Assembly: GCF_036227225.1 (NCBI RefSeq)
Contig: NZ_CP109444.1
Location: forward strand, 10,211,501-10,275,500
Direction of reading: 5' to 3'
DNA length: 64,000 nucleotides
Source: Streptomyces sp. NBC_01478
GTDB lineage: Bacteria; Actinomycetota; Actinomycetes; Streptomycetales; Streptomycetaceae
How positions within the stretch are numbered: the stretch's first letter is position 1; each line of letters starts with the position of its first letter. The position numbers were made by a program, and so were the translations under genes. The notes beneath the pieces are model-generated. The model was not told the origin of the DNA. It made no database searches and saw only the letters and a program-made list of their open reading frames with translations. Positions 1-64,000 of the stretch are shown piece after piece.

Positions 1-710
1 TCTCCGGCGGGCTGAACCCGATCCCGTCCGAGTTCCACTGGTCCAACTACAGCGAGGCCTGGACGCAGGCGGACTTCGGCCGGTTCTTCGTCAACACGGT
101 CCTGTTCGCGACCGGCACGGTCATCGTCACGCTGCTCGCCACCTCCATGGCGGGCTACGTCCTGGCCCGCACCGACTTCCCCGGCAAGAAACTCTGGCTG
201 GGCCTGGTCGGGGTGACGCTCTTCCTGCCGCACGGCTACACGATCATCCCGGTCTTCGACCTGATCCAGCGGCTCCACCTCCTCAACACCCTCTGGTCGG
301 TGGTCATCGTCCAGTCGGCGGGCGGGATGGTCTTCGGCACCTTCCTCTTCATGGGCTACTTCACGACGATCGACCGGGGACTCGAGGACGCGGCCCGCGT
401 GGACGGCGCGAACTTCCACCAGATCTTCTGGCGGATCATGCTCCCGCTGTCCGGACCGATGCTGGCGACCGTCGGCCTGTTCGCCTGCATCAACGCCTGG
501 AACAGCTTCTTCATCCCGCTGGTCTTCACCCTCTCCCGCCCCGAACTGCACACCCTCTCGGTGGGCATGTTCAACTTCATCGGCCAGAACTCCACCGCCT
601 GGACCCTGGTGTGCGCGGGCTCGGTCATCACGCTGGCGCCCATCGTCCTGATCTTCGTCGTGCTCCAGCGGTTCTTCATCAACGGCCTTGCGGGCGCGGT
701 CAAGCAGTAA
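1..710 (+). CDS. Carbohydrate ABC transporter permease, MalG type (5' partial)
   Basis: This is the C-terminal part of an inner-membrane permease of a CUT1 sugar importer. The reading frame is open from base 3, so the gene begins before the window. Several hydrophobic segments are visible, and the cytoplasmic EAA loop that docks the ATPase reads LEDAARVDGANFHQIFWRI. The C-terminus (VLQRFFINGLAGAVKQ) is the usual MalG ending. It is probably the last gene of an SBP-permease-permease operon whose earlier genes lie upstream. The GH43-like gene that follows is convergent, 17 bp away, and may act on the same glycan. The substrate cannot be read from the sequence. Confidence 0.93.
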   Translation, partial: SGGLNPIPSEFHWSNYSEAWTQADFGRFFVNTVLFATGTVIVTLLATSMAGYVLARTDFPGKKLWLGLVGVTLFLPHGYTIIPVFDLIQRLHLLNTLWSVVIVQSAGGMVFGTFLFMGYFTTIDRGLEDAARVDGANFHQIFWRIMLPLSGPMLATVGLFACINAWNSFFIPLVFTLSRPELHTLSVGMFNFIGQNSTAWTLVCAGSVITLAPIVLIFVVLQRFFINGLAGAVKQ

Positions 711-727
711 CGGGAACGGCCGCCGGG

Positions 728-1756
728 TCAGCCGCCGCCGTCCAGGTCCCTCCGCTGTCGCAGCACCCGCAGTTCGTCACCGGCGAGTTCCATCTCGTAC
801 AGCTTGCCCCGCGCGTTCTCGAACGGCCGGTGGAGGATCATCGTCAACTGCCCCTCGAACGTGCGGAACAGCATCCCGTGCCCGCTGTCCTCCCGCACCA
901 GCGGCCGCCGCTGCCGCCAAGGCCCCTCGATCGCACCGGACTCGGAGACGGCGTAGGTCTGGACGTACCCACCGGTGAGGGTGCCGTCCGCGCCGAGCAC
1001 GTTCTTCTCGTACGTCGACCACAGCATGAGCAGCGACCCGTCGGGGGTGCGGTACACCTGCGGACCGTCCGTGACGTAGGGCGGGAGTTGGTGCGGTACG
1101 CCGGCGGGGATCTCCTCGCCGATCCAGGGCGCGTCCGAGGCCTTGAACAGGAAGACGGGGTCGCCGATCGTCCCGGCGAGGTCCGGGGCCAGCCGGATCG
1201 CCTCCATCGTGCCGTCGACGGTCTGCAGCCACTCGTGCGCGTACACCATCCACGGCTGCCCGGACGGGTCGACGTACAGCGTGCCGTCCAGGGTCATGAG
1301 GTGCCCGGGCGGGGTGGGGCGTGCGGGGTCGACCGAAGTGAAGGGGCCCAGCAGGGATTCGGACACGGCCGTGACCGTGCCGCGCCGGTGGTTCGCGAGC
1401 TGGAACGGCGTTCCCCACCGGCCGGTCGGGGGCAGCGGCAGCGGGCTCTTCTCGTCGTGCAGCGTGGTGAACAGGTAGTACCTGCCGCCCCACGCGTGCA
1501 CCTCCGGCGCCCAACCACCGTCGGCCGCCCAGAGATCGGCCTGCTCCGCCGCCAGGAACACCACGACCGGACGTGTCCACTCGCGCAGGTCACGGCTGCG
1601 GTAGACCATCGTGCCGACACCCTCCACGCCCGACACCGAAGGGTCGTTGGACGTGTAGAGGTGATAGGTGCGGGTCGTGTCGTCGGCCACGACGAACGGA
1701 TCGTGCAACGGCATGTCGGGGAGCAGCATCGGCTCGCCCACGGGATCGGTCGCCAT
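728..1756 (-). CDS. Glycoside hydrolase family 43-like protein
   Basis: A protein of about 342 aa with the look of a five-bladed beta-propeller GH43 enzyme (arabinofuranosidase/xylosidase group). The N-terminal MPLHDPFVV carries the D-P-F motif whose Asp is the usual catalytic base, and WAPEVHAWGGRYYLF is the typical following blade. No signal peptide is seen, so it probably acts in the cytoplasm on imported oligosaccharides, which fits the adjacent sugar permease. The ATG at 1756 was chosen because GGTGA lies just upstream. An in-frame GTG at 1825 would add 23 residues lacking family character. The exact substrate is unknown. Confidence 0.8.
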   Translation of the reverse strand: MATDPVGEPMLLPDMPLHDPFVVADDTTRTYHLYTSNDPSVSGVEGVGTMVYRSRDLREWTRPVVVFLAAEQADLWAADGGWAPEVHAWGGRYYLFTTLHDEKSPLPLPPTGRWGTPFQLANHRRGTVTAVSESLLGPFTSVDPARPTPPGHLMTLDGTLYVDPSGQPWMVYAHEWLQTVDGTMEAIRLAPDLAGTIGDPVFLFKASDAPWIGEEIPAGVPHQLPPYVTDGPQVYRTPDGSLLMLWSTYEKNVLGADGTLTGGYVQTYAVSESGAIEGPWRQRRPLVREDSGHGMLFRTFEGQLTMILHRPFENARGKLYEMELAGDELRVLRQRRDLDGGG

Positions 1757-1898
1757 GGAGTCACCGTAGGTCCCGCAAACCCCGTGCGCATCACCGCTGT
1801 TGAGGGAAAAACGCTTGGACCGCACGGGCGTCGGCGCGGGACACTGCCACTTCTGGCCTGCCCTGATACCGGGCCGCCGTCGACATCACGGGGTAGGG

Positions 1899-3716
1899 AT
1901 GGGATCGCCTGAATCGCGCGGCCCCGGGCCGCGCAGAGGCTCGGTGTTACTCGCTCTTCGCTACTACGGACGGGAATCGGTCCGGCTCCGCCGGTGGACC
2001 GCGCCCGCCACACTGCTGCCCGCACTCGGCAACATCGGCATCAACTACATCGCGCCGCTGATCGTCGCCAAGCTCGTCGGCCGCATCGCCGGCGACACGG
2101 GCATCGGCGTCCGTGCGACGCTGCCGTACGTCCTCGGGTTCGCCGGAGTCCTGCTGCTCGCCGAGGTGTTGTGGCGCCTGGGACTGCACTGTCTCAACCG
2201 GCTCGACGCGCTCGGCATCGAGCACCTGTATGTGATCGGCATGGACGAACTCTTCGCCAAGGACGCCGCGTTCTTCCACGACAACTTCGCCGGGTCCCTC
2301 ACCAAGCGGGTGTTGAGCTTCGCCTCCCGCTTCGAGGAGTTCGTCGACACGATGACGTTCCAGGTGGTGGGCAGCCTGGTACCGCTGCTGTTCGGCTCGG
2401 TCGTGCTGTGGCGCTACGAACCGCTGCTCGTCGTAGGCCTGTTGGCGATGATCGCGCTCACCGCCCTGGTCGTCGCGCCGCTCATCCGGCGCCGCCAGGC
2501 ACTCGTCGACCTGCGCGAGGAGGCCATCGCCCGGGTGTCCGGCCATGTCGCCGACAGCCTGATGAACATGGACACCGTCCGCGCGTTCGCAGCCGAGGAA
2601 CGCGAGGCGGCCGAACACCGCTCCCGCGTCGCCCAGTCGAGGCGCCTCACGCTGCGTTCCTGGGACTACGGCAACCTGCGCATCGACACCCTGGTCGCAC
2701 CGCTCTCCGTGCTCACCAACGCGCTCGGGCTGCTGCTCGCGGTGGCCCTCGGCGGCGGAACCCACGGCGTGGAAGCGGTCGTTGTCGCCTTCACGTACTA
2801 CACGAACGCGACCCGGATCATGTTCGAGTTCAATCAGATATACCGGCGCCTGGAAAGCTCGATGACCGAAGCCGCCCAGTTCACCGAGCTGTTGATGGCA
2901 CCGCCCACCGTCGTCGACCCGGACTCGCCCGAGCCGCTGCGGACCCGGGCCACCGACGTCCGCTTCGAGAACGTGACCTTCGCCCACGCGGGCGCCGACA
3001 CCCTCTTCGACGGACTCGACCTGACCGTGCCCGGCGGCACGAAGATCGGCCTCGTCGGCCGCTCCGGCGGCGGCAAGACCACCCTCAGCCGGCTGCTGCT
3101 GCGGATGACGGACATCGACTCCGGCCGCATCCTGATCGGCGGCCAGGACATCAGCCGGCTCCGCCAGGCCGACCTGCGCAGCCTGATCGCGTACGTGCCG
3201 CAGGACCCGGCGATGTTCCACCGCACCCTGCGCGAGAACCTCACCTTCGCGCGCCCCGACGCCACCGACGCCGAGGTCCGCCGGGCCGCCGAGGCGGCGC
3301 ACGTCACCGAGTTCGCCGACGCGCTGCCGGACGGCTTCGAGACGATGGTGGGGGAGCGCGGGGTCAAGCTCTCCGGCGGACAGCGCCAACGCGTCGCCCT
3401 CGCCCGGGCGATCCTGCGCGACGCCCCGATCCTGCTGCTCGACGAGGCCACCAGCGCCCTCGACTCCGAGAGCGAGATCCTCGTCCAGGAAGCGCTGTGG
3501 CGGCTCATGGAGGGCCGGACGGCACTCGTCGTCGCGCACCGGCTGAGCACCGTCGCCGGCATGGACCGCCTCGTCGTCCTCGACCGCGGCCGGATCGTCG
3601 AACAGGGCACGCACCAGGAGCTGTTGGCGGCCGAGGGCGCCTACGCGAAGCTGTGGCTGCACCAGTCGGGCGGCTTCCTCGACGAGAGCCCGGAACAGGC
3701 CGCCGACCTGCTCTGA
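1899..3716 (+). CDS. ABC exporter, fused permease and ATPase half-transporter
   Basis: A type IV ABC exporter half-transporter of about 605 aa. The N-terminal half has around six membrane spans. The C-terminal half is a complete nucleotide-binding domain with Walker A GRSGGGKTT, signature LSGGQRQR, Walker B ILLLDEAT and the H-loop in VVAHRL. It probably works as a homodimer or with an unlinked partner, exporting a lipid, drug or peptide; nothing identifies the cargo. The start is uncertain: ATG 1899 follows a G-rich stretch, while GTG 1944 has AGAGG at good spacing. It is divergent from the GH43-like gene, with a 142-bp gap showing no clear operator, and convergent with the TetR gene. Confidence 0.9.
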   Translation: MGSPESRGPGPRRGSVLLALRYYGRESVRLRRWTAPATLLPALGNIGINYIAPLIVAKLVGRIAGDTGIGVRATLPYVLGFAGVLLLAEVLWRLGLHCLNRLDALGIEHLYVIGMDELFAKDAAFFHDNFAGSLTKRVLSFASRFEEFVDTMTFQVVGSLVPLLFGSVVLWRYEPLLVVGLLAMIALTALVVAPLIRRRQALVDLREEAIARVSGHVADSLMNMDTVRAFAAEEREAAEHRSRVAQSRRLTLRSWDYGNLRIDTLVAPLSVLTNALGLLLAVALGGGTHGVEAVVVAFTYYTNATRIMFEFNQIYRRLESSMTEAAQFTELLMAPPTVVDPDSPEPLRTRATDVRFENVTFAHAGADTLFDGLDLTVPGGTKIGLVGRSGGGKTTLSRLLLRMTDIDSGRILIGGQDISRLRQADLRSLIAYVPQDPAMFHRTLRENLTFARPDATDAEVRRAAEAAHVTEFADALPDGFETMVGERGVKLSGGQRQRVALARAILRDAPILLLDEATSALDSESEILVQEALWRLMEGRTALVVAHRLSTVAGMDRLVVLDRGRIVEQGTHQELLAAEGAYAKLWLHQSGGFLDESPEQAADLL

Positions 3717-3741
3717 ACTCCGGCCCGGTGGGCGGCCCTTG

Positions 3742-4473
3742 TCACTCGGTGAACCGTTCGAGCAGAGCCTCCAGCCCGTCCGTCAGGCCCTTCGGTCCTC
3801 CCCGTTCGGCGAGGGCGGCGGCGGTCTCCCGCAGTCGGGGCAGTTCCTGCGGGGGCATGCGGTGCAGGCCGAGACGGAACGAGGGATCCTGCTCCTCCGG
3901 GCTGTCGACCATGGCCTGCAGTTCCATCGACACATAGCCGAGCACCCACGCGGTGAAGGCGCGGAAGACGGCGGCGGACCGGGTCTCGCCGAACCCGGCG
4001 TCCCGCAGCAGGGCGATCACCCGCTCGTGCTGCCGCAGCACGGCCGGCGGCCTCCGGGCCAGCGGAACGGCCAGCATGCGCGTGGCAAGCAGCGGCACCA
4101 CCTGGGGATGGGCCATGCACGCGTCGTACGTCGCCAGCGCGATCCGGTGCAACTCGGTGCGCCATTTCGGCGCCTCGGCACCGGTGGCGAGGCGTTCCTG
4201 CAGCTCCAGGTAGAGCGCTTCGACCAGGCCGTCCAACAGGGCGTCCTTGCTCGCCGCATATCGGTACAGCGCCATCGCCTCGACACCGAGCTCGGCACCC
4301 AGCCGCCGCATGCTCAGCGCCGACAGGCCCTCCCGGTCGACCAGCTCCAGGGCACTGGCCAGTACCCGTTCCCGGCTCAGCCGGCCGTACCGGCCGCGGT
4401 CGCCGGCCCGGCGTGCCGGACCCGCCCCGGCCCGGTCGTCCTTGTTCTGTGCGCGCGCCCGCTCCTTGGCCAT
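3742..4473 (-). CDS. TetR family transcriptional regulator
   Basis: A regulator of about 243 aa. The N-terminal helix-turn-helix reads LSMRRLGAELGVEAMALYRY and is followed by the typical ASKDALLDGLVEALY. The rest resembles the TetR-class C-terminal ligand-binding domain, with conserved helices but unknown ligand. ATG 4473 is preceded by GGTGGAGG. The gene is divergent from the polysaccharide-locus head gene (4644). The 170 bp between them hold one copy of the 20-bp element that recurs upstream of GH15 and galE. It is the best local candidate to bind those sites, though this is inference. It could instead control the neighbouring exporter gene, as many TetR proteins do. Confidence 0.9.
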   Translation of the reverse strand: MAKERARAQNKDDRAGAGPARRAGDRGRYGRLSRERVLASALELVDREGLSALSMRRLGAELGVEAMALYRYAASKDALLDGLVEALYLELQERLATGAEAPKWRTELHRIALATYDACMAHPQVVPLLATRMLAVPLARRPPAVLRQHERVIALLRDAGFGETRSAAVFRAFTAWVLGYVSMELQAMVDSPEEQDPSFRLGLHRMPPQELPRLRETAAALAERGGPKGLTDGLEALLERFTE

Positions 4474-4547
4474 GCCTCGCCTCCACCTGGTGGGCCGTGC
4501 CGGTGCCACTCGTGTTGACTCTATGCACCTACGGGGGCAAGGTGTAC

Positions 4548-4567
4548 GTATACGACGTAAATATACG
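4548..4567 (+). promoter_or_regulatory. Recurrent 20-bp element, copy A
   Basis: The sequence GTATACGACGTAAATATACG lies between the divergent tetR and aminotransferase-dehydratase genes, 75 bp from each start. It has outer inverted arms CGTATA/TATACG and a fixed CGTAA core, both shared with copies B, C and D. It is strikingly A/T-rich for this genome. It could be a regulator operator or part of a promoter. The rest of the 170-bp intergenic gap shows only a Shine-Dalgarno-like GGGGAGCGAG before 4644. Confidence 0.7.
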
Positions 4568-4643
4568 CCATTCGGACGTACGGCAGTGTGGACTGCCCCG
4601 CATGTCGTCACGCCCCCAGCAGCGCGGAACCGGGGAGCGAGCC

Positions 4644-7382
4644 ATGACAGTCCACCGGATGAGGCCCCGGCAGGAACCGGTCGGTCACGCCCGGCTCGGC
4701 GTCGACGGAGTGTCCCTGGCCCCTGTGCACGCCGGAGAACCGGACGTGCCCTTCGCCGTGACCCGGATCAGCCCGGAGGCGCGGCGGGCGGCGCAGCGTG
4801 TGCTCGCCTCCGGCTGGGTGACCACGGGCCCGGAGACGGAACTCTTCGAGCGCGAGTTCGCGGCGTACGTCGGCGCCGGGCACGCGGTCGCGGTGAGTTC
4901 GTGCACGGCGGCGCTGGAACTGGCGCTGCGCGCCCTGCGGCTGCCGCCCGGCGGAACGGTCCTGGTCCCGGACGTGACGTTCTGCGGCGCCGTCCACGCG
5001 GTGCTGCACGCCGGGCTGCGACCCGTCCTGGTCGACGTCGATCCGCGCACCGCGATGGTCACCCCGGCCACCGTCGCCCGGGCGGCACGGGCCTGTGGCT
5101 GCCCGCACGCGCTGATGGTCCTCCACTACGCCGGCGCCCCGGCGCCCGTCGCCGAACTCGCGGCGGCCGCACGGCTGCCTCTGGAGTACGTGGTCGAGGA
5201 CGCCGCCCACGCCCTCGGCGCCTCGGTGGGCGACCGGCCCGTCGGAAGCCTGTCGAGGGCGACCTGCTTCAGCTTCTACGCCACCAAGAACCTGCCCATC
5301 GGTGAGGGCGGCATGGTCACCACCGACGACGACCTGCTGGCCGCCTGGATCCGCCGCGCGAGACTCCACGGCATGTCCACGGACGCCTGGCGACGCAACC
5401 TGCCGGGCGGCCACTGGCGCTATACCGTCGAGGACGCCGGCCTCAAGGCCAACATGACCGACGTGCAGGCCGCGATAGGCCGGGCCCAGCTGGGTCACCT
5501 CGACGACTGGCAGCGGCGGCGGCACGCGCTGGCGGAACGCTACGACACGGCACTCGCGACCGTCCCCGGACTGGAACCCCCGGACGCCGCCACCGTCGGA
5601 CGGCACGCGCGGCACCTGTACGTCGTACGGGTGCTGGAGGAGTACGGGACCAGTCGGGACGAGCTGATCGACCGGCTGGGTGAGCGCGGCATCGGTACCT
5701 CGGTCCACTTCGTCCCCCTGCACCAGATGCCGTACTTCCGGCGGGTCGCGGTCATTCCGCCGGACGGCCTGCCGGGAGCGGACGCGCTCTTCCCGCAGCT
5801 GCTCTCGCTGCCCCTGCATCCTTGGCTGACGGGGCATGCGGTGGACCGGATCTGCGGAGAACTGGGCCGGCTCGCCCCGTCCACCGCCCGTCCGACGAAC
5901 ACACGACGTCCGGCCGGCCTGCGCACCCTGGTGATCGGAGCCGGAGAGGCCGGCCAGGCGCTCGCCCGGGACCTGGCGCGGACACCGGAGTTCGGACTCG
6001 TGCCCGTCGGGTTCCTCGACGACGACCCCGCCAAGCGGCAGGCCGCCGCCATCGCGGACCTGCCCGTCCTGGGGGAGCTGGACGACACCCGGGCGGTCGC
6101 GCTCGCCCACCGGATCGAGGCGGTGGTCGTGGCCATCCCCGGCCTGCGGCCGGACCGCTTCAGCCGGGTCGCGAAGGCAGCCGAGGCGACGGGAGCGAGC
6201 GTGCGGTACCTGCCGTCGTTCGTCGCGGCCCTCCGGCGCGACGTGGTGGGCACCGACATGCGGGCGCTGGACGTGCAGGAACTGCTCGGCCGGACCGAAA
6301 TGCACGTCGTGAGTCCCGAGGCGCGCTCGACGGTCGCCGGGCGGCGGGTCCTGGTGACCGGCGCCGGAGGGTCGATCGGCAGCGAACTGTGCCACCAGGT
6401 AAGGGCCTTCGGCCCGAGCCGGCTCTTCCTGCTGGACCACGACGAGTCGAACCTGCACCGGCTGCAACTGGAGCTCTACGGCGACGCCCTGCGCAGCGAC
6501 GACATCGTCATCTCGGACATCCGTGACCGCCCCCGCATCGACCAGGTGTTCCGCGAGCTGCGTCCGGAGGTGGTTTTCCACGCGGCCGCGCACAAGCACC
6601 TTCCCCTCCTCGAAATGCACCCCTGCGAAGGCGTGAAGTCGAACGTGCGCGGCACCGAGAACCTGGTCCGCGCCGCCGCGGACGCCGGAACCGGACGATT
6701 CGTGCTGATCTCCACCGACAAGGCCGCCGACCCGGTGTCGGTGCTCGGCGCGACCAAGCGCCTGGCCGAACTCCTCGTGGGGCGCGCCCAGGAGACCGCC
6801 CCGACGGGGACCGTCTTCGCGGCCGTCCGCTTCGGCAACGTCCTCGGCAGCCGTGGCTCGCTGCTGTCGGTCGTCGCCCAGCAGCTGGGCTCGGGTTCCG
6901 CGGTGACTGTCACCCACCCCGATGTCACCCGTTTCTTCATGACCGTCGAGGAGGCCGTCGGCCTGGTCCTGGAGGCGGCCCGGATGGCCCGGGGCGGCGA
7001 GGTGTTCGTCCTGGACATGAGCCGCCCCGTGCGGATCGTGGACCTCGTCCGCAGGTTCGCGCGCTCGGTGCACGTACCGGACGTCGACATCCGGTACACC
7101 GGGCTGCGGCCGGGCGAGAAACTCAACGAGACACTCTTCTCGGCGCAGGAACGGCACACCCGTACCTCCCATCCGCGGATCCTCGCCGCGACCCCTACCG
7201 CCGGTTCCGGACACCCCACCGCCCTGGAGAACGAGCTCCCCGTCCTCTACGCCGCGGCGGAGCGCAACGACACCGGCGACGTGCGCCGCATCCTCAGCGC
7301 GCTCCTCCCCGGGTTCCCCGCGGCCCAGCCGCCGCATCCGGGGCATGCGGTTCTGGCCGATCCGTATCCGGACGACTTCTGA
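4644..7382 (+). CDS. Fused DegT-type sugar aminotransferase / NDP-sugar 4,6-dehydratase
   Basis: A 912-aa two-enzyme fusion. Residues about 30-415 are a DegT/DnrJ/EryC1/StrS PLP aminotransferase with the Schiff-base lysine in FYATKNLPIGEGG (K215). Residues about 425-900 match the soluble part of PglF/WbpM/CapD dehydratases: a first Rossmann unit (VIGAGEAGQAL), then the catalytic SDR domain with GAGGSIGSE and the T-D-K catalytic set in STDKAADP (T691-K693). The transmembrane N-terminus of PglF/WbpM is missing. Known chemistry predicts UDP-GlcNAc to a 4-keto-6-deoxy sugar to a 4-amino-4,6-dideoxy sugar on one chain, with the enzymes in reverse order along it. ATG 4644 has GGGGAGCGAG upstream. 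The stop overlaps the LCP start. Confidence 0.9.
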   Translation: MTVHRMRPRQEPVGHARLGVDGVSLAPVHAGEPDVPFAVTRISPEARRAAQRVLASGWVTTGPETELFEREFAAYVGAGHAVAVSSCTAALELALRALRLPPGGTVLVPDVTFCGAVHAVLHAGLRPVLVDVDPRTAMVTPATVARAARACGCPHALMVLHYAGAPAPVAELAAAARLPLEYVVEDAAHALGASVGDRPVGSLSRATCFSFYATKNLPIGEGGMVTTDDDLLAAWIRRARLHGMSTDAWRRNLPGGHWRYTVEDAGLKANMTDVQAAIGRAQLGHLDDWQRRRHALAERYDTALATVPGLEPPDAATVGRHARHLYVVRVLEEYGTSRDELIDRLGERGIGTSVHFVPLHQMPYFRRVAVIPPDGLPGADALFPQLLSLPLHPWLTGHAVDRICGELGRLAPSTARPTNTRRPAGLRTLVIGAGEAGQALARDLARTPEFGLVPVGFLDDDPAKRQAAAIADLPVLGELDDTRAVALAHRIEAVVVAIPGLRPDRFSRVAKAAEATGASVRYLPSFVAALRRDVVGTDMRALDVQELLGRTEMHVVSPEARSTVAGRRVLVTGAGGSIGSELCHQVRAFGPSRLFLLDHDESNLHRLQLELYGDALRSDDIVISDIRDRPRIDQVFRELRPEVVFHAAAHKHLPLLEMHPCEGVKSNVRGTENLVRAAADAGTGRFVLISTDKAADPVSVLGATKRLAELLVGRAQETAPTGTVFAAVRFGNVLGSRGSLLSVVAQQLGSGSAVTVTHPDVTRFFMTVEEAVGLVLEAARMARGGEVFVLDMSRPVRIVDLVRRFARSVHVPDVDIRYTGLRPGEKLNETLFSAQERHTRTSHPRILAATPTAGSGHPTALENELPVLYAAAERNDTGDVRRILSALLPGFPAAQPPHPGHAVLADPYPDDF

Positions 7383-8422
7383 TGTCCGCACCCGGCACAC
7401 GGCCGCAGTGGCCGCCCAGGCCCCGCCCCACAGCGGGCACCCGGCCACACCGTCTGCTGCGCCGGCTGCTGGTGCTCTGCCTGGCCACCGTGCTGGCCCT
7501 GCTCGGCCTGGGCGCGGGCGCCGTGTGGTGGGGCACCAACCACTACGGCGACCAGGTCACCCGCATCCCCGACGCCTTCCCCTCCGGACCGCGCCCGCCC
7601 GAGCCCACGGCCCATGACGGCGGTTCGACCTTCCTGCTGGCCGGGGTCGACAGCCGCTCCAGGCGGCCGACCACCGGGAGCGACGCCACGGCACGGCTGT
7701 GGACGTACGGCGCACAGCGCAGCGACACCCTGATGCTCGTGCACCTGAGCGCCGACGAGCGCACCGTCTACACGATGTCCATTCCGCGGGACAGCTGGGT
7801 GCCCATCGCGGGCCACGGCTCGGCGAAGGTCAACGCCGCGTTCTCCTGGGGCGGTCCACCCCTCCTCATCCAGACGGTGGAGCGGCTCACCGGGACCCGT
7901 GTCGACCACTTCGGTGTCATCGACTGGCACGGGTTCAAGGCCCTCACGGACGCCGTCGGCGGTGTGCCCATCACCGTTCCTGAGGACTCCTACGACCCCG
8001 TGCTGCAGGTGCACTTCACGGCCGGCACCCATGTCATGCACGGTGACGAGGCACTGGCGTACGTCCGTCAACGGCACGGTGTGCCCGGCGGCGAGCTGGA
8101 CCGGATCAAGCATCAGCAACAGTTCCTGCGCAGCCTGGCCGAGCGGCTGCGGGCCCAGGCCGGCCTCACCGATCCGCTCGGCACCGCCAGGATGCTCAAC
8201 GCGATGACGCGCACGGTCAGCGTGGACGACCGGATGTCCAACGGCGACCTGCGCGAACTCCTGCTCGGCCTGCGGCACCTGAACGCGTCGGACGCCCGGT
8301 TCACCACCGCGCCGATCGTCCGGTCGGAGCTGATCCACGGGCAGTACGCGCTGATCCTGGACCAGGTGAAGCTGCGGACGCTGTGGCACGCCGTCGAGGC
8401 GGGGGCGGAGCCGTCCTCATGA
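7382..8422 (+). CDS. LytR-CpsA-Psr (LCP) family phosphotransferase
   Basis: A 346-aa membrane-anchored enzyme with one N-terminal transmembrane segment (about residues 25-50) and an extracellular LCP domain. Conserved motifs are visible: RSDTLMLVHL, MSIPRDSWV (the arginine that binds the pyrophosphate), KVNAAFSWGG and AYVRQRHG. LCP proteins transfer undecaprenyl-pyrophosphate-linked glycans onto peptidoglycan or related wall polymers. Here that would be the last step for the polymer made by this locus. It overlaps the fusion gene stop (TGATG), so it is translationally coupled to it. Its 3' end overlaps the convergent phosphoglycosyl transferase gene by 6 bp. Confidence 0.92.
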   Translation: MSAPGTRPQWPPRPRPTAGTRPHRLLRRLLVLCLATVLALLGLGAGAVWWGTNHYGDQVTRIPDAFPSGPRPPEPTAHDGGSTFLLAGVDSRSRRPTTGSDATARLWTYGAQRSDTLMLVHLSADERTVYTMSIPRDSWVPIAGHGSAKVNAAFSWGGPPLLIQTVERLTGTRVDHFGVIDWHGFKALTDAVGGVPITVPEDSYDPVLQVHFTAGTHVMHGDEALAYVRQRHGVPGGELDRIKHQQQFLRSLAERLRAQAGLTDPLGTARMLNAMTRTVSVDDRMSNGDLRELLLGLRHLNASDARFTTAPIVRSELIHGQYALILDQVKLRTLWHAVEAGAEPSS

Positions 8423-9082
8423 CCGGCGGGGCGGGCGGAGCCAGCTGATGGACACCGCCCGCGCCACCAGCCGCAGGTCGGTGGTGAGCCGCCGGTCGCT
8501 CAGGTAGGCGAGGTCCAGGGCAAGCTTGGCGTGCAACTGCAGCGCCACATAACGCTCCTCGGCACGGCCGGTGTCGTCCAGCTCCCCGCCCCGCTCCGCC
8601 ACGTACAGCGCGCCGGGGCCGATGACGCCGGGCCGGACGTCCAGCAGCCGCAGCTCGTCCGGTGTGTAGCGGGGAAGGAACCGCTCGACCTCCGGACGCG
8701 GGCCGATGAGTGTCATGTCGCCGCGCAACAGATTGACCAGCTGCGGGAGTTCGTCAAGGCGTGTACAGCGCAACCACCGCCCGAAGGATGTGACGCGGGG
8801 ATCCGCGGCACCGCAGACCGCAGGACCCGCCCGGTCGGCGCCGACGGCCATCGAACGGAACTTGAGGATCCTGAACGGCCGTAGACCGCGGCCCACGCGC
8901 CACTGGCTGTACACGGCGGGACCGCGACTGGTGCACCGCACGAGGACGGCGAGCAGCGCCATGGGCACCAGCAGCGCCGGCAGCAGCACCAGCGCGATGA
9001 CGACATCCGCCGCGCGGCGCCGCCGGGTGTCCCCGCGCAGTGCCGGCACGGCCGTGTCCGGCCGGGCCCGATCGACGGCCAT
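8417..9082 (-). CDS. Monotopic phosphoglycosyl transferase (PglC/WcaJ-type sugar transferase)
   Basis: A 221-aa initiating enzyme that would transfer a sugar-1-phosphate from a UDP-sugar to undecaprenyl phosphate at the inner membrane face. One N-terminal hydrophobic segment (about residues 22-45) is followed by KFRSM, the catalytic D-E pair in TRLDELPQLVNLLRGDM and the IGPRPE motif. It is the short PglC-type form without the multi-span N-terminus of WbaP/WcaJ. That fits the bacillosamine-like sugar predicted from the 4644 gene. It is the last gene of the minus-strand operon, 2 bp after the PIG-L stop. Confidence 0.92.
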   Translation of the reverse strand: MAVDRARPDTAVPALRGDTRRRRAADVVIALVLLPALLVPMALLAVLVRCTSRGPAVYSQWRVGRGLRPFRILKFRSMAVGADRAGPAVCGAADPRVTSFGRWLRCTRLDELPQLVNLLRGDMTLIGPRPEVERFLPRYTPDELRLLDVRPGVIGPGALYVAERGGELDDTGRAEERYVALQLHAKLALDLAYLSDRRLTTDLRLVARAVSISWLRPPRRS

Positions 9083-9084
9083 GA

Positions 9085-9747
9085 TCAGTACACCTCCCGC
9101 AGTACCTGGAACGGCTCCGCGGCCGGGCGCCCGACCCGACTGCCCCAGTAGGCGGCGCGCTCCCGCAGCGCCCGCAGCGACCGCGGATGCGGATGGTCGC
9201 GCAGCTCGGTCTCGTAGCAACTCATCGCCTCCAGCTTGGTGTCGAGCGTGCGGGTGACGTCGATGTACAGCGACGGGGTGAACGGGCAGTCGGCGGACCA
9301 GGCCCATTCCGTGGACGACGGGGTCTCGAACACGGCGAACCGGCGCAGCCCCGGAAGCACATAGGGGCGGCAGGCGGTCCAGGCGGCGCGCGCCACGACC
9401 CCGTGATCGGCGTTCACGTCGCCGGGGAAGTGCGTGTACACCAGCTCCGGGCGTACCGCGTCGACCACCGCCTCCACTCGCTGGACCACGTCGATCAGCG
9501 GGAGTGCGTCCAGCCGCTGGTCGGGCAGTGGCCAGAGCTCCAGGGAGGTCAGACCGAGCACCTGCGCCGCACGCTGCGCCGCCTTGACGAGCTCCTCGGC
9601 CAGTCCCTCGCGGTACCGGCTCGAGGCTCCCTCGGTGAGGACGACGGCGTGCACGTGATCGCCGTCCCTGATGTGCCGGGCCAGGGTGGCGCCCGCGCCG
9701 AGCAGCTCGTCGTCGGGATGTGCGGCCAGGACCAGTACGGTGCTCAT
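9085..9747 (-). CDS. PIG-L family N-acetyl sugar deacetylase
   Basis: A 220-aa zinc hydrolase with the N-terminal AHPDDE motif (residues 9-14) and the downstream DVNADHGVV histidine segment that completes the metal site in PIG-L/MshB/BshB enzymes. It would remove an N-acetyl group from a sugar nucleotide or lipid-linked sugar. The gene lies between the formyltransferase (ATGA overlap) and the phosphoglycosyl transferase. Deacetylation may therefore expose an amine that is then formylated; this order is inference. The Asp-rich pocket is intact, so an active enzyme is expected. Confidence 0.9.
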   Translation of the reverse strand: MSTVLVLAAHPDDELLGAGATLARHIRDGDHVHAVVLTEGASSRYREGLAEELVKAAQRAAQVLGLTSLELWPLPDQRLDALPLIDVVQRVEAVVDAVRPELVYTHFPGDVNADHGVVARAAWTACRPYVLPGLRRFAVFETPSSTEWAWSADCPFTPSLYIDVTRTLDTKLEAMSCYETELRDHPHPRSLRALRERAAYWGSRVGRPAAEPFQVLREVY

Positions 9748-10784
9748 CGCACGGCCTCCTCGGGCCGCGGGCCTTCGCCCAGCACCCAGCGGGCCACCGC
9801 GGGCGGCACGGCCTCGAACCGCGCACCGGGCCGCAGACCGGCCCGCCGGGACCAGCGCGTCGCGGGCTGCGGCGGCCGGCCCTGACCGCTCATGTGGGTC
9901 ACCAGGACGCTGCCGCTCCGGGTGGCGACCCGCACACCGCACTCCTCCACGGCGAGCACCGAGCCCGACGGCCCGGCGGGCTCGTCACCGCGCGGCGGGC
10001 GGGTGCGCCAGACCATCACCCGCTCGCCGTCCAGCACGCTGAACGCTCCCGGGTACGGGGTGGTCAGGGCCCGCACCCAGTCGTGCACCGCGGGCGCCGG
10101 ACGGCCCCAGTCGATGACACCCATACCGGGCGTACGGCGAGGCAGCACGTCACCCTCGGCGGGATCCTGCGGAACACGCGGAGCGGTGCCTGTGAGCAGG
10201 CCGGGAAGGTGCGTGCGCAGCATGTCGGCGCCGGCCCGGGCCACCCGGTCGTACACGGTGCCGCAGGTGTCCTCCGGCCCGATGAGCACCGTGCGCCGGT
10301 CGACGATGTCACCGGTGTCCGCCCCGGGGTCGAGCATCATCATGGTGTTGCCGGTGAGGGTCTCACCCCGCAGAATCGCCCAGTTCACCGGAGCACGGCC
10401 GCGGTGGCGCGGCAGCAGGGAAGCGTGGAAGCCGACACAGCCGTGCCGTGGCACGGACAGCAGTTCGGGGCCGAGCAACCGGTTCCAGCCGACGACCACC
10501 AGCAGGTCCGGGTCCAGCGCACGTATCCGCGTCACCATGGCCGGTGTGTCGAGATCGGTCCCGCGCAGCACCGGAACGCCGGCGGCCCTGGCGGTCCCCG
10601 AGAGGTCTACGGCGCCCGACAGCCGGCGCCGGTCGTCGTCAGGCGGCGTGATCACCGCCGCGAGACGGACCAGCGGGGACTCCAGCAGGGCCGTCAGCGC
10701 TGCCTGCGCCTCGTGCACGGCCCCGATGAGGACCACGCGGCCAGGTCGGTGTACGGCGGAGGAGTGATCGGATGCTGTGCGCAT
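9744..10784 (-). CDS. Formyltransferase of the Fmt/ArnA type, likely sugar N-formyltransferase
   Basis: A 346-aa protein with a formyltransferase N-domain. HASLLPRHRGRAPVNWAI and ADTGDIV are close to ArnA/Fmt, which transfer formyl from N10-formyltetrahydrofolate. Catalytic His120 and Asp156 equivalents are present, but the Asn two residues before the His in Fmt is Gly118 here (GCVGFH). In this locus it most likely formylates the 4-amino sugar made by the 4644 fusion; tRNA formylation is unlikely. ATG 10784 lies inside the flippase gene. A GTG near 10736 is a possible shorter start. It overlaps PIG-L by ATGA. Confidence 0.85.
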   Translation of the reverse strand: MRTASDHSSAVHRPGRVVLIGAVHEAQAALTALLESPLVRLAAVITPPDDDRRRLSGAVDLSGTARAAGVPVLRGTDLDTPAMVTRIRALDPDLLVVVGWNRLLGPELLSVPRHGCVGFHASLLPRHRGRAPVNWAILRGETLTGNTMMMLDPGADTGDIVDRRTVLIGPEDTCGTVYDRVARAGADMLRTHLPGLLTGTAPRVPQDPAEGDVLPRRTPGMGVIDWGRPAPAVHDWVRALTTPYPGAFSVLDGERVMVWRTRPPRGDEPAGPSGSVLAVEECGVRVATRSGSVLVTHMSGQGRPPQPATRWSRRAGLRPGARFEAVPPAVARWVLGEGPRPEEAVR

Positions 10785-12078
10785 GACGGTGCCTTCCGGG
10801 TCGGGTGCCGCGCGCGGCCACGACACGGGCAAGGGTCACCAGCATCACCGTGGTGACCAGGTACGCGATGCTGGACGCCACGGCCGCGCCGACCGCCCCG
10901 TACCGGGGAATCAGCAGGACGTCCAGCAGGACGGTCACGGCGACGCCGACCCCCATGCCCCAGGAATTCACACCGGGCCGGCCGACGCCGAACAGATAGG
11001 CCGTGGACACGGCCGCCGCGCCCTCGACGGACAGTCCGACCAGCAGGATGCAGGCGGGGACGACCGCGTCCGTGAACGCCTGGCCGTACAGCAGCGGCAG
11101 CATGATCACCGACGCGCCCACCAGCGGCGGCACCAGCAAGGCGGTGAGCGCGGTGGCCCGCGGCATGATCCGGCGCACCTCCTCGCCGGCAAGCCGTGGA
11201 CCGTCCCGGGCGAACCGCGGGTAGAGCACGTAGTGCATCGCCACGGCGGGCAGCCGCATCAGCTCGGCGAACTTGGACGCGACGGCGTACACACCGAGCA
11301 CCGCCGGGCCGGACAGCGCGCCCACGATGACGAAGTCCAGCCGGAGGTTGACCAGCAGCAGCACGTTGCCCAGCTGGCCGCGGGCCCCGTAGCGCAGCAC
11401 CTCGGCGGCGAGCGGCGTCGAAGGCCGGCCCCGTCGGCGTCCGAATCCGGTGCGCACCAGCCGGCCCAGCGAGGTGACCGTGGCGGCCGTCCCCCCACCG
11501 AGCAGCCCGGCGACCACGGCGTCGGCGTCGCGCAACCCGGCGATCAGGGCCAGCCCGTAGGCGGGCAGGAAGAGCAGTTCCTCCGCGACGATGACCAGGT
11601 TGGCGCCCCGCATGTCGGCCTGTCCCTGGCAGCAGGCCTTGCCCCACACGGTGAGCAGCTGGGTGATCACGGTGACCGCCAGCAGGGCCAGCTGCCACCG
11701 CGGCACGGTGGTGAACAAGCCGTCGAGCAGCGGAACCGCGGCCAGCCACAGCAGGGCGCCCAGGGCCGAACCGGCGGCGGCGAGCAACGCCAGAGTCGGC
11801 CGCAGCCCGGGATCGTCCCGCCGCTCGCCCGCGAGGAAGTAGGCGCTCGCCAGCGGCAGCCCGCAGCTGACCACGACACCCGTCAGCCAGGGCAGCACCC
11901 GCAGCAGCGCGTACTCGCCGAGCACCTCGGCCCCGGACAGCCTGGCGACCAGAAGGCTGGCGACGAAGACCATGCACACCGCGACGCCCTGGGCCGCCAG
12001 GTTGCCGACCATGCTGCGGCGCCCCAGGGCCGGCGCCCGCTGCCCGGTCCCGTGGTCCTGCGCGCCGGTTCCGCTCAT
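10639..12078 (-). CDS. Wzx-like polysaccharide flippase (MOP superfamily)
   Basis: A membrane protein of 479 aa with about 12-14 hydrophobic segments starting at residue 22. It resembles Wzx/RfbX flippases, which turn undecaprenyl-linked repeat units to the outer leaflet. The last membrane segment ends near residue 420. The remaining 55-60 residues are Arg/Gly/Pro-rich and are encoded out of frame over the start of the formyltransferase gene (146-bp overlap). That tail may be a read-on after loss of an earlier stop. The gene is coupled to the upstream ligase gene by ATGA. Confidence 0.85.
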   Translation of the reverse strand: MSGTGAQDHGTGQRAPALGRRSMVGNLAAQGVAVCMVFVASLLVARLSGAEVLGEYALLRVLPWLTGVVVSCGLPLASAYFLAGERRDDPGLRPTLALLAAAGSALGALLWLAAVPLLDGLFTTVPRWQLALLAVTVITQLLTVWGKACCQGQADMRGANLVIVAEELLFLPAYGLALIAGLRDADAVVAGLLGGGTAATVTSLGRLVRTGFGRRRGRPSTPLAAEVLRYGARGQLGNVLLLVNLRLDFVIVGALSGPAVLGVYAVASKFAELMRLPAVAMHYVLYPRFARDGPRLAGEEVRRIMPRATALTALLVPPLVGASVIMLPLLYGQAFTDAVVPACILLVGLSVEGAAAVSTAYLFGVGRPGVNSWGMGVGVAVTVLLDVLLIPRYGAVGAAVASSIAYLVTTVMLVTLARVVAARGTRPGRHRHAHSIRSLLRRTPTWPRGPHRGRARGAGSADGPAGVPAGPSRGGDHAA

Positions 12079-13439
12079 GCCGGGTCTCCGCGTCCTCCGG
12101 CGGGGGACGGAACCGTGACCGCGCGGCCTTCAGCGGTCGGTCGGCCGTACGGATCGTCCGGGTCCGGTTCGGTCGCCAGCACCGCCACCATCGCAAGCAG
12201 CATCCACAGGAAGCGGAAGTGCAGCACCTCGTAGTAGGCGCCGGCCACCGCCAGGCCCAGAAGTGCCGCCACGAGTCCGGCCGGCCGGGGGACCTGGGCG
12301 GCGAAACCCGTACCGGGAGGCGCGCGCAGCACCCGGGAGGACCGCCAGGCCGCGGACATCAGCAGGGTCAGCAGCGCGACCACGCCCAGTGGGCCGCGTT
12401 CGACGAGGGCCGCCAGATAGTCGTCGTGGGCTTCCTTCGCGTACGGGAAATCCCGGTCCTGGAGGAGCTGTTTCGTCGTGCCCGGCCCCGAGCCGGTCAG
12501 CCACTGCCGGTCGTACAACTGGAGGCTCTCGCGGACCAGCACGCCGCGCTGCTCCGTGCTGGCCCCGCTGCGGCCCAGGGTGTTCACCAGCTCCGTCTGC
12601 TGGGACAGCAGCGCCCGGTCCTGCACATGGGTGAGGGGCGTCGTCGTGAGGGCGGTGCCGATCACCAGGGCGGGGGCCAGCACGATGGCAGCCGCGGCGA
12701 CCGGACCGGCCTTGCGGCAGATCGTGTACGCGGCGAGGAGGACCAGGCCGGCGCACAGGGCGAGGACGCCGCCGTTCGACTGGGTGAGCAGCAGCGCCCA
12801 GAGGAGCATCGTGTAGCCGTACCAGCGCAGCGCACGGGCGCGCGGGCGCTGGGCGGCGTACACCATGAAGAGCGACACCACCCAGTACGTGGCGGCGTAG
12901 TTGGGGTCGCCCAGGGTGAACAGTTTTCGGTCGCCCTCGGTCGGAGAGATCCCCTCGACAGCGGTGATGTGCGCGAGCGTGGCGCCCACCAGCACGGACG
13001 CCCAGACCACGGACGCGTAGGCGAACGCAGCCGTGAGCAGGCGGAGGACGCCCGGCCTGCGTGCGATGTTGTACAGCGCGACGCACCAGGCCAGCAGCAG
13101 AGACTCCTTGGTCAGGTTCACCAGCGAGGTGCCCGGCAGCGGCCCGGCCAGGCCCGCGACGGCACCGCTCAGCAGCAGGAGGGCGCCGGCCAGGCTGTAC
13201 GGGGCGCCGAGCCGCCGGCCGCAGGTTGCCGCCCACAGGAAGCTCACCAGCACCATCGCCACGGTGAGCAGGTCCACCGGTGAGCTGTTGCCCGGGCCGG
13301 CGGGGCGCAGGATCGGCTGGAACACCATCGCCGCGCAGGCGATGAACGTCACCGTGCGCAACAGCGTCTCGTGCCGGGCGCCGACCGGTGACGTCAGTGA
13401 GGTGCGCCCGGGCGTGAACCCGGCGGTCACTGTGGCCAT
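12075..13439 (-). CDS. O-antigen ligase/polymerase-like membrane protein (Wzy/WaaL type)
   Basis: A 454-aa polytopic protein with about 10-12 hydrophobic segments and one long extracytoplasmic loop (about residues 270-360) before the last spans. That is the layout of Wzy polymerases and WaaL ligases. The loop ends with a GSGPGTTKQ and HDDYLAALVERGPLGV stretch, typical of the family's H-x-x-x-x-x-x-x-E-x-G motif. It probably polymerises repeat units or transfers them. The start overlaps the kinase-like gene by 13 bp, and the stop overlaps the flippase start (ATGA). No lipid A exists in Streptomyces, so polymerisation is more likely than O-antigen ligation. Confidence 0.85.
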   Translation of the reverse strand: MATVTAGFTPGRTSLTSPVGARHETLLRTVTFIACAAMVFQPILRPAGPGNSSPVDLLTVAMVLVSFLWAATCGRRLGAPYSLAGALLLLSGAVAGLAGPLPGTSLVNLTKESLLLAWCVALYNIARRPGVLRLLTAAFAYASVVWASVLVGATLAHITAVEGISPTEGDRKLFTLGDPNYAATYWVVSLFMVYAAQRPRARALRWYGYTMLLWALLLTQSNGGVLALCAGLVLLAAYTICRKAGPVAAAAIVLAPALVIGTALTTTPLTHVQDRALLSQQTELVNTLGRSGASTEQRGVLVRESLQLYDRQWLTGSGPGTTKQLLQDRDFPYAKEAHDDYLAALVERGPLGVVALLTLLMSAAWRSSRVLRAPPGTGFAAQVPRPAGLVAALLGLAVAGAYYEVLHFRFLWMLLAMVAVLATEPDPDDPYGRPTAEGRAVTVPSPAGGRGDPA

Positions 13440-14707
13440 GACGTCTCCTCCTTCGAGGCCAGGCGGGTGAACGCCCGGAGCTGTGCGTGGGCGAATCCCG
13501 GATCCGTGGCCTCGGCGGCCACCGCGGCCAGCTCCGCGAGCACGGCGTCCCGCCCGCATGCGGCGGGCAGCCCGAGCCGTCGCAGCGGCGCACCGAGGAA
13601 GCCGCGTACCAGGCGCGGATACCACCCCGTGCCGTCCAGCGCGTAGGCCAGGGCCGCCCCGGGTCTCCCGGCGACCAGTCCCGGGTGGCCGGGGACCCGG
13701 TGGCCGGGCCTGGTGCGCCGGTCGAGGTATTCGCAGTAGGCGACGACGAACCGGGCAGGATCGGCCAGGGGGTTGCCGGCTGTTCGTGCGTGCTCCCAGT
13801 CGACGACACCGGAGACCCGGCCGCCCCGCACCAGGACGTTCCCGGGCCAGAAGTCGCCGTGCACGGCGGTTTGGGGAACTGCGTACCGTCGCAGCCGGCG
13901 GCGCAGCGCGTGCAGTTCCTCAAGGGCGCGCTCCGCGCTCGGAGCGCCGCTCAGCTGCCCGTCCAGGACCTCGGCGACGCGTGGCGCGAGGTCGAGCGGC
14001 TCGGTCTCGCCGGTCGTGGCCGACTGCAGCGCGGCCAGCCAGACCGCCGCCGCGGCGAAGTCCGCCTGCACCGGCGCGGGACGTGTGTGGTGTCGTGGAC
14101 GGTGATACGCGACCAGCATCGGCATTCCCGGAAGGGCGGTCGTCGCCAGCGCCGGCAGGCCCCGGTGCCGCAGCAGGCCCACGACGGTCGGCACGGCAGG
14201 ACGGGCTTCGCCCAGCGGCAGCGCCGCCAGGGCCTGCAGCCGGTCGGCCTCCCGGACGACGCCCGCCGCCGCTTCGGGCAGGGCCGGAACCTTCACGGCC
14301 AGGGTGGGCAGTTCCCCACCGGGCGGGAAGACCAACAGGATGAGACGGGCGTCCGGATCGTGGCTGTGGTCCAGCAGCAGCAGCGACCCGCTCGCGGAGA
14401 GCAGGCGGCGGACCGTGCTCCGCGCGGTACCGGATGGTTCGGCATCGCTGTCCGGAGCGGGAACGGTCAGCCGCGGCACGCAGCGCCGCACCGCCGGAAC
14501 CGTCAGTGCCGCCCGGGCGGCGGGGTAGAGCCACCCCGGGAGTGGCGGGGGCACGGCGAGCAGCGACTCGCGCACGTAGGACAGCACCGCCGTCCGGTCC
14601 TCGGCCACCACGATCGGGTGCCGTCGCGACGGCAGCGTCACGTACCGCCGCCCGGGGGGCAGCAGTTCGCGCCACATCCGGTCCCGTGGCGGCGCCGCGC
14701 TGCTCAT
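13427..14707 (-). CDS. APH-family (aminoglycoside phosphotransferase-like) kinase
   Basis: A 426-aa protein whose C-terminal half has the APH fold signatures: Brenner motif HGDFWPGNVLV and the metal-binding VVDWEHA. The first ~120 residues (including a Pro/Leu-rich stretch) are not recognised. APH-like kinases phosphorylate small molecules or sugars. Here it sits between an RtcB-like gene and the polymerase, coupled to both (ATGA and 13-bp overlap). A role in phosphorylating a glycan intermediate or an RNA/lipid-linked substrate is possible but unproven. Antibiotic resistance is unlikely from the context. Confidence 0.8.
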   Translation of the reverse strand: MSSAAPPRDRMWRELLPPGRRYVTLPSRRHPIVVAEDRTAVLSYVRESLLAVPPPLPGWLYPAARAALTVPAVRRCVPRLTVPAPDSDAEPSGTARSTVRRLLSASGSLLLLDHSHDPDARLILLVFPPGGELPTLAVKVPALPEAAAGVVREADRLQALAALPLGEARPAVPTVVGLLRHRGLPALATTALPGMPMLVAYHRPRHHTRPAPVQADFAAAAVWLAALQSATTGETEPLDLAPRVAEVLDGQLSGAPSAERALEELHALRRRLRRYAVPQTAVHGDFWPGNVLVRGGRVSGVVDWEHARTAGNPLADPARFVVAYCEYLDRRTRPGHRVPGHPGLVAGRPGAALAYALDGTGWYPRLVRGFLGAPLRRLGLPAACGRDAVLAELAAVAAEATDPGFAHAQLRAFTRLASKEETSWPQ

Positions 14708-16155
14708 GACAGCACCGCGAACGGTCTCAGTCTGGCGACCGGCCGGACCAGGCCGTTGCCCGAGAGGATGGCGACTGCCGCGTCGACCCCGGCGTCGTCC
14801 AGTTGGGGTACGTCGCGTGGCGCGGCCCGGTCGTAGGTGAAGCGCGTGGTGTGCCGGCGTTGGGGGTCCGGTCCGCTGCGGCCGCTGCGCTCGAACGCGC
14901 TGATGATGCTGCCGGTTCCGTGACAGGCGGTGTAGAGGCTGCGGTCCGCCTGCGGTGCCGGGACGCACAGGAACGACGAGGTGCGGTTGGTGCCGGGCAC
15001 CAGGAGCGGCTGGCCGGTGTGCGCGAAGGCGGGGTGACCCGCCATCATCTGCGGCGTCCAGGCGCGGGTTGCGTTGTGCCGGTGCACGAATGCCGGCTCG
15101 CCGCCGACGAGTTCCTCGTAGACGGAGTTGTGCGGGGAGTCCACCACGAGCCGCAGTCCGGCCCCGAAGGCCGCGCGGGCGAAGATCCGCAGTGAGGCGT
15201 AGGTGGCGAGGCGGTAGGCGAAGCCGTAGTTCATGGCGAGCCGCTGGGCGAGCAGCACCCGCCGGCCCTCGTCGCCCTCGATCGGCACGGAGGGACAACC
15301 GTGCCGGAAGTACGCCGCGTATCGTTGCCGTGCCTCGGCCGGGCTGCCCGCCGTCAGCAGGTGCGACAGCGGCTTCTGTACGGCCATCTCCGCCCGCAGC
15401 AGCCGGGAGGCGGCCTGCCGACGTGCGTACATCTCGCCGATCTGGCCGGTCAGCACACCACCGCCGTTGTGGAACTGCAGGGTCACCTGCCCCTGGTGCA
15501 CGCCGAGGCGGTCGGCGATGTCCCGCTCCAGCACCTCCTCGACCTCCTGGAGCTCCAGGAAGTGCGTACTGGGGCCGATGCTGCCGAAGCGCAGCCGGGC
15601 CAACTGCACACAGAGCCACGGCAGTTCCCGGCGGGCGCGCCGTGCTCCGCCGTACTCCTCGACCGGGAGCTGCCCGAACTCCTCGATCCGCTCGATGTCC
15701 GCGGTGTCGACGGCGAACCGCTCGGCGGCGAACCGGGCGCCTTCCACGGCGGCCCGCAGCACTTCGGCGCGGGACAGCTCGAACTTCCACCGTGGCGGGT
15801 CGGGGTAGCGCTGCCTGACCCGTCGGTAGAACTCCTCGACGGCGGTCGCGGAGGGCCGGGGCACATCCAGCACGGCGAGCGCCATGCCGCAGTTCAGGGC
15901 GGCGTCGGTGAGGGTGGGCCGGATCGCTCCCCGGGTGGCCACCGCGATGCTCGACGGCATCTCCGACTTGCCCTTGTGGCTGAAGTCCGGCAGCACGACC
16001 GGCGGCGCGGCCAGGTCCGCCGTCCCGGTGCCCCCGCGGACCCGGGCGAGCAGCGCCGGATCGGCCGGTGCCTCGGTACTGTCGAACACGGTGAGGTCGG
16101 CCCGGGACCCGGTGGCCGGGTCGCGGTGCTGTCCGCTGATGATGTCGACGCGCAC
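14704..16155 (-). CDS. Divergent RtcB-like RNA ligase homologue
   Basis: A 483-aa protein that follows the RtcB motif order: LPDFSHKGKSEMPSS, AALNCGMAL, GPSTHFLELQ, LQFHNGGG, AMNYGFAYR, DSPHNSVYEE, VHRHNATRAW, then GQPLLVPGTNRTSSF and ACHGTG. RtcB joins RNA ends using GTP and manganese. The guanylylated His (H412) and metal ligands C89, H198, H229 and H342 are kept. The metal Asp of DxxC (D-I-N-C in RtcB) is Ala86, and the Asn of GSGNH is Thr. It may therefore act on a different substrate or be inactive. The GTG start has GAGGAG upstream. It sits inside a polysaccharide operon, an unusual place for RNA repair. Confidence 0.82.
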   Translation of the reverse strand: MRVDIISGQHRDPATGSRADLTVFDSTEAPADPALLARVRGGTGTADLAAPPVVLPDFSHKGKSEMPSSIAVATRGAIRPTLTDAALNCGMALAVLDVPRPSATAVEEFYRRVRQRYPDPPRWKFELSRAEVLRAAVEGARFAAERFAVDTADIERIEEFGQLPVEEYGGARRARRELPWLCVQLARLRFGSIGPSTHFLELQEVEEVLERDIADRLGVHQGQVTLQFHNGGGVLTGQIGEMYARRQAASRLLRAEMAVQKPLSHLLTAGSPAEARQRYAAYFRHGCPSVPIEGDEGRRVLLAQRLAMNYGFAYRLATYASLRIFARAAFGAGLRLVVDSPHNSVYEELVGGEPAFVHRHNATRAWTPQMMAGHPAFAHTGQPLLVPGTNRTSSFLCVPAPQADRSLYTACHGTGSIISAFERSGRSGPDPQRRHTTRFTYDRAAPRDVPQLDDAGVDAAVAILSGNGLVRPVARLRPFAVLS

Positions 16156-16180
16156 GGGGACTCCTCGGGTTCAGGGCAGT

Positions 16181-17317
16181 TCAGAGACGTGACGACCGCG
16201 ATGGGGCGTAGGCGGCGGTCAACTCTTCGCCCAGCGCCTTGCTGTTGAAGCCGTCGCCGATCCGCATGTAGGCCTCCGCGGCCATCCGGGCGGCTTCCCG
16301 CGGGTGATCCAGCAGATGCCCGATCGCCAGGGCGAGCAGATCGGGCCGCTCCGGCGGTACGAGCAGCCCCGTACGGCCCGGCACCACGACGTCCGGCACC
16401 GAGTTCACGGCCGTGGCCACGACGGGAATCCCGCTCACCATCGCCTCGACGACGGCGACCGGTAGCCCCTCGTAACGGCTCGGAAGGGCGAACACGTCGA
16501 AGGCCGGCAGCAGGTCCGGGACGTCGGAGCGCTCTCCGACGAACACCACCCGCGCGCGCTCGCGTACGGCCAACTCCTGTACCCGCCCGGCCAGTTCGCC
16601 ACTGCCCACCCACACACCGGTGAGGCCGGGCCGGTGCAGTGCGGCCAGCGCGTGGACGAAGGTTTCGGGCGACTTCTGATAGGCGAGCCGTCCGACGGCC
16701 CCCACCACCGGGCCCGCGCCGGTGAGGCCGAGCGCCTCGCGGGCCCGCGCCCGGGTGGCCGGCGTCCTGGTCGGCGTGTCGTGGTCCACCGGAACGCCGA
16801 TGGTGCGGACGCGCTCCGGGGCCACCAGACCACGGCGCACCACCTCGACCGCCACGGCCGTGCCCACACACAGCGCCACGTCGGTGAAGCGCCCGACCCG
16901 CCGCTCGATCCGGATGTACGCTCCGCGCCGCACGGCGGACTGGAACTCGTGGTAGGGCAGCCCGTGGAACGTGTGGACGATACGGGGCACCCCGGTCCGG
17001 TGCGCCGCCAGCCGCCCCAGCGCGCCGGCCTTGGCGCTGTGGGTGTGCACGACGTCGAATCCGCACTGCGCGCAGAGGGCGGTCAGCCGCCGCAGCGCCC
17101 GCAGGTCGTCGCCGGGCGTGATCGGCGAGCGCAGCGCGGGCTCGAGGATCACCTCGAAGCCGGACTCGGCGGCGAGGTCGAGCAGCCGGTCGCCACGGCC
17201 GGTGATGAGCGTCGTGCGGTACGCGGCCGGGTCCAGGGCCTGTGCCCCGCGCAGCGCGACGATTCCGGCTCCGGCCTCGAACCGGGTGACCACGGTGCCC
17301 ACGTGCAGTCTGGTCAT
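16181..17317 (-). CDS. Glycosyltransferase family 4
   Basis: A 378-aa GT-B fold glycosyltransferase. The N-terminal domain carries VVTRFEAGAG and HTHSAKAGALGRLA. The C-terminal donor domain carries VGRLAYQKSPE, FALPSRYEGLPVAVVEAM (the E-x7-E motif) and GRTGLLVPP. It would add a sugar to the lipid-linked intermediate at the cytoplasmic face. It is the only classical glycosyltransferase in the locus, so the repeat unit is either short or needs enzymes encoded elsewhere. Its ATG overlaps the HprK-like stop. The RtcB-like gene follows after 25 bp. Confidence 0.93.
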   Translation of the reverse strand: MTRLHVGTVVTRFEAGAGIVALRGAQALDPAAYRTTLITGRGDRLLDLAAESGFEVILEPALRSPITPGDDLRALRRLTALCAQCGFDVVHTHSAKAGALGRLAAHRTGVPRIVHTFHGLPYHEFQSAVRRGAYIRIERRVGRFTDVALCVGTAVAVEVVRRGLVAPERVRTIGVPVDHDTPTRTPATRARAREALGLTGAGPVVGAVGRLAYQKSPETFVHALAALHRPGLTGVWVGSGELAGRVQELAVRERARVVFVGERSDVPDLLPAFDVFALPSRYEGLPVAVVEAMVSGIPVVATAVNSVPDVVVPGRTGLLVPPERPDLLALAIGHLLDHPREAARMAAEAYMRIGDGFNSKALGEELTAAYAPSRSSRL

Positions 17318-18309
17318 GGCATTGCCTCCGCTCGCTCGGAAGCCTCGGTGGCGAGGCGGTACAGCGCGGCGAGCCCTTCCTCCGGCCGGTCGCCGAGCAC
17401 GATCTCGTGTGCGGGCAGCCGCCGGGCGATCTCCAGCGCCGCCGCGCTGATCGGCGGGTGGGCAGGCCCCCTGCCGGTGCCCAGTGCGAGGGCGGCCGCG
17501 AAGGGCCAGTAGCGGCGCAGTTCCCCGGCCGTGTACGTGCCGGCGGCCAGGGCCCGCGCCGCCCGCGCGGGGTCGAGGGGATGCACCTCAGGACGGCCCG
17601 AGGCCTCTCTGCGCAGCAGCACGAGCCGGTTGGGACGCAAGGTGTCCAGCCGCCCCGGCAACGGGCACTCGGTGCGCCCGTGGGCCATGCGTCTGCCGCC
17701 GCCGTCCTCGACCCGCATCGGTTCGACCAGACCGTGGACGTCCCGTCCGTCGGTGACGCACAGGTTGTCGGAGCAGGCGTGTTCTCCGGCCGCTACGGCG
17801 CCCAGCAGCAGCGACGACCGACCCGTCCCGCCCGGCCCGGCCAGCAGGGGTACGGACGGGCCGATGGTCACCGCGGAGGCGTGCATCGGCACCCGGCCCC
17901 GGCACCCCGCCCACCACAGCGCCGGATATTGCAACAGTGTCGCCCGGACCAGCAGATGGAAACGGGAGCGCAGCAGCCGGGAGGCCAGGTGCTCCCGTAC
18001 CGGCGGGCGCCACCGGGCCTCCACCGTGAGCTGCCCGGCAGCGACCGTCAGCCGCAGGTCGAACCCGCTGCCGCAGGCGTTGCACAGCACCACCGCCCCG
18101 CCCCGGGCGTAGCCGCCGCGGGTGAGCGGCGCCCACCCGCGGACGTCGAAGGGTGTGTGTCGCGACTGCACTTCGACGTGCACGTCGGCGGCGGATCCGG
18201 CGGCTGGCTGCCAGGCCCGGGCGCCGCCTTCGGCCAGCAACCGGGAGAGGGGGGCCCAGCGGCAGTCGACCAGGAGCCGTTCCCCCGCCTGGATCAGTTC
18301 GGCGTGCAT
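17314..18309 (-). CDS. HPr kinase-like P-loop protein
   Basis: A 331-aa protein whose C-terminal half resembles the catalytic domain of HprK and related serine kinases: MHASAVTIG, the P-loop LLAGPGGTGRSSLL (Arg where Lys is usual), and CSDNLCV after it. The N-terminal part has no recognised domain. Such HprK-like proteins accompany peptide-modifying and polysaccharide loci in actinobacteria, with unknown targets. The P-loop Lys-to-Arg change may weaken ATP use. ATG 18309 has AGGAG upstream. The Wzz-like gene precedes it by 11 bp and the GT4 gene overlaps its stop. Confidence 0.72.
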   Translation of the reverse strand: MHAELIQAGERLLVDCRWAPLSRLLAEGGARAWQPAAGSAADVHVEVQSRHTPFDVRGWAPLTRGGYARGGAVVLCNACGSGFDLRLTVAAGQLTVEARWRPPVREHLASRLLRSRFHLLVRATLLQYPALWWAGCRGRVPMHASAVTIGPSVPLLAGPGGTGRSSLLLGAVAAGEHACSDNLCVTDGRDVHGLVEPMRVEDGGGRRMAHGRTECPLPGRLDTLRPNRLVLLRREASGRPEVHPLDPARAARALAAGTYTAGELRRYWPFAAALALGTGRGPAHPPISAAALEIARRLPAHEIVLGDRPEEGLAALYRLATEASERAEAMP

Positions 18310-18320
18310 CGGACACGCTC

Positions 18321-19784
18321 CTATCGAGCGGTTTCGGCGGAGCGACGGGGGCGCGTTTCGAAGCGCGGCCGACGGCGGCGGGCGGGATCGCCCAGCACAC
18401 CGATCACCGGCCAGCCGGTCGTGGCCACCAGGTTGCGCACCCTGCGCAGCTCGGCGTACGGCGGCAGATCGGGTTCCACCGCGACCAGGACGTGCCGTGC
18501 GCCGTCGGAGACGTCGTTCACCTGGTGCAGCGCGCGGACCCGGACGGAGGGGACGGCGGGCCGGGCCGCGGCGATCCGGGTGACATGGCGGTGGTCCGTC
18601 GGGGCAGTGTCCTCCCGGACTTCCGTGTCTTCCCGGACGGCGGTGGCCGCGCGTGCCGGGGTCAGCGTCCGGATGCGCCCCGGGCGCTCGTGCCGGTCGG
18701 CGCCGTCCGGCGGCGGTCCCGCGGTGTGCGGAACGCCGGGGCGGCCGGAGCGGAGCCCCGTGCCCGCGAACGGGCCGGGGGCGCCGACCACGGCGAGCCG
18801 TGCCTCGAGTTCCTCCCCGAGTTCGGCCAGGCGCTCGTCGGCGACCGCTCCGGTCAGTACCACCGTGCCCGCTCCGACGCGGGTGACGGCCCGGCGCAGC
18901 GCGACGGCGGTCTCGTCGTCGACCGTGGGACGCGTGCCGGGACCGCCGTCGCGGGTGCGGCCGTCGGCCACGGGAAGCCGGCCCAGCACCGGTGCGTCGA
19001 GCTCGCGGCCGAAGGCGGCCTGGCCGGCCACGTGCGGCCGGAGAGTCTCCAGCACCATGGCCGCCAGCAGCCCGGCCACCAGCCCGCCCACACCGGCCAG
19101 TGCCAGATCGGTGCGGGACAGCGGGGCCGCCGGCACCGCGTTTCCGGCCGGCGACAGCAGCGAGGCCGTGCTGTCGCCCAGGCCTGCGGCCTGCGCCGCG
19201 CGCAGCGAGCCCTGGATGTCGAGGATCTGCTGGTCCAGGGATCCGAGTTCGGCAGTGAGCCGTCCGGACTCTGCCGCGCTCTTCACGTTCGGCAGTTCTC
19301 CGGCGACGCGCACCCGCTCCGCCTGGAGCGCGTGTTCACGGTCCGTCAGCTGGGTGACCAACAGGTTTCCGGAGCCGTTGAAGAAGCCCACGAGCTGCTC
19401 CGACAGTGCGCCGGCCAGTTTCTCCGCCGTTCTGGGATTGCGGTCGGTGACCTTGACGGTGAACACCGCGGAACCGCCCAGCCGGGACACCGTGGTCTCG
19501 TGGGCCACCTGGGCCGCGGTGCGGTCGGTGAGCTTCGCCTGCTTCAAGGCCGCGTCGACGACCGAGCCACTGGTGGCGACGGCCTTCACACGGCTCAGCA
19601 TGGCGTTGGCCTGGACCTCCGTCGTGGGCAGTGTGGCGGATGCCTGGACGCGGGCCTTGGAGACGTAGGCGCGTCCGGTGGAGAGTCCGAAAGCACCCAC
19701 GACGAGCATCGGCAGGAGGACGAACAGCACGATCAGCCGCCAGTGTCCACCGACGGTGCGGCGCAGAGCTTCGTTGAATTCCAT
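18321..19784 (-). CDS. Wzz/BY-kinase-like chain-length protein without Walker A
   Basis: A 487-aa protein with an N-terminal Wzz domain (first membrane segment about residues 17-38), a coiled extracytoplasmic region with long Ala/Leu/Glu helices, and a second membrane segment near 275-295. The remaining ~190 residues sit where bacterial tyrosine kinases carry their P-loop domain. Here I see a VLTGAVADERL stretch, a long disordered Arg/Pro-rich linker and VLVAVEPDLPP, but no Walker A. It may set polymer length without kinase activity. It is the first gene of the minus-strand operon; ATG 19784 has GAGGA upstream. A 57-bp divergent gap separates it from the lipoprotein gene. Confidence 0.82.
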   Translation of the reverse strand: MEFNEALRRTVGGHWRLIVLFVLLPMLVVGAFGLSTGRAYVSKARVQASATLPTTEVQANAMLSRVKAVATSGSVVDAALKQAKLTDRTAAQVAHETTVSRLGGSAVFTVKVTDRNPRTAEKLAGALSEQLVGFFNGSGNLLVTQLTDREHALQAERVRVAGELPNVKSAAESGRLTAELGSLDQQILDIQGSLRAAQAAGLGDSTASLLSPAGNAVPAAPLSRTDLALAGVGGLVAGLLAAMVLETLRPHVAGQAAFGRELDAPVLGRLPVADGRTRDGGPGTRPTVDDETAVALRRAVTRVGAGTVVLTGAVADERLAELGEELEARLAVVGAPGPFAGTGLRSGRPGVPHTAGPPPDGADRHERPGRIRTLTPARAATAVREDTEVREDTAPTDHRHVTRIAAARPAVPSVRVRALHQVNDVSDGARHVLVAVEPDLPPYAELRRVRNLVATTGWPVIGVLGDPARRRRPRFETRPRRSAETAR

Positions 19785-19841
19785 CGCACATCCTCAGTAA
19801 GATCACAAAACATCTTTTGTCTGAATTGTCAGGATGGTGGA

Positions 19842-20645
19842 GTGCGTAGAGGTTCCGGGATCCTCGTGGTCGGGCTGCTGCTGTCGGCGGCGCTCTCCTG
19901 CGGTCGGGAGGTCCCCGAGCCTGCACCGCCGTTCCTCTCCGTAGCGCTCAACACCACGGATCCGGCCACCGTGCGCTACGGCTACTCGCTGATCGACGTC
20001 ACGCCGGATCGCGTCTCGGAGGTCACCACGCGTCAGCGCGCTCTGGTGTGGCTCGGCGGGTACGACAAGGTGCGCTGCGCCTGGACCTGGAGCGATGCGG
20101 AGGTCAGGATGCGGTTCGCGCGGTATGGGCTGGCCCGCTCGCCCCGAGTTGCCGGATATTTCGTGGCGGACGAGCCCAACACCGACCTCAACTGCCCCCG
20201 GGCCGCGGCCGAGGTGCGCAAGCGGTCGGCGCTCGTACGCTCCCTCGATCCGGACACCGACCACTTCACGGTGGTGAACGTGGACGATCCCGACCAGTTC
20301 GCGGCCTTCCGCGGCGCGACGGATGTGATGAGCGTCAACGTCTATCCCTGTCTGGCTGCCAAGCCCTGTGACTGGTCGCGGATCCCGCAGGCGCTGGCGC
20401 GGCTGCGCGAGGCGGGCGTCACGCGCTACATGGGCATGCTCCAGGTGTTCTCCTTCGAGCAGTGGCGCTGGCCCACAGCTGCCGAGCTGACCGGCATGAT
20501 CGCGCAGTGGCAGCGCTCCGACTGGCTGGGGCAGCTGACGTTCTCCTGGGAGTACAAGGGCAGCAGGCTGGCCGACCACCCGGAGCTGCTCCGCGTGCTG
20601 AAGAGGCTCAACGACGCACCGCACGAGCTGTTCCCGCTTCCCTGA
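19842..20645 (+). CDS. Secreted glycosidase-like lipoprotein
   Basis: A 267-aa protein that starts at GTG 19842 (AGGA seven bases upstream). It has an N-terminal lipoprotein-type signal peptide (GILVVGLLLSAALSC), with a degenerate A-L-S-C lipobox. The mature part resembles a small TIM-barrel glycoside hydrolase: VADEPNTD and VNVYPCLAAKPCDW are strand-end stretches with acidic residues, and FSWEYKGS is near the end. The family is not recognised with certainty. It is divergent from the Wzz-like gene and ends just before regulatory element B. A role in trimming the exported polymer is plausible. Confidence 0.7.
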   Translation: MRRGSGILVVGLLLSAALSCGREVPEPAPPFLSVALNTTDPATVRYGYSLIDVTPDRVSEVTTRQRALVWLGGYDKVRCAWTWSDAEVRMRFARYGLARSPRVAGYFVADEPNTDLNCPRAAAEVRKRSALVRSLDPDTDHFTVVNVDDPDQFAAFRGATDVMSVNVYPCLAAKPCDWSRIPQALARLREAGVTRYMGMLQVFSFEQWRWPTAAELTGMIAQWQRSDWLGQLTFSWEYKGSRLADHPELLRVLKRLNDAPHELFPLP

Positions 20646-20658
20646 CTTGCGGATATTT

Positions 20659-20678
20659 CATACGCTTACGGCGTATAC
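20659..20678 (-). promoter_or_regulatory. Recurrent 20-bp element, copy B
   Basis: Read on the minus strand the sequence is GTATACGCCGTAAGCGTATG. It contains a perfect 6-bp inverted repeat, ATACGC/GCGTAT, around the fixed CGTAA core. It lies 13 bp after the lipoprotein stop and about 100 bp from copy C, pointing the other way. On the plus strand it is followed by CTTTTGACC; copy D has a similar CTTTGAACC at the same place. The remaining 20646-20806 gap holds copy C and nothing else recognised. Confidence 0.68.
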
Positions 20679-20777
20679 ATACACTTTTGACCGCTTTGGC
20701 GGCGCCGTCAAGAGGGGTGCGGTCACGCGAGGCGTCCGGATGGGTTGACCGGGATCATCCGGAAGGTGATGATGTAT

Positions 20778-20797
20778 GTATACATCGTAAATATACG
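20778..20797 (+). promoter_or_regulatory. Recurrent 20-bp element, copy C
   Basis: The sequence GTATACATCGTAAATATACG lies 9 bp before the in-frame GTG 20807 and 27 bp before ATG 20825 of the GH15 gene. It agrees with copy A at all fixed positions. The closeness to the start codon suggests either an operator overlapping the promoter or a transcript with a very short leader. Confidence 0.7.
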
Positions 20798-20824
20798 GTG
20801 ATTCAGGTGAATCAAGATCCGGTC

Positions 20825-22657
20825 ATGAGCGCTCCCATTGAGGACTACGCCCTCATCAGCGACCTGGAAACCGCCGCGATGGTGGGCAGGAACGGGTCCG
20901 TAGACTGGCTGTGTCTGCCCCGCTTCGACTCGCCGCCCTGCCTGGCCGCGCTGCTCGGCACGGCGGACAACGGATTCTGGCGGGTCGCGCCCGTCGCCCG
21001 CGGCACCTGTGCGCGCCGGTCGTACCAGCCGGACACACTGGTCCTGGAATCGGAGTGGGCGACCGCGACCGGGGCGGTACGGGTCACGGACTTCATGCCG
21101 CCCCGCGCCCAACACCCCTGCATCGTACGGCTGGTGGAAGGGCTGGAAGGGGCCGTGCACCTGCGCAGCGAACTGCGGCTGCGCTTCCACCACGGCAGGG
21201 TCCTCCCCTGGATCAGGGTGACCGACGACTGCACCGTCGCGGTCGCCGGGCCGGACGCCGTATGGCTGCACGCCGACGGTCCGGTACGGGTGCGGCGCAC
21301 CGTCGGCTGTTCCGCCTCCACGGTCCTCGACTTCACCGTCCCGGCCGGACGACGGCTGGCGCTGACCCTGGTGTGGGCGCCGTCCCATCTGCCCGCGCTG
21401 CCCGCGCCGTTGTGTGTGCCCGCCGAGACGATCCTGAAGGAGACCGGCGACTTCTGGTGGCGTTGGAGCGCCCAGTGCCGCTACGAGGGACCGTGGCGGG
21501 ACGCCGTCGTGCGGTCCCTGATCACGCTGAAGGCACTGACCTACGCGCCCACCGGCGGTATCGTCGCGGCGCCCACCACCTCGCTGCCCGGCTGCATCGG
21601 CGGAGAGCGCAACTGGGACCACCGGTACTGCTGGCTGCGCGACTCCACCCTGACCCTGTCCTGTCTGCTGCGCAGCGGCTACCGCGACGAGGCGACCGCC
21701 TGGCTGGACTGGCTGGTGCGGGCCGTCGCGGGCGATCCCGCCGATCTGCAGACCGTGTACGGCGTCGGAGGGCAGCGTCTCCTGCCGGAGACCGAGGCAC
21801 CCTGGCTGCCGGGCTACGAGGGCTCGCGGCCGGTACGGTTCGGGAACGCCGCGGTGAGCCAGTTCCAACTCGACGTGTACGGCGAGGTGCTGGACACCCT
21901 GCACCTCTCGCTGCGGGCCGGGATCCCGCTGCCGGCCCATGTGTGGGACCTGGTCGAGGCACTCATGGGCCACCTGCTCGCGCACTGGCGCGAACCCGAC
22001 CAGGGACTGTGGCAGGTCCGGGGCCCGGGCAGGCAGTTCGTGCACTCCAAGGTGATGGCGTGGGTGGCCGCCGACCGTGCGCTGCGGATGGGGGAGCTGC
22101 TCGGCCGGAACGGCACCTCGGGCCAGTGGCGGGCCATGCGGGACGAGGTGCACCGGCAGGTGTGCCGGAAGGGCTGGGACGTGGCGCAGGGTTCCTTCGT
22201 GCAGTCGTACGGCTCGTCGGCCCTCGACGCATCGGCCCTGCTGATTCCACGGCTGGGTTTCCTCCCGGCCCGTGACGAGCGGGTGCTCGGCACCGTCCGG
22301 GCGATGCGCGGACTCACCCGCGGCGGGTTCGTGCGGCGGTACGCGCAGGGCACGGACGGTATGCGCGGGCGCGAGGGAGCGTTCGTCGCCTGCTCCCTCT
22401 GGTACGCCGACGCCCTCGCCGCCACCGGGCACCCGCGGCAGGCACGGGAGGCCTTCGAACGTGTCCTCGCGATCCGCAACGACGTCGGCCTGCTCTCCGA
22501 GCAGTGGGACCCGGACGCCGGCCGCCAACTGGGGAACACCCCCCAGGCGTTCAGCCACATCGCCCTGGTGGAGACGGCGTTCGCCCTGTCAGCAGGATCA
22601 TCCCCGAGTCCCCGTAGTCCGGAAGCGTCGGATCGGAGTCGATCCGGGTCACCGTGA
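20825..22657 (+). CDS. Glycoside hydrolase family 15 (glucoamylase/trehalase type)
   Basis: A protein of about 610 aa with the GH15 layout: an N-terminal beta-sandwich beginning IEDYALISDLETAAMVGRNGSVDWLCLPRFDS, then an alpha/alpha toroid with NWDHRYCWLRDSTLTL (catalytic-acid region) and LLSEQWDPDAGRQLGNTPQAFSH (catalytic-base region). It would cleave glucose from alpha-glucans or trehalose in the cytoplasm; no signal peptide is seen. The start may be GTG 20807, which has GGTGA at good spacing, rather than ATG 20825. The last ~22 residues are low-complexity, lie past the family's usual end, and overlap the convergent methyltransferase by 107 bp. Element C sits at its promoter. Confidence 0.9.
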   Translation: MSAPIEDYALISDLETAAMVGRNGSVDWLCLPRFDSPPCLAALLGTADNGFWRVAPVARGTCARRSYQPDTLVLESEWATATGAVRVTDFMPPRAQHPCIVRLVEGLEGAVHLRSELRLRFHHGRVLPWIRVTDDCTVAVAGPDAVWLHADGPVRVRRTVGCSASTVLDFTVPAGRRLALTLVWAPSHLPALPAPLCVPAETILKETGDFWWRWSAQCRYEGPWRDAVVRSLITLKALTYAPTGGIVAAPTTSLPGCIGGERNWDHRYCWLRDSTLTLSCLLRSGYRDEATAWLDWLVRAVAGDPADLQTVYGVGGQRLLPETEAPWLPGYEGSRPVRFGNAAVSQFQLDVYGEVLDTLHLSLRAGIPLPAHVWDLVEALMGHLLAHWREPDQGLWQVRGPGRQFVHSKVMAWVAADRALRMGELLGRNGTSGQWRAMRDEVHRQVCRKGWDVAQGSFVQSYGSSALDASALLIPRLGFLPARDERVLGTVRAMRGLTRGGFVRRYAQGTDGMRGREGAFVACSLWYADALAATGHPRQAREAFERVLAIRNDVGLLSEQWDPDAGRQLGNTPQAFSHIALVETAFALSAGSSPSPRSPEASDRSRSGSP

Positions 22658-23327
22658 GCTCCTCGGTCAGCGGCGCGAACACCTCCCGGACCGTGTCCGG
22701 GTCCACGGGACAGCCCGGCCACCACGAGTCGCGGCCGATGCGGTACGTCGGCATGTTCTCCATGAACGCCGCCACCAGCCGCCCGCCGGGCACGACGGAC
22801 CGCGCGAAACGGCCGCAGAACTCCGTGAACTCCGCGAAGTCCTCGCTCGCGCCTTCCGCCACGAAGTGCATCGACGCCAGCTCGTAGCCGCCCGGCTCGA
22901 CGGCCCGGACGTCCGCGTGCACGACCCGCACGCGCGACAGCGCCGTCGACAAGTCCGCCGGAAGGTTCGGGTCGAGCCGCCGGCCCAGCTCGTAGAAGGG
23001 CAGCCAGCCGGCGTCGGGGCCGTTGTGGAGCTGCCGCAACAGATAGGCCACGTTCGCCGCGCCCGCCTCCACGGCGTCGATACGGCGGCTCGCCGAGGCG
23101 GCCAGCATCAGCGGGTACAGGTTGGGTCCTGCGCCGAACTCCAGGGACCGTGTGATGCTCCCGGGCGGGATGGGGCGGTAGAACGCACAGTGGTGGGCGA
23201 TCACCGCCGCGTCGCAGGGATGCAACTCGCGGTAGTTCTCGGCGAGATAGTCCTCGACGGGCCAACTGCCCCAGTCCACGTCGTCGTTGCGGATCGGCGG
23301 GGGAGAGGGCTCCCAGGGTCGGGTCAT
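22551..23327 (-). CDS. SAM-dependent methyltransferase (NNMT/PNMT/TEMT-like)
   Basis: A 258-aa class I methyltransferase with motif I LEFGAGPNLYP, a following acidic IDAVEAG, and SVVPGGRLVAAFMEN as the later core strand. The N-terminal WGSWPVEDYLAENYRELH and the SWWPGCPVD segment recall the NNMT/PNMT/TEMT group, which methylates small amines. It starts 7 bp after the alpha-oxoamine synthase gene stops, so the two form an operon. The product of that enzyme could be its substrate (inference). The 3' end overlaps GH15 by 107 bp. Confidence 0.82.
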   Translation of the reverse strand: MTRPWEPSPPPIRNDDVDWGSWPVEDYLAENYRELHPCDAAVIAHHCAFYRPIPPGSITRSLEFGAGPNLYPLMLAASASRRIDAVEAGAANVAYLLRQLHNGPDAGWLPFYELGRRLDPNLPADLSTALSRVRVVHADVRAVEPGGYELASMHFVAEGASEDFAEFTEFCGRFARSVVPGGRLVAAFMENMPTYRIGRDSWWPGCPVDPDTVREVFAPLTEELTVTRIDSDPTLPDYGDSGMILLTGRTPSPPGRCG

Positions 23328-23334
23328 CCCGGGC

Positions 23335-24585
23335 TCAGCTCCTGCGCCGCAGGGTGTAGCGCCGTGAGAGCCCGGTCAGGGCGTCGTTGAGCCGGTCGAT
23401 GTCCTCGTCGGAGTTGAGCGTCGTGATCTGCACACGGAAGCCGACCCGGTCGCGCGGCACCAGCGGGTAGGCGGCGAGGGTCACGTAGATGCCCCGGTCC
23501 CACAGGAATCCGGCGACCGCCTCCAGTTCGGACGCGTCGACGAGCGGGATCTCCACGATCGGCAGCCGATGGCCGGTGGGCGCGTCCAGACCCAGGGCGT
23601 CGACGTGGTCCAGCACCCGCACCGACTTGCGGTGCAGCTCGGCCCGGATCGCGTCCCCCCGCCGGTCGTTGACCTCCAGACCGGCGAGCGCCGTCGCCAG
23701 GGAGGCCGTCGGCGAGGGGCCCGAGTACAGGTAGGGCGCCGCCGCGACCTTGAGGTGGTCTTTCAGCCGGGAGGGCAGCGCGAGGAAGGCCAACAGGGAC
23801 GAGTACGCCTTGGAGAAGCCGCCGACGAGCACGATCCCGTCGTACGACTCGCCCGTGTGCCGCACCACACCGTTGCCCCGGGACCCGTACGGGCACAGTT
23901 CGTCCGCCGTCCGCTCCCCGATGACGCCGAAGCCGTGTGTGTCGTCGATGTACAGCGTCGCGCCCCGCTCCCGGCAGAGGCCGGCCAGCACGGGAAGATC
24001 GGGGATGCCGCCGGTCATGCTGTCGACGCCGTCCAGACACACGAGCCGGGGCGCGCAGGACGGTACGGCCCGAAGCAGGGCGTCGAGTTCGTCGGGCCGG
24101 TCGGCGCGGAACCGCCGCAGGGTCGCGCCCTGGCCGCGCGCCGACACACAGCCGTCGTACACCGTGCGGTGCGCCCTGGCGTCGACGAAGACGTGCCCCT
24201 GGTCGGCGAGGACGGGGATCACCGAGGCGTGGATCAGGGTGGCGGTCGGCAGCAGCAGCGTGTCCGGCGCGCCGAGCAGCGCCGTGAGCCGCTCCTCGAT
24301 CGCGGGATACAGATGCGGACTGCCCAGCAGCCGCGACCAGCTGGGGTGCGTGCCCCACTGCCGTACGGCCGGTCCGATCGCGTCCATGATCTCGGGGTCC
24401 CAGTCGAAGCCCAGGTAGTTGCAGGAGGCGAAGTCGATCAGCCAGTGGTCCCCGCTGCGGATGTGCCGGCCGCGCACCTCGTCCAGGACCGCGTCGCACA
24501 TGGGGCTGGTCCGGCGCAGCTGTGCGAGCTCGGCCCAGCGTGGATCACGGCGGACTTCCCGGAGTCCGGCGGCGGTTTCTCGCAT
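23335..24585 (-). CDS. Alpha-oxoamine synthase family PLP enzyme
   Basis: A 416-aa fold-type I PLP enzyme of the KBL/BioF/ALAS/CqsA group. Visible are FASCNYLGF, DDTHGFGVIG (Asp and His that hold the cofactor) and GGFSKAYSS with the Schiff-base lysine. Such enzymes condense an amino acid with an acyl-CoA, releasing CO2. The only partner gene is a methyltransferase; no biotin or heme genes are nearby. A small signalling or secondary metabolite, as made by CqsA in Vibrio, is a reasonable guess. Simple aminotransferase activity is the alternative. The downstream GGDEF-EAL gene lies 15 bp upstream in the same direction. Confidence 0.85.
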   Translation of the reverse strand: MRETAAGLREVRRDPRWAELAQLRRTSPMCDAVLDEVRGRHIRSGDHWLIDFASCNYLGFDWDPEIMDAIGPAVRQWGTHPSWSRLLGSPHLYPAIEERLTALLGAPDTLLLPTATLIHASVIPVLADQGHVFVDARAHRTVYDGCVSARGQGATLRRFRADRPDELDALLRAVPSCAPRLVCLDGVDSMTGGIPDLPVLAGLCRERGATLYIDDTHGFGVIGERTADELCPYGSRGNGVVRHTGESYDGIVLVGGFSKAYSSLLAFLALPSRLKDHLKVAAAPYLYSGPSPTASLATALAGLEVNDRRGDAIRAELHRKSVRVLDHVDALGLDAPTGHRLPIVEIPLVDASELEAVAGFLWDRGIYVTLAAYPLVPRDRVGFRVQITTLNSDEDIDRLNDALTGLSRRYTLRRRS

Positions 24586-24600
24586 GGCGGTTGCTCCTTC

Positions 24601-27600
24601 TCAGCGGCCGTGGTGCCGCTGGTTGTGCCGCCGAAGGACCTGCTCGCCCTGCTCCACCGTCATCGGCCGCGCGAACAGATACCCCTGCCCGAACCGGCAG
24701 CCGATACCGGCCAGGAGCTCGCGCTGCGCCGGCTCTTCGATGCCCTCGGCGATCACCTGGAGTCCGAGCGTGTCGGCGAGGCGGACGATTCCCTCGACGA
24801 GCGCCACCTGCCGGGGATCCTGCGGGATGTCGTCGATGAACGTCTTGTCGATCTTGAGTACGTCGATGGGGAACTCCCGGAGATAGCGTAGCGAGGAGTA
24901 CCCGGTCCCGAAGTCGTCGACGGCGATCCGTACGCCCAGATCCTTCAACTCCCGGGTGAGCGCGTCGATCTGGTCGTCCCGCTGCATCAGCACCGACTCG
25001 GTGAGTTCCAGTTGCAGCGATCCCGGGACCAGTCCAGGGGTGTCGAGGGCCCGGCACACCTCGTCCAGGAACCCCGTGTCCCGCCACTGCCGCGCGGACA
25101 CGTTGACACTGATGTACGGCGGTGTCGCGCACTGGCTGCCGTGCTGCAGCCGCGCCATGTCGGACGTGGCGTTCCGCAGCACCCAGGCGCCCAGCGGCGT
25201 GATGTGCCCGGTCTCCTCGGCGAGCGGGATGAACTGCTGCGGGGGCACCAGACCCCGCCGGGCGTGCGGCCACCGGGCCAGCGCCTCGAAGCCGACGACC
25301 TCGTCCGCGGTGATGTCCACAACAGGCTGGTAGCGCAGCGCGAACTCCTCCCTGGCGATCGCGGTGTCCAGCCGCGCCCGCAGATCGTGCCGCTCCGCCA
25401 TCCGCTCGCGCAGCTCGGGCCGGAAGCTGCGCCACTGGCGCTTTCCGGCGGCCTTGGCCGCGTACAGTGCCAGATCGGCATGGGCCAGCAGGTCCTCGGC
25501 GTCCGTGCTGTCCATCGCCGTGGCCACACCCACGCTGGCCGAGACGCTCACCGAGTCGTCGGCCAGATGGAAGGGCCGGTTGAGGGTCTGGATCACCTGG
25601 GCGGCCAGCAACTCGGCGTCCAGGGGCTGCCTGGCGTCCTCCATCAGCACCGCGAACTCGTCACCGCCGAGTCGCGCAGCGGTGTCCGTGCGGCGCAGCG
25701 TCTCCGACAGACGCGCGCCGACCGCGGCGAGGAGCCGGTCGCCGACCGAGTGGCCCAGCGTGTCGTTGACGATCTTGAAGTCGTCCAGGTCGACGAAGAG
25801 CAGGCAGGTGAGTGCCGGCTCCCGGCGACCGCGCAGCAGTGCGCGCTCGGTGCGCTCCAGGAGCAGCGTCCGGTTGGGCAGTCCGGTCAGCGAGTCGTGG
25901 AAGGCCCGCTGGGTCAGCTCGTGCTCCAGCTGCCGCTGTTCGGTCACGTCCCGAAGGGTCACCACCAGCCCGCCCACGGTCTTGTCCTGCCGCAGGTCAC
26001 GGCAGGACACCTCCACCTCGATACGAGCGCTGTCCCGCAGCACCCACCAGTGGTCGTGGGCCTCCTCCCGCCGGTCCCCGCACAGGTCCTCGAGCGTCCG
26101 GTCCGCCCGCTCGCGGTCCCGTGGATCCAGCAGGTCCCGCAGCGCGGTACCGCTGAGCCGGGCGCTGCCGAACACGGCCTCTGCGGACGGGCTGGCGTAC
26201 CGGACGGTCCAGTCGTCGTCGACGATGAGGATGACGTCCGAAGCGTTGCGCACCAGGGTGCGGAAGTACGCCTCGCTCTCCTTGCGGCTGATCTCCTGCC
26301 GCAGCGCGATGCGTTCCGTCGCCAGGCCCGCGTGCGAGGCCAGGATCTCCAGCGTGCCGCGCATCTCGCCGAGCCGGCGTTCGGGCCCCGCCGCGAGCAG
26401 CACGCCCGGCAGCTCGCCCCCGGCCGGCCGGCCGGGCTGGACCATGGGGCACACCAGGGCGGTCGGCAGGCCGTCGAGTCCGCCGGCCGTCTCCGGCCCG
26501 AGCGCGGCGGTGGGAACCATGAGCGTGCGGTGCAGGGCGAGAGCGGTCCGGCCGGCGCCGTCCCGGCCCAAGGACCGGTCGAGCAGCGCGTAGAGATCCT
26601 GGGCGTGTTCTGCCGACAGCACCGTGCTGCTGTGCTCGATCCCCGGTCCGAACAGTGCGCTCACCGCCGAGGCGCAGGTCTGCTCTATCTCCTGCGGCCG
26701 TGCCGCCGCCACCAGGGAGGCGGTCGCCGCACGCAGCGCCAGCTCACGGGTCACCGCCTTGCGATGGGCCACGACCATGCCCGCGAGCCGCAGGATCACC
26801 AGCAGGAACAGGAGACATGAGAAGACGGCGAGCACGGTCGCGTCCCGCACGTTGCCCGCATGCCCTTCGTAGAGCAGGATCGTGGGCGCGATCAGGGTGG
26901 CTCCGGTGAGCAGCAGCAGCCGCCACCGCTGGGGCGGAAGCGCGGATTCCGGTGGGGACTCCGGCGCGGTCAGCTCCGCCATGGAGGGATGCAGCGCGGC
27001 CAGTCCCCAGGCCGTGTAGAAGACGATCCAGCCGGAGTCCACGAGCGTGCCGGCCTGCCACATGTCGTTCAGCTGCAGGATCCCGTACGCGATGTCGAAG
27101 CCGAGCAGGGTGAGGGTGCCCAGGACCAGCAGCTGCACGGCGCGGTTGCGGCCGGAGACCGGGCTGGGGGTGAGCAGCCTGGCCAGCATGGCCAGCACCA
27201 GGACGTCGCCGAGCGGATAGGCGATGCTGATGGCCCGCTGCTGCCAGGTCAGGCCCTCCACCTGGGTCAGTGGCTGCACCAGATACACCCAGACCGGCAG
27301 GGCCAGGCCGGCGGTGATGATCAGCGCGTCCAGCAGGCTGGGCAGGTCACGGTCCGCCCAGCGGTACCGGACCAAGCCGAAGAGGCCCGCCGCGAAGAGC
27401 GGATAGGTGGCGAGATAGCACGCGTCCGCGGGGGAGGGGAACGGATTGGACGCGTGAAAGTACTCCTCCAGCACGTTGTAGGAGGTGTCGCCCGCGATGA
27501 AGGTCAGCAGTCCGCCGGCCAGCGCCCACCAGGGCCAGCGCTGCGCCGGCCGGTGGATGTGCACGCCGGTGAGTACGGCGGCGACGCCACTCAGCCCGAT

Positions 27601-27735
27601 CACGGCCCAGAGTGGTGTGCGCGTCTCCGGGATGGACATGTACAGGCCGGTGACGACCACGATCAGCGTGATGTATACGGCCATCAACCGGTGCGCCAGA
27701 TGCAAGGGCGAGCGCCTCCCCGATTCGGAGGTCAC
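24601..27735 (-). CDS. Membrane c-di-GMP enzyme: multi-span sensor, PAS, GGDEF and EAL
   Basis: A 1044-aa protein. About ten membrane segments fill the first ~330 residues, followed by a GAF-like stretch, a PAS domain (around 490-600), a diguanylate cyclase domain with intact RLGGDEFAVL, and a phosphodiesterase domain with VGFEALARWPH and DDFGTGYSSLRYL. Both catalytic signatures look complete, so it could make and break cyclic di-GMP; which activity wins cannot be read. It lies between the alpha-oxoamine synthase gene and galE, all on the minus strand. Cyclic di-GMP controls development and matrix production in Streptomyces. The GTG 27735 start has a weak ribosome site; ATG 27684 is an alternative. 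Confidence 0.93.
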   Translation of the reverse strand: MTSESGRRSPLHLAHRLMAVYITLIVVVTGLYMSIPETRTPLWAVIGLSGVAAVLTGVHIHRPAQRWPWWALAGGLLTFIAGDTSYNVLEEYFHASNPFPSPADACYLATYPLFAAGLFGLVRYRWADRDLPSLLDALIITAGLALPVWVYLVQPLTQVEGLTWQQRAISIAYPLGDVLVLAMLARLLTPSPVSGRNRAVQLLVLGTLTLLGFDIAYGILQLNDMWQAGTLVDSGWIVFYTAWGLAALHPSMAELTAPESPPESALPPQRWRLLLLTGATLIAPTILLYEGHAGNVRDATVLAVFSCLLFLLVILRLAGMVVAHRKAVTRELALRAATASLVAAARPQEIEQTCASAVSALFGPGIEHSSTVLSAEHAQDLYALLDRSLGRDGAGRTALALHRTLMVPTAALGPETAGGLDGLPTALVCPMVQPGRPAGGELPGVLLAAGPERRLGEMRGTLEILASHAGLATERIALRQEISRKESEAYFRTLVRNASDVILIVDDDWTVRYASPSAEAVFGSARLSGTALRDLLDPRDRERADRTLEDLCGDRREEAHDHWWVLRDSARIEVEVSCRDLRQDKTVGGLVVTLRDVTEQRQLEHELTQRAFHDSLTGLPNRTLLLERTERALLRGRREPALTCLLFVDLDDFKIVNDTLGHSVGDRLLAAVGARLSETLRRTDTAARLGGDEFAVLMEDARQPLDAELLAAQVIQTLNRPFHLADDSVSVSASVGVATAMDSTDAEDLLAHADLALYAAKAAGKRQWRSFRPELRERMAERHDLRARLDTAIAREEFALRYQPVVDITADEVVGFEALARWPHARRGLVPPQQFIPLAEETGHITPLGAWVLRNATSDMARLQHGSQCATPPYISVNVSARQWRDTGFLDEVCRALDTPGLVPGSLQLELTESVLMQRDDQIDALTRELKDLGVRIAVDDFGTGYSSLRYLREFPIDVLKIDKTFIDDIPQDPRQVALVEGIVRLADTLGLQVIAEGIEEPAQRELLAGIGCRFGQGYLFARPMTVEQGEQVLRRHNQRHHGR

Positions 27736-27854
27736 CGGGCCGCGAACGACTCGTCAATGATGAGGTACGGGTACAAAGCGTAGGCACGCCGGGCGCCGGG
27801 CTGCATCTCGTCACCGAGGGCCCGTCTGCCCCACCGTCCCGTGTTCGCCCCGCC

Positions 27855-28910
27855 TCATCGCTTCGTGTTCGGCCGGCGCGCGGAGTCGGTGTAGCCGTGC
27901 GGGTTGAGCCGCTGGAAGCGCCAGGCGTCGCGGCAGATGTCGGCCAGGTCCCGGGTGGGCCGCCAGCCCCAGGCGCGCGCCACCGCGCTCGCGTCGGCCA
28001 CGAGCTCGGGCACGTCGCCCGGGCGGCGCGGCACGACCTCGTACGGAACGGGACGGCCGCATGCCGCGGAGAACGCGGCGACGACATCGAGGACCGAACT
28101 GCCCCGGCCGGCGCCCAAGTTGTACACATGCAGGCCCGGCTCGTCGGCCAGGTGGTCGAGCGCGATGCGGTGGGCCTCGACGGTGTCCATGATGTGCAGG
28201 TAGTCGCGGATCCCGGTGCCGTCCCGCGTGGCGTAGTCGGCGCCGAACACGGGGAGCCGTTCCCGTCGGCCGACGGCGACCTGTGCCACGTACGGCAGCA
28301 GGTTGCCGGGTGTGCCGCGGGGGTCCTCGCCGAGCAGCCCGCTGGGGTGGGCGCCGGCCGGGTTGAAGCAGCGCAGGCACAGCACGGTGTATTCGGGGCA
28401 CCTGCGGCAGACGTCGGCGAGTATGTGCTCGCAGATCCACTTGGAGGCCGCGTACGGGTTGACGGGCCGGGCCGGGGTGGCTTCGTCGAGCGGGCCGTGT
28501 CCTGCGTCGCCGTAGAGCGCGGCGGTGGAGGAGAACACGAGCTGGTGCACCCCGTGCTCGTGCATGGTCCGCAACAGGGCGGTCGTGCCGCCGACGTTGA
28601 TGTCGTAGTACTCGACGGGCCTTCGGGTCGAGGGACCCGCGGCCTTGTGTGCGGCGAAGTGCAGGACGGCGTCGACGGGATGGCGGTCGAAGACGGCCGA
28701 GAGGGCGGGCCGGTCACGGACGTCCAGTTCGTAGACGGCACCGGCGAAGCGGCCGGCGATCCGTTCGACCCGGGCGAAGGCCTGCGGCGTGCTGGTGGAG
28801 TAGTCGTCGACCACGATCAACTCATAGCCGTGGTCGAGCAGTTCGACACAGGCATGACTCCCGATGAAACCGGCTCCGCCAGTGACGAGGATGGTCGACG
28901 GCGGGCTCAT
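27855..28910 (-). CDS. galE: UDP-glucose 4-epimerase
   Basis: A 351-aa extended SDR epimerase: NAD motif GGAGFIGSHACVEL, HFAAHKA, FSSTAALYG with the catalytic Ser, YAASK (catalytic Tyr and Lys of YxxxK), and NPAGAHPSGLLGEDP near the UDP-sugar site. It interconverts UDP-glucose and UDP-galactose or their N-acetyl forms, which would feed precursors to the polysaccharide locus. The short C-terminal tail is Arg/Asn-rich. Element D lies 26 bp before its ATG 28910, which suggests shared control with the 4644 locus. The 119-bp gap to the GGDEF-EAL gene shows no feature. Confidence 0.94.
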   Translation of the reverse strand: MSPPSTILVTGGAGFIGSHACVELLDHGYELIVVDDYSTSTPQAFARVERIAGRFAGAVYELDVRDRPALSAVFDRHPVDAVLHFAAHKAAGPSTRRPVEYYDINVGGTTALLRTMHEHGVHQLVFSSTAALYGDAGHGPLDEATPARPVNPYAASKWICEHILADVCRRCPEYTVLCLRCFNPAGAHPSGLLGEDPRGTPGNLLPYVAQVAVGRRERLPVFGADYATRDGTGIRDYLHIMDTVEAHRIALDHLADEPGLHVYNLGAGRGSSVLDVVAAFSAACGRPVPYEVVPRRPGDVPELVADASAVARAWGWRPTRDLADICRDAWRFQRLNPHGYTDSARRPNTKR

Positions 28911-28936
28911 CAGTCCGGCTCCTCACTGCCAGACAT

Positions 28937-28956
28937 CGTACGTTTACGACGTATAC
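28937..28956 (-). promoter_or_regulatory. Recurrent 20-bp element, copy D
   Basis: Read on the minus strand the sequence is GTATACGTCGTAAACGTACG, oriented toward galE and ending 26 bp before its start codon. Around CGTAA the arms ATACGT/ACGTAC are inverted with one mismatch. It has the same orientation and similar distance to the gene as copy C has to GH15. Confidence 0.7.
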
Positions 28957-29008
28957 AGGAAACTTTGAACCCTTTCGCGACGGGAGTCAAGCGGCGGCAG
29001 CCCTGTGG

Positions 29009-29143
29009 CAACCGGTTTCTGGCGAGACGCGTTACGTTGCCGTGTCCGTGAGCTTGCCCAGTCTTTTCGAAAGTTCGCCCAAGGTCTTGACGCCGTTTCC
29101 AAGCCGGAAGAAGCTCTGCCCCAACGCGTGACAACCGGTTTCT
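29009..29143 (+). promoter_or_regulatory. Two copies of CAACCGGTTTCT, likely operators for the sugar ABC operon
   Basis: The 12-mer CAACCGGTTTCT occurs exactly at 29009-29020 and 29132-29143, spaced 123 bp, just upstream of the solute-binding protein gene. Its core AACCGGTT is a perfect palindrome of the kind bound by LacI-family sugar repressors. The second copy ends 18 bp before ATG 29162 and directly precedes the GGAGG ribosome site. Two spaced operators would allow looping. No LacI gene is in the window. The rest of 28957-29161 shows no gene. Confidence 0.65.
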
Positions 29144-29161
29144 ATTGGAGGTGGTGCGGTC

Positions 29162-30511
29162 ATGCACCCACGTGCTGGTGCTCCCCTGAGCCGCCGACGA
29201 TTTCTCGCCCTCTCGGCAACCGGTGCCGCGACCGGCGCGGCGGCCCTGAACGGCTGCGCCCTCCAGGTGTCGACCGGAGTGAGCGGAGCGGGCGAGACCA
29301 TCACGGTCATGGCGAAGGCCGACGACCTCGGCCCCGACCTGGTCAAGCAGGCCAAGAAGGACACCGGCATCGCCATCAAACGGGTGGACTACGACATCAC
29401 CAAGCTGATCGCGATGCTCACCAGCGGCAACCCGCCGGACCTGGTGCGCGGGGTCGGCGCCGTGGACGCCGCGTTCTACGCCGCACGGGACGTGATGCAG
29501 GAACTGGACTCCTACTTCGCCACCAGCAGCGTGCTGCGTCCCGACGACCTGGACCCGGTCAACAACCTGTGGCGCTACGACGGAAAGGTCCAGGGCAAGG
29601 GCCCCCGCTACGGCATGGCCAAGGACTTCTCCCAGGACTCCATGTTCTGGTTCAACACCGCCGCCTTCGACAAGAAGGGCGTCGCCTACCCGTCGGAGAC
29701 CGAACCCGTCACGTTCGACGAGTGGCTCGCCGACGCCCAGCATCTCGCACAGCGTTCGAAGGGCCAGACGACCGTCTTCGGCGGCAGCTACAACGGCCTG
29801 GTCAAACTCACGCTCATGGCGACCATGACCGCCTCCGCGGGCGGCAGCCTCTTCGCCGACGACTTCTCCCGGGTCGACTTCACCACACCCGAGGCCCGCA
29901 AGGCACTGGCCTGGTACCTGGACTACTGCCGGCTCAAGGTCGGACCCAGCCCCGTCCTGCCCGACCCCAACGGCTGGGACGGCCCCACCTACCAGGCAGG
30001 CCGGCTCGCCATGTCGAACAACGGGTACTGGATGGGCGGCATGATCGGCACCGACAAGAAACTCGCCGCGGTCTCCCGGCTCGCCCCCGCTCCCGTCTTC
30101 GCGGGCGGCCCCCGGATCAGCGCCTGCCAGGGCGGCACCGGCATGTGGATGCCCCGCAAGTCGAAGCACAAGGACGCCGCCTGGCGGATCTTCGAGTGGT
30201 TCTTCGGCGAGGCACCGGCCAAGGCCCGCGCCTCCAGCGGCTGGGGCATCCCCACCCTGAAGTCCCTGCGTCCTCTGATGCCCCGTCAGGAGGACTTCCA
30301 GAAACGGACCTTGAGCGCACAGGAGAACGAGCTGCGGCACTTCTCGGTGGTCGCCGTCTCCCCGTACATCTCGGGCGACGGCTTCGAGGCCCTCTTCAAC
30401 CAGACCGCCACGCCCGCGATGCAGGGCGAGATGTCCGTCGACCGCCTCGCCGGACGCCTCAACTCGGTCATCAACAAGCAGCTCAACCGCGGGAAGGAGC
30501 AGGTGGGATGA
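29162..30511 (+). CDS. Sugar ABC transporter substrate-binding lipoprotein (Tat-type signal)
   Basis: A 449-aa extracellular solute-binding protein, family 1. The N-terminus has a twin-arginine motif LSRRRFLALS and a lipobox ending LNGC, so it should be exported folded and lipid-anchored. The mature part has typical elements: SGNPPDLVRG, DSMFWFNTAAFDKKGV and GGTGMWMPRKSKHKDAAW. It is the receptor of a CUT1 importer with the two following permease genes. The downstream secreted GH28-like and lyase-like enzymes suggest uronic-acid-containing oligosaccharides. GGAGG precedes the ATG; its stop overlaps the first permease (ATGA). Confidence 0.93.
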   Translation: MHPRAGAPLSRRRFLALSATGAATGAAALNGCALQVSTGVSGAGETITVMAKADDLGPDLVKQAKKDTGIAIKRVDYDITKLIAMLTSGNPPDLVRGVGAVDAAFYAARDVMQELDSYFATSSVLRPDDLDPVNNLWRYDGKVQGKGPRYGMAKDFSQDSMFWFNTAAFDKKGVAYPSETEPVTFDEWLADAQHLAQRSKGQTTVFGGSYNGLVKLTLMATMTASAGGSLFADDFSRVDFTTPEARKALAWYLDYCRLKVGPSPVLPDPNGWDGPTYQAGRLAMSNNGYWMGGMIGTDKKLAAVSRLAPAPVFAGGPRISACQGGTGMWMPRKSKHKDAAWRIFEWFFGEAPAKARASSGWGIPTLKSLRPLMPRQEDFQKRTLSAQENELRHFSVVAVSPYISGDGFEALFNQTATPAMQGEMSVDRLAGRLNSVINKQLNRGKEQVG

Positions 30512-31509
30512 CGGTCGATCAGGCATCCTCGCCGGCCGTCGGACGGCCGCGCCCGACCGCGCGGGCCGGCCGCGCCCGGTCCGCCACGCGCACCGGGCCG
30601 TCCATGACGACGCGCAAGCACCGCGCGTTCTACATGTTCGCCTCACCATGGATCGTCGGCTTCTCGCTGCTGACCATCGCGCCCATGGCGTACGCACTGT
30701 GGCTGAGCTTCACCACGTACGACGGCATCTCGCCGCACTGGCACTACGTCGGCCTCGGCAACTACCGCGAGCTGATGGGCGATTCGGTCACCTGGGACGC
30801 CCTGGGCCGGGCCGGTCTGTTCGCGCTGCTCTCCGTGCCGCTGTCGATCATCGCCGGACTCGCACTCGCCGTCCTCGTCAACCGCCCGCTCAAGGGACGC
30901 GGGCTCTTCCGCACCCTGCTCTATCTGCCCGCCGTGGTACCGCCGGTCGGCGCGGGCATCGCCTTCAAGAACCTCTTCGACCAGAACTCCGGTGCCGCCA
31001 ACGGCGCTTTGACCTTCTTCGGCTTCGACGCGATCGGCTGGCTGGCCGACCCCTACGCCCGCTACGTCCTCGTCATGACGGTGCTCTGGGCCGCCGGCAA
31101 CATCATGATCATCTCGCTGGCGGGGCTCCAGGACGTCCCCCGCGAACTCCACGAGGCGGCCCGCATCGACGGGGCGAGCACCTGGCGCACCTTCCGCAGC
31201 ATCACCGTCCCGCTGCTGTCGCCGGTCCTGCTCTTCCAGACCGTGACCGGGGTGATCGCCTCGGTGCAGACCATCATGCCGATGCTGCTCGCCCCCACCG
31301 CGGGCACCGGCGGCCTCACCTCGATCCCGCAGTCCAACTACACCTACATGATCCATGTGTTCGCGGAGTACTTCGCGCTCGGCCGGTACGGATACGCCTC
31401 CGCGCTGCTGTGGGTGCTCTTCCTCCTGATCCTCGTCGCGACCGGACTCATCTTCAGGTTCACCTCGGGCGTGGTGTTCTACAACGTCGACCCGGAGGCG
31501 CAGAAGTGA
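30508..31509 (+). CDS. Sugar ABC transporter permease, MalF type
   Basis: A 333-aa permease with a disordered, Arg/Pro-rich N-terminus of about 35 residues and six membrane spans. The EAA loop is LHEAARIDGASTWRTFRSI. It pairs with the next gene to form the translocation channel for the binding protein encoded just upstream. No ATPase gene is in this operon, as is common in Streptomyces, where one MsiK protein serves many importers. Translation is coupled at both ends (ATGA with the binding protein, GTGA with the next permease). Confidence 0.95.
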   Translation: MTVDQASSPAVGRPRPTARAGRARSATRTGPSMTTRKHRAFYMFASPWIVGFSLLTIAPMAYALWLSFTTYDGISPHWHYVGLGNYRELMGDSVTWDALGRAGLFALLSVPLSIIAGLALAVLVNRPLKGRGLFRTLLYLPAVVPPVGAGIAFKNLFDQNSGAANGALTFFGFDAIGWLADPYARYVLVMTVLWAAGNIMIISLAGLQDVPRELHEAARIDGASTWRTFRSITVPLLSPVLLFQTVTGVIASVQTIMPMLLAPTAGTGGLTSIPQSNYTYMIHVFAEYFALGRYGYASALLWVLFLLILVATGLIFRFTSGVVFYNVDPEAQK

Positions 31510-32369
31510 CCGCCACCAGCGTGCACCCCAAGTCCCCGGCCCGCGTGCGGATACGCGTCAACCGGCTCGTCCTCTACACAGCACTCGTCGCCATCACCGG
31601 CCTGTTCCTGGGCCCGTTCGGCTGGCTGATCCTCACCGGCCTCAAGGCCCCGGCCGAGCTGGCGGCAGCGCCGGTGCACTGGCTGCCGACCCACTTCGAG
31701 TGGCACAACTTCGTCGACGCCTACAAGGCCATCGACTTCCTCGGCTACGCCCGCAACTCCCTGATCATCGCGACCCTTTACGCGACCCTCGTCACCCTCA
31801 GCTCCGCCTGGGTCGGCTTCGGTTTCGCCCGGCTGACCGCGCCCGGCAAGAAGGTGCTGTTCGGCATCCTCATCGGCTCGATGATGCTGCCCCAGATGAT
31901 CACCCTGCTGCCGACCTACCTGATCTTCGCCAAGTTCGGCATGGTCGACACCTACTGGCCGTGGGTGCTGTGGGGCCTGTCCTCCGCCCCGTATCTCGTC
32001 TTCCTCTTCCGCCAGTTCTTCGCGGGCCTGCCGCGCGAACTGGAGGAGGCGGCCATCGTCGACGGCTGCGGCTACGGCGCGATCTTCTGGCGGATCTTCC
32101 TCCCGCAGTCCTGGCCGGTCCTCTCGGCGAGCTTCGTCATCGCCTTCACCTGGACCTGGGGCGACTACATCGCGCCCCAACTCCTGCTCTCCACCGACCA
32201 CTCCACCCTCGCCGTCGCGGTGATGACCACCTACGTCTCGGCGGCCGGCACCCCGAGCACCAACCTCCAGGCCGCGGCCTCCGTGATGTACGTCGTGCCC
32301 ATCCTCCTGATCTTCCTCGTCGCCCAGCGCGGGTTCGTCGCCGGGATGTCCACGAGCGGCCTCAAGTAG
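31506..32369 (+). CDS. Sugar ABC transporter permease, MalG type
   Basis: A 287-aa second permease of the CUT1 importer, with GTG start inside the preceding stop (GTGA). Six spans are visible, with the EAA loop LEEAAIVDGCGYGAIFWRI and the usual ending VAQRGFVAGMSTSGLK. It resembles the partial permease at the left edge of the window, but belongs to a separate operon. The next gene is 161 bp downstream, beyond a strong hairpin. Confidence 0.95.
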   Translation: MTATSVHPKSPARVRIRVNRLVLYTALVAITGLFLGPFGWLILTGLKAPAELAAAPVHWLPTHFEWHNFVDAYKAIDFLGYARNSLIIATLYATLVTLSSAWVGFGFARLTAPGKKVLFGILIGSMMLPQMITLLPTYLIFAKFGMVDTYWPWVLWGLSSAPYLVFLFRQFFAGLPRELEEAAIVDGCGYGAIFWRIFLPQSWPVLSASFVIAFTWTWGDYIAPQLLLSTDHSTLAVAVMTTYVSAAGTPSTNLQAAASVMYVVPILLIFLVAQRGFVAGMSTSGLK

Positions 32370-32414
32370 CCCTTCTTTTCACCCTGTTGCACCGCGACTG
32401 AGCCGTAGGGGTGC

Positions 32415-32482
32415 GCCGGTGTCGAGAGCGCGAGCGCGCGGAGGCCCGAAGGGCTGAGCACGGTCGCGGGCTCGACACCGGC
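32415..32482 (+). terminator. Strong intercistronic hairpin (12-bp stem)
   Basis: GCCGGTGTCGAG at 32415-32426 pairs perfectly with CTCGACACCGGC at 32471-32482, enclosing a 44-nt G/C-rich loop that can fold further. There is no T-run, as usual in Streptomyces. It separates the transporter genes from the secreted enzymes transcribed the same way. It could be a terminator, or an mRNA-stabilising element that sets different transporter and enzyme levels. Confidence 0.65.
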
Positions 32483-32530
32483 TGGAGCGCCCCGGAGGCG
32501 AAGGAGCAAATCAAATAAGGAGTAGTAGGT

Positions 32531-34060
32531 ATGAACACGCCCCTGTCCCGTCGTACGGCCCTGCAGGCCGTCGGTGCCACCGCGCTCGCCGCCGGACTGA
32601 CCGGGCTGACCGCCACGGCGGCGCACGCCGGCGGCGGCCGCAACTCCCGCCCCGAGCTGGTCACTTACCCACGCCCCGCGACCATGCCGACGAACACCGG
32701 CTTCCAGGTGCGGGTGCGCACCGCCCCCGACGGCGCCTGGCAGACCCTCGACATCTACCGGCCGCAGTTCGAGGAGATCAACGCGAACACCGGGTCGGGC
32801 AAGGTCTACAACTCGTCGATGGCGTACTTCGACTTCAACGGCTCGGTAGAGATCGAGGTGACCTACCTCAAGGGCGGCACCACCAAGGCCCGGGTGAGAC
32901 CGGACGCGCTGGGCATCAAGCCCGAACTCCTCGGCGACACCCTGCGGTTCACCCTCGACGAGCCGAAGGACGTCGTCGTCCAGATCAACGACGAGATCTT
33001 CGACGCCCTGCACCTCATCACCAACCGCGTCGAACACCACACCCCGTCCGCCGACGACCCGGACGTCATCTACTTCGGCCCCGGCGTCCACACCGTCACC
33101 GGCAACGTCCTTCTCGTCCCCAGCGGCAAAACCGTCTACCTCGCCGGCGGCGCCGTCCTGACCGCGCAGGTCTACTTCAAGGACGTGGAACGGTCCAGCC
33201 TCACCGGCCACGGAGTGCTCTACAACAACCCCGGCGGCGCCATCCTCTGCGAGGGCAGCAAGAACATCCGCGTCGAGGACGTCATCATCCTCAACCCGTC
33301 CGGCTACGCGGGCACGTTCGCCGAGAGCAAGAACGTCCACATCACCAAGGCACGCGCGTTCAGTTCGAAGGGCAACGGCGACGGCTTCGACGTCTTCTCC
33401 TCGACCGGGATCACCTTCGACGGCTGCTTCATGCGCAACTCCGACGACTGCATCGCCATCTACTGCCACCGCTGGGACTACTACGGCGACACCCGCGACA
33501 TCACCGTCAAGAACTGCACCCTGTGGGCGGACGTGGCCCACCCGATCAACGTCGGCACGCACGGCAACACCGACGCGCCCGAGACGATCGAGAACCTCGT
33601 CATCGAGAACATCGACATCCTCGACCACCGCGAACCCCAGATGAACTACCAGGGCTGCATCGCCCTCAACCCCGGCGACTCCAACCTGATCAAGAACGTC
33701 CGCATCGAGGACGTGAGGATCGAGGACTTCCGCTGGGGCCAGGTCATCTACATGAAGGTCATGTACAACACGAAGTACAACACCTCGGTCGGCCGCGGCA
33801 TCGACGGCGTCTACGTCAAGAACCTCAGCTACACGGGCACCCACGCCAACCCGTCGCTCTTCCTCGGCTACGACGCCGAACACGCCATCAACAACGTCAC
33901 GTTCGAGAACCTGGTGATCAACGGCCTCGTCGTCGCCGACTCGATGAAGAAGCCGAGCTGGTACTACACCACCGACGCCGTCCAGTGGTTCTACAACGAG
34001 CACGTCACCAACCTGAAGTTCCTCACCACCGCCGAGGCCGAGGCGGCCGCGGCGTCATGA
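32531..34060 (+). CDS. Secreted GH28-like right-handed beta-helix hydrolase
   Basis: A 509-aa protein with a Tat-type signal (SRRTALQAVGATALAA, cleavage after AAHA). A beta-sandwich N-domain precedes a right-handed beta-helix from about residue 170. Active-site landmarks of GH28/GH49 are visible: NGDGFDVF, NSDDCIAIY (paired Asp) and GTHGN. These resemble the NTD, GDD and GHG motifs of polygalacturonases. It probably cleaves a galacturonan- or glucan-type polymer outside the cell, though the substrate is inferred. AAGGAG precedes the ATG. The stop overlaps the next start (ATGA), coupling it to the lyase-like gene. Confidence 0.86.
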   Translation: MNTPLSRRTALQAVGATALAAGLTGLTATAAHAGGGRNSRPELVTYPRPATMPTNTGFQVRVRTAPDGAWQTLDIYRPQFEEINANTGSGKVYNSSMAYFDFNGSVEIEVTYLKGGTTKARVRPDALGIKPELLGDTLRFTLDEPKDVVVQINDEIFDALHLITNRVEHHTPSADDPDVIYFGPGVHTVTGNVLLVPSGKTVYLAGGAVLTAQVYFKDVERSSLTGHGVLYNNPGGAILCEGSKNIRVEDVIILNPSGYAGTFAESKNVHITKARAFSSKGNGDGFDVFSSTGITFDGCFMRNSDDCIAIYCHRWDYYGDTRDITVKNCTLWADVAHPINVGTHGNTDAPETIENLVIENIDILDHREPQMNYQGCIALNPGDSNLIKNVRIEDVRIEDFRWGQVIYMKVMYNTKYNTSVGRGIDGVYVKNLSYTGTHANPSLFLGYDAEHAINNVTFENLVINGLVVADSMKKPSWYYTTDAVQWFYNEHVTNLKFLTTAEAEAAAAS

Positions 34061-37000
34061 CGAAGCGCTCCGCTGGAAGGACGGGGAGGGGCCGTCGGTT
34101 GGCTGCGGCTCCGTCGGGGCTGGTCGCGCCCCGCGGCGAAGCCGCTGATGAACACAGCCCCGCGCCCCTTCAGGGGGCTGGCGAACCGGCGTCTACTAGT
34201 CCGGTTTCGCCTGGCCGCCGAGGTTTCCTCGGCGGCGCCGCCGCCCTCCTGCTGGCCTCGGGCGCCAGCGGGCTGCTCGTGCCCGGCCGGGCTGTGGCCT
34301 CCGGCAACGACTCCGACGTGACCTTCACCCACCCCGGCCTGCTGCACAGCGCCGACGACCTCGCCCGGATGAGAGCGGCGGTCACGGCCAAGCAATCCCC
34401 GGTCTACGACGGCTACTTGGCGCTCGCGGCCCACGCCCGCTCCTCGTCGTCGTACGCCGTGCAGAACACGGGTCAGATCACCACTTGGGGCCGCGGCCCC
34501 GCCAACTACCAGAACCAGGCCGTCGCCGACTCGGCCGCCGCCTACCAGAACGCCCTCATCTGGTCCGTCACCGGCGACACCGCGCACGCGGACAAGGCCC
34601 GCGACATCCTCAACGCCTGGTCCGCCTCACTCACCGGCATCACCGGAGCCGACGGCCCCCTCGGCGCGGGTCTCCAGGCCTTCAAGTTCGTCAACGCGGC
34701 CGAACTCCTCCGCCACACCGGCTACGAGGGCTGGAGCGCCGCCGACATCGCGCGCTGCGAGGACTCCTTCCGCCGCGTCTGGTACCCGGCGCTCTCCTGC
34801 TACATGCTCTACGCCAACGGCAACTGGGACCTGACGTCCCTTCAATCCCTGCTGGCCATAGGCGTGTTCTGCGAGGAACCCAGCCTCTTCTACGACGCGC
34901 TCCGCTTCGCCGCGGCCGGCGCCGGCAACGGCAGCGTCCTCCACCGCATCGTCACCGCCGCCGGCCAGGGCCAGGAGAGCGGCCGGGACCAGGGCCACGA
35001 ACAGCTCGCGGTCGGCCTGTTGGCGGATGCCGCGCAGGTCGCCTGGAACCAGGGCGTCGACCTCTGGGGCTTCGACGGCAACCGCATCCTCGCCAACGTC
35101 GAGTACGCCGCCCGCTACAACCTCGGCGGCGACGTCCCCTTCGTCCCCGACCTGGACCGCACCGGCAAGTACATCAAGTTGGCTGTCTCGCCCACGTCGC
35201 GCGGCACCCTGCCGCCGATCTACGAGATGGCGTACGCGCACTACGCGGGCGTGCGTGGTCTCGACACCCCGTACACGAAGAACGCCGTCTTCCGAGGCAC
35301 CGGCGGCACCCGGGTCGTCGAGGGCAGCAACGACGACCTGCCGAGCTGGGGCACCTTCGCCTACGCAGGTGCCACGGCAACCTCGCCGACCGTGCCGACA
35401 CCACCGGCCGGTGTCACGGCCATGGGCAACGACCGTTCCGTGCAGGTGAGTTGGCTTCCCTCGGCCTGGGCCGACTCCTACACGGTCCTGCGGGCCACCG
35501 AGGTGGACGGCCGCTACGAGAGGATGGCGTCCGGGGTCGGGCAGCCGACGTACACCGACCGGAACGTGCACGCCGGACGGACGTACTACTACACGGTTTC
35601 CGCCTCCAACGCCCTTGGGGAGAGCGGTAGTTCGGCCTGGGCGGCAGCCTCCGCCGGTCTCCCCGGATCCTGGTCGACCCAGGACGTCGGGGACGTGAAG
35701 ATCCCCGGTTCCGCCGTTTTCGACGGTGAGGGCTTCGTCCTGGAGGCCAGTGGCACCGCCGACACCTGCCGCCTCGCCCACCTCCCGCTGCGCGGCGACG
35801 GCACGGTCACCGCGCGGATCGTATGGCCGCTCAGCTCGCAGTACTCCAAGATCGGCGTCACCGTCCGGGCCTCCCTCGACGCGGACGCGGCGCACGCCTC
35901 GATGCTGATCCAGGGGCTGCCGCTGCACACCTGGAGCGGGGTGTGGACGGTACGGCCCTCGGCCGGAGCGGACGTCTCCGCGACCGGCAGCACACCCGTA
36001 CCGCCCTCGCAGCAGCAGGCGATCACGACGTCGGCCGCCTTCCCGATCTCCGACCTCGGCACACTGCCGGCGTCGGCGACCCCGCTGGAGGCGCCGTACG
36101 TCGAGGGCGCGGGCGACGGCTACCGGCTGCGGAAGCCCTACTGGGTGCGGGTGACCCGGAAGGGTGCGCGCTGCACCGGCGCCATCTCACCGGACGGCGA
36201 CCACTGGACCGAAGTCGGCTCGACCGAGGTCGAGTTGGGCCGCACCGCGTACGCGGGGCTCGCCCTCACCTCCTGCCTCGGCGTGGACGAGGACTACGCC
36301 GAGACCGGCACCGGCGCCTTCGACAACGTCAGTGTGACCTCCGCGTCCGGCACGGTCTGGCGTGTGCCCCGCCCGGCCCGCACCGCCACCGACCTACGGG
36401 CCGAAACCGGTGCCGACGCCGTCGAGTTGGCCTGGAGCGACCCGGACCTCTCCGCCGAATACACGGTCCGGCGCGCCACGCGTGCCTCCGGACCGTACGA
36501 GACCCTAGCCACCCGCGTGGGCCCGGTCGGCTTCGGCACCCGCATCCGGTACACCGACGCGACAGGGACGCCCGGAACGACGTACCACTACACGGTCGCG
36601 AAGACCAACGCCGGTGGACGCGGGCCACGTTCGGCGCCGGCGCGGGCCGTGATGCCGACCCCTGCCGTTCCCCGACTCACCTCCGCCACGGCCGTGTTCA
36701 CGAACCAGGGCGTGGCCTTCCGTCATCTGCTGCGGGCCTCGCACGAGCCCGTGCGGTTCGGTGCGGACGGGCTGCCCGCCGGTCTGCGCATCGACCGGCG
36801 CACCGGGCTCGTCTCCGGAACCCCCACGGAGACAGGGGAGTTCACGGTCGTGACGACCGCGGCCAACGCCTCCGGCACCGCGACCGGCACCCTCGCCCTC
36901 ACGGTCGCCGCCGCCCCGCCCGCGCCGTGGACGTACGGCGACCTCGGCGACACCGTGCTCGACGACCGTGCCTTCGGGACACTGGGCGTGGTGGCGATCA

Positions 37001-37524
37001 CCACGCCGGGCAGCACGTCGTACGACGGCGGGAGCTTCACCGTGCGGGGCGCGGGCGTCGATCTGAACGCCAACGGTCAGGGAATGACAGGGCAGTTCGT
37101 GCGGCGGCCGGTCAGCGGGGACTGTGAGGTCGTCGCCCGGCTCGTCTCGCGCAGCGGTGTCACGACCGACCGGGTCGGGCTGCTCATGGCGAAGTCGCTG
37201 TCGCCGTTCGACCAGGCGGCCGGCGTCATCGTCACCGGCGGGAGCAGCGCCCAGCTCATGCTCCGTAAGACCGTGGCCGGTGCCTCCGCCTTCACCGGTG
37301 GCGCCGCCGTCACCCTCCCCGCCCTGCTGCGGCTGAAGCGCGCCGGGACCGCCTTCAGCGCAGCCCTGTCCACCGATGACGGCGTCACCTGGACCCCCCT
37401 CGCCGACGGAGAGATCCCCGGCTTCGGTGACGCCCCCTACCACGTCGGCCTGGTGGTCTGCTCGCGCAGCCAACCGGTCCGCTGCACCACGGAGTTCGAC
37501 GAGGTGAGCATCACGCCCACCTGA
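34057..37524 (+). CDS. Large secreted alginate/glucuronan lyase-like protein with FN3 and sandwich domains
   Basis: A 1155-aa multidomain enzyme. Order: an odd ~50-residue N-terminal extension, Tat signal (PGRRGFLGGAAALLLA), an alpha/alpha-toroid domain like alginate and glucuronan lyases (about 85-430, with YANGNWDLTSLQSLLAIGV and ESGRDQGHEQLAVG), FN3 (445-530), a beta-sandwich (535-720), FN3 (730-815), an Ig-like Tyr-less module (820-905) and a final beta-sandwich (910-1155). The catalytic part is paralogous to the next gene. No start nearer the Tat motif exists in frame, so the ATG at 34057, overlapping the previous stop, must be used. The extension is encoded by a repeat-like sequence. 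Confidence 0.85.
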   Translation: MTKRSAGRTGRGRRLAAAPSGLVAPRGEAADEHSPAPLQGAGEPASTSPVSPGRRGFLGGAAALLLASGASGLLVPGRAVASGNDSDVTFTHPGLLHSADDLARMRAAVTAKQSPVYDGYLALAAHARSSSSYAVQNTGQITTWGRGPANYQNQAVADSAAAYQNALIWSVTGDTAHADKARDILNAWSASLTGITGADGPLGAGLQAFKFVNAAELLRHTGYEGWSAADIARCEDSFRRVWYPALSCYMLYANGNWDLTSLQSLLAIGVFCEEPSLFYDALRFAAAGAGNGSVLHRIVTAAGQGQESGRDQGHEQLAVGLLADAAQVAWNQGVDLWGFDGNRILANVEYAARYNLGGDVPFVPDLDRTGKYIKLAVSPTSRGTLPPIYEMAYAHYAGVRGLDTPYTKNAVFRGTGGTRVVEGSNDDLPSWGTFAYAGATATSPTVPTPPAGVTAMGNDRSVQVSWLPSAWADSYTVLRATEVDGRYERMASGVGQPTYTDRNVHAGRTYYYTVSASNALGESGSSAWAAASAGLPGSWSTQDVGDVKIPGSAVFDGEGFVLEASGTADTCRLAHLPLRGDGTVTARIVWPLSSQYSKIGVTVRASLDADAAHASMLIQGLPLHTWSGVWTVRPSAGADVSATGSTPVPPSQQQAITTSAAFPISDLGTLPASATPLEAPYVEGAGDGYRLRKPYWVRVTRKGARCTGAISPDGDHWTEVGSTEVELGRTAYAGLALTSCLGVDEDYAETGTGAFDNVSVTSASGTVWRVPRPARTATDLRAETGADAVELAWSDPDLSAEYTVRRATRASGPYETLATRVGPVGFGTRIRYTDATGTPGTTYHYTVAKTNAGGRGPRSAPARAVMPTPAVPRLTSATAVFTNQGVAFRHLLRASHEPVRFGADGLPAGLRIDRRTGLVSGTPTETGEFTVVTTAANASGTATGTLALTVAAAPPAPWTYGDLGDTVLDDRAFGTLGVVAITTPGSTSYDGGSFTVRGAGVDLNANGQGMTGQFVRRPVSGDCEVVARLVSRSGVTTDRVGLLMAKSLSPFDQAAGVIVTGGSSAQLMLRKTVAGASAFTGGAAVTLPALLRLKRAGTAFSAALSTDDGVTWTPLADGEIPGFGDAPYHVGLVVCSRSQPVRCTTEFDEVSITPT

Positions 37525-37551
37525 TCCTCCACGGATTGGAGATGCACAGCG

Positions 37552-38802
37552 ATGAGCCGCACTTCCCCCCACGAGCACCTCCGCGGAACAGAGTTGAGCC
37601 GCCGCGGTCTGTTGAAGACCGCGGGCGGGCTCACCGCCGCCGTCGCCCTCGGCGGCGCCACGGTGGCCACGACCGCGCACGCGGCCCCGGCCACCTTCAC
37701 CCACCCCGGCATGCTGCACAACGCCGGTGACATCAACCGGGCCAAGGTCAGGGTCGCGGCGGGAACCGACCCCTGGCTGTCCGGCTGGAACAGGCTGACC
37801 GCCAACTCCCGCTCCCAGTCGACCTGGACGAACCGGGCGACGGCCACGATCATCCGTGGCGGCGACGGCCAGAACTACAGCCTGCTCTACAACGACATCG
37901 CCGCCGCCTACCAGAACGCCCTGCGCTGGAAGGTCGGCGGCACCGAGGCGAACGCCGTGTGCGCCGCGAACATCCTCAACGCCTGGTCGACCACGCTGAC
38001 TTCGGTCACCGGGAACGCCGACCGGTTCCTCGCGGCCGGCCTCTACGGCTGGCAGTTCGCCAACGCCTGCGAACTCATGCGGGACTACGGCGGGTTCAAC
38101 CTGTCCGCCGCCCAGCAGATGCTGGCGAACGTCTTCTACCCGCTCAACAACAGCTTCCTCACCAACCACAACGACGCCTGCATCACCAACTACTGGGCCA
38201 ACTGGGACCTCTGCAACATGGCGTCGATCCTGGCCATCGGCATCCTCAACGAGGACAGCGCCAAGTACGACCAGGCCGTCACGTACTTCAAGTCGGGTGC
38301 GGGCAACGGCTCGATCGCGCACGCCGTGCCGTACCTGTACACCGACCCGGACGGCTACGCGCTCGGCCAGTGGCAGGAGTCCGGCCGCGACCAGGGCCAC
38401 ACCGTCATGGGCATGGGGCAGATGGGCGCGATCTGCGAGATGGCCTGGAACCAGGGCGACGACCTGTACTCGTACGACAGCCGCCGCTTCATGAAGGCCG
38501 CCCAGTACGTCGCGAAGTACAACGCGGGCAGCGACGTGCCCTTCACCACCTACACCTGGGGCACCGGGCAGAGCTGCGCCCAGTCGTCCCAGACGGTGGT
38601 CTCCGCCGCCTCGCGCGGCCAGATCCGGCCGGTGTGGGCGATGCTCCACTTCCACTACAACCGGCGGATCGGCCTCGACGACAAGTACATCTCGGCCATG
38701 TACTACAACCTCGTCGCACCCGAGGGCGGGGGAGGTGACTACGGCTCCGACAGCGGCGGCTACGACCAGCTCGGTTTCGGCACGCTGATGTACGCGAAGT
38801 AG
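37552..38802 (+). CDS. Secreted alginate/glucuronan lyase-like protein, single domain
   Basis: A 416-aa protein with a Tat signal (LSRRGLLKTAGGLTAAVALGG, cleaved after AHA) and one alpha/alpha-toroid lyase domain. It shares with the preceding protein FTHPGMLHNAGDI versus FTHPGLLHSADDL, AAYQNAL, ILNAWS, ANWDLCNMASILAIGI and ESGRDQGHTVMGMGQM, so the two are paralogues. The His and Asn/Arg pairs in these blocks are candidate catalytic residues. It probably eliminates uronic-acid linkages in a polysaccharide. It is the last gene of the locus, followed by a perfect 36-bp palindrome. Confidence 0.85.
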   Translation: MSRTSPHEHLRGTELSRRGLLKTAGGLTAAVALGGATVATTAHAAPATFTHPGMLHNAGDINRAKVRVAAGTDPWLSGWNRLTANSRSQSTWTNRATATIIRGGDGQNYSLLYNDIAAAYQNALRWKVGGTEANAVCAANILNAWSTTLTSVTGNADRFLAAGLYGWQFANACELMRDYGGFNLSAAQQMLANVFYPLNNSFLTNHNDACITNYWANWDLCNMASILAIGILNEDSAKYDQAVTYFKSGAGNGSIAHAVPYLYTDPDGYALGQWQESGRDQGHTVMGMGQMGAICEMAWNQGDDLYSYDSRRFMKAAQYVAKYNAGSDVPFTTYTWGTGQSCAQSSQTVVSAASRGQIRPVWAMLHFHYNRRIGLDDKYISAMYYNLVAPEGGGGDYGSDSGGYDQLGFGTLMYAK

Positions 38803-38813
38803 CGGACGGGCAT

Positions 38814-38849
38814 GTCCACGGGTCGGGCACCGGTGCCCGACCCGTGGAC
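38814..38849 (+). terminator. Rho-independent-type terminator, perfect 36-bp palindrome
   Basis: An uninterrupted inverted repeat with 18-bp arms, beginning GTCCACGGGTCGGGCACC, sits 11 bp after the lyase stop and is followed by CTCTT. It closes the polysaccharide-utilisation operon. The next gene, leader ORF 1, begins 70 bp on, behind the palindrome-like TAGGGAATCCTA (38889-38900). Confidence 0.85.
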
Positions 38850-38918
38850 GCCCTCTTGACCCCGGGCGACGGTGGATCGACACTCCAGTAGGGAATCCTA
38901 GTGAACAGGTAGGGAAAC

Positions 38919-39032
38919 ATGGGGCGCCTTGAGCCGGTCACCACCACTCGCGTGGACCGTTCGCCCCTTCTGACCTCCCGCCGTCACATCGATCTGCTGC
39001 GGGTCTGCAGCGCCATGAGCCCACTGCGCTGA
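38919..39032 (+). CDS. Leader peptide 1 (actinobacterial sulfur-operon leader family)
   Basis: A 37-aa ORF with AGGTAGGG upstream. Its C-terminal part SRRHIDLLRVCSAM has the signature of short leader peptides that precede sulfur-metabolism genes in Streptomyces. One Cys codon lies close to the end. It lies 67 bp before the glutathione S-transferase-like gene. Ribosome stalling at Cys codons during cysteine shortage is the likely mechanism, by analogy with mycobacterial cysteine attenuators. The peptide itself probably has no function. Confidence 0.82.
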   Translation: MGRLEPVTTTRVDRSPLLTSRRHIDLLRVCSAMSPLR

Positions 39033-39099
39033 GCCCCCTCCACCGCTCGACGACGCTTCCGCCGCGCGTACGTCCACGCGCCCGAATCCGGGGAGTCCC

Positions 39100-39984
39100 A
39101 TGTCCGTAACGCCTCTCGCCGCCGTCCCCGCACCCCGCTCCGCCCCCCGGTTCCGGGGCCGGATCGGGAGCGACGCGCGCAGCGGGCACTACGCCGTGCC
39201 GCGCCGCTACCGCCTCCATCTCTCCACCGCCTGCGCCGACGGCCTGCGCATCGCCGTCACCCACAGCCTGCTCGGCCTCGACGAGAGCTGTCCGGCCGTG
39301 TTCCTGTCCGCCGTACCCGACTGTCCGAGTGGTGGACACTCCGCGCTGCGCCCGCTCTACGAGGCGAGCGCCCACCGCTACTCCGGACCGGCCGCCGCGC
39401 CGGTGCTCAGCGACGACTGGTCCGGCCGGATCGTCAGCACCCACGCCCCCGACATCATGCGCGACCTCGCCCGGCACTTCGGCGAGAGCGGACCCCAGCT
39501 CTACCCGTGCGGTGCCGAGTCGGAGATCGAGGCCGTCGAGCGGCTCTGCGCACAGGGCATCGAGGACGCCGCGCAGCGCGCCGGCGCGGCCGGTGGCGAG
39601 CAGGAGGAGCACGACGAGGCGCTCGGCCGACTGCTGGAGACCCTGGGCTCGCTGGACCGCTGGCTGGACGGCCGCGAGCACATGATCCGGGACGAACTCA
39701 CCGCCGCCGACGTCGAGTTGTGGGTGACCCTGGTGCAACTCGACACCGTGCACCGCTACCACCTGGACGCCGCCGCCGTGCAGCGCGTCGCCGACCACCC
39801 CCACCTGTGGGCCTACGCCCGCAGGCTGGCCGCCCACCCGGCGTTCGGCACGCACCTCGACCTCGACGGCATCGCCCGCCGTCACCACGCCCGTTGCCGG
39901 GGCCTGGAGGCCGCCGGCGCCGCTGTCCAGATCCTGGACTGGGCAGCCCATGCGGCGGACGAAACGGGAGCTTGCCGCAGTTGA
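39100..39984 (+). CDS. Glutathionyl-hydroquinone reductase/GST-like protein
   Basis: A 294-aa protein with the omega-type GST layout. An N-terminal thioredoxin-like region contains RYRLHLSTACADGLRIAV, where glutathionyl-hydroquinone reductases have an ACPWA-type active site. An all-alpha C-domain follows, with ELTAADVELWVTLVQLDTV and HLWAYARRLAAHPAFG. The Cys is kept but the Pro-Trp after it is Ala-Asp. Streptomyces uses mycothiol, so the thiol partner may differ. The leader ORF upstream suggests control by sulfur supply. It is probably transcribed separately from the riboswitch operon that follows. Confidence 0.8.
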   Translation: MSVTPLAAVPAPRSAPRFRGRIGSDARSGHYAVPRRYRLHLSTACADGLRIAVTHSLLGLDESCPAVFLSAVPDCPSGGHSALRPLYEASAHRYSGPAAAPVLSDDWSGRIVSTHAPDIMRDLARHFGESGPQLYPCGAESEIEAVERLCAQGIEDAAQRAGAAGGEQEEHDEALGRLLETLGSLDRWLDGREHMIRDELTAADVELWVTLVQLDTVHRYHLDAAAVQRVADHPHLWAYARRLAAHPAFGTHLDLDGIARRHHARCRGLEAAGAAVQILDWAAHAADETGACRS

Positions 39985-40018
39985 GCGGCGTCCGCGCCGT
40001 CCACTTGTTGGACGGGCG

Positions 40019-40048
40019 TTGACATTCGTTCGGGCAATTGTCTTAACT
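40019..40048 (+). promoter_or_regulatory. Probable promoter of the SAM-IV riboswitch operon
   Basis: TTGACA (40019-40024) is a perfect vegetative -35 hexamer, followed after 18 bp by TTAACT (40043-40048) as a -10 candidate. Transcription would begin around 40055, just before the riboswitch. Confidence 0.6.
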
Positions 40049-40054
40049 TGCGGC

Positions 40055-40150
40055 CAGAACGGTCATGAGTGTCAGCGACAAGCCCTGGCTTGCTGACCGG
40101 CAACCCTCGCACGCGGTGGGGTGCCCCAGGTGACGACCGGACCGGATGAC
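40055..40150 (+). promoter_or_regulatory. SAM-IV riboswitch
   Basis: The RNA from 40061 reads GGTCATGAGTGTCAGCG, then AAGCCCTGGCTTGCTG, CCGGCAACCCTCG and GCGGTGGGGTGCCCCAGG, ending in TGACGACC, which pairs with the opening GGTCATG-type strand. These are the conserved blocks of the SAM-IV class, found in actinobacteria upstream of sulfur genes. SAM binding normally turns the downstream gene off. Here it controls the leader peptide and ABC importer that follow, so uptake should rise when SAM and methionine are low. Confidence 0.88.
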
Positions 40151-40201
40151 GTTTCGGTAAGCGCGAGGCCCTGCGGGGCCGGAACAGTGACAGGTGACGC
40201 C

Positions 40202-40351
40202 ATGTACGCAGCTCCCAGGACGGCCACATGCCGCCCGCAGGGCTGCGTACGGTCGTACGCCAACCTGTTCGTCGCCGACCGCGCTGTCGATCTGCTCCGG
40301 GTCAGCAGCGCACTGTGTACCGCGTCGGGCCGCGCCCGCTGTCGGGCCTGA
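40202..40351 (+). CDS. Leader peptide 2, downstream of the SAM-IV riboswitch
   Basis: A 49-aa ORF with AGGTGA before the ATG. It holds the leader signature DRAVDLLRVSSALC and four Cys codons in total, two of them in the last 11 residues. A hairpin with GCACACC/GGTGTGC arms (40379-40402) follows about 30 nt after the stop and could act as the attenuator. The ABC permease starts 152 nt downstream. Together with the riboswitch this gives two sulfur signals on one transcript: SAM and charged cysteinyl-tRNA. Confidence 0.8.
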   Translation: MYAAPRTATCRPQGCVRSYANLFVADRAVDLLRVSSALCTASGRARCRA

Positions 40352-40503
40352 CGACCAGTCGGCCGACGCACCTCTGACGCACACCCGATCCCGTCGGTGT
40401 GCCTGCCCTCTCCCCGCCCCCGGTCCCGTGCACCCGCGCGTGCCGTCCGCCGTCGCGCGTCCACCGCCACGGACCGGGGTCTGTGAACCCGCCGGAGCCC
40501 ACC

Positions 40504-41484
40504 ATGAGTGAACCCCCAGGCACCACCGTGTCCCTGGCCGACGCCCCGTCCGCCGACGCCCCGTCAAAACCCCTCACCGCACAGCGAGTTCAGCCGCTGC
40601 GCCGGCCCGGCCGGTGGATCGTCACCGTGGCCGTGCTGGTGGTGGTCGCCCAGTTCGTGCACGGACTGGTCACCAACTCCTTCTACCAGTGGGACCGCTT
40701 CGGCTACTGGTTCCTGCGCCCGACGATCCTCGACGGACTCGTCATCACCCTCGAAGTGGCGGCGCTCAGCGCGGTGTTGGGCCTTCTCGGCGGCATCCTG
40801 CTCGCCCTGGCCCGACTCTCCAAGAGCCCGGTACTGCGCGCCGCGAGCTGGACCTATGTGTGGGCGCTGCGCTCGATCCCGCTCATCGTGGTGCTGATCT
40901 TCCTCTACAACTTCAGCGCCCTGTACCAGACGCTCAGCATCGGCGTCCCCTTCGGCCCCGCCTTCTTCTCCTTCGACGAGTCGAAGCTCGCCACCGACAT
41001 GGCCGTCGCCGTCGTCGGACTCAGCCTCAACGAGGCGGCGTACGCGGCCGAAGTGGTCCGCGGCGGCATCCTCTCCGTCGACCAGGGCCAGCACGAGGCG
41101 GCCTCCGCCCTCGGCCTCCCCAAGGGCTACCAGTTCCGCAGGATCGTCTTCCCGCAGGCGCTGCGCTCCATCACCCCGAACTACGTCAACCAGTTGATCG
41201 GCCTGATCAAGAGCACCTCGCTGGTCTTCTACGTGTCGCTGCTCGACCTGTTCGGCTCCGCGCAGACGATGGGCTCGACCTACCCCGGCGACATCGTGCC
41301 GCTGCTCCTGGTCGTCACCGTCTGGTACCTGATCCTCACCAGCGTCGTGTCCGTCGTCCAGTTCTACGTCGAACGGCACTACGCCCGGGGCGCCACCCGC
41401 TCCTTGCCGCCCACCCCGATCCAGAAACTCCGCACCGGTGTCACCGATCTGCGGGCCCGCATCCGCAGGGAGACCGCCGTATGA
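40504..41484 (+). CDS. Polar amino-acid-type ABC transporter permease
   Basis: A 326-aa permease with a ~38-residue cytoplasmic N-terminus and about six spans. SLNEAAYAAEVVRGGI and GQHEAASALGLPKGYQFRRIVFPQA are the conserved EAA region of HisM/GlnP-type permeases. It imports its substrate with the ATPase and binding protein encoded next. The SAM-IV riboswitch and leader upstream point to a sulfur-containing amino acid or organosulfur compound as cargo (inference). The stop overlaps the ATPase start (ATGA). Confidence 0.93.
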   Translation: MSEPPGTTVSLADAPSADAPSKPLTAQRVQPLRRPGRWIVTVAVLVVVAQFVHGLVTNSFYQWDRFGYWFLRPTILDGLVITLEVAALSAVLGLLGGILLALARLSKSPVLRAASWTYVWALRSIPLIVVLIFLYNFSALYQTLSIGVPFGPAFFSFDESKLATDMAVAVVGLSLNEAAYAAEVVRGGILSVDQGQHEAASALGLPKGYQFRRIVFPQALRSITPNYVNQLIGLIKSTSLVFYVSLLDLFGSAQTMGSTYPGDIVPLLLVVTVWYLILTSVVSVVQFYVERHYARGATRSLPPTPIQKLRTGVTDLRARIRRETAV

Positions 41485-42278
41485 CCACCACCACGATCGA
41501 ACCTCTGGCGGACATCACGCCCGCCGCCGTGGAAGTGCACGACGTCCACAAGTGGTACGGCGCGCACCGGGTGTTGGACGGCGTCGACCTGACGGTACGG
41601 CCCGGCGAGGTCACCGTGATCCTCGGTCCGTCCGGTTCCGGGAAGTCCACGCTGCTGCGGGTCATCAACCACCTGGAGAAGCCCGAGATCGGCTACGTCA
41701 GCGTCAACGGCGAGCTGATCGGTGTGAAGCAACAGGGCGGACGGCTAAAGGAGTTGAGCGAACGCGCCATCCTCACCCAGCGAGCCCGGATCGGGTTCGT
41801 CTTCCAGAACTTCAACCTCTTCCCGCATCTGACCGTCCTCGACAACGTGGCCGCCGCCCCCGTCGCCACCGGCAGGCTCGGCAAGCCCGAAGCCCTGGAA
41901 CTGGCAAGGGAGTTGCTCGGCCGCGTCGGTCTCGCCGAGAAGACGGGCGCCTACCCGAGGCAGCTCTCCGGCGGTCAGCAGCAGCGCGTCGCCATCGCGC
42001 GCGCCCTCGCCCTGCGCCCCGGAGTCATCCTCTTCGACGAACCGACCTCCGCCCTCGACCCCGAACTCGTCGGCGAAGTCCTCGCCGTCATCAAGGACTT
42101 GGCGACCAGCGGCACCACCCTCGTCATCGTCACCCACGAGATCGGCTTCGCCCGCGAGGTCGCCGACCGGGTCGTCTTCATCGACGGCGGAAAGATCGTC
42201 GAGCAGGGACCGCCGCACGAGGTCCTCGACAAACCGCAGCACGAACGGACCAGGGACTTCCTCAGCAAGGTCCTCTGA
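41481..42278 (+). CDS. Polar amino-acid-type ABC transporter ATPase
   Basis: A 265-aa nucleotide-binding subunit with Walker A GPSGSGKST, Q-loop FVFQNFNLFPHLT, signature LSGGQQQR, Walker B VILFDEPTSALDPE and H-loop VTHE, as in GlnQ/HisP. An insertion-like ERAILTQRARIG stretch precedes the Q-loop, as is common for this group. It powers the importer formed with the preceding permease and following binding protein, under the SAM-IV riboswitch. Confidence 0.96.
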   Translation: MTTTTIEPLADITPAAVEVHDVHKWYGAHRVLDGVDLTVRPGEVTVILGPSGSGKSTLLRVINHLEKPEIGYVSVNGELIGVKQQGGRLKELSERAILTQRARIGFVFQNFNLFPHLTVLDNVAAAPVATGRLGKPEALELARELLGRVGLAEKTGAYPRQLSGGQQQRVAIARALALRPGVILFDEPTSALDPELVGEVLAVIKDLATSGTTLVIVTHEIGFAREVADRVVFIDGGKIVEQGPPHEVLDKPQHERTRDFLSKVL

Positions 42279-42333
42279 GCCCGACCCGCACTTCCACCCT
42301 CATCAGCCCCGAACACCGAGCCTAGGAACAGCC

Positions 42334-43362
42334 ATGTCTACGCCCAGCCTTCGCAGCAGAATCACTCGCGGACTCACCGCGGGAACCGTCCTCGCCTCCC
42401 TCGCCGGTGGTCTCGCGGCCTGCGGCGGCGACAGCGACGCGGCCACCACGTCCGGCAGTGCCGCCTCCGGCACGGTCACCGTGGGCGCTCTCTCCCTCGG
42501 TGCCGCCAAGGAGGCGACGCTCAAGGTCGCCGAAGTGAAGTCCATCAGTGCCGAGTTGCCCAAGGCGACAGCGAAGAGCGGCAAGCTGGAGATCGGCGTC
42601 GGCTTCCTGCCCGCCGGTTCCCCGCCGCTCGGCTACGTCGGCTCGGACCAGAAGACCCTCACCGGTTCGGAGACCGACATCGCCCGCCTGGTCGCCGCCG
42701 TCCTCGGCCTCAAGCCCGAGCTGAAGAACTCCACTTGGGAGAACCTCTTCATCGGCCTGGACAGCGGCAAGGTCGACGTCGCCTTCTCCAACGTCACCGA
42801 CACCGAGGAGCGCAAGGCGAAGTACGAGTTCGCCTCCTACCGCGAGGACAACCTCGGCTTCGCGGTGAAGGCCGACAACTCCTGGAACTTCGACGGCAAT
42901 TACGAGAACCTCGCCGGCAAGACCGTCGCCGTGGGCGCCGGTACCAACCAGGAGCGGATCCTCCTGGAGTGGAAGAAGAAGCTGGCAGCCGAGGGCAAGA
43001 AGGCGCTCACCGTCAAGTACTTCCAGGACAACAACAGCACCTACCTCGCGCTGGCCTCCGGGAAGATCGACGCCTACCTCGCCCCGAACCCCTCGGTCGC
43101 CTACCAGGTCTCCTCGACCAAGGGCACGGCGAAGGCGATCCGCAACGCGGGCACGTACTCCGGCGCCGGATCCTCCCTGCAGGGCCTGATCGCGGCCACC
43201 GCGAAGAAGGACAGCGGCCTGGCCAAGCCCCTCGCGGACGCCATCAACTACCTGATCAAGAACGGGCAGTACGCCAAGTGGCTGACCGCCTGGAACCTCT
43301 CCAACGAGGCCGTCGCCAAGTCCGAGGTCAACCCGCCCGGACTGCCCCTCAGCGACTCCTGA
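42334..43362 (+). CDS. Amino-acid/organosulfur ABC transporter substrate-binding lipoprotein
   Basis: A 342-aa family-3 solute-binding protein. The signal peptide ends in a good lipobox (GGLAAC). The mature part has GFLPAGSPPLGYV, TGSETDIARLVAAVLGL, GKVDVAFSNVTDTEERKAKYEF and GKIDAYLAPNPSVAY, the usual two-lobe binding motifs. It is the receptor of the riboswitch-controlled importer. The ligand is probably a sulfur amino acid or related compound, judged from the regulation. A strong hairpin follows 16 bp after the stop. Confidence 0.93.
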   Translation: MSTPSLRSRITRGLTAGTVLASLAGGLAACGGDSDAATTSGSAASGTVTVGALSLGAAKEATLKVAEVKSISAELPKATAKSGKLEIGVGFLPAGSPPLGYVGSDQKTLTGSETDIARLVAAVLGLKPELKNSTWENLFIGLDSGKVDVAFSNVTDTEERKAKYEFASYREDNLGFAVKADNSWNFDGNYENLAGKTVAVGAGTNQERILLEWKKKLAAEGKKALTVKYFQDNNSTYLALASGKIDAYLAPNPSVAYQVSSTKGTAKAIRNAGTYSGAGSSLQGLIAATAKKDSGLAKPLADAINYLIKNGQYAKWLTAWNLSNEAVAKSEVNPPGLPLSDS

Positions 43363-43378
43363 CCCACCCTCTCGGCCA

Positions 43379-43409
43379 GGGGACCCCGTCGCGCCGCTAC
43401 GGGGTCCCC
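43379..43409 (+). terminator. Hairpin terminator after the importer operon
   Basis: GGGGACCCCGT (43379-43389) and ACGGGGTCCCC (43399-43409) form a perfect 11-bp stem with a 9-nt loop. It ends the ABC importer operon. The GNAT gene begins only 32 bp on in the same direction, so some read-through may be allowed. Confidence 0.75.
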
Positions 43410-43441
43410 ACCCGCGCGACCAGTACTGGAGCCGTCACCCG

Positions 43442-44179
43442 ATGTCTTCCACCGCCAGTATCGAAACCACCACGTCCCACATCCTGGACAACCCCGCCTG
43501 GGCCGCGCTCACCGGCCCGCACGCGCACTTCGCCGAGCGCGTCGGCTGCGCCGCCCGTTACCCCGTCGACGTCGCCGGCTTCAACGCCATCACCGACAAC
43601 GACGACCCACGCGCCTGGGCGGACCTGGCCACCCTCGTCGGTCCCGGCGGCAGCGCCGCGGTGCGCGGGGTGAGCGAGACCCCGGACGGCTGGGAGATCG
43701 TCCGTTCCGGACAGGGCGTCCAGCTCGTGGACACCGGGCTGCGGGCCGAGCCCGCCCCCGAGGCCGTACTCCTCGGCCCCGACGACGTCCCCGAGATCCT
43801 CGACCTGGTCGCCCGCACCGAACCCGGCCCCTATCTGCCCCGCACCGTCGAGCTGGGCACCTACCTCGGCATCCGCCACGACGGCCGGCTCATCGCGCTC
43901 GCCGGCGAACGTCTCCACCCGCCCGGCTGGACCGAGATCAGCGCTGTGTGCACCGACCCCGACCACCGCGGCCGGGGCCTGGCCACCCGCCTGGTCCGCG
44001 CGGTCGCCGCCGGCATCAAGGAACGCGGCGAGCACCCCTTCCTGCACGCGGCGGCCAACAACACCAACGCGATCCGGCTGTACGAGTCGATCGGCTTCAC
44101 CCTGCGCGCCCGTACCGTCTTCTCGCTCGTACGGCGCACCGGCCCGATCCCCGCCGCCTTTCCGGAAGAAACGGCATAG
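43442..44179 (+). CDS. GNAT family N-acetyltransferase
   Basis: A 245-aa protein. The C-terminal half is a GNAT domain with motif A VCTDPDHRGRGLATRLVRAV (acetyl-CoA pyrophosphate loop R-G-x-G-L) and motif B NNTNAIRLYESIGF. The first ~100 residues form an unrecognised N-terminal domain. It probably acetylates a small amine, perhaps detoxifying an imported sulfur compound or its product; the target is unknown. It lies between the riboswitch operon and leader ORF 3. Confidence 0.88.
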   Translation: MSSTASIETTTSHILDNPAWAALTGPHAHFAERVGCAARYPVDVAGFNAITDNDDPRAWADLATLVGPGGSAAVRGVSETPDGWEIVRSGQGVQLVDTGLRAEPAPEAVLLGPDDVPEILDLVARTEPGPYLPRTVELGTYLGIRHDGRLIALAGERLHPPGWTEISAVCTDPDHRGRGLATRLVRAVAAGIKERGEHPFLHAAANNTNAIRLYESIGFTLRARTVFSLVRRTGPIPAAFPEETA

Positions 44180-44226
44180 CTGTGCCGTTGTCGTCTTTGA
44201 AGCCGGACTCCGTGGAGGTGGAGCAC

Positions 44227-44316
44227 ATGTGTGGAGCGTCCATCGTTCACGTGTGTCTCACCACGCGGCAGCACATAGACCTGCTGCGCGTGGCCGGCGC
44301 GCTCTGTCGCCCCTGA
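44227..44316 (+). CDS. Leader peptide 3, upstream of the flavin monooxygenase operon
   Basis: A 29-aa ORF with a strong GGAGGTGGAG ribosome site. It has the leader signature RQHIDLLRVAGALC and three Cys codons (positions 2, 10 and 27), the last two residues before the stop. It lies 75 bp before the first of four luciferase-like monooxygenase genes. It is expected to couple their expression to cysteine supply. Confidence 0.83.
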   Translation: MCGASIVHVCLTTRQHIDLLRVAGALCRP

Positions 44317-44391
44317 CGCCGTTGCCCAGCCGCCGTGCGCCCATATCCAGGGGCCGGCGATCTCGTACGGACCTCCAGGAAGGCACCACTC

Positions 44392-45612
44392 GTGTCATCG
44401 ACCTCCCCTTCTCCGCTGCATCTCGCCGTCGCCCTCGACGGCACCGGCTGGCACCCGGCCTCCTGGCGCGAGCCGGTGGCCCGGCCCCGGGACCTGTTCA
44501 CCGCCGCGTACTGGGCCGACCAGGTCGCCGAGGCCGAGCGCGGTCTGCTCGACTTCGTGACCTTCGAGGACGGCCTCGGCCTCCAGTCCTCGCACTACGG
44601 CGACCTGGACGGCCGCACCGACCAGGTCCGCGGCCGCCTCGACGCCGTGCTCATCGCGGCCCGCATCGCGCCGCTCACCAGCCACATAGGTCTGGTCCCG
44701 ACGGTGGTGTCCACGCACACAGAGCCGTTCCACATATCCAAGGCGATCGCCACCCTCGACTACGTCAGCACCGGCCGCGCCGGTGTACGGGTGCAGCTCT
44801 CCGCCCGGCCGCACGAGGCCGACCACTTCGGACGGCGCACCTTCGAGCCGATCAGCCTGGAGAGCCTGCGGACCCCGGCCGGACAGGAGCGGCTCGCCGA
44901 GCACTTCGACGAGGCCGCCGACTACATCGAGGTCGTGCGCCGGCTCTGGGACAGTTGGGAGGACGACGCCGAGATCCGGGACACCGCCACCGGCCGCTTC
45001 GTCGACCGCGAGAAGCTGCACTACATCGACTTCGAGGGCCGGCACTTCAGCGTCAAGGGCCCCTCCATCACACCCCGGCCGCCGCAGGGCCAGCCGGTCG
45101 TCAGCTCTCTGGCCCACCAGACCGTCCCGTACCGGCTGGTGGCCCGTGCCACCGACATCGGCTACGTCACCCCGCACGACACCGACGACGCGCGCGCGAT
45201 CGTCGCGGAGATCCGCGCCGAACAGCAGGCCGCCGGCCGCGCCGACGAGCCGCTGCACATCTTCGGCGACCTGGTGGTCTTCCTCGACGACGACGAAGCC
45301 ACCGCGGTCGCCCGCCGCGAGCGGCTCGACGCCCTCGCGGGGGAGCCGTACACCAGCGACGCCCGCATCTTCGCCGGTACGCCCGCCCAACTCGCGGACC
45401 TGCTCCAGGAGTTGCAGTCGGCCGGGCTGACCGGCTTCCGGCTGCGGCCCGCCGTCGCCGGACACGACCTGCCGGCGATCACCCAGGGCCTGGTCCCCGA
45501 ACTCCAGCGCCGGGACGCCTTCCGCCGTGCCTACGAGGCCGACACCCTGCGCGGCCTGCTGGGGCTCGCCCGCCCCGCCAACCGCTACGCCGCTGCCGCG
45601 GCCACCGCCTGA
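44392..45612 (+). CDS. LLM-class flavin-dependent monooxygenase 1
   Basis: A 406-aa TIM-barrel luciferase-like monooxygenase: FEDGLGLQSSHYG, SHIGLVPTVVSTHTEPFH, STGRAGVRVQLSARP and FDEAADYIEVVRRLWDSWEDD are the typical blocks. Enzymes of this class use reduced FMN and oxygen, often to cleave C-S bonds of sulfonates or sulfones. GTG 44392 has AGGAAGG upstream. It is the first of four consecutive LLM genes behind leader ORF 3. No flavin reductase is encoded in the window, so reduced FMN must come from elsewhere. Confidence 0.9.
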   Translation: MSSTSPSPLHLAVALDGTGWHPASWREPVARPRDLFTAAYWADQVAEAERGLLDFVTFEDGLGLQSSHYGDLDGRTDQVRGRLDAVLIAARIAPLTSHIGLVPTVVSTHTEPFHISKAIATLDYVSTGRAGVRVQLSARPHEADHFGRRTFEPISLESLRTPAGQERLAEHFDEAADYIEVVRRLWDSWEDDAEIRDTATGRFVDREKLHYIDFEGRHFSVKGPSITPRPPQGQPVVSSLAHQTVPYRLVARATDIGYVTPHDTDDARAIVAEIRAEQQAAGRADEPLHIFGDLVVFLDDDEATAVARRERLDALAGEPYTSDARIFAGTPAQLADLLQELQSAGLTGFRLRPAVAGHDLPAITQGLVPELQRRDAFRRAYEADTLRGLLGLARPANRYAAAAATA

Positions 45613-45630
45613 GCCGGAGGACCGTACGAC

Positions 45631-47004
45631 ATGAGCAAGCCCCTGAAGCAGATCCACCTGGCCGCGCACTTCCCCGGTGTCAACAACACCACCGTGTGGA
45701 GCGACCCCGCGGCCGGCAGCCACATCGAGTTCAGTTCCTTCGCGCACTTCGCGCGGACGGCCGAACGCGCCAAGTTCGACTTCCTCTTCCTCGCCGAGGG
45801 CCTCAGGCTGCGCGAACAGGGCGGGAAGATCTACGACTTGGACGTGGTCGGCCGCCCCGACACCTTCACGATCCTCGCCGCGCTCGCCGCCGTCACCGAG
45901 CACCTCGGCCTGACCGGCACCATCAACTCCACCTTCAACGAGCCCTATGAAGTGGCCCGCCAGTTCGCCAGCCTCGACCACCTCTCCGGCGGTCGTGCGG
46001 CCTGGAACGTCGTCACCTCCTGGGACGCGTTCACCGGCGAGAACTTCCGCCGGGGCGGCTTCCTGCCGCAGGACGAGCGCTACTCCCGGGCCAAGGAGTT
46101 CCTCGCCACCACCAACGAACTCTTCGACTCCTGGCACGGCGACGAGATCCTCGCCGACCAGGCGAGCGGCACCTTCCTGGCCGACGCCAAGGCCGGGGCC
46201 TTCGTCCACCAGGGCCAACACTTCGACATCCAGGGTCAGTTCAACGTCCCGCGCTCCCCGCAGGGCCGCCCGGTGATCTTCCAGGCGGGTGACTCCGACG
46301 AGGGCCGTGAGTTCGCCGCGTCCAGTGCCGACGCCATCTTCAGCCGGTACAGCACCCTCACCGAGGGCCAGGCCTTCTACACCGACGTGAAGTCCCGCCT
46401 CGCCAAGTACGGCCGCAGGTCCGACCAGTTGCTGATCCTCCCGGCCGCTACCTTCGTGCTCGGCGACACCGACGCCGAGGCGGAAGACCTCGCGAAGGAG
46501 GTGCGCCGCCAGCAGGTCAGCGGCGCCACGGCCATCAAGCACCTGGAGTTCGTCTGGAACCGGGACCTGTCCTCCTACGACCCGGACGGCCCGCTGCCCG
46601 ACATCGACCCGGACGTCAGCGAGAACCACATCTCCAAGGGTCGCGCCCAAGTCCGCATGTACCGCGACCCGTTGGCCACCGCCCGCGAGTGGCGCGAGCG
46701 GGCCGCCGCCAACAACTGGTCCATCCGCGACCTGGTCATCGAGACCGGCAACCGGCAGGCCTTCATCGGCTCCCCGTCCACCGTCGCGAAGACCATCAAC
46801 GACTTCGTGCAGGCCGACGCCAGCGACGGCTTCATCCTCGTCCCGCACATCACGCCGACCGGCCTCGACCCCTTCGCCGACAAGGTCGTCCCGCTGCTCC
46901 AGGAACAGGGCGTCTTCCGCACCGAGTACGAGGGCCCGACCCTGCGCGACCACCTCGGCCTCGCCCACCCCGACGAGGTACGCGAGGAACGGGCGGCGTC
47001 GTGA
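45631..47004 (+). CDS. LLM-class flavin-dependent monooxygenase 2 (NtaA/SnaA/DszA type)
   Basis: A 457-aa protein of the NtaA/SnaA/DszA/DmoA group: HLAAHFPGVNNTTVW at the start, LEHLGLTGTINSTFNEPYE-type strand, LDHLSGGRAAWNVVTSWD and RPVIFQAGDSDEGREFAA. This group includes enzymes that open dibenzothiophene sulfone or oxidise dimethyl sulfide and aminopolycarboxylates. Organosulfur breakdown fits the context. GGAGG precedes the ATG. The stop overlaps the next start (GTGA). Confidence 0.92.
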   Translation: MSKPLKQIHLAAHFPGVNNTTVWSDPAAGSHIEFSSFAHFARTAERAKFDFLFLAEGLRLREQGGKIYDLDVVGRPDTFTILAALAAVTEHLGLTGTINSTFNEPYEVARQFASLDHLSGGRAAWNVVTSWDAFTGENFRRGGFLPQDERYSRAKEFLATTNELFDSWHGDEILADQASGTFLADAKAGAFVHQGQHFDIQGQFNVPRSPQGRPVIFQAGDSDEGREFAASSADAIFSRYSTLTEGQAFYTDVKSRLAKYGRRSDQLLILPAATFVLGDTDAEAEDLAKEVRRQQVSGATAIKHLEFVWNRDLSSYDPDGPLPDIDPDVSENHISKGRAQVRMYRDPLATAREWRERAAANNWSIRDLVIETGNRQAFIGSPSTVAKTINDFVQADASDGFILVPHITPTGLDPFADKVVPLLQEQGVFRTEYEGPTLRDHLGLAHPDEVREERAAS

Positions 47005-48098
47005 AGTTCCTCGCGATCACCCTCATCGTCCACCGCCCCGACCCGGTCACGGGCATACGGAAGCCGACCCACGAACGCTTCCGCGAGGTCCTCGAAAACG
47101 CCGTGCTGGCCGAGGAGTTGGGCTTCGACGGGTTCGGCGTGGGGGAGCGGCACGAGCGCCCCTTCATCTCCTCCTCGCCGACCGTCGTCCTCAGCCACAT
47201 AGCCGCGCTCACCCGCCGCATCCGCCTCTTCACGGCGGTCACCACGCTGAGCCTCCTCGACCCGGTCCGGGCCTACGAGGACTACGCCACGCTCGACCAT
47301 CTCTCCGGCGGCCGCCTGGACCTGATCATCGGCAAGGGCAACGGCACGGCCCAGCGCGAGCTGTTCCACGTCACGCCCGAGGACCAGTGGGAACGCAACG
47401 CCGAGAGCTACGAGGTGTTCCGGCAGCTCTGGCGGCAGGACAGGACGACGGCGAAGACCCGCTTCCGCCCGGAACTGAAGGACGCCGAGGTCTGGCCGAG
47501 GCCGTACCAGCAGCCGATCCGGGTCTGGCACGGCAGCGCGACGAGCAAGGAGAGCGTCGACCTGGCCGCCCGCTACGGCGACCCGCTGTTCTCCGCGAAC
47601 GTCACCAACCCCATAGAGCCCTATGCCGAGTTGATCCGCTACTACCGCGAACGCTGGGAGCACTACGGCCACGACCCGGCGGACATCGCGGTGGGCGCGG
47701 GCACGGCCGGCCTCTACGTCGCTCCGACGACCCAGGAGGCGCTGGCCGCCTACCGCCCGGTCTTCGAGAGCAACCTCGCCTTCCAGAAACAGATCGGCCT
47801 GCCCATCGTCTTCGAGACCCTGGAGGACTACGTCGAGCGCAGTTCCGCGCTGATCGGCAGTCCGCAGCAGGTCATCGACAAAGTGCACCGCTACCACGAG
47901 CAGTTCGGCCACACCGTGCTCCATCTCCACGCGGACGCCAGCGGCTTGACGGACGGTCAGCACCGGGACTCGCTGGAACTGTTCCAGTCGGCGGTGACTC
48001 CCGTGCTGCGCAAGGACATTCCGGACCCGCCGTTCGCCTGGGGACCCGTCCTGCCCGAGGCCGAGTCCGAGGCCGAGCCCGTGTCCGTCGGCCACTGA
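47001..48098 (+). CDS. LLM-class flavin-dependent monooxygenase 3
   Basis: A 365-aa LLM protein: FLAITLIVHRPDPV, EELGFDGFGVGERHERPF, LFTAVTTLSLLDPVRAYEDY, LDHLSGGRLDLIIGKGNG and VAPTTQEALAAYRPVF. The NxxxA flavin-binding style core and the conserved LDHLSGGR are present. GTG 47001 lies in the stop of monooxygenase 2, so the two are made together and may act in sequence or as partners. The substrate is not readable. Confidence 0.9.
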   Translation: MKFLAITLIVHRPDPVTGIRKPTHERFREVLENAVLAEELGFDGFGVGERHERPFISSSPTVVLSHIAALTRRIRLFTAVTTLSLLDPVRAYEDYATLDHLSGGRLDLIIGKGNGTAQRELFHVTPEDQWERNAESYEVFRQLWRQDRTTAKTRFRPELKDAEVWPRPYQQPIRVWHGSATSKESVDLAARYGDPLFSANVTNPIEPYAELIRYYRERWEHYGHDPADIAVGAGTAGLYVAPTTQEALAAYRPVFESNLAFQKQIGLPIVFETLEDYVERSSALIGSPQQVIDKVHRYHEQFGHTVLHLHADASGLTDGQHRDSLELFQSAVTPVLRKDIPDPPFAWGPVLPEAESEAEPVSVGH

Positions 48099-48109
48099 GG
48101 AGTGAGCAC

Positions 48110-49246
48110 GTGCCCCACATCCCGCTCGGCGTCCTCGACCTGGTCCCGATCTCCTCCGGCTCCACCGCGCCCGAAGCGCTGCGCAACTCCATCGAACTCG
48201 CCCAGCGGGCCGAGGAGTTCGGCTATGCCCGCTACTGGTTCGCCGAGCACCACCTCAACCCGGGCGTGGCGGGCACGTCCCCCGCGGTCGTCCTGGCGCT
48301 GACGGCCGCAGCGACCTCCACGATCCGGCTCGGCTCCGGCGCCGTCCAACTAGGCCACCGCACCGCGCTGTCCACGGTCGAGGAGTTCGGCCTGATCGAC
48401 GCGCTCCACCCCGGCCGCTTCGACCTGGGCCTGGGCCGCTCTAGCGGCCGACCGTCGCCCCCGCTGCCGTCGGCGACCCCGGTCGTCGACGGCCGGGCCC
48501 CCAACGGACTGCGCATCCCGCCCCGTTTCTCCTTCGAGTTCCTCCTCGGCTCACCCAGGATCGCCCTCCAGCGCCAACTGCTCCTGCTGCCCAACGCCAA
48601 GTCCCAGGAGTACGGCGAGCAGATCGCCGACGTCCTCGCGCTGCTGGCCGGCACCTACCGTTCCCCGGACGGCGTCGAAGCACATGTCGTACCGGGCGAG
48701 GGCGCCGACGTGGAGGTGTGGATCCTGGGCAGCAGCGGGGGCACGAGCGCGGAGGTCGCGGGCCGCAACGGCCTGCGGTTCGCGGCGAATTACCACGTCA
48801 GCCCCGCCACCGTCCTGGAGGCGGCGGACGGTTACCGCGCCGCGTTCCAGCCCTCCGACGTCCTCGACAAGCCGTACGTCAGCGTCTCCGCCGATGTCGT
48901 CGTCGCCGAGGACGACGAGACCGCCCGCGAACTTGCCACCGGCTACGGCTTGTGGGTGCGCTCCATCCGTACGGCGCGGGGCGCCATCCAGTTCCCGACC
49001 CCCGACGAGGCACGCGCCCACGTGTGGACCGACGAGGACCGCGAGCTGGTCCAGGACCGCGTCGACACCCAGTTCGTCGGTTCACCCGGCCGGGTCGCCG
49101 ACCACCTGGAACAACTCCAAGAGGCCACCGGCGCCGACGAGTTGCTCATCACCACCATCACCCACGACCACACGGACCGGGTGCGGTCGTACGAGCTCCT
49201 CGCCCGGGAATGGCGCCGACGGGGTCACTCCTCCCAGTCGAGCTGA
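48110..49246 (+). CDS. LLM-class flavin-dependent monooxygenase 4
   Basis: A 378-aa luciferase-like protein of the alkanal-monooxygenase-like branch: PLGVLDLVPISSGSTAPEAL, GYARYWFAEHHLNPGVAG, IRLGSGAVQLGHRTALSTVEEFGLIDALHPGRFDLGLGR split over the early core. GTG 48110 has GAGGAG at seven bases. It is the last gene of the four-gene LLM unit. Its 3' end overlaps a convergent small gene by 22 bp. Its sequence is clearly different from the other three, so these are not recent duplicates. Confidence 0.9.
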   Translation: MPHIPLGVLDLVPISSGSTAPEALRNSIELAQRAEEFGYARYWFAEHHLNPGVAGTSPAVVLALTAAATSTIRLGSGAVQLGHRTALSTVEEFGLIDALHPGRFDLGLGRSSGRPSPPLPSATPVVDGRAPNGLRIPPRFSFEFLLGSPRIALQRQLLLLPNAKSQEYGEQIADVLALLAGTYRSPDGVEAHVVPGEGADVEVWILGSSGGTSAEVAGRNGLRFAANYHVSPATVLEAADGYRAAFQPSDVLDKPYVSVSADVVVAEDDETARELATGYGLWVRSIRTARGAIQFPTPDEARAHVWTDEDRELVQDRVDTQFVGSPGRVADHLEQLQEATGADELLITTITHDHTDRVRSYELLAREWRRRGHSSQSS

Positions 49247-49599
49247 TGCTCCGGAGTCCCCACCGACCGCCCGTACGCGACCGCTTCGGCGCGGCCGACT
49301 TCGTCGCCGCGCCGATAGCGGAACACTCTTCCGGCGAAGACGACCACCCGCTCATCGCCGACCGTGAAGTCGGCGTACCAGCCGTTGGCCGGCTCCAGAG
49401 CAGCGGCGAGCGCGTCCGCGATCGGACCTGCGGCACTGTCGTCGTCGGCCTCCCACTCGACGAACGTCCAGGCGTCGGGCTGCCCGGCCGTCGCACTCGC
49501 CGAGTTGTCGACCCGCTCGACCTTGCGGATGCGCAGCCCGTGCGGCGCGAACACGGCACCGGGGCGCAGGCTCTCGCCGAGAACGTAACCCGTGATCAT
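49225..49599 (-). CDS. Conserved-looking small protein of unknown function
   Basis: A 124-aa soluble protein starting MITGYVLGESLRPGAVF. It has alternating strand-like stretches (LRIRKVERVDN, FVEWEADDDSA, YADFTVGDERVVVFAGRVF, RYRRGDEV) and looks like a small alpha/beta domain. No family was recognised. It is divergent from the GNAT gene (start within 40-50 bp) and convergent with monooxygenase 4. The regular codon use supports a real gene. No function is claimed. Confidence 0.7.
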   Translation of the reverse strand: MITGYVLGESLRPGAVFAPHGLRIRKVERVDNSASATAGQPDAWTFVEWEADDDSAAGPIADALAAALEPANGWYADFTVGDERVVVFAGRVFRYRRGDEVGRAEAVAYGRSVGTPEHQLDWEE

Positions 49600-49636
49600 G
49601 ACCCGTCTCCTTCTCGACTCCGAACGGCTCTCTGCC

Positions 49637-50122
49637 ATGATCGATACCATGGCCGTACGTATCGAGTCCGCCGATGTCACCGACCTCCACCAGGTCCTGG
49701 AGGACCACCCCCGCTACTGGGGAGAGCGTGACCTCCGCGCGCTCCATCTCACCGCGCTGGTGCGGGAGTTCGGATCCACCTGTCTGGTCGCCCGCGCCGA
49801 CGACGGCATCCGTGGGTACCTCTTCGGGTTCGTGACGCCCGACCACACCGGATACGTGCACCTGGTGGCGACCCGGGACGATGCCCGCGGCACCGGTCTC
49901 GGCCGCAGCCTGTACACGGCCTTCGTCGAGGCGGCCGGACGCCAGGGCGCGGTCCGCCTCAAGGCCATCACCTCGGTCACCAACGAGGGTTCGATCGCCT
50001 TCCACCGCAGCCTGGGCTTCGACGCGCGCACTGTGGAGGACTACGACGGCTCGGGCCGACCCCGCGTCGTCTTCACCCGCGAACTACCGTCCGGTCAGGG
50101 CTTCGAGAAGCGAAGCCAGTGA
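49637..50122 (+). CDS. GNAT family N-acetyltransferase (small)
   Basis: A single-domain GNAT protein of about 161 aa: LVATRDDARGTGLGRSLYTAFVEAA is motif A with the acetyl-CoA loop, and NEGSIAFHRSLGFD is motif B. The start is unclear: ATG 49637, ATG 49649 and GTG 49592 are all in frame, and none has a strong ribosome site. A leaderless transcript is possible because the divergent gene starts at 49599. The 3' end overlaps the convergent kinase gene by 39 bp. The substrate is unknown. Confidence 0.85.
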   Translation: MIDTMAVRIESADVTDLHQVLEDHPRYWGERDLRALHLTALVREFGSTCLVARADDGIRGYLFGFVTPDHTGYVHLVATRDDARGTGLGRSLYTAFVEAAGRQGAVRLKAITSVTNEGSIAFHRSLGFDARTVEDYDGSGRPRVVFTRELPSGQGFEKRSQ

Positions 50123-50587
50123 GTCCTCCGGTCGCTGTTCCGCGGTGTCGACCACGATGCGGTCGCGGTTCCACGGCTCGTACTCCCGGCCGACGACCTG
50201 CTCCCAGTCGGGCAACGGCAGATCCGGGATGTCGACCGACCGCGAGGCCACGCGCCGCCGGTGCTCGTCCGGGTCGGAGCAGACGATCTCGATCTCCACG
50301 GCGGGCACACCCGCCCGCACAGCCGTGTCGCGCCAGGCATCCCGCGTGACGGTCAGCGGATTGACGGACTCGGCGAGCACGGTCAGCCCCTGCCGCAGAT
50401 GTTCCTCGGCCAGGGCGTATCCCACGAGGTAGCCCACCGGACCCACCGGATGACGGGCCACCCCGGAGCGGACGATGGCCTGCTCGATGGTGTCGACCCG
50501 GAGGTGGACGGCACCGGTGCGGGCCGCGAGGAGACGCGCCAGTGTGGTCTTGCCGGTGGCAGGGAGGCCGCCGATGCTGATCAGCAT
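50084..50587 (-). CDS. Small P-loop kinase (AAA_33 / zeta-toxin-like fold)
   Basis: A 167-aa protein with an N-terminal Walker A GGLPATGKTTLARLL and a later DPDEHRRRVASR lid segment, as in gluconate-kinase- and chloramphenicol-phosphotransferase-like enzymes. It would phosphorylate a small hydroxyl compound. The gene overlaps the APH-like kinase gene by 7 bp, at the end of the importer operon (binding protein, permease, ATPase, APH, kinase). Two different kinases coupled to one importer suggest trapping or activation of the imported compound (inference). Confidence 0.85.
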   Translation of the reverse strand: MLISIGGLPATGKTTLARLLAARTGAVHLRVDTIEQAIVRSGVARHPVGPVGYLVGYALAEEHLRQGLTVLAESVNPLTVTRDAWRDTAVRAGVPAVEIEIVCSDPDEHRRRVASRSVDIPDLPLPDWEQVVGREYEPWNRDRIVVDTAEQRPEDSLASLLEALTGR

Positions 50588-51660
50588 GCCGGTACCCGGC
50601 GCCGCAGCAGATCCAGCAGTCGCCGTCCGCTCTCCCCGGCGAACCACTCCGCGTGCCCCACGTAGTACTCGTACGCCAACCGGGTGTTCTCCGCCGATCG
50701 CGTGACGCCGTGGAAGTAGCCCAGCTCGGAGAGCGCGAACTCGGCGTGGACCAGGGGGAGTAGCGCCGGGAGCGCCTTCGACTCGGCCGGGCTGAGCGGG
50801 CGTACGGACCGGTAGCCGTCGAGGAGCGCGACGGCGTCCGCCTCGCGGACCGGGAAGCCGGGCTGGAGCCACTGGACCGTGTTGCGTTCGATCGCGGTGG
50901 CCAGGTCGTGCACGGCCGTCGTGCGGTCGCTCATGCCGAAGTCGAGGGCCGTCGCGACCGAACCGTCCTCGTTCCAGAGGAGGTTGGAGGCATGCCAGTC
51001 ATTGTGGGTCCACAGAGGGGCCAACTCCGGGAGGTGCGGGGCCAGTTCCTCGTACAGCGGGAGTAGGGCACGCCGTGTGTCCTCCCGCCACGGGAACTCC
51101 GCCAGCCCCTTTGCCAGGTGGGGGCGCTCGGCCACGTACCGCTCCAGCTCCGCCTGCGGATCGGCCGAGGCGAACACCGTGAACGACGCGACCAGCGGCT
51201 GTACTTGGCGGTGCGGGGCGTCGAAGCCCTCCGCCGCCAGGTGCAGGCGGGCCAGCGCCTCGCCGGCCGCGCGGGCGTGGGCGGAGGTGCGGAACGGGGA
51301 CCAGGACAGGGCGTCGCGGTAGAGGTCCGTGCCGGCGCCGGTCGAGTGCACCTCGTAGGTCCACTCGCCGCGCGTCGCCGCGTTCAGCACCTCGACCACC
51401 GGGGCGCCGCGCCGCCGTAGATGCCGTAGGAAGGCGTGTTCCTCGGACAGGCCCTCGATCGTGCGGACCGTGGTGTGGTGGCGTTTCACGAAGAGGCGGC
51501 GGCCCGAGCGTTCCACCACGGCCGCCGCCGACAGGGGGCGTGGGCTGCGCCAGACCACCCGGGCCGGGCCCACGATGTCCGTGACCTCGGTGTCCGTCAG
51601 GGGTGGCCAGTCCGGTTCGACCGGGTCGGTGCCCAGGCCGTGGGCGAGGTGTGAACTCAC
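50581..51660 (-). CDS. APH/choline-kinase-fold phosphotransferase
   Basis: A 359-aa kinase with the Brenner motif WTHNDWHASNLLW and the metal motif ALDFGMSD, like homoserine-kinase/CotH-style and APH enzymes. The N-lobe contains RRLFVKRHHTTVRT with the ATP lysine. It starts with GTG in the stop of the ABC ATPase (GTGA), so synthesis is coupled to the importer. Likely roles are phosphorylation of an imported alcohol or amine (choline, thiamine or sugar analogue). Antibiotic resistance is possible but less likely. Confidence 0.87.
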   Translation of the reverse strand: MSSHLAHGLGTDPVEPDWPPLTDTEVTDIVGPARVVWRSPRPLSAAAVVERSGRRLFVKRHHTTVRTIEGLSEEHAFLRHLRRRGAPVVEVLNAATRGEWTYEVHSTGAGTDLYRDALSWSPFRTSAHARAAGEALARLHLAAEGFDAPHRQVQPLVASFTVFASADPQAELERYVAERPHLAKGLAEFPWREDTRRALLPLYEELAPHLPELAPLWTHNDWHASNLLWNEDGSVATALDFGMSDRTTAVHDLATAIERNTVQWLQPGFPVREADAVALLDGYRSVRPLSPAESKALPALLPLVHAEFALSELGYFHGVTRSAENTRLAYEYYVGHAEWFAGESGRRLLDLLRRRVPAC

Positions 51661-52418
51661 GCTGTCTTCACCGCCGTTGTGCCGCGCAGGGCGTCCAGGA
51701 CGCGGCGCTCGGTCGACGCGAAGTCCGGGTTCGTGAAGTCGTCCGCGCCGCGTGGGCGGGGCAGCGGGACCTCGACGCGGTCGACGATCGTGGCCGGGCG
51801 GGGAGACAGGACGTGGACCGTGTCCGCGAGCAGGACCGCCTCGCGGATGTCGTGGGTGACCAGGACGACCGTCCAGCGGTGGCGTTGCCACATGCCGGCC
51901 AGCCACAACTGCATCTCGGTGCGGGTGAGCGAGTCGAGCGCGCCGAACGGTTCGTCGAGCAGGAGGACCGGTCGCTCCAGGACCACCGTGCGCAGCAGGG
52001 CCGCGCGTTGCCGCATACCGCCGCTGAGTTGGGACGGGTACGCCTTCTGGAAGCCGTCGAGGCCGAAGTCCGCGAACAGGGCGTCGGCCCGCCGCCGTGC
52101 CTCCTTCTTCCTGACTCCCTGCGCCTCAAGGCCCAGTGCCGTGTTGTCGAGCACGGTCCGCCAGGGGAAGAGGAGGTCCTTCTGGGGCATGTAGGCGACC
52201 TTGCCGGACTCCACTCCGGCCGGCTCGCCCTCCACCAGTACCTGGCCCGACGTGGGACGGTCTAGGCCGGAGACCAGGTTGAACAACGTGCTCTTGCCGC
52301 TGCCGCTCGGTCCGATGACGGCCGCGAACTCGCCCGGCTCCACGGCGAGTTGAAGGTCTCGCAGCACCTCCAACGGGCCGAAGGACTTGCCGACGCCCTC
52401 GATGCGCAGACTGCTCAT
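51657..52418 (-). CDS. NitT/TauT-type ABC transporter ATPase
   Basis: A 253-aa ATPase of the nitrate/sulfonate/taurine importer group (SsuB/TauB/ThiZ-like): Walker A GPSGSGKST, Q-loop AYMPQKDLLFPWRTV, signature LSGGMRQR, Walker B VLLLDEPFGALDSLTR and H-loop VTHDIREAV. It is coupled to the permease before it (ATGA) and the kinase after it (GTGA). Leader peptides upstream of this operon suggest sulfonates or a sulfur compound. The related pyrimidine/thiamine-precursor importers are an alternative. Confidence 0.95.
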   Translation of the reverse strand: MSSLRIEGVGKSFGPLEVLRDLQLAVEPGEFAAVIGPSGSGKSTLFNLVSGLDRPTSGQVLVEGEPAGVESGKVAYMPQKDLLFPWRTVLDNTALGLEAQGVRKKEARRRADALFADFGLDGFQKAYPSQLSGGMRQRAALLRTVVLERPVLLLDEPFGALDSLTRTEMQLWLAGMWQRHRWTVVLVTHDIREAVLLADTVHVLSPRPATIVDRVEVPLPRPRGADDFTNPDFASTERRVLDALRGTTAVKTA

Positions 52419-53188
52419 GACGACCTGTCCTCCTTCAGCGCCCGTTCCCACGGGAGTACCAGCCGTTGCAGCAGATAGGTCGCCCCGAACAGGGCGATGC
52501 TGAGCGCGGCCGTCACCGCGACCGCCGCGAACACCAGGTCCGTGCGGAACGCGCTCTTCTGCGCCTGCATATAGATCCCGAGGCCCGCCTCCGCGCCCGC
52601 GTACTCGGCGAACACGGCGCCGACGACGGCGTAGGTGATGCTCACGCGCAGCCCGGCGAAGAAGTACGGCATCGCGCTCGGCACCCGGACCAGCCGGAAC
52701 GTCCGCCGGCGGCCCGCGCCCAGGGAGCGCAGCAGCCGCATCGCTTCGCGGTCCGTGGCCGCGAAGCCCGCCGCGAGGTTCGCGGCGAGCGGGAAGAACG
52801 TCGTCAGGGTCACCACCAGCATCTTCGGCAGCAGTCCGAAGCCGAACCAGATGATCAGCAGCGGTGCCACCGCCACGATCGGGATGGTCTGCGAGGCGAC
52901 GAGCAGCGGATACAGGCCCCGGCGAGCCGCCGAGGAGAAGTCGAGGAGGACGGCGACCAGCCAGGCCGCCGCGAACGACAGCGCGAAGCCGAGCAGCGTC
53001 TCCTGGAGGGTGGGCAGCGTCTGGTCCCACAGGTCCTGGCGGTTCAGCCAGCCCTGCTCCACCACCCGGGCGGGGGAGGGGAGCGTCGTGGGATCGACGC
53101 CGGCGGCGGTGACGTAGAGCTGCCAGCCGCCGAGGACCACGGCGAGGACGAGGAGCGGCGGCCACAACGACCGCAGGAGCGGCCTCAC
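52415..53188 (-). CDS. NitT/TauT-type ABC transporter permease
   Basis: A 257-aa permease with six hydrophobic segments. The conserved SsuC/TauC elements include ASQTIPIVAVAPLLIIWFGFG, LRSLGAGRRRTFRLVRVPSAMPYFFAGLR and a following YAVVGAVFAEYAG. The GTG start lies in the binding-protein stop (GTGA). It forms the channel for the importer with the ATPase and the binding protein at 53185-54213. Confidence 0.94.
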   Translation of the reverse strand: MRPLLRSLWPPLLVLAVVLGGWQLYVTAAGVDPTTLPSPARVVEQGWLNRQDLWDQTLPTLQETLLGFALSFAAAWLVAVLLDFSSAARRGLYPLLVASQTIPIVAVAPLLIIWFGFGLLPKMLVVTLTTFFPLAANLAAGFAATDREAMRLLRSLGAGRRRTFRLVRVPSAMPYFFAGLRVSITYAVVGAVFAEYAGAEAGLGIYMQAQKSAFRTDLVFAAVAVTAALSIALFGATYLLQRLVLPWERALKEDRSS

Positions 53189-54213
53189 TTGGCGTCCGGG
53201 AGATAGGCGTTGGTGAAGAAGGTCGACGCCTTCGGGGCGGACGTCAGCTTCTTGCCGTCGGCGTCGACCAGCAGGCCCGCCTTGTACTCGAAGTCCGCGA
53301 AGGCCTGCCAGCGCTCCGCGCTCTGTGTGCCGATCGAACCGTCCGCGCCCTTGTAGTACTCCTTGGCCAGCAGCGCCTCGCTCTCCTTCACCAGCTCGGT
53401 GTTGGTGAGGACGCTCTTGTTCGCCGAGATCAGCAAGTCGGCCGCCTGGGAAGGGTGTTCGGCGGCGTAGCGGTAGCCCTTGTCGACGGCCGCCAGGAAC
53501 TTCTTCGCGGTCTGCGGGTTCTTCTTCAGGAACTGGTCCGAGGACGCGACGAGCGTCGAGTAGATCGCCGGGAAGCCGTAGTCGGAGAGCTGGAAGTTCT
53601 TCAGCGGCTTGCCGCTCAGCTTTGCCTCCAGGCCCTCCCAGGTCGGCATCGGCATCGCGAAGTCCGCCTTGCCCGCGTAAAGCGCCGCGTACGCGGAGGT
53701 ATTGAGGGTGACCTGCTTGAAGTCGCCCTCGCCGCCCGCGTTCTGGATCACCTTCTGCAGCAGTGGCTTCTCGTACGGCGCGCCGAAACCGGCGTACGTC
53801 TTGCCGTCCAGGTCCTTCGGCGAGGTGATGTCGGACCGGTCGGCGCGCACGGCGATCGTCACGTCCGTCTTCTGCGTCACCGCGTAGACGGAGGTGATGT
53901 CCTGGCCGGCCGCCCGCGCGGTGGTGATGCCCTCCTGGTACGAAATCCCGAAGTCCGCCTTGTGGTTGGCGATCAGGGTCTCGGGCGCGGTCGAACCGTA
54001 CGGCACGATCTTCACGTTGATCCCGGCGGCCTTGAACCAGCCCTTGGCCTGAGCGACATAGATGCCGGTGTGGTTGGTGTTGGGCGTCCAGTCCAGGGCG
54101 AGCGTGACGGTCGTGGTGCCGTCCTTCGCGGCGGCCGTGGAGTCGGCGGAGCAGCCGGTGGCGGCGAGGAGGGCGGTCGCGGCCATGGCGGTCAGGGCGG
54201 TACGGCGCTGCAT
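53185..54213 (-). CDS. NMT1/THI5-like ABC substrate-binding lipoprotein
   Basis: A 342-aa binding protein with a short signal peptide and lipobox (LLAATGC). The mature start VTLALDWTPNTNHTGIYVAQAKGWF is the hallmark of the NMT1/THI5/SsuA group, which binds sulfonates, riboflavin or thiamine-pyrimidine precursors. KADFGISYQEGI and GKTYAGFGAPYEKP follow. Leader ORF 4 lies 43 bp upstream, which favours a sulfur compound. It is the receptor of the permease and ATPase encoded next. Confidence 0.92.
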   Translation of the reverse strand: MQRRTALTAMAATALLAATGCSADSTAAAKDGTTTVTLALDWTPNTNHTGIYVAQAKGWFKAAGINVKIVPYGSTAPETLIANHKADFGISYQEGITTARAAGQDITSVYAVTQKTDVTIAVRADRSDITSPKDLDGKTYAGFGAPYEKPLLQKVIQNAGGEGDFKQVTLNTSAYAALYAGKADFAMPMPTWEGLEAKLSGKPLKNFQLSDYGFPAIYSTLVASSDQFLKKNPQTAKKFLAAVDKGYRYAAEHPSQAADLLISANKSVLTNTELVKESEALLAKEYYKGADGSIGTQSAERWQAFADFEYKAGLLVDADGKKLTSAPKASTFFTNAYLPDAK

Positions 54214-54256
54214 GTCGGGTCCTTCGAGGGGTGGGAGGGCTGGCGGGTCGGTCCGG

Positions 54257-54346
54257 TCAGGGCCGACACAGCGCGCTGCCCACCCGCATGAAGTCGACGG
54301 CGAGACGCCGGGTCAGCGTCCGCGCCTGGCAGGCCAGGGCTCTCAT
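54257..54346 (-). CDS. Leader peptide 4, coupled to the preceding binding-protein-like gene
   Basis: A 29-aa ORF whose ATG overlaps the TGA of the upstream gene (ATGA). It has the leader signature RRLAVDFMRVGSALC, with Cys codons at positions 6 and 27. It ends 43 nt before the lipoprotein gene. The overlap means ribosomes finishing the upstream gene can restart here, so this leader could act as an internal attenuator in the operon instead of at its beginning. Confidence 0.8.
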   Translation of the reverse strand: MRALACQARTLTRRLAVDFMRVGSALCRP

Positions 54347-55263
54347 GTGGCCACGTCCAGCAGGCCGTTGGTGAAGGACTTGGCCCAGTCCCGGTCGTCC
54401 GGGATGGCGCCGTTCTCGGCGAGCCAGTGCGCGTAGGGGCCCATCCGGCCCTCGTCGATCACACCCCAACGCCCCTCCGCGTCCGTCCAGGTGGGCGCGA
54501 TCAGCGCCAGGGAGCGGGCGATCAGCGGGCGCGGGAAGTACGGGATGACCCGCTCCAGCAACTCCAGCGTGGCATCGGCCTCTTGGGCGGCGGCCGCGTA
54601 GCCGCGGGCCGTGACGGCGAGGAAGTCCCGTACGAGGGAAGGGTGTTGGTCGAGCAGTGTCTCGTTCGTGCCGAGCAGATAGCTGTGGTAGCTCGGGGCG
54701 CCGATCTCGTCGACCGGCCAGGTGAGGCGCTGCTCCTCGGGCAGATCGCCGCGCAGCGCGTCCCAGGACCAGTAGTTGCCGAAGGTCGCGTCCGCCTCGC
54801 CCGCCACGATGTCGTCGACGGTCAGCTCCCGCGCGCCGGCGTCGATCCCGATCACGGCGTCCGGGTCGCCGCCGTCGGCGGCCACCAGATGGCGCACCAT
54901 GGCCCGGCCGCGCGGGGTCGGGTTGAAGGCGATACGGCGGCCGGCCAGGTCGCGGGGGCGGGTGATGCCGGTCGAGGTGGTGGTCTGGATCGCCTCCAGG
55001 CCCCGGTGGTTGATCGCGGACACGGCGATCAGCGGCTGGCCGTGCTCCGCGCGCCGGGCCAGCAGCCGGTTCGGCGGGAAGATCCCGAAGTCCACCTCGC
55101 CCCGCGCCAGGTACTCCAGCGTGTCCCCGCGTCCCGGATCCTGGACCACCAGCTCGACGTCGAGACCGGCCTCGGCGTACCAGCGGCGGGCACGGGCGAC
55201 GTACAGACCGGCAGAATTGGGCCACGGGTGGAAATAGTCGAGCATGACCCGTATGTGAGGCAT
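54343..55263 (-). CDS. NMT1/THI5-like protein without signal peptide
   Basis: A 306-aa two-lobe protein of the same superfamily as the lipoprotein after it: MLDYFHPWPNSAGLYVARARRWYAEAGLDVELV, with GEVDFGIFPPNRLL and RDLAGRRIAFNPTPRGRAMV. It starts directly with MPHIRVML and has no hydrophobic signal. GGAG seven bases upstream of ATG 55263 supports this start, and leader ORF 5 occupies the region upstream. It may be a cytoplasmic enzyme or sensor (yeast THI5 is a cytoplasmic enzyme of this fold), or an importer receptor that lost its signal. Confidence 0.85.
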   Translation of the reverse strand: MPHIRVMLDYFHPWPNSAGLYVARARRWYAEAGLDVELVVQDPGRGDTLEYLARGEVDFGIFPPNRLLARRAEHGQPLIAVSAINHRGLEAIQTTTSTGITRPRDLAGRRIAFNPTPRGRAMVRHLVAADGGDPDAVIGIDAGARELTVDDIVAGEADATFGNYWSWDALRGDLPEEQRLTWPVDEIGAPSYHSYLLGTNETLLDQHPSLVRDFLAVTARGYAAAAQEADATLELLERVIPYFPRPLIARSLALIAPTWTDAEGRWGVIDEGRMGPYAHWLAENGAIPDDRDWAKSFTNGLLDVAT

Positions 55264-55337
55264 GGGGGTACTCCGGGAGGTGCGCAGGCGTGACGGCGCC
55301 TGAAGGGAGGGGAGAGGGGGTGCGCGAAGGCGGTGGA

Positions 55338-55415
55338 TCAGTGCATGCGACAACAACAGGAGCGGCGCGCCGGGGAGTTGACCACCGGGTGCTGGGGCTC
55401 GACTGCTGCAGACAC
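55338..55415 (-). CDS. Leader peptide 5 with a Cys-Cys-Cys tract
   Basis: A 25-aa ORF starting at GTG 55415 with TAGGAG six bases upstream. It ends SPARRSCCCRMH, so three consecutive cysteine codons (TGT TGT TGT) lie four codons from the stop. This is the layout of polycysteine leader ORFs that sense cysteine in mycobacteria. It differs from the other four leaders, which share a [R/D]xxxD[L/F]xRVxxA core. It lies 74 nt before the signal-less binding-protein gene and is the first ORF of the importer operon. Confidence 0.78.
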   Translation of the reverse strand: MSAAVEPQHPVVNSPARRSCCCRMH

Positions 55416-55547
55416 GTGAACTCCTACGCGGGCGCTGAGGCGCGAGTGGTGCGGTCGGCGTCCCCATGGGGGCCGGACTCTCGACGAGCCGGTCCCAGAC
55501 GCCCTCTCAGCCCAACCGGGTAGGGGCTCCCGCGTAGATGGCCGAAC

Positions 55548-55576
55548 GATAACCGCACTACCCGGATTCTGTGCAA
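55548..55576 (-). promoter_or_regulatory. Possible promoter of the importer operon
   Basis: On the minus strand TTGCAC (55576-55571) and GTTATC (55553-55548) are spaced 17 bp. This is a fair match to a vegetative promoter and lies about 130 nt before leader ORF 5. The 55416-55649 stretch otherwise holds G/C-rich sequence with self-complementary pieces and the upstream side of the sulfurtransferase gene. Confidence 0.4.
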
Positions 55577-55649
55577 GCACGGTCCGAAATATGGGACGTG
55601 CATGCCCGAGGAGTGAGACGCCCAGGTCGCGGGCGTACGATCGGCGGCC

Positions 55650-56534
55650 ATGACCACCTCCCTGCTGCCCGGCCCACTGGTCGACGACACCTGGCTCGCC
55701 GCACATCTCGACGATCCCCGGCTGGTCGTCCTCGACGCCACCGCGCTGCTGCCCTCACCCCGCGAGGACGGTGACCACCGCTCCGCGAGTGGCCGCGGGA
55801 CCTGGGCCGAACGGCATCTCCCCGGGTCGCGACACGCCGACCTGACCGGCGACCTCTCCGACCACGACGCGCCGTACCACTTCGCCGTGCCGTCCCCCGA
55901 GGCCCTCGCCGCCGCACTTGCCGAGCTGGGCGTCGGGGAGGGCAGCGAGGTCGTCTCCTACGACAGCGGGGGCGGCATCTGGGCGGCGCGGCTGTGGTGG
56001 ATGCTCCGGGCGATCGGCGTACCGGCGGCGGTCCTGGACGGCGGTCTCGAAGCGTGGGCGACGGCCGGCCGGCCGCTGGCCGCCGGGGACGACACCGACC
56101 AGGCGCCGGCCGTCCGCCCCGTGACCCCCGTCGTACGACCGGACCTGTGGGCCGGCATCGAGGACGTCGCCGCCGTCAGCCGCGGCGAGCGCCCCGGCAC
56201 CCTCGTGTGCGCGCTGCCCACCGGCGGCTACGACGGCTCCGTGCCCACCCGCTACAGCCGCCGCGGCCACATCCCCGCCAGCCGCAGCCTCCCGGGCCGG
56301 GGCCTCCTCGACGCGTCCGGACGCGTGCTGCCCCTCGAAGAACTCGCGGCGCGGGTCGGCGCGGTCCTCGACACCGAGGACTCGCCGGTCGTCCTGTACT
56401 GCGGCGGCGGCATCTCGGCCGCGGGCGCCGCATTCGCGCTCACCCTGCTCGGCCGTACGGACATCTCCGTCTACGACGGTTCGCTGGAGGAGTGGTCCAA
56501 GGACCCTGTCAGGCCACTGGAGTCGGGGACCTGA
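55650..56534 (+). CDS. Two-domain sulfurtransferase (rhodanese/3-mercaptopyruvate type)
   Basis: A 294-aa protein with two rhodanese domains. The N-terminal domain is non-catalytic (SYDSGGGIWAARLWWML, Asp where the Cys would be). The C-terminal domain has the active Cys251 in VVLYCGGGISAAGAA. The loop C-G-G-G-I-S resembles mercaptopyruvate more than thiosulfate transferases (which have C-R-K/R-G). It moves sulfur between thiols or cyanide. It is divergent from the sulfur importer operon, which fits a role in handling the sulfur released. The leading MTTSLLPGPLVDDTWLAAHL is usual for the family. Confidence 0.93.
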   Translation: MTTSLLPGPLVDDTWLAAHLDDPRLVVLDATALLPSPREDGDHRSASGRGTWAERHLPGSRHADLTGDLSDHDAPYHFAVPSPEALAAALAELGVGEGSEVVSYDSGGGIWAARLWWMLRAIGVPAAVLDGGLEAWATAGRPLAAGDDTDQAPAVRPVTPVVRPDLWAGIEDVAAVSRGERPGTLVCALPTGGYDGSVPTRYSRRGHIPASRSLPGRGLLDASGRVLPLEELAARVGAVLDTEDSPVVLYCGGGISAAGAAFALTLLGRTDISVYDGSLEEWSKDPVRPLESGT

Positions 56535-56601
56535 GCGACCACGCCCCCGGAAACGGCGTGGTCGCGGATGTCTCCCTCCCCCGAAGGCGACATCCGCGAC
56601 C
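56535..56601. terminator. Two overlapping hairpins between convergent genes
   Basis: Stem 1: GCGACCACGCC (56535-56545) with GGCGTGGTCGC (56555-56565), 11 bp perfect. Stem 2: GGTCGCGGATGTC (56560-56572) with GACATCCGCGACC (56589-56601), 13 bp perfect. The two share 56560-56565, so only one can form fully at a time. They lie between the convergent sulfurtransferase and metalloprotease genes and probably serve as a bidirectional terminator. Confidence 0.8.
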
Positions 56602-56658
56602 ATTCCCCCGGCGCCGGACTGATGGTCCGTTCGCCCGCGTGCGGCTGTACACATGCTG

Positions 56659-57765
56659 TTACCAGCACATCACCGCGGTTTCCCCCGAACCCCACGTGGA
56701 GTACAGGCGCACACGGACGAAGTAGCGGCGGCCCTTGACGAGCCGGACCTTGAGTGTGGCGTTGTGCGGCGTGCCCCCGTCGTCCTGACCGGCGAGGAAA
56801 CGCGGTTCGCCGTCCCGTTCCTCGAAGACCACGACGACCGCGTCGCTGTCCCCGAAGGTGCCGACGGCGTACTCGCGCGTCTGCGTCGGCTCGATGGCGA
56901 AGTCGGCCTGCTCGCCCGGTCCCAGGCGCAGCGGCGCCGACCGGAACGGCACCAGCTCGGCCGGCCGGGGAGGGCCGGCGGGCGGGTACCGGCGCAGGAC
57001 GAACTCCTTGTCGGAGGGGGAGAGGCTGCCGTGCGGGTGCAGACCCGTGCGGTACTCCTCCGGCTCCAGGATCAGTCCCGACGCGAACGGGTACTCCATG
57101 ACCGACTGCGGGTCCCAGACGGAGCCGTTGACCTCGTCCGGGTCGAGCTTGCGCAGGATGTTGAAGAGCGTCTTGTCCCGGCTCCAGAAGTTCGGCGGGC
57201 CCGACAACTCGGCGTACACGGCCTCGTCGTCCCAGTGGATACCGGCGAACGGGCTCTGGTGCTCGTGCAGCAGACCCAGCGCGTGCCCGATCTCGTGCAG
57301 GGCCGTGCAGCGCTGCCCAGGCGCGGTCAGATCCCAGCCGAAGTTCATGGTGCGGTCCGACAGACCGACCGTGAGCGCGTCGCGGCCGACCGTCGACCAG
57401 GAACCGTCACCGGGCTGGAACCCGATGCGCAGCTCCGCCTCCGACCGGTCGCCGACCTCGGCGAAGCCGAGCCCGATGCCGAGGCCCTGCCACTCACGGA
57501 AGCACTCGCGTACGACGTCCTGCTGCTCCTTGGCGCCGCCCCACGGCACCCGCCGCAGCTCGCCGGTCCCGGGAACCGGGATGACGGAGCTGTCGGTGGC
57601 GGCCGAGTTCTCGGGGTTGCCGGCGTCGAAGAAGTAGTAGTGCAGGACTGTGCCGTTGACCCACATCCGGCTGCCGCCGATGAGCGCACTGCGCCGCTCT
57701 GCGGCCAGTCCCGGTCGGAACTCCGGGGCCGGCTGCTGCGCGAGGGAGCAGTAGCGAGCGGTCAT
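56659..57765 (-). CDS. Astacin/M12-like zinc metalloprotease without signal peptide
   Basis: A 368-aa protein with the full metzincin motif in TALHEIGHALGLLHEHQSP (HExxHxxGxxH) and a Met-turn in SVMEYPF. After the catalytic domain (about 60-265) comes a ~100-residue beta-rich C-domain (LRLGPGEQADFAIEP, GRRYFVRVRLYSTWG) like bacterial prepeptidase C-terminal or beta-sandwich domains. No hydrophobic signal is seen at the N-terminus, which is odd for this secreted class. It is divergent from the LuxR-type regulator, whose gene starts 89 bp away. Confidence 0.88.
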   Translation of the reverse strand: MTARYCSLAQQPAPEFRPGLAAERRSALIGGSRMWVNGTVLHYYFFDAGNPENSAATDSSVIPVPGTGELRRVPWGGAKEQQDVVRECFREWQGLGIGLGFAEVGDRSEAELRIGFQPGDGSWSTVGRDALTVGLSDRTMNFGWDLTAPGQRCTALHEIGHALGLLHEHQSPFAGIHWDDEAVYAELSGPPNFWSRDKTLFNILRKLDPDEVNGSVWDPQSVMEYPFASGLILEPEEYRTGLHPHGSLSPSDKEFVLRRYPPAGPPRPAELVPFRSAPLRLGPGEQADFAIEPTQTREYAVGTFGDSDAVVVVFEERDGEPRFLAGQDDGGTPHNATLKVRLVKGRRYFVRVRLYSTWGSGETAVMCW

Positions 57766-57810
57766 GCGACCAGATTGCCGTCGACCGTTCCCGGGCGCCT
57801 GAGTCGAGGG

Positions 57811-57843
57811 CTACTCAAGTCACCCTGTATCAAGGGTGAGTAG
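57811..57843. promoter_or_regulatory. Interrupted inverted repeat between metalloprotease and LuxR genes
   Basis: CTACTC-aagt-CACCCT, then a short centre, then AGGGTG-AGTAG: both half-sites are inverted copies apart from a 4-nt insert in the left arm. It lies in the 88-bp divergent region, ending 10 bp before the luxR-type start, and is a candidate operator for autoregulation. CTGTATCAAG from this site also occurs at 62892-62901, in the CHAT/S8 divergent region. Confidence 0.5.
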
Positions 57844-57853
57844 CCGGAGTCAT

Positions 57854-59755
57854 ATGTGCGTGATGACTTTCGAACAGGATGCGAAGACCCTGGAACTGCC
57901 CTGGCCGTTCGCCGGCCGGGAGGACGAACTCGAGCTCATCCGCGGCTCGTTGACGGCCGGCCGACCCGGCATCGTGGTGACAGGTCCGGCCGGCCGGGGC
58001 AAGACCCGGCTGGTCACCGAGGCCGTCCGGGGCAGCGACTGCGCCAAGGTCACCGGGACGCCGGAGACGCGCGGGATCGCCTTCGCCGCGTTCGCGCACC
58101 TGCTCCCCGAGCGCGTCACCCTGCACCGCGCGGTCCAACTCCTGTCCGGCGTCCGGCTGTTGCTCGTGGACGACGCCCATCTGCTCGACGGCTCCTCGGC
58201 CGCCCTCGTCCACCAGCTCGCCGTGCACGGCCGCACCCGTCTGGTGGTCGTGGTGACCGACGGCGACCCGGTACCCGGAGCGGTGTCGCGCCTGTGGACC
58301 GGCGAACTGCTGCCGCGCCTCGCGCTGGAGCCGCTGCCCCGCGAGGAGACGGCGCAGTTGCTGGCCCTCGGCGCCGGCGGCCCGCTGGAACCCCTCACCG
58401 TGAACCGCCTGTACGGCCTCTGCCAGGGTGATCTGCGCCTGCTGCGCGACCTGTTCGGAGCGGTGCGCGAGCACGGGCTGCTGACCCGGGCGACCGACTC
58501 CGGCGAGTGGACCTGGCGCGGGCCGGTCCCGGTCACCGCGACGGTCCGCGAACGCACCGCACAGGTCCTCGCCCGCACCGGCCCCGAGGACCGTGAGAAC
58601 CTCGAACGCCTCGCGTTCGCCGAGCCGTTGGCGGCGCCCCTGGACGACTTCGACCTCGACGTCCTCGAACGCCTGGAGACCGAGGCCCTGATCCGCGTCG
58701 ACGACCGGGGTGCCGTCCGCCTCGCCCACCCGCTGCACGGCCCCGCGCTGCGCGCCGCGGCCGGCCGGCTCCGGGCCCGGCGGCTGGCCCGCACCCCGGA
58801 CCAGTGCGCCCCGGCCCTCGCGGCCGAACGGGCCGCGCTGAGCGACCGCATCGACCGCACCGACGTACGCCCGCTGCCGACACCCGTGGGGGAGTGGCTG
58901 GTGGCGGAGGGCGCACCCGTACCGGCCGGGTACGCCGCAGTCCGCGCCCGGTTCGCGAGGCTGCGGGGCGAACTGCGCGAGGCGGCGGCCTGGGCGCGGG
59001 AGGGACTGCGGGAGTCCCCGGGGGACCGTGCCAGCGCGGTCGAACTCGCCCTGGCCGCCGCCCAGTCGGGCGATGTCCCCGCCACCGACGAGGCCTTGGC
59101 CCACCCCGCGCCGGGCGACGCGGGCGGCTGGCTCGCGGCGGCCCGGGGCGATGCGGAGGCGGCGCGCGAGACCGCGGCCGACCGGTGGAGAGAGGGCGAG
59201 GAGAGCCGCGGCCCCACCGCCGAGGACGGCAGGCCCGCCGCGTACGTCCTCTACGACGCCGTACGCCTCGGTGCTCCCGAACAGGTCGCCGGACGGCTCG
59301 CCCGGCTGCCCGGCGACGGACCGGCCGTCCTCGCGAGGCACGCGGAGGCGTTGGTCGAGGGAGACGGACCCGCGCTGGACAAGGTGGCAGGGGAGTTGGA
59401 ACAGCGGGGCTTCCTGCTCTTCGCGGCCGAGGCGCACGCCCAAGCGGTCCGCGCCCACCGCGACCCCCGCGCCGCCCGCATGTCCCGCACCCGCGCGGTC
59501 GCCCTCGCCCGCCGCTGCCAGGGCGCCCGCACCCCGGCCCTGTCCGGCCTGGTCCTCGGTGAACTCACCGCCCGCCAGCGGCAGATCGTCACCCTCGCCG
59601 CCGCGGGCCTCAGCAACCGCCAGATCGCCGAACGCCTCACCCTCTCCGTCCGCACCGTCGGCAACCACCTCTACAGCGCCTACGCCCGCCTCGGCGCGAG
59701 CGACCGCGGCGCACTCCCGTGGCTGGTGGAACTGCCGACGGCGCAGTCGGCCTGA
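57854..59755 (+). CDS. LuxR-family regulator with N-terminal AAA ATPase (LAL-like)
   Basis: A 633-aa regulator. The N-terminal ATPase has Walker A VTGPAGRGKTRL and Walker B VRLLLVDDAHLL. A long alpha-helical middle region follows, with Ala/Arg-rich helices (about 300-560), then a C-terminal LuxR HTH, LTARQRQIVTLAAAGLSNRQIAERL and SVRTVGNHLYSAYARL. It is shorter than classical LAL proteins (about 900 aa). ATG 57854 has GGAG four bases upstream. It probably controls the divergent metalloprotease. The TPR-CHAT gene lies convergently beyond the repeat tract. Confidence 0.92.
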   Translation: MCVMTFEQDAKTLELPWPFAGREDELELIRGSLTAGRPGIVVTGPAGRGKTRLVTEAVRGSDCAKVTGTPETRGIAFAAFAHLLPERVTLHRAVQLLSGVRLLLVDDAHLLDGSSAALVHQLAVHGRTRLVVVVTDGDPVPGAVSRLWTGELLPRLALEPLPREETAQLLALGAGGPLEPLTVNRLYGLCQGDLRLLRDLFGAVREHGLLTRATDSGEWTWRGPVPVTATVRERTAQVLARTGPEDRENLERLAFAEPLAAPLDDFDLDVLERLETEALIRVDDRGAVRLAHPLHGPALRAAAGRLRARRLARTPDQCAPALAAERAALSDRIDRTDVRPLPTPVGEWLVAEGAPVPAGYAAVRARFARLRGELREAAAWAREGLRESPGDRASAVELALAAAQSGDVPATDEALAHPAPGDAGGWLAAARGDAEAARETAADRWREGEESRGPTAEDGRPAAYVLYDAVRLGAPEQVAGRLARLPGDGPAVLARHAEALVEGDGPALDKVAGELEQRGFLLFAAEAHAQAVRAHRDPRAARMSRTRAVALARRCQGARTPALSGLVLGELTARQRQIVTLAAAGLSNRQIAERLTLSVRTVGNHLYSAYARLGASDRGALPWLVELPTAQSA

Positions 59756-59756
59756 G

Positions 59757-60239
59757 CGGCGGGGGCGGTTGGCGTCCGGGCTTGCCCGCGCGGCGGGATG
59801 ATCGGCGGCCGGGCTTGCCCGCCCGGCAGAACGGTCGACGGCCCGGCTCGCCCGCCCGGCGAGGAGGGTCTACGGCCTGGCCTGCCTACTCGGCGGGTCA
59901 GGCCGTCGCGAAGGCCGTGAAGCCCACGCGGTCGCCTGGTGTCGCGTCCCCTGGCAGTGCCGCCCGGGCGTTGCGCAGGGCCTTCGCCAGGGACAGGCGA
60001 GCCGTCCCGACGGCCCGGCCCGGCCGCCCGGCGGAACGATCGACAGCCCGGTCCGCCCGCCCGGCGGGTCAGGCCGTCGCGAAGGCCGTGAAGCCCACGC
60101 GGTCGCCTGGTGTCGCGTCCCCTGGCAGTGCCGCCCGGGCGTTGCGCAGGGCCTTCGCCAGGGACAGGCGAGCCGTCCCGACGGCCCGGCCCGGCCGCCC
60201 GGCGGAACGATCGACAGCCCGGTCCGCCCGCCCGGTGGG
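59757..60239. repeat. 171-bp tandem repeats carrying CHAT C-terminal tail copies
   Basis: Two nearly identical 171-bp units (59898-60068 and 60069-60239, one C/T difference seen at the end) directly follow the CHAT gene, whose last codons begin a third, diverged unit at 60240. Read on the minus strand each unit is a 24-codon Arg/Gly-rich linker, then a 32-codon sequence homologous to the CHAT C-terminus (LSLAKALRNARAALPGDAT versus LSLAEALRDARAALPGDAT), then TGA. All are in the CHAT reading frame. The 59757-59897 part holds shorter, decayed pieces rich in GCCCGCCCGGC. No independent gene is supported here. Confidence 0.85.
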
Positions 60240-62855
60240 TCACGCCGCCCCGAACGCCGTGAACGCCCACCCCGTCGCCTGATGCGTCGCGTCCCCCGGC
60301 AGGGCGGCCCGGGCGTCGCGCAGGGCCTCCGCCAGGGACAGGCCCGCGCTGAGCCCCTTGTGCAGGGTGAGCATCAGCGGGACCACCGCCGCGTCGTTGA
60401 CCGGGGCGCTGCTCGCCACCACGCCCGCCGTGCCCAGGGGGAGCAACGCCGTGACGAGGCCCAGGAGTTCATCGGCTCCCACCGAGGCCAGGCGGGCGGT
60501 TTCGCAACTGGAGAGAATGATCCGGTACGGGCTGCGGGCGAGGCGTTCGAAGTCGTGGACGATGAGCGGGCCGTCGGCCATGCGCAGCGACGAGAACAGC
60601 GGACTGTCCGCGCGGAACGTGCCGTGGGCCGCGATATGGGCCAGGGTCGCGCCGTCCAACTCGGCCAGCACCCGGGGGACTTCGGCACCGTCGTGCTCCA
60701 GGACCGTGGGCCGCCTGCCGTACCGGCCGGCCAGGTCCGGGACCTCGGCGCCGCCGGTCGCGAGGCCGGGCCCGCGCACCAGGACGTGCCGATCGCCGGG
60801 CGGCGGTTCGGTGTCCAGCGCGCGCAGCCAACCGCCCGCCGACGGCGACACACTGAGCACCCGCTCGCGCAGCGAGGGCAGCAACGCCCAGGGGACGCGG
60901 TGGAGTCGGCCCGGCGGAACCACCACCACCGGCCCGGAGCCCAGGTGTTGAGCGGCCTCGCCGAGAAGCAGCTCCTCCAGACGCCGGCCCGCCGCCTCCA
61001 CCACCGGGAGCCTGGCCTCCGCCCCGGGATGCGCCAGCCGCCGTAGCCCCGCCTGTACGTGCTCCGCCTCGGCCATCGCCTCCGCGAGCAGGCCCGCCTC
61101 GAAGCGGCGGACCCGGCCCGCCCCGCACAGCAGGGCGTGCACCCGGCCGTCCACGACGGCGAGTTCGACCAGCCGGCCCGTACCGAGGCGGGCCAGCAGG
61201 CGGGACGGATCGAAGCGGTCGCCCTCGCCGGGGGCGTCACCGCGCATATGGAGGGTGCGGGAGCGGATCTCCCGCTCCAGGCGCCGCTGTTCACGCTCCA
61301 GGGCCGGCACCGGACGGCCCTCCATGCGGGCCTGCTCCGCGCGGGCGGCGATCTCGCGGAACGCCGTCAGGTCGGTGAGCAGCACCGGGTCGGCGGGCGG
61401 TCGGGTGGGCGGAGTGGACAGCGCGGTCGCCCGCCAGCGCTCGCTCCACACCAGCAGCCGCCGCGGACCGCCGGAGACCAGGCTCGCCCGCTGGGCCAGC
61501 GCCGCCAGTTCGGCGCCCTGCGCGGTCGCCCGCGCCCGCAACTCCGAGGCGCCCAGGGTCGTGCGGTGATCGTCCAGCACGTCGAGGCCGCGCCGGCACG
61601 CCTCCAGCACCCCGCGACCGGAACCCGCGGCCTGCGCGCGCAGCGCCTGCGCCGCCCAGCCGGTCATCCGGGCCAGCGGCGGGCCGCCGCGTCTGCTGCG
61701 GGCGGCCACCGCCAAGTGCCGCTCCGCGTCCGCCGTCCAGCCCAGTTCCAGCGCTATCCGGCCCGCGAGCAGCGAGGCCTCCGGAGCGGACGGCGAGCCG
61801 AAGCCGGCCAGCCGGTCGGCCACCGCGGCGGCGTCCGCCACCAGCCGCCCCGACGCCCGCCCGGCCGCCAACCGGGCCTCGATCAGCACCAGTTGGGCAT
61901 GCGTCTGCCACCAGGTGCGCCGCTGTGCGGCGAACAGCCGGACCGCCACGGCCGCGCGCGCGATCGCCGTCTGTGGATCGTCCGCGAGCCGCGCGGCCCG
62001 GGCGGCCACGAGCAGCAACTCCGCCTTGCGGGTGGACTGACCGCCGATGCCGTCGAGCAGCCCGACCGCCGTGTCCGCGTGCGCCAGCGCCTCCCCGGCC
62101 AGCCCCGCGCTCATCAGCACCTCGCAGCGGCGGACGGTCAGCATGAAGCTCGGGGTGGCCAGCTTGGCGTACATCTCCTGTGCCTCGTCGAGCAGTTGGA
62201 GCGCCACCGGGATGTCGCCCGAGCGGAACGCGGCCAGCCCCCGGCTCTCCACCGCGTCCGCCTTGTCGTGCTCCTGGCCGGTGGTCTCCCACAACAGCTC
62301 GGCCGCCGTGAAGTCGGCGTCGGCCCGGTCCACCGCGCCCAGCGCGAGATGCACGGTCGCGCGCAGGGTGAGCGCCCGCGCCGTCCAGATCGTGTCGTCC
62401 ACCTGCCGCAGCACGGGAATCGCCCGCCGTACGTCGTCCAGCGCCTCCCGGTGACGGCCCAGCACCCACCAGACGTACGCCCGCCGGAACAGGACCCGCG
62501 CCCGGGTCTGTCCCGTGCCCCGGGCGATGCCCCGCTCGAAGGCCGCCAGACCCTGCCGGGTACGGCCGGCGTGCACCAACGCCACACCGAGCGTGCCGAG
62601 GACGTCCGCCTCCCGGTCCGCCGAATCCGCGCGGGCCGCCAGGTCGCGGGCGCGCCGCAGATGCCGCAGAGCGAGCCGTAGATCGCCGAAGTCCCGCTGC
62701 CAGATGCCGATCACGTGATGCGCCACGGAGGCCTGGAACGGCGTCGGACCGCCGTCGAGGACCTCCCGCGCACCGGCCAGCGCCTCGCTCGGAGCCGCGA
62801 ACACCATCGGCAGGAGGTCGAGAACCGAGTCGCTTCCCGCTGTCACTCCTCCCAT
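60240..62855 (-). CDS. TPR-CHAT protein (caspase-HetF family protease-like)
   Basis: An 871-aa protein. The first ~550 residues are TPR-like helical repeats (for example GIWQRDFGDLRLALRHLRRAR, LGVALVHAGRTRQGLAAFERG, RAYVWWVLGRHREALDDVRRA). The last ~290 residues are a CHAT domain with the His of LAHIAAHGTF (about 744) and Cys of ILSSCETARL (about 784), the cysteine-protease dyad. CHAT proteases act in bacterial conflict and regulated-death systems, often released by a sensor. A divergent subtilisin-like protease gene starts 100 bp away. ATG 62855 has only a weak ribosome site; GTG 62846 is an alternative. Confidence 0.9.
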   Translation of the reverse strand: MGGVTAGSDSVLDLLPMVFAAPSEALAGAREVLDGGPTPFQASVAHHVIGIWQRDFGDLRLALRHLRRARDLAARADSADREADVLGTLGVALVHAGRTRQGLAAFERGIARGTGQTRARVLFRRAYVWWVLGRHREALDDVRRAIPVLRQVDDTIWTARALTLRATVHLALGAVDRADADFTAAELLWETTGQEHDKADAVESRGLAAFRSGDIPVALQLLDEAQEMYAKLATPSFMLTVRRCEVLMSAGLAGEALAHADTAVGLLDGIGGQSTRKAELLLVAARAARLADDPQTAIARAAVAVRLFAAQRRTWWQTHAQLVLIEARLAAGRASGRLVADAAAVADRLAGFGSPSAPEASLLAGRIALELGWTADAERHLAVAARSRRGGPPLARMTGWAAQALRAQAAGSGRGVLEACRRGLDVLDDHRTTLGASELRARATAQGAELAALAQRASLVSGGPRRLLVWSERWRATALSTPPTRPPADPVLLTDLTAFREIAARAEQARMEGRPVPALEREQRRLEREIRSRTLHMRGDAPGEGDRFDPSRLLARLGTGRLVELAVVDGRVHALLCGAGRVRRFEAGLLAEAMAEAEHVQAGLRRLAHPGAEARLPVVEAAGRRLEELLLGEAAQHLGSGPVVVVPPGRLHRVPWALLPSLRERVLSVSPSAGGWLRALDTEPPPGDRHVLVRGPGLATGGAEVPDLAGRYGRRPTVLEHDGAEVPRVLAELDGATLAHIAAHGTFRADSPLFSSLRMADGPLIVHDFERLARSPYRIILSSCETARLASVGADELLGLVTALLPLGTAGVVASSAPVNDAAVVPLMLTLHKGLSAGLSLAEALRDARAALPGDATHQATGWAFTAFGAA

Positions 62856-62955
62856 GCTAGTGGTCCCGGTTGCACACCACACAGGTTTGGTGCTGTATCA
62901 AGTAGCGGTCCGGCGGCTCTGATTGACGACCGCCGCCGTAGTGGGAGGACACGCA

Positions 62956-64000
62956 ATGGCACCACAGCGATTCCACGAGCAGTTCGACCAGATCCAACGC
63001 TCGATGCCCGACATCCCCCTGGCGATGGGGCCGGACGACTCCGCCGAGTTCTTCTACGAGAAGGGCGTCGTGCTCGCCCGCGACGGCGAGGAGGCCCGCC
63101 TCGTCGAGGACACCGTCCGCACGCACTTCACCGCCGCCCCCGACCTCACCCCGGACTCCGTGCGCCGGGCGGGCCCCGAGACCAACCGGTCCGGCATCAC
63201 CCGCATCCAGGTCGGCGACCCGGGCCAGGGCGACCGGCGCGCCGACCACGCCGTGGCGAACGCGCTGCGCGCCCTGCGCGAACCGGAAGGCCGCGCCGGC
63301 CGCCGGCTGGTCAGCCGCAACCACGTGGTGTCGATCGCCGTGAACGCCTGTCCCGGCGACGAACCCGTGCCCGCCCCGCGCTCCGAAGGGGCCAACCCGG
63401 CGCCCGCGGAAGCCGGTTACGACCCCGACTCCGCCGTCGGCGTCCTCGTCATCGACACCGGCCTCATGCACGACTACCGGTCCTACCCGCTGCTGGCCCA
63501 CGTCCAGGGCGACGCGCAGATCAGGGAGACCGACGACGCGGGGGTGCTCCAACAGTACGTAGGGCACGGCACGTTCATCGCCGGGCTCGTCGCGGCCGTC
63601 TCGCCCAACACCGAGGTGACGGTCCGCAACACCCTCAACGACGCGGGCGCCATTCTCGAATCCGACTTCGGCGAGGCCCTGTTCGCCGCCGTCGACCAGA
63701 ACGGCTGGCCCGACGTCATCAGCCTCTCCGCCGGCACCTCCAACGGCCGCACCGACGGACTCCTCGGCGTCGAGGGCTTCATGCAGGCCCTGCGCGGACA
63801 GCGCACCCTCCTCGTCGCCGCCGCGGGCAACAACGCCAGCGCCAGCCCGTTCTGGCCCGCCGCCTACGCCGACCTGCCCGACTACCAGGACGTCGTCCTC
63901 TCGGTCGGCGCGCTGCGCAGCGACGGGGAGTTCGGCGCCTGCTTCAGCAACCACGGCGCCTGGGTCAAGGCCTACGCTCCCGGCGAGCGGCTCATCGGCC
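62956..64000 (+). CDS. Subtilisin-like serine protease (S8), 3' partial
   Basis: The first 348 residues of an S8 protease. About 150 residues of unrecognised N-terminal region precede the catalytic domain, which has Asp167 in VGVLVIDTGL, His204 in YVGHGTFIAGL and Asn292 in VAAAGNNA. The catalytic Ser lies beyond the window. No signal peptide is visible, so it may act inside the cell. GGAGGA precedes ATG 62956. It is divergent from TPR-CHAT with only 100 bp between, which suggests joint control. It could be the substrate or effector of the CHAT protease (inference). Confidence 0.88.
   Translation, partial: MAPQRFHEQFDQIQRSMPDIPLAMGPDDSAEFFYEKGVVLARDGEEARLVEDTVRTHFTAAPDLTPDSVRRAGPETNRSGITRIQVGDPGQGDRRADHAVANALRALREPEGRAGRRLVSRNHVVSIAVNACPGDEPVPAPRSEGANPAPAEAGYDPDSAVGVLVIDTGLMHDYRSYPLLAHVQGDAQIRETDDAGVLQQYVGHGTFIAGLVAAVSPNTEVTVRNTLNDAGAILESDFGEALFAAVDQNGWPDVISLSAGTSNGRTDGLLGVEGFMQALRGQRTLLVAAAGNNASASPFWPAAYADLPDYQDVVLSVGALRSDGEFGACFSNHGAWVKAYAPGERLIG

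What the first reader, a model, noticed from the sequence alone, without database searches (positions are those of the whole stretch)
14704..16155. RtcB-like ligase with a missing metal ligand inside a polysaccharide operon
RtcB is an RNA-repair ligase. This copy keeps the guanylylated His and most metal ligands but has Ala86 where RtcB has the Asp of DxxC, and Thr for the Asn of GSGNH. It is co-transcribed and translationally coupled with an APH-like kinase and lies between a glycosyltransferase and a polymerase. A nucleotidyl-transfer step on a sugar or lipid phosphate, or a purely structural role, would be a new use of the fold.
Basis: partly seen in the sequence, partly recalled or inferred. 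Interest (0 to 1): 0.8.

Follow-up and report, generated by a model that had tools for sequence, protein, structure and literature searches.

The report
Repurposed RtcB enzyme in polysaccharide cluster
A relative of the RNA-repair enzyme RtcB, whose RNA-handling residues and part of its metal site are changed in the same way in 249 distinct sequences, belongs to a conserved sugar-polymer gene cluster, so the fold has probably been reused for a reaction that does not involve RNA.

The parts
14704..16155 (-). RtcB-like protein, 483 aa, GTG start: the subject of the finding
15898..15900 (-). codon of Ala86, column of P. horikoshii Asp95 (Mn2 ligand)
   Evidence: alignments; family A152/S93/G3/gap1 of 249, canonical D 46 of 46
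15889..15891 (-). codon of Cys89 (P. horikoshii Cys98, ligand of both Mn), kept
   Evidence: 249 of 249
15565..15567 (-). codon of Thr197, column of Asn202
   Evidence: T154/N95 of 249
15076..15078 (-). codon of His360, column of Lys351
   Evidence: H247/Y2 of 249; K 46 of 46 canonical
14920..14922 (-). codon of His412, column of the guanylylated His404, kept
   Evidence: 249 of 249
13427..14707 (-). APH-fold kinase with an extra N-terminal segment, ATGA overlap with the RtcB-like gene
   Evidence: PF01636 E 1e-19; HGDxxxxN, metal Asp and Lys kept in 19 of 20 aligned rows (L077 repeats L001; L073 is interrupted); overlap
16181..17317 (-). GT4 glycosyltransferase
   Evidence: PF13692/PF00534; GT4 match in 19 of 22 relatives' loci, the one in L005 distant and 30% identical
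17314..18309 (-). HprK-like P-loop protein (GPGGxGK/R-S motif; Lys is Arg in the window), partner gene
   Evidence: weak ScmC and HprK-related matches in 17 and 15 of 17 members; alignment A2; 18 of 22 loci
18321..19784 (-). Wzz-like chain-length regulator
   Evidence: TIGR01006 E 1e-7, below its cut-off
12075..13430 (-). Wzy/O-antigen-ligase-type polymerase (start uncertain)
   Evidence: PF04932
10639..12078 (-). Wzx-type flippase
   Evidence: PF01943/PF13440
9744..10832 (-). sugar formyltransferase (start uncertain, overlaps the flippase gene as called)
   Evidence: PF00551/PF02911
9085..9750 (-). PIG-L type deacetylase
   Evidence: PF02585
8417..9202 (-). initiating sugar-phosphate transferase, PGT (start uncertain)
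   Evidence: PF02397
5916..7382 (+). CapD/PseB-like nucleotide-sugar 4,6-dehydratase
   Evidence: PF02719 E 2e-99
4413..5918 (+). DegT-type sugar aminotransferase (start uncertain)
   Evidence: PF01041 E 3e-104
19842..20645 (+). secreted lipoprotein-like protein, recurrent in the cluster (start uncertain)
   Evidence: no Pfam match; homologues in 10 of 22 loci

Best explanation
The gene is a deeply diverged RtcB paralogue recruited into an extracellular-polysaccharide system and very probably no longer an RNA ligase. Shown by sequence and context: RtcB fold; intact His nucleophile and intact first metal site; loss of the Asp at the second (gamma-phosphate/Mn2) site, of the RNA-backbone Arg, of the gamma-phosphate Lys and of the guanine-contacting C-terminal Lys; new near-invariant residues in their place (His360, Asn361, Arg391, Ser/Thr416); and a conserved cluster with an HprK-like P-loop protein and an APH-like kinase. 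Inferred: the conserved His attacks the alpha-phosphate of a nucleotide (not necessarily GTP) held by the remaining Mn, then passes the NMP to the phosphate of a small molecule, sugar or lipid-linked glycan phosphorylated by a neighbouring kinase. This is RtcB's second step without its third, and would give an NDP-activated building block (or nucleotide-capped phosphate) for the polymer, in the way the LicA kinase and LicC cytidylyltransferase work together (recalled analogy).
For: Residues: 249 of 249 family sequences keep D65, C98, H203, F204, H234, H329, S385, H404; D95 is A/S/G in 248 (one gap); R238 is G in 249; K351 is H/Y in 249; R408 is S/T in 249. Canonical controls: 46 of 46 keep D95, N202, R238, K351, R408. 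Literature (passages): P. horikoshii D95A, N202A and K480A are each inactive alone, yet D95A with Archease still guanylylates the RNA 3'-phosphate without ligating (PMC3973293), i.e. losing this Asp can stop the enzyme after NMP transfer. Human D119A guanylylates weakly and does not ligate; D119, N354 and K375 bind the phosphate left from the leaving group (PMC10944509). R237/R263, the column of R238, is the RNA-binding Arg and R263A is dead (PMC12135372). Clade: one branch, SH-aLRT 100, length 3.53 changes per column. Context: HPRK in 18 of 22 loci, APH 18, GT4 19, Wzy 19, flippase 17, each on the RtcB-like gene's strand. APH catalytic motif intact in 19 of 20 rows. Three Wzy-homologue loci without an RtcB-like gene (L082-L084) also lack HPRK and APH; the closest of them, L083, otherwise shares most of the cluster. 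The genome has a separate ordinary RtcB and no PF01951 Archease match.
Against: No activity, ligand or product is known. D95, K351 and N202 help to position the triphosphate, so their loss may mean no NTP is used; guanine-pocket residues Y451 and K480 are gone although F204, E206 and S385 stay. D95A and K480A act through Archease in the cited work, and this genome has none. APH is not found in 4 of 22 loci (L013, L014, L015, L019), so it cannot be the sole substrate supplier. HPRK is not found in 4 of 22 loci; for two of these (L072, L073) no match was found in the whole, incomplete genomes either (82% and 62% complete), and in L073 other genes follow GT4. The HprK-like label is weak (scores far below curated cut-offs), and in the window its P-loop Lys is Arg. 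The C-terminal residue may be constrained by the gene overlap rather than by catalysis. The comparison loci L082-L084 are few and were read in part.
Confidence: 0.4

Rival explanations
1. Phosphodiester-forming glycan ligase: the full RtcB cycle is kept but with glycans. A sugar phosphate made by the APH or HprK-like protein is activated and attacked by a sugar hydroxyl, giving a phosphodiester in or on the repeat unit.
For: Same chemistry as RtcB's last two steps; kinase genes are part of the cluster; only one of the glycosyltransferases tested (GT4) recurs beside PGT and Wzy, which leaves room for a non-glycosidic linkage.
Against: In both published enzymes a change of this Asp abolishes ligation (PMC3973293; PMC10944509); the RNA-acceptor Arg238 is always Gly. 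No polymer structure is known, and other glycosyltransferases in the loci were not surveyed.
Confidence: 0.17
2. Single-metal phosphohydrolase or phosphodiesterase: the His and Mn(A) site hydrolyse a phosphate or cyclic phosphate ester in polymer assembly, comparable to RtcB's cyclic-phosphate hydrolysis, without nucleotide.
For: First metal site fully kept, gamma-phosphate and guanine contacts partly lost.
Against: F204 and E206, guanine contacts in RtcB, are kept in 249 and 248 of 249, which a simple hydrolase would not need.
Confidence: 0.15
3. Non-catalytic scaffold or regulator of the polysaccharide machinery or of the HprK-like partner.
For: At three positions where Ala inactivates P. 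horikoshii RtcB (D95, N202, K480) the window's protein has other residues.
Against: Invariant nucleophile and metal ligands in 249 of 249; lost basic residues are replaced by new near-invariant polar ones, not by drift.
Confidence: 0.18
4. Ordinary RNA ligase that happens to be encoded in the operon, the metal Asp being supplied by D84.
For: PF01139 membership and RtcB fold; D84 column is Asp in 151 of 249.
Against: 93 of 249 have Ser in the Asp95 column and no Asp in the D84 column; RNA-binding Arg lost in all 249; genome already has an ordinary RtcB; the association is with polymer genes.
Confidence: 0.05

Closest known systems
RtcB/RTCB 3'-phosphate RNA ligase (PF01139; PDB 4dwq, 2epg, 7p3b)
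   Different: No Asp95, Arg238, Lys351, Arg408, Tyr451 or Lys480; forms its own clade; lies in a polysaccharide cluster
RtcB3-type capping paralogue of Myxococcus xanthus (title seen in a reference list; activity otherwise recalled)
   Same: Precedent for an RtcB paralogue that makes an NMP-capped phosphate
   Different: Acts on DNA/RNA ends; its residues were not compared here
LicA kinase / LicC nucleotidylyltransferase modules for phosphocholine decoration (recalled)
   Same: APH-fold kinase next to a proposed nucleotidyl-transfer enzyme in an envelope-polymer locus
   Different: LicC is unrelated in fold (recalled); no LicD-like gene was looked for
HPr kinase and HprK-related kinases (PDB 1jb1; TIGR04352, ScmC TIGR04249)
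   Same: P-loop region of the partner protein and its surroundings
   Different: Matches are weak and below cut-offs, and other P-loop ATPases score alike; window copy has Arg for the P-loop Lys

Membership tests
RtcB superfamily (homology and fold) | PF01139 profile above gathering score | tested here: met
   151 bits against 27
RtcB superfamily (homology and fold) | RtcB fold | tested here: met
RtcB 3'-P/5'-OH RNA ligase | guanylylated His404 and Asp65 | tested here: met
   249 of 249
RtcB 3'-P/5'-OH RNA ligase | first metal site Cys98, His234, His329 | tested here: met
   249 of 249
RtcB 3'-P/5'-OH RNA ligase | second metal site Asp95, Cys98, His203 | tested here: not met
   Cys and His kept, Asp in 0 of 249; a D84 stand-in is possible only in the window's subclade
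RtcB 3'-P/5'-OH RNA ligase | RNA-backbone Arg238 | tested here: not met
   Gly in 249 of 249; Arg in 46 of 46 canonical
RtcB 3'-P/5'-OH RNA ligase | guanine contact Lys480 at the C-terminus | tested here: not met
   window protein ends AVLS; last residue T/N/S/H in 243 of 249 and Gly in none; in canonical RtcBs Lys is next-to-last in 40 of 46, and 4 more end a little after a KG
RtcB 3'-P/5'-OH RNA ligase | RNA ligation activity | not testable with these tools
   needs purified protein
APH-type kinase (neighbour) | HxDxxxxN catalytic loop, metal Asp, ATP Lys | tested here: met
   19 of 20 rows, L077 repeating L001 and L073 interrupted
HprK-like kinase (neighbour) | profile match above curated cut-off | tested here: not met
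   ScmC 17 of 17 and HprK_rel_A 15 of 17 members match at E up to 1, far below cut-offs
Wzx/Wzy-dependent polysaccharide cluster | PGT, flippase, polymerase, chain-length regulator together | tested here: met
   (the Wzz-like match is below its cut-off)

The most novel reading that the evidence does not exclude
A branch of the RtcB fold, until now known to me only as a nucleic-acid ligase or capping enzyme, has become a carbohydrate-pathway enzyme. It uses the same His-NMP chemistry to activate or join sugar (or polyol) phosphates made by a linked kinase, yielding a nucleotide-activated or phosphodiester-containing exopolysaccharide in Actinomycetota, Chloroflexota, Dormibacterota and relatives.
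Probability: 0.45. Interest if true: 0.9.

Novelty: new variant of a known kind. Interest (0 to 1): 0.72.

Why it matters
RtcB is studied as an RNA repair and splicing ligase, and where the sources of the listed family members give a name it is an RtcB name ('RtcB family protein', 'tRNA-splicing ligase RtcB' and the like). If the family works on sugar or polyol phosphates, these proteins are misnamed, the RtcB fold has a second chemistry, and a natural set of Asp95 replacements becomes available to ask what each metal site of RtcB does. It also points to a recurrent, apparently undescribed bacterial exopolysaccharide system with a testable phosphorylation step.

Tried and rejected
Asp supplied by D84: rejected for the family as a whole, open for the window's subclade. 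Chance local mutation or pseudogene: rejected (249 sequences; dN/dS 0.15-0.19 to three Streptomyces orthologues, 0.26-0.47 to four distant ones). Plasmid or phage cargo: no match in the plasmid collection at E 1e-20 and no confirmed relative among 16 pattern matches in viral contigs. Defence: no PADLOC model for the three proteins given. Papers: searches (listings only; several off topic; one search gave none) showed no description of an RtcB relative in polysaccharide synthesis; one NAR paper sought by DOI is not held, and subscription literature is unchecked. Metal-site overlay: not possible, models are returned without coordinates. HprK-like fold: its structure job was never accepted, so the kinase assignment rests on weak profile matches.

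Limits of the counts: the protein searches list only the best 120 of 1476 and 1362 matches, so the 249 sequences are the nearer relatives. Rows dropped: L077 (same place as L001) and L024-L026 (same as L071-L073) from the locus counts; identical core sequences, 255 to 249; L020, which reads as an ordinary archaeal RtcB. The tree used 27 family and 26 canonical rows out of 249 and 47. The 46 canonical RtcBs are L021, the 30 loci given and 15 regions that I chose for spread, not every match.

Full report

The active site is remodelled, not merely missing one ligand. I aligned the protein with P. horikoshii RtcB, 46 canonical RtcBs and the family members. The protein lists are capped at the best 120 of 1476 and 1362 matches, so these are the nearer relatives. 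Of 249 distinct family sequences: Asp65, Cys98, His203, Phe204, His234, His329, Ser385 and His404 are kept in 249, Glu206 in 248. Asp95 is Ala 152, Ser 93, Gly 3, gap 1. Asn202 is Thr 154 or Asn 95. Arg238 is Gly in 249. Lys351 is His 247 or Tyr 2, Gly352 is Asn 247 or Lys 2, Gly382 is Arg in 242, Arg408 is Ser 159 or Thr 90. The Tyr451 loop is lost (in one search the column holds V, I, D, A or E in 249 of 255 rows before de-duplication). The C-terminal Lys is lost: of 140 family rows, 84 end in VLT, 43 in VLS, 6 in VLN. All 46 canonical sequences read D-D-C-N-H-(E/D)-H-R-H-K-H-R at the twelve positions printed; 40 have Lys as next-to-last residue and 4 more hold a KG a little earlier.

What those residues do in RtcB (passages read, not whole papers). 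One Mn is held by Cys98, His234, His329 at the alpha-phosphate, the other by Asp95, Cys98, His203 at the gamma-phosphate (PMC10630183). D65A, D95A, N202A, H203A, F204A, E206A, H404A and K480A each kill P. horikoshii RtcB alone; with Archease, D95A regains 3'-phosphate guanylylation but not ligation, and F204A, E206A and K480A are rescued (PMC3973293). In human RTCB, D119A guanylylates weakly and does not ligate; D119, N354 and K375 bind the phosphate left from the leaving group (PMC10944509; I equate these with Asp95, Asn330, Lys351). Arg237/Arg263 (column of Arg238) binds the RNA backbone and R263A is inactive (PMC12135372). So the family carries changes at positions whose mutation stops RNA ligation, while the part that touches the alpha-phosphate is untouched. 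I found no function in these papers for Arg408.

Could D84 replace Asp95? In the window's subclade position 84 is Asp and 86 Ala (this pair in 147 of 249); 78 of 249 have Ser-Ser and 15 have Gly, Ala or Cys with Ser. On the tree the Asp at 84 is confined to the window's subclade (8 of 27 rows, one change), where Asn202 is Thr; most other rows read x-Ser-Asn. The columns change together, which fits a local rearrangement, but the remaining members have no Asp at either place, so an Asp shift cannot be the general explanation. In the model residues 83-89 are loop.

Family and distribution. The 27 family rows form one side of one branch (SH-aLRT 100) against 26 canonical rows, the branch being 3.53 changes per column. 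It is patchy: 4 of 149 genomes of the window's phylum and 2 of 295 of its genus, the window's own counted in both. By record title, the genome-collection loci come from Actinomycetota, Chloroflexota, Dormibacterota and a MAG labelled Gemmatimonadetes. No plasmid match, no confirmed viral relative.

Neighbourhood. Window neighbours were searched by tblastn in 22 distinct family loci: GT4 19, Wzy 19, HPRK 18, APH 18, flippase 17, CapD-like dehydratase 17, DegT aminotransferase 17, PGT 16, Wzz 15; GT4, Wzy, HPRK, APH, flippase, PGT and Wzz always on the RtcB-like gene's strand. The GT4 match of L005 is distant (30% identity). The loci without HPRK are L007, L012, L072 and L073, with 0.65, 1.25, 3.6 and 4.3 kb upstream. 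The most distant member (L019, 45% identical) still has an HPRK relative (36%) and a Polysacc_synt flippase beside it. HPRK occurs in 2 of 149 genomes of the phylum, both among the four with the RtcB-like gene; the other two (G052, G064; 82% and 62% complete) gave no HPRK match, and in L073 other genes follow GT4. The loci were found with patterns from the window's protein, so they lean towards near relatives. Three loci with a Wzy homologue (30-32% identical) but no RtcB-like gene were read in part: L083 has Wzz, DegT, Wzy, GT4, flippase (50%), PIG-L and PGT; L082 and L084 share less; none of the three has HPRK, RtcB-like or APH.

Partners. APH keeps HGDxxxxN, the metal Asp and the ATP Lys in 19 of 20 rows; L077 repeats L001 and L073 is interrupted. 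HPRK has GPGGxGK(S/T), with Arg for Lys in the window and its nearest relatives. All 17 members match ScmC and 15 match HprK-related kinase A, all far below cut-offs; in the PDB, HPr kinase appears at E 0.056 among other P-loop proteins. I therefore call it HprK-like only as a lead. Next to these, the window encodes likely steps to a 4-amino-4,6-dideoxysugar with a formyltransferase and a deacetylase, and a Wzx/Wzy-type export and polymerisation set.

Mechanism. Shown: homology, fold, retained nucleophile and first metal site, loss of RNA- and gamma-phosphate-contacting residues, purifying selection (dN/dS 0.15-0.19 to three Streptomyces orthologues; 0.26-0.47 to four more distant relatives), and cluster conservation. 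Inferred: catalysis by His attack on an alpha-phosphate with one Mn; a phosphorylated sugar or polyol from a linked kinase as acceptor; an NDP-activated or nucleotide-capped product for the polymer. I prefer this to a phosphodiester-forming ligase because in both published enzymes loss of the Asp stops the cycle before joining. I prefer it to a scaffold because catalytic residues are invariant and lost residues are replaced by new near-invariant ones. Confidence in the specific reaction is 0.4; that it is not an RNA ligase, about 0.95.

Novelty. No paper found by the searches named in Tried and rejected describes this family; most subscription papers are not held. Membership: it belongs to the RtcB superfamily, but fails three tested features of the RNA-ligase family. 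I class it as a new variant of a known kind; it would be categorically new in function if a carbohydrate reaction is shown.

Noticed in passing
window 17314-18309: The HprK-like partner has Arg in place of the P-loop Lys (GPGGTGRSS) in the window and its nearest relatives (L001-L006), while the more distant relatives aligned keep Lys.
   Followed up: partly
L013:19245-20843, also L014, L016, L017, L018: MBL-fold plus Rieske [2Fe-2S] protein inside the cluster in 5 of 22 loci; the pairing recalls CMP-sialic acid hydroxylase (recalled), so an activated sugar may be hydroxylated.
   Followed up: partly
window 19842-20645: Secreted lipoprotein-like protein without Pfam match, with homologues in 10 of 22 loci, perhaps a glycosidase of the polymer (guess).
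   Followed up: partly
L008:10949-11362 and L009:11392-11802: A separate 136-137-aa protein between RtcB-like and APH resembles part of the N-terminal segment fused to APH in the window (E 6e-8 and 5e-7 over 37 residues); function unknown.
   Followed up: partly
window 24601-27735: PAS-GGDEF-EAL protein close to the cluster, a possible c-di-GMP control of the polymer.
   Followed up: no
window 14704-14707 and the same junction in relatives: A possible start overlapping the stop of the RtcB-like gene is present in 17 of 19 relatives (12 ATGA) and may itself dictate the terminal Thr/Ser/Asn codon.
   Followed up: partly
   Followed up: partly
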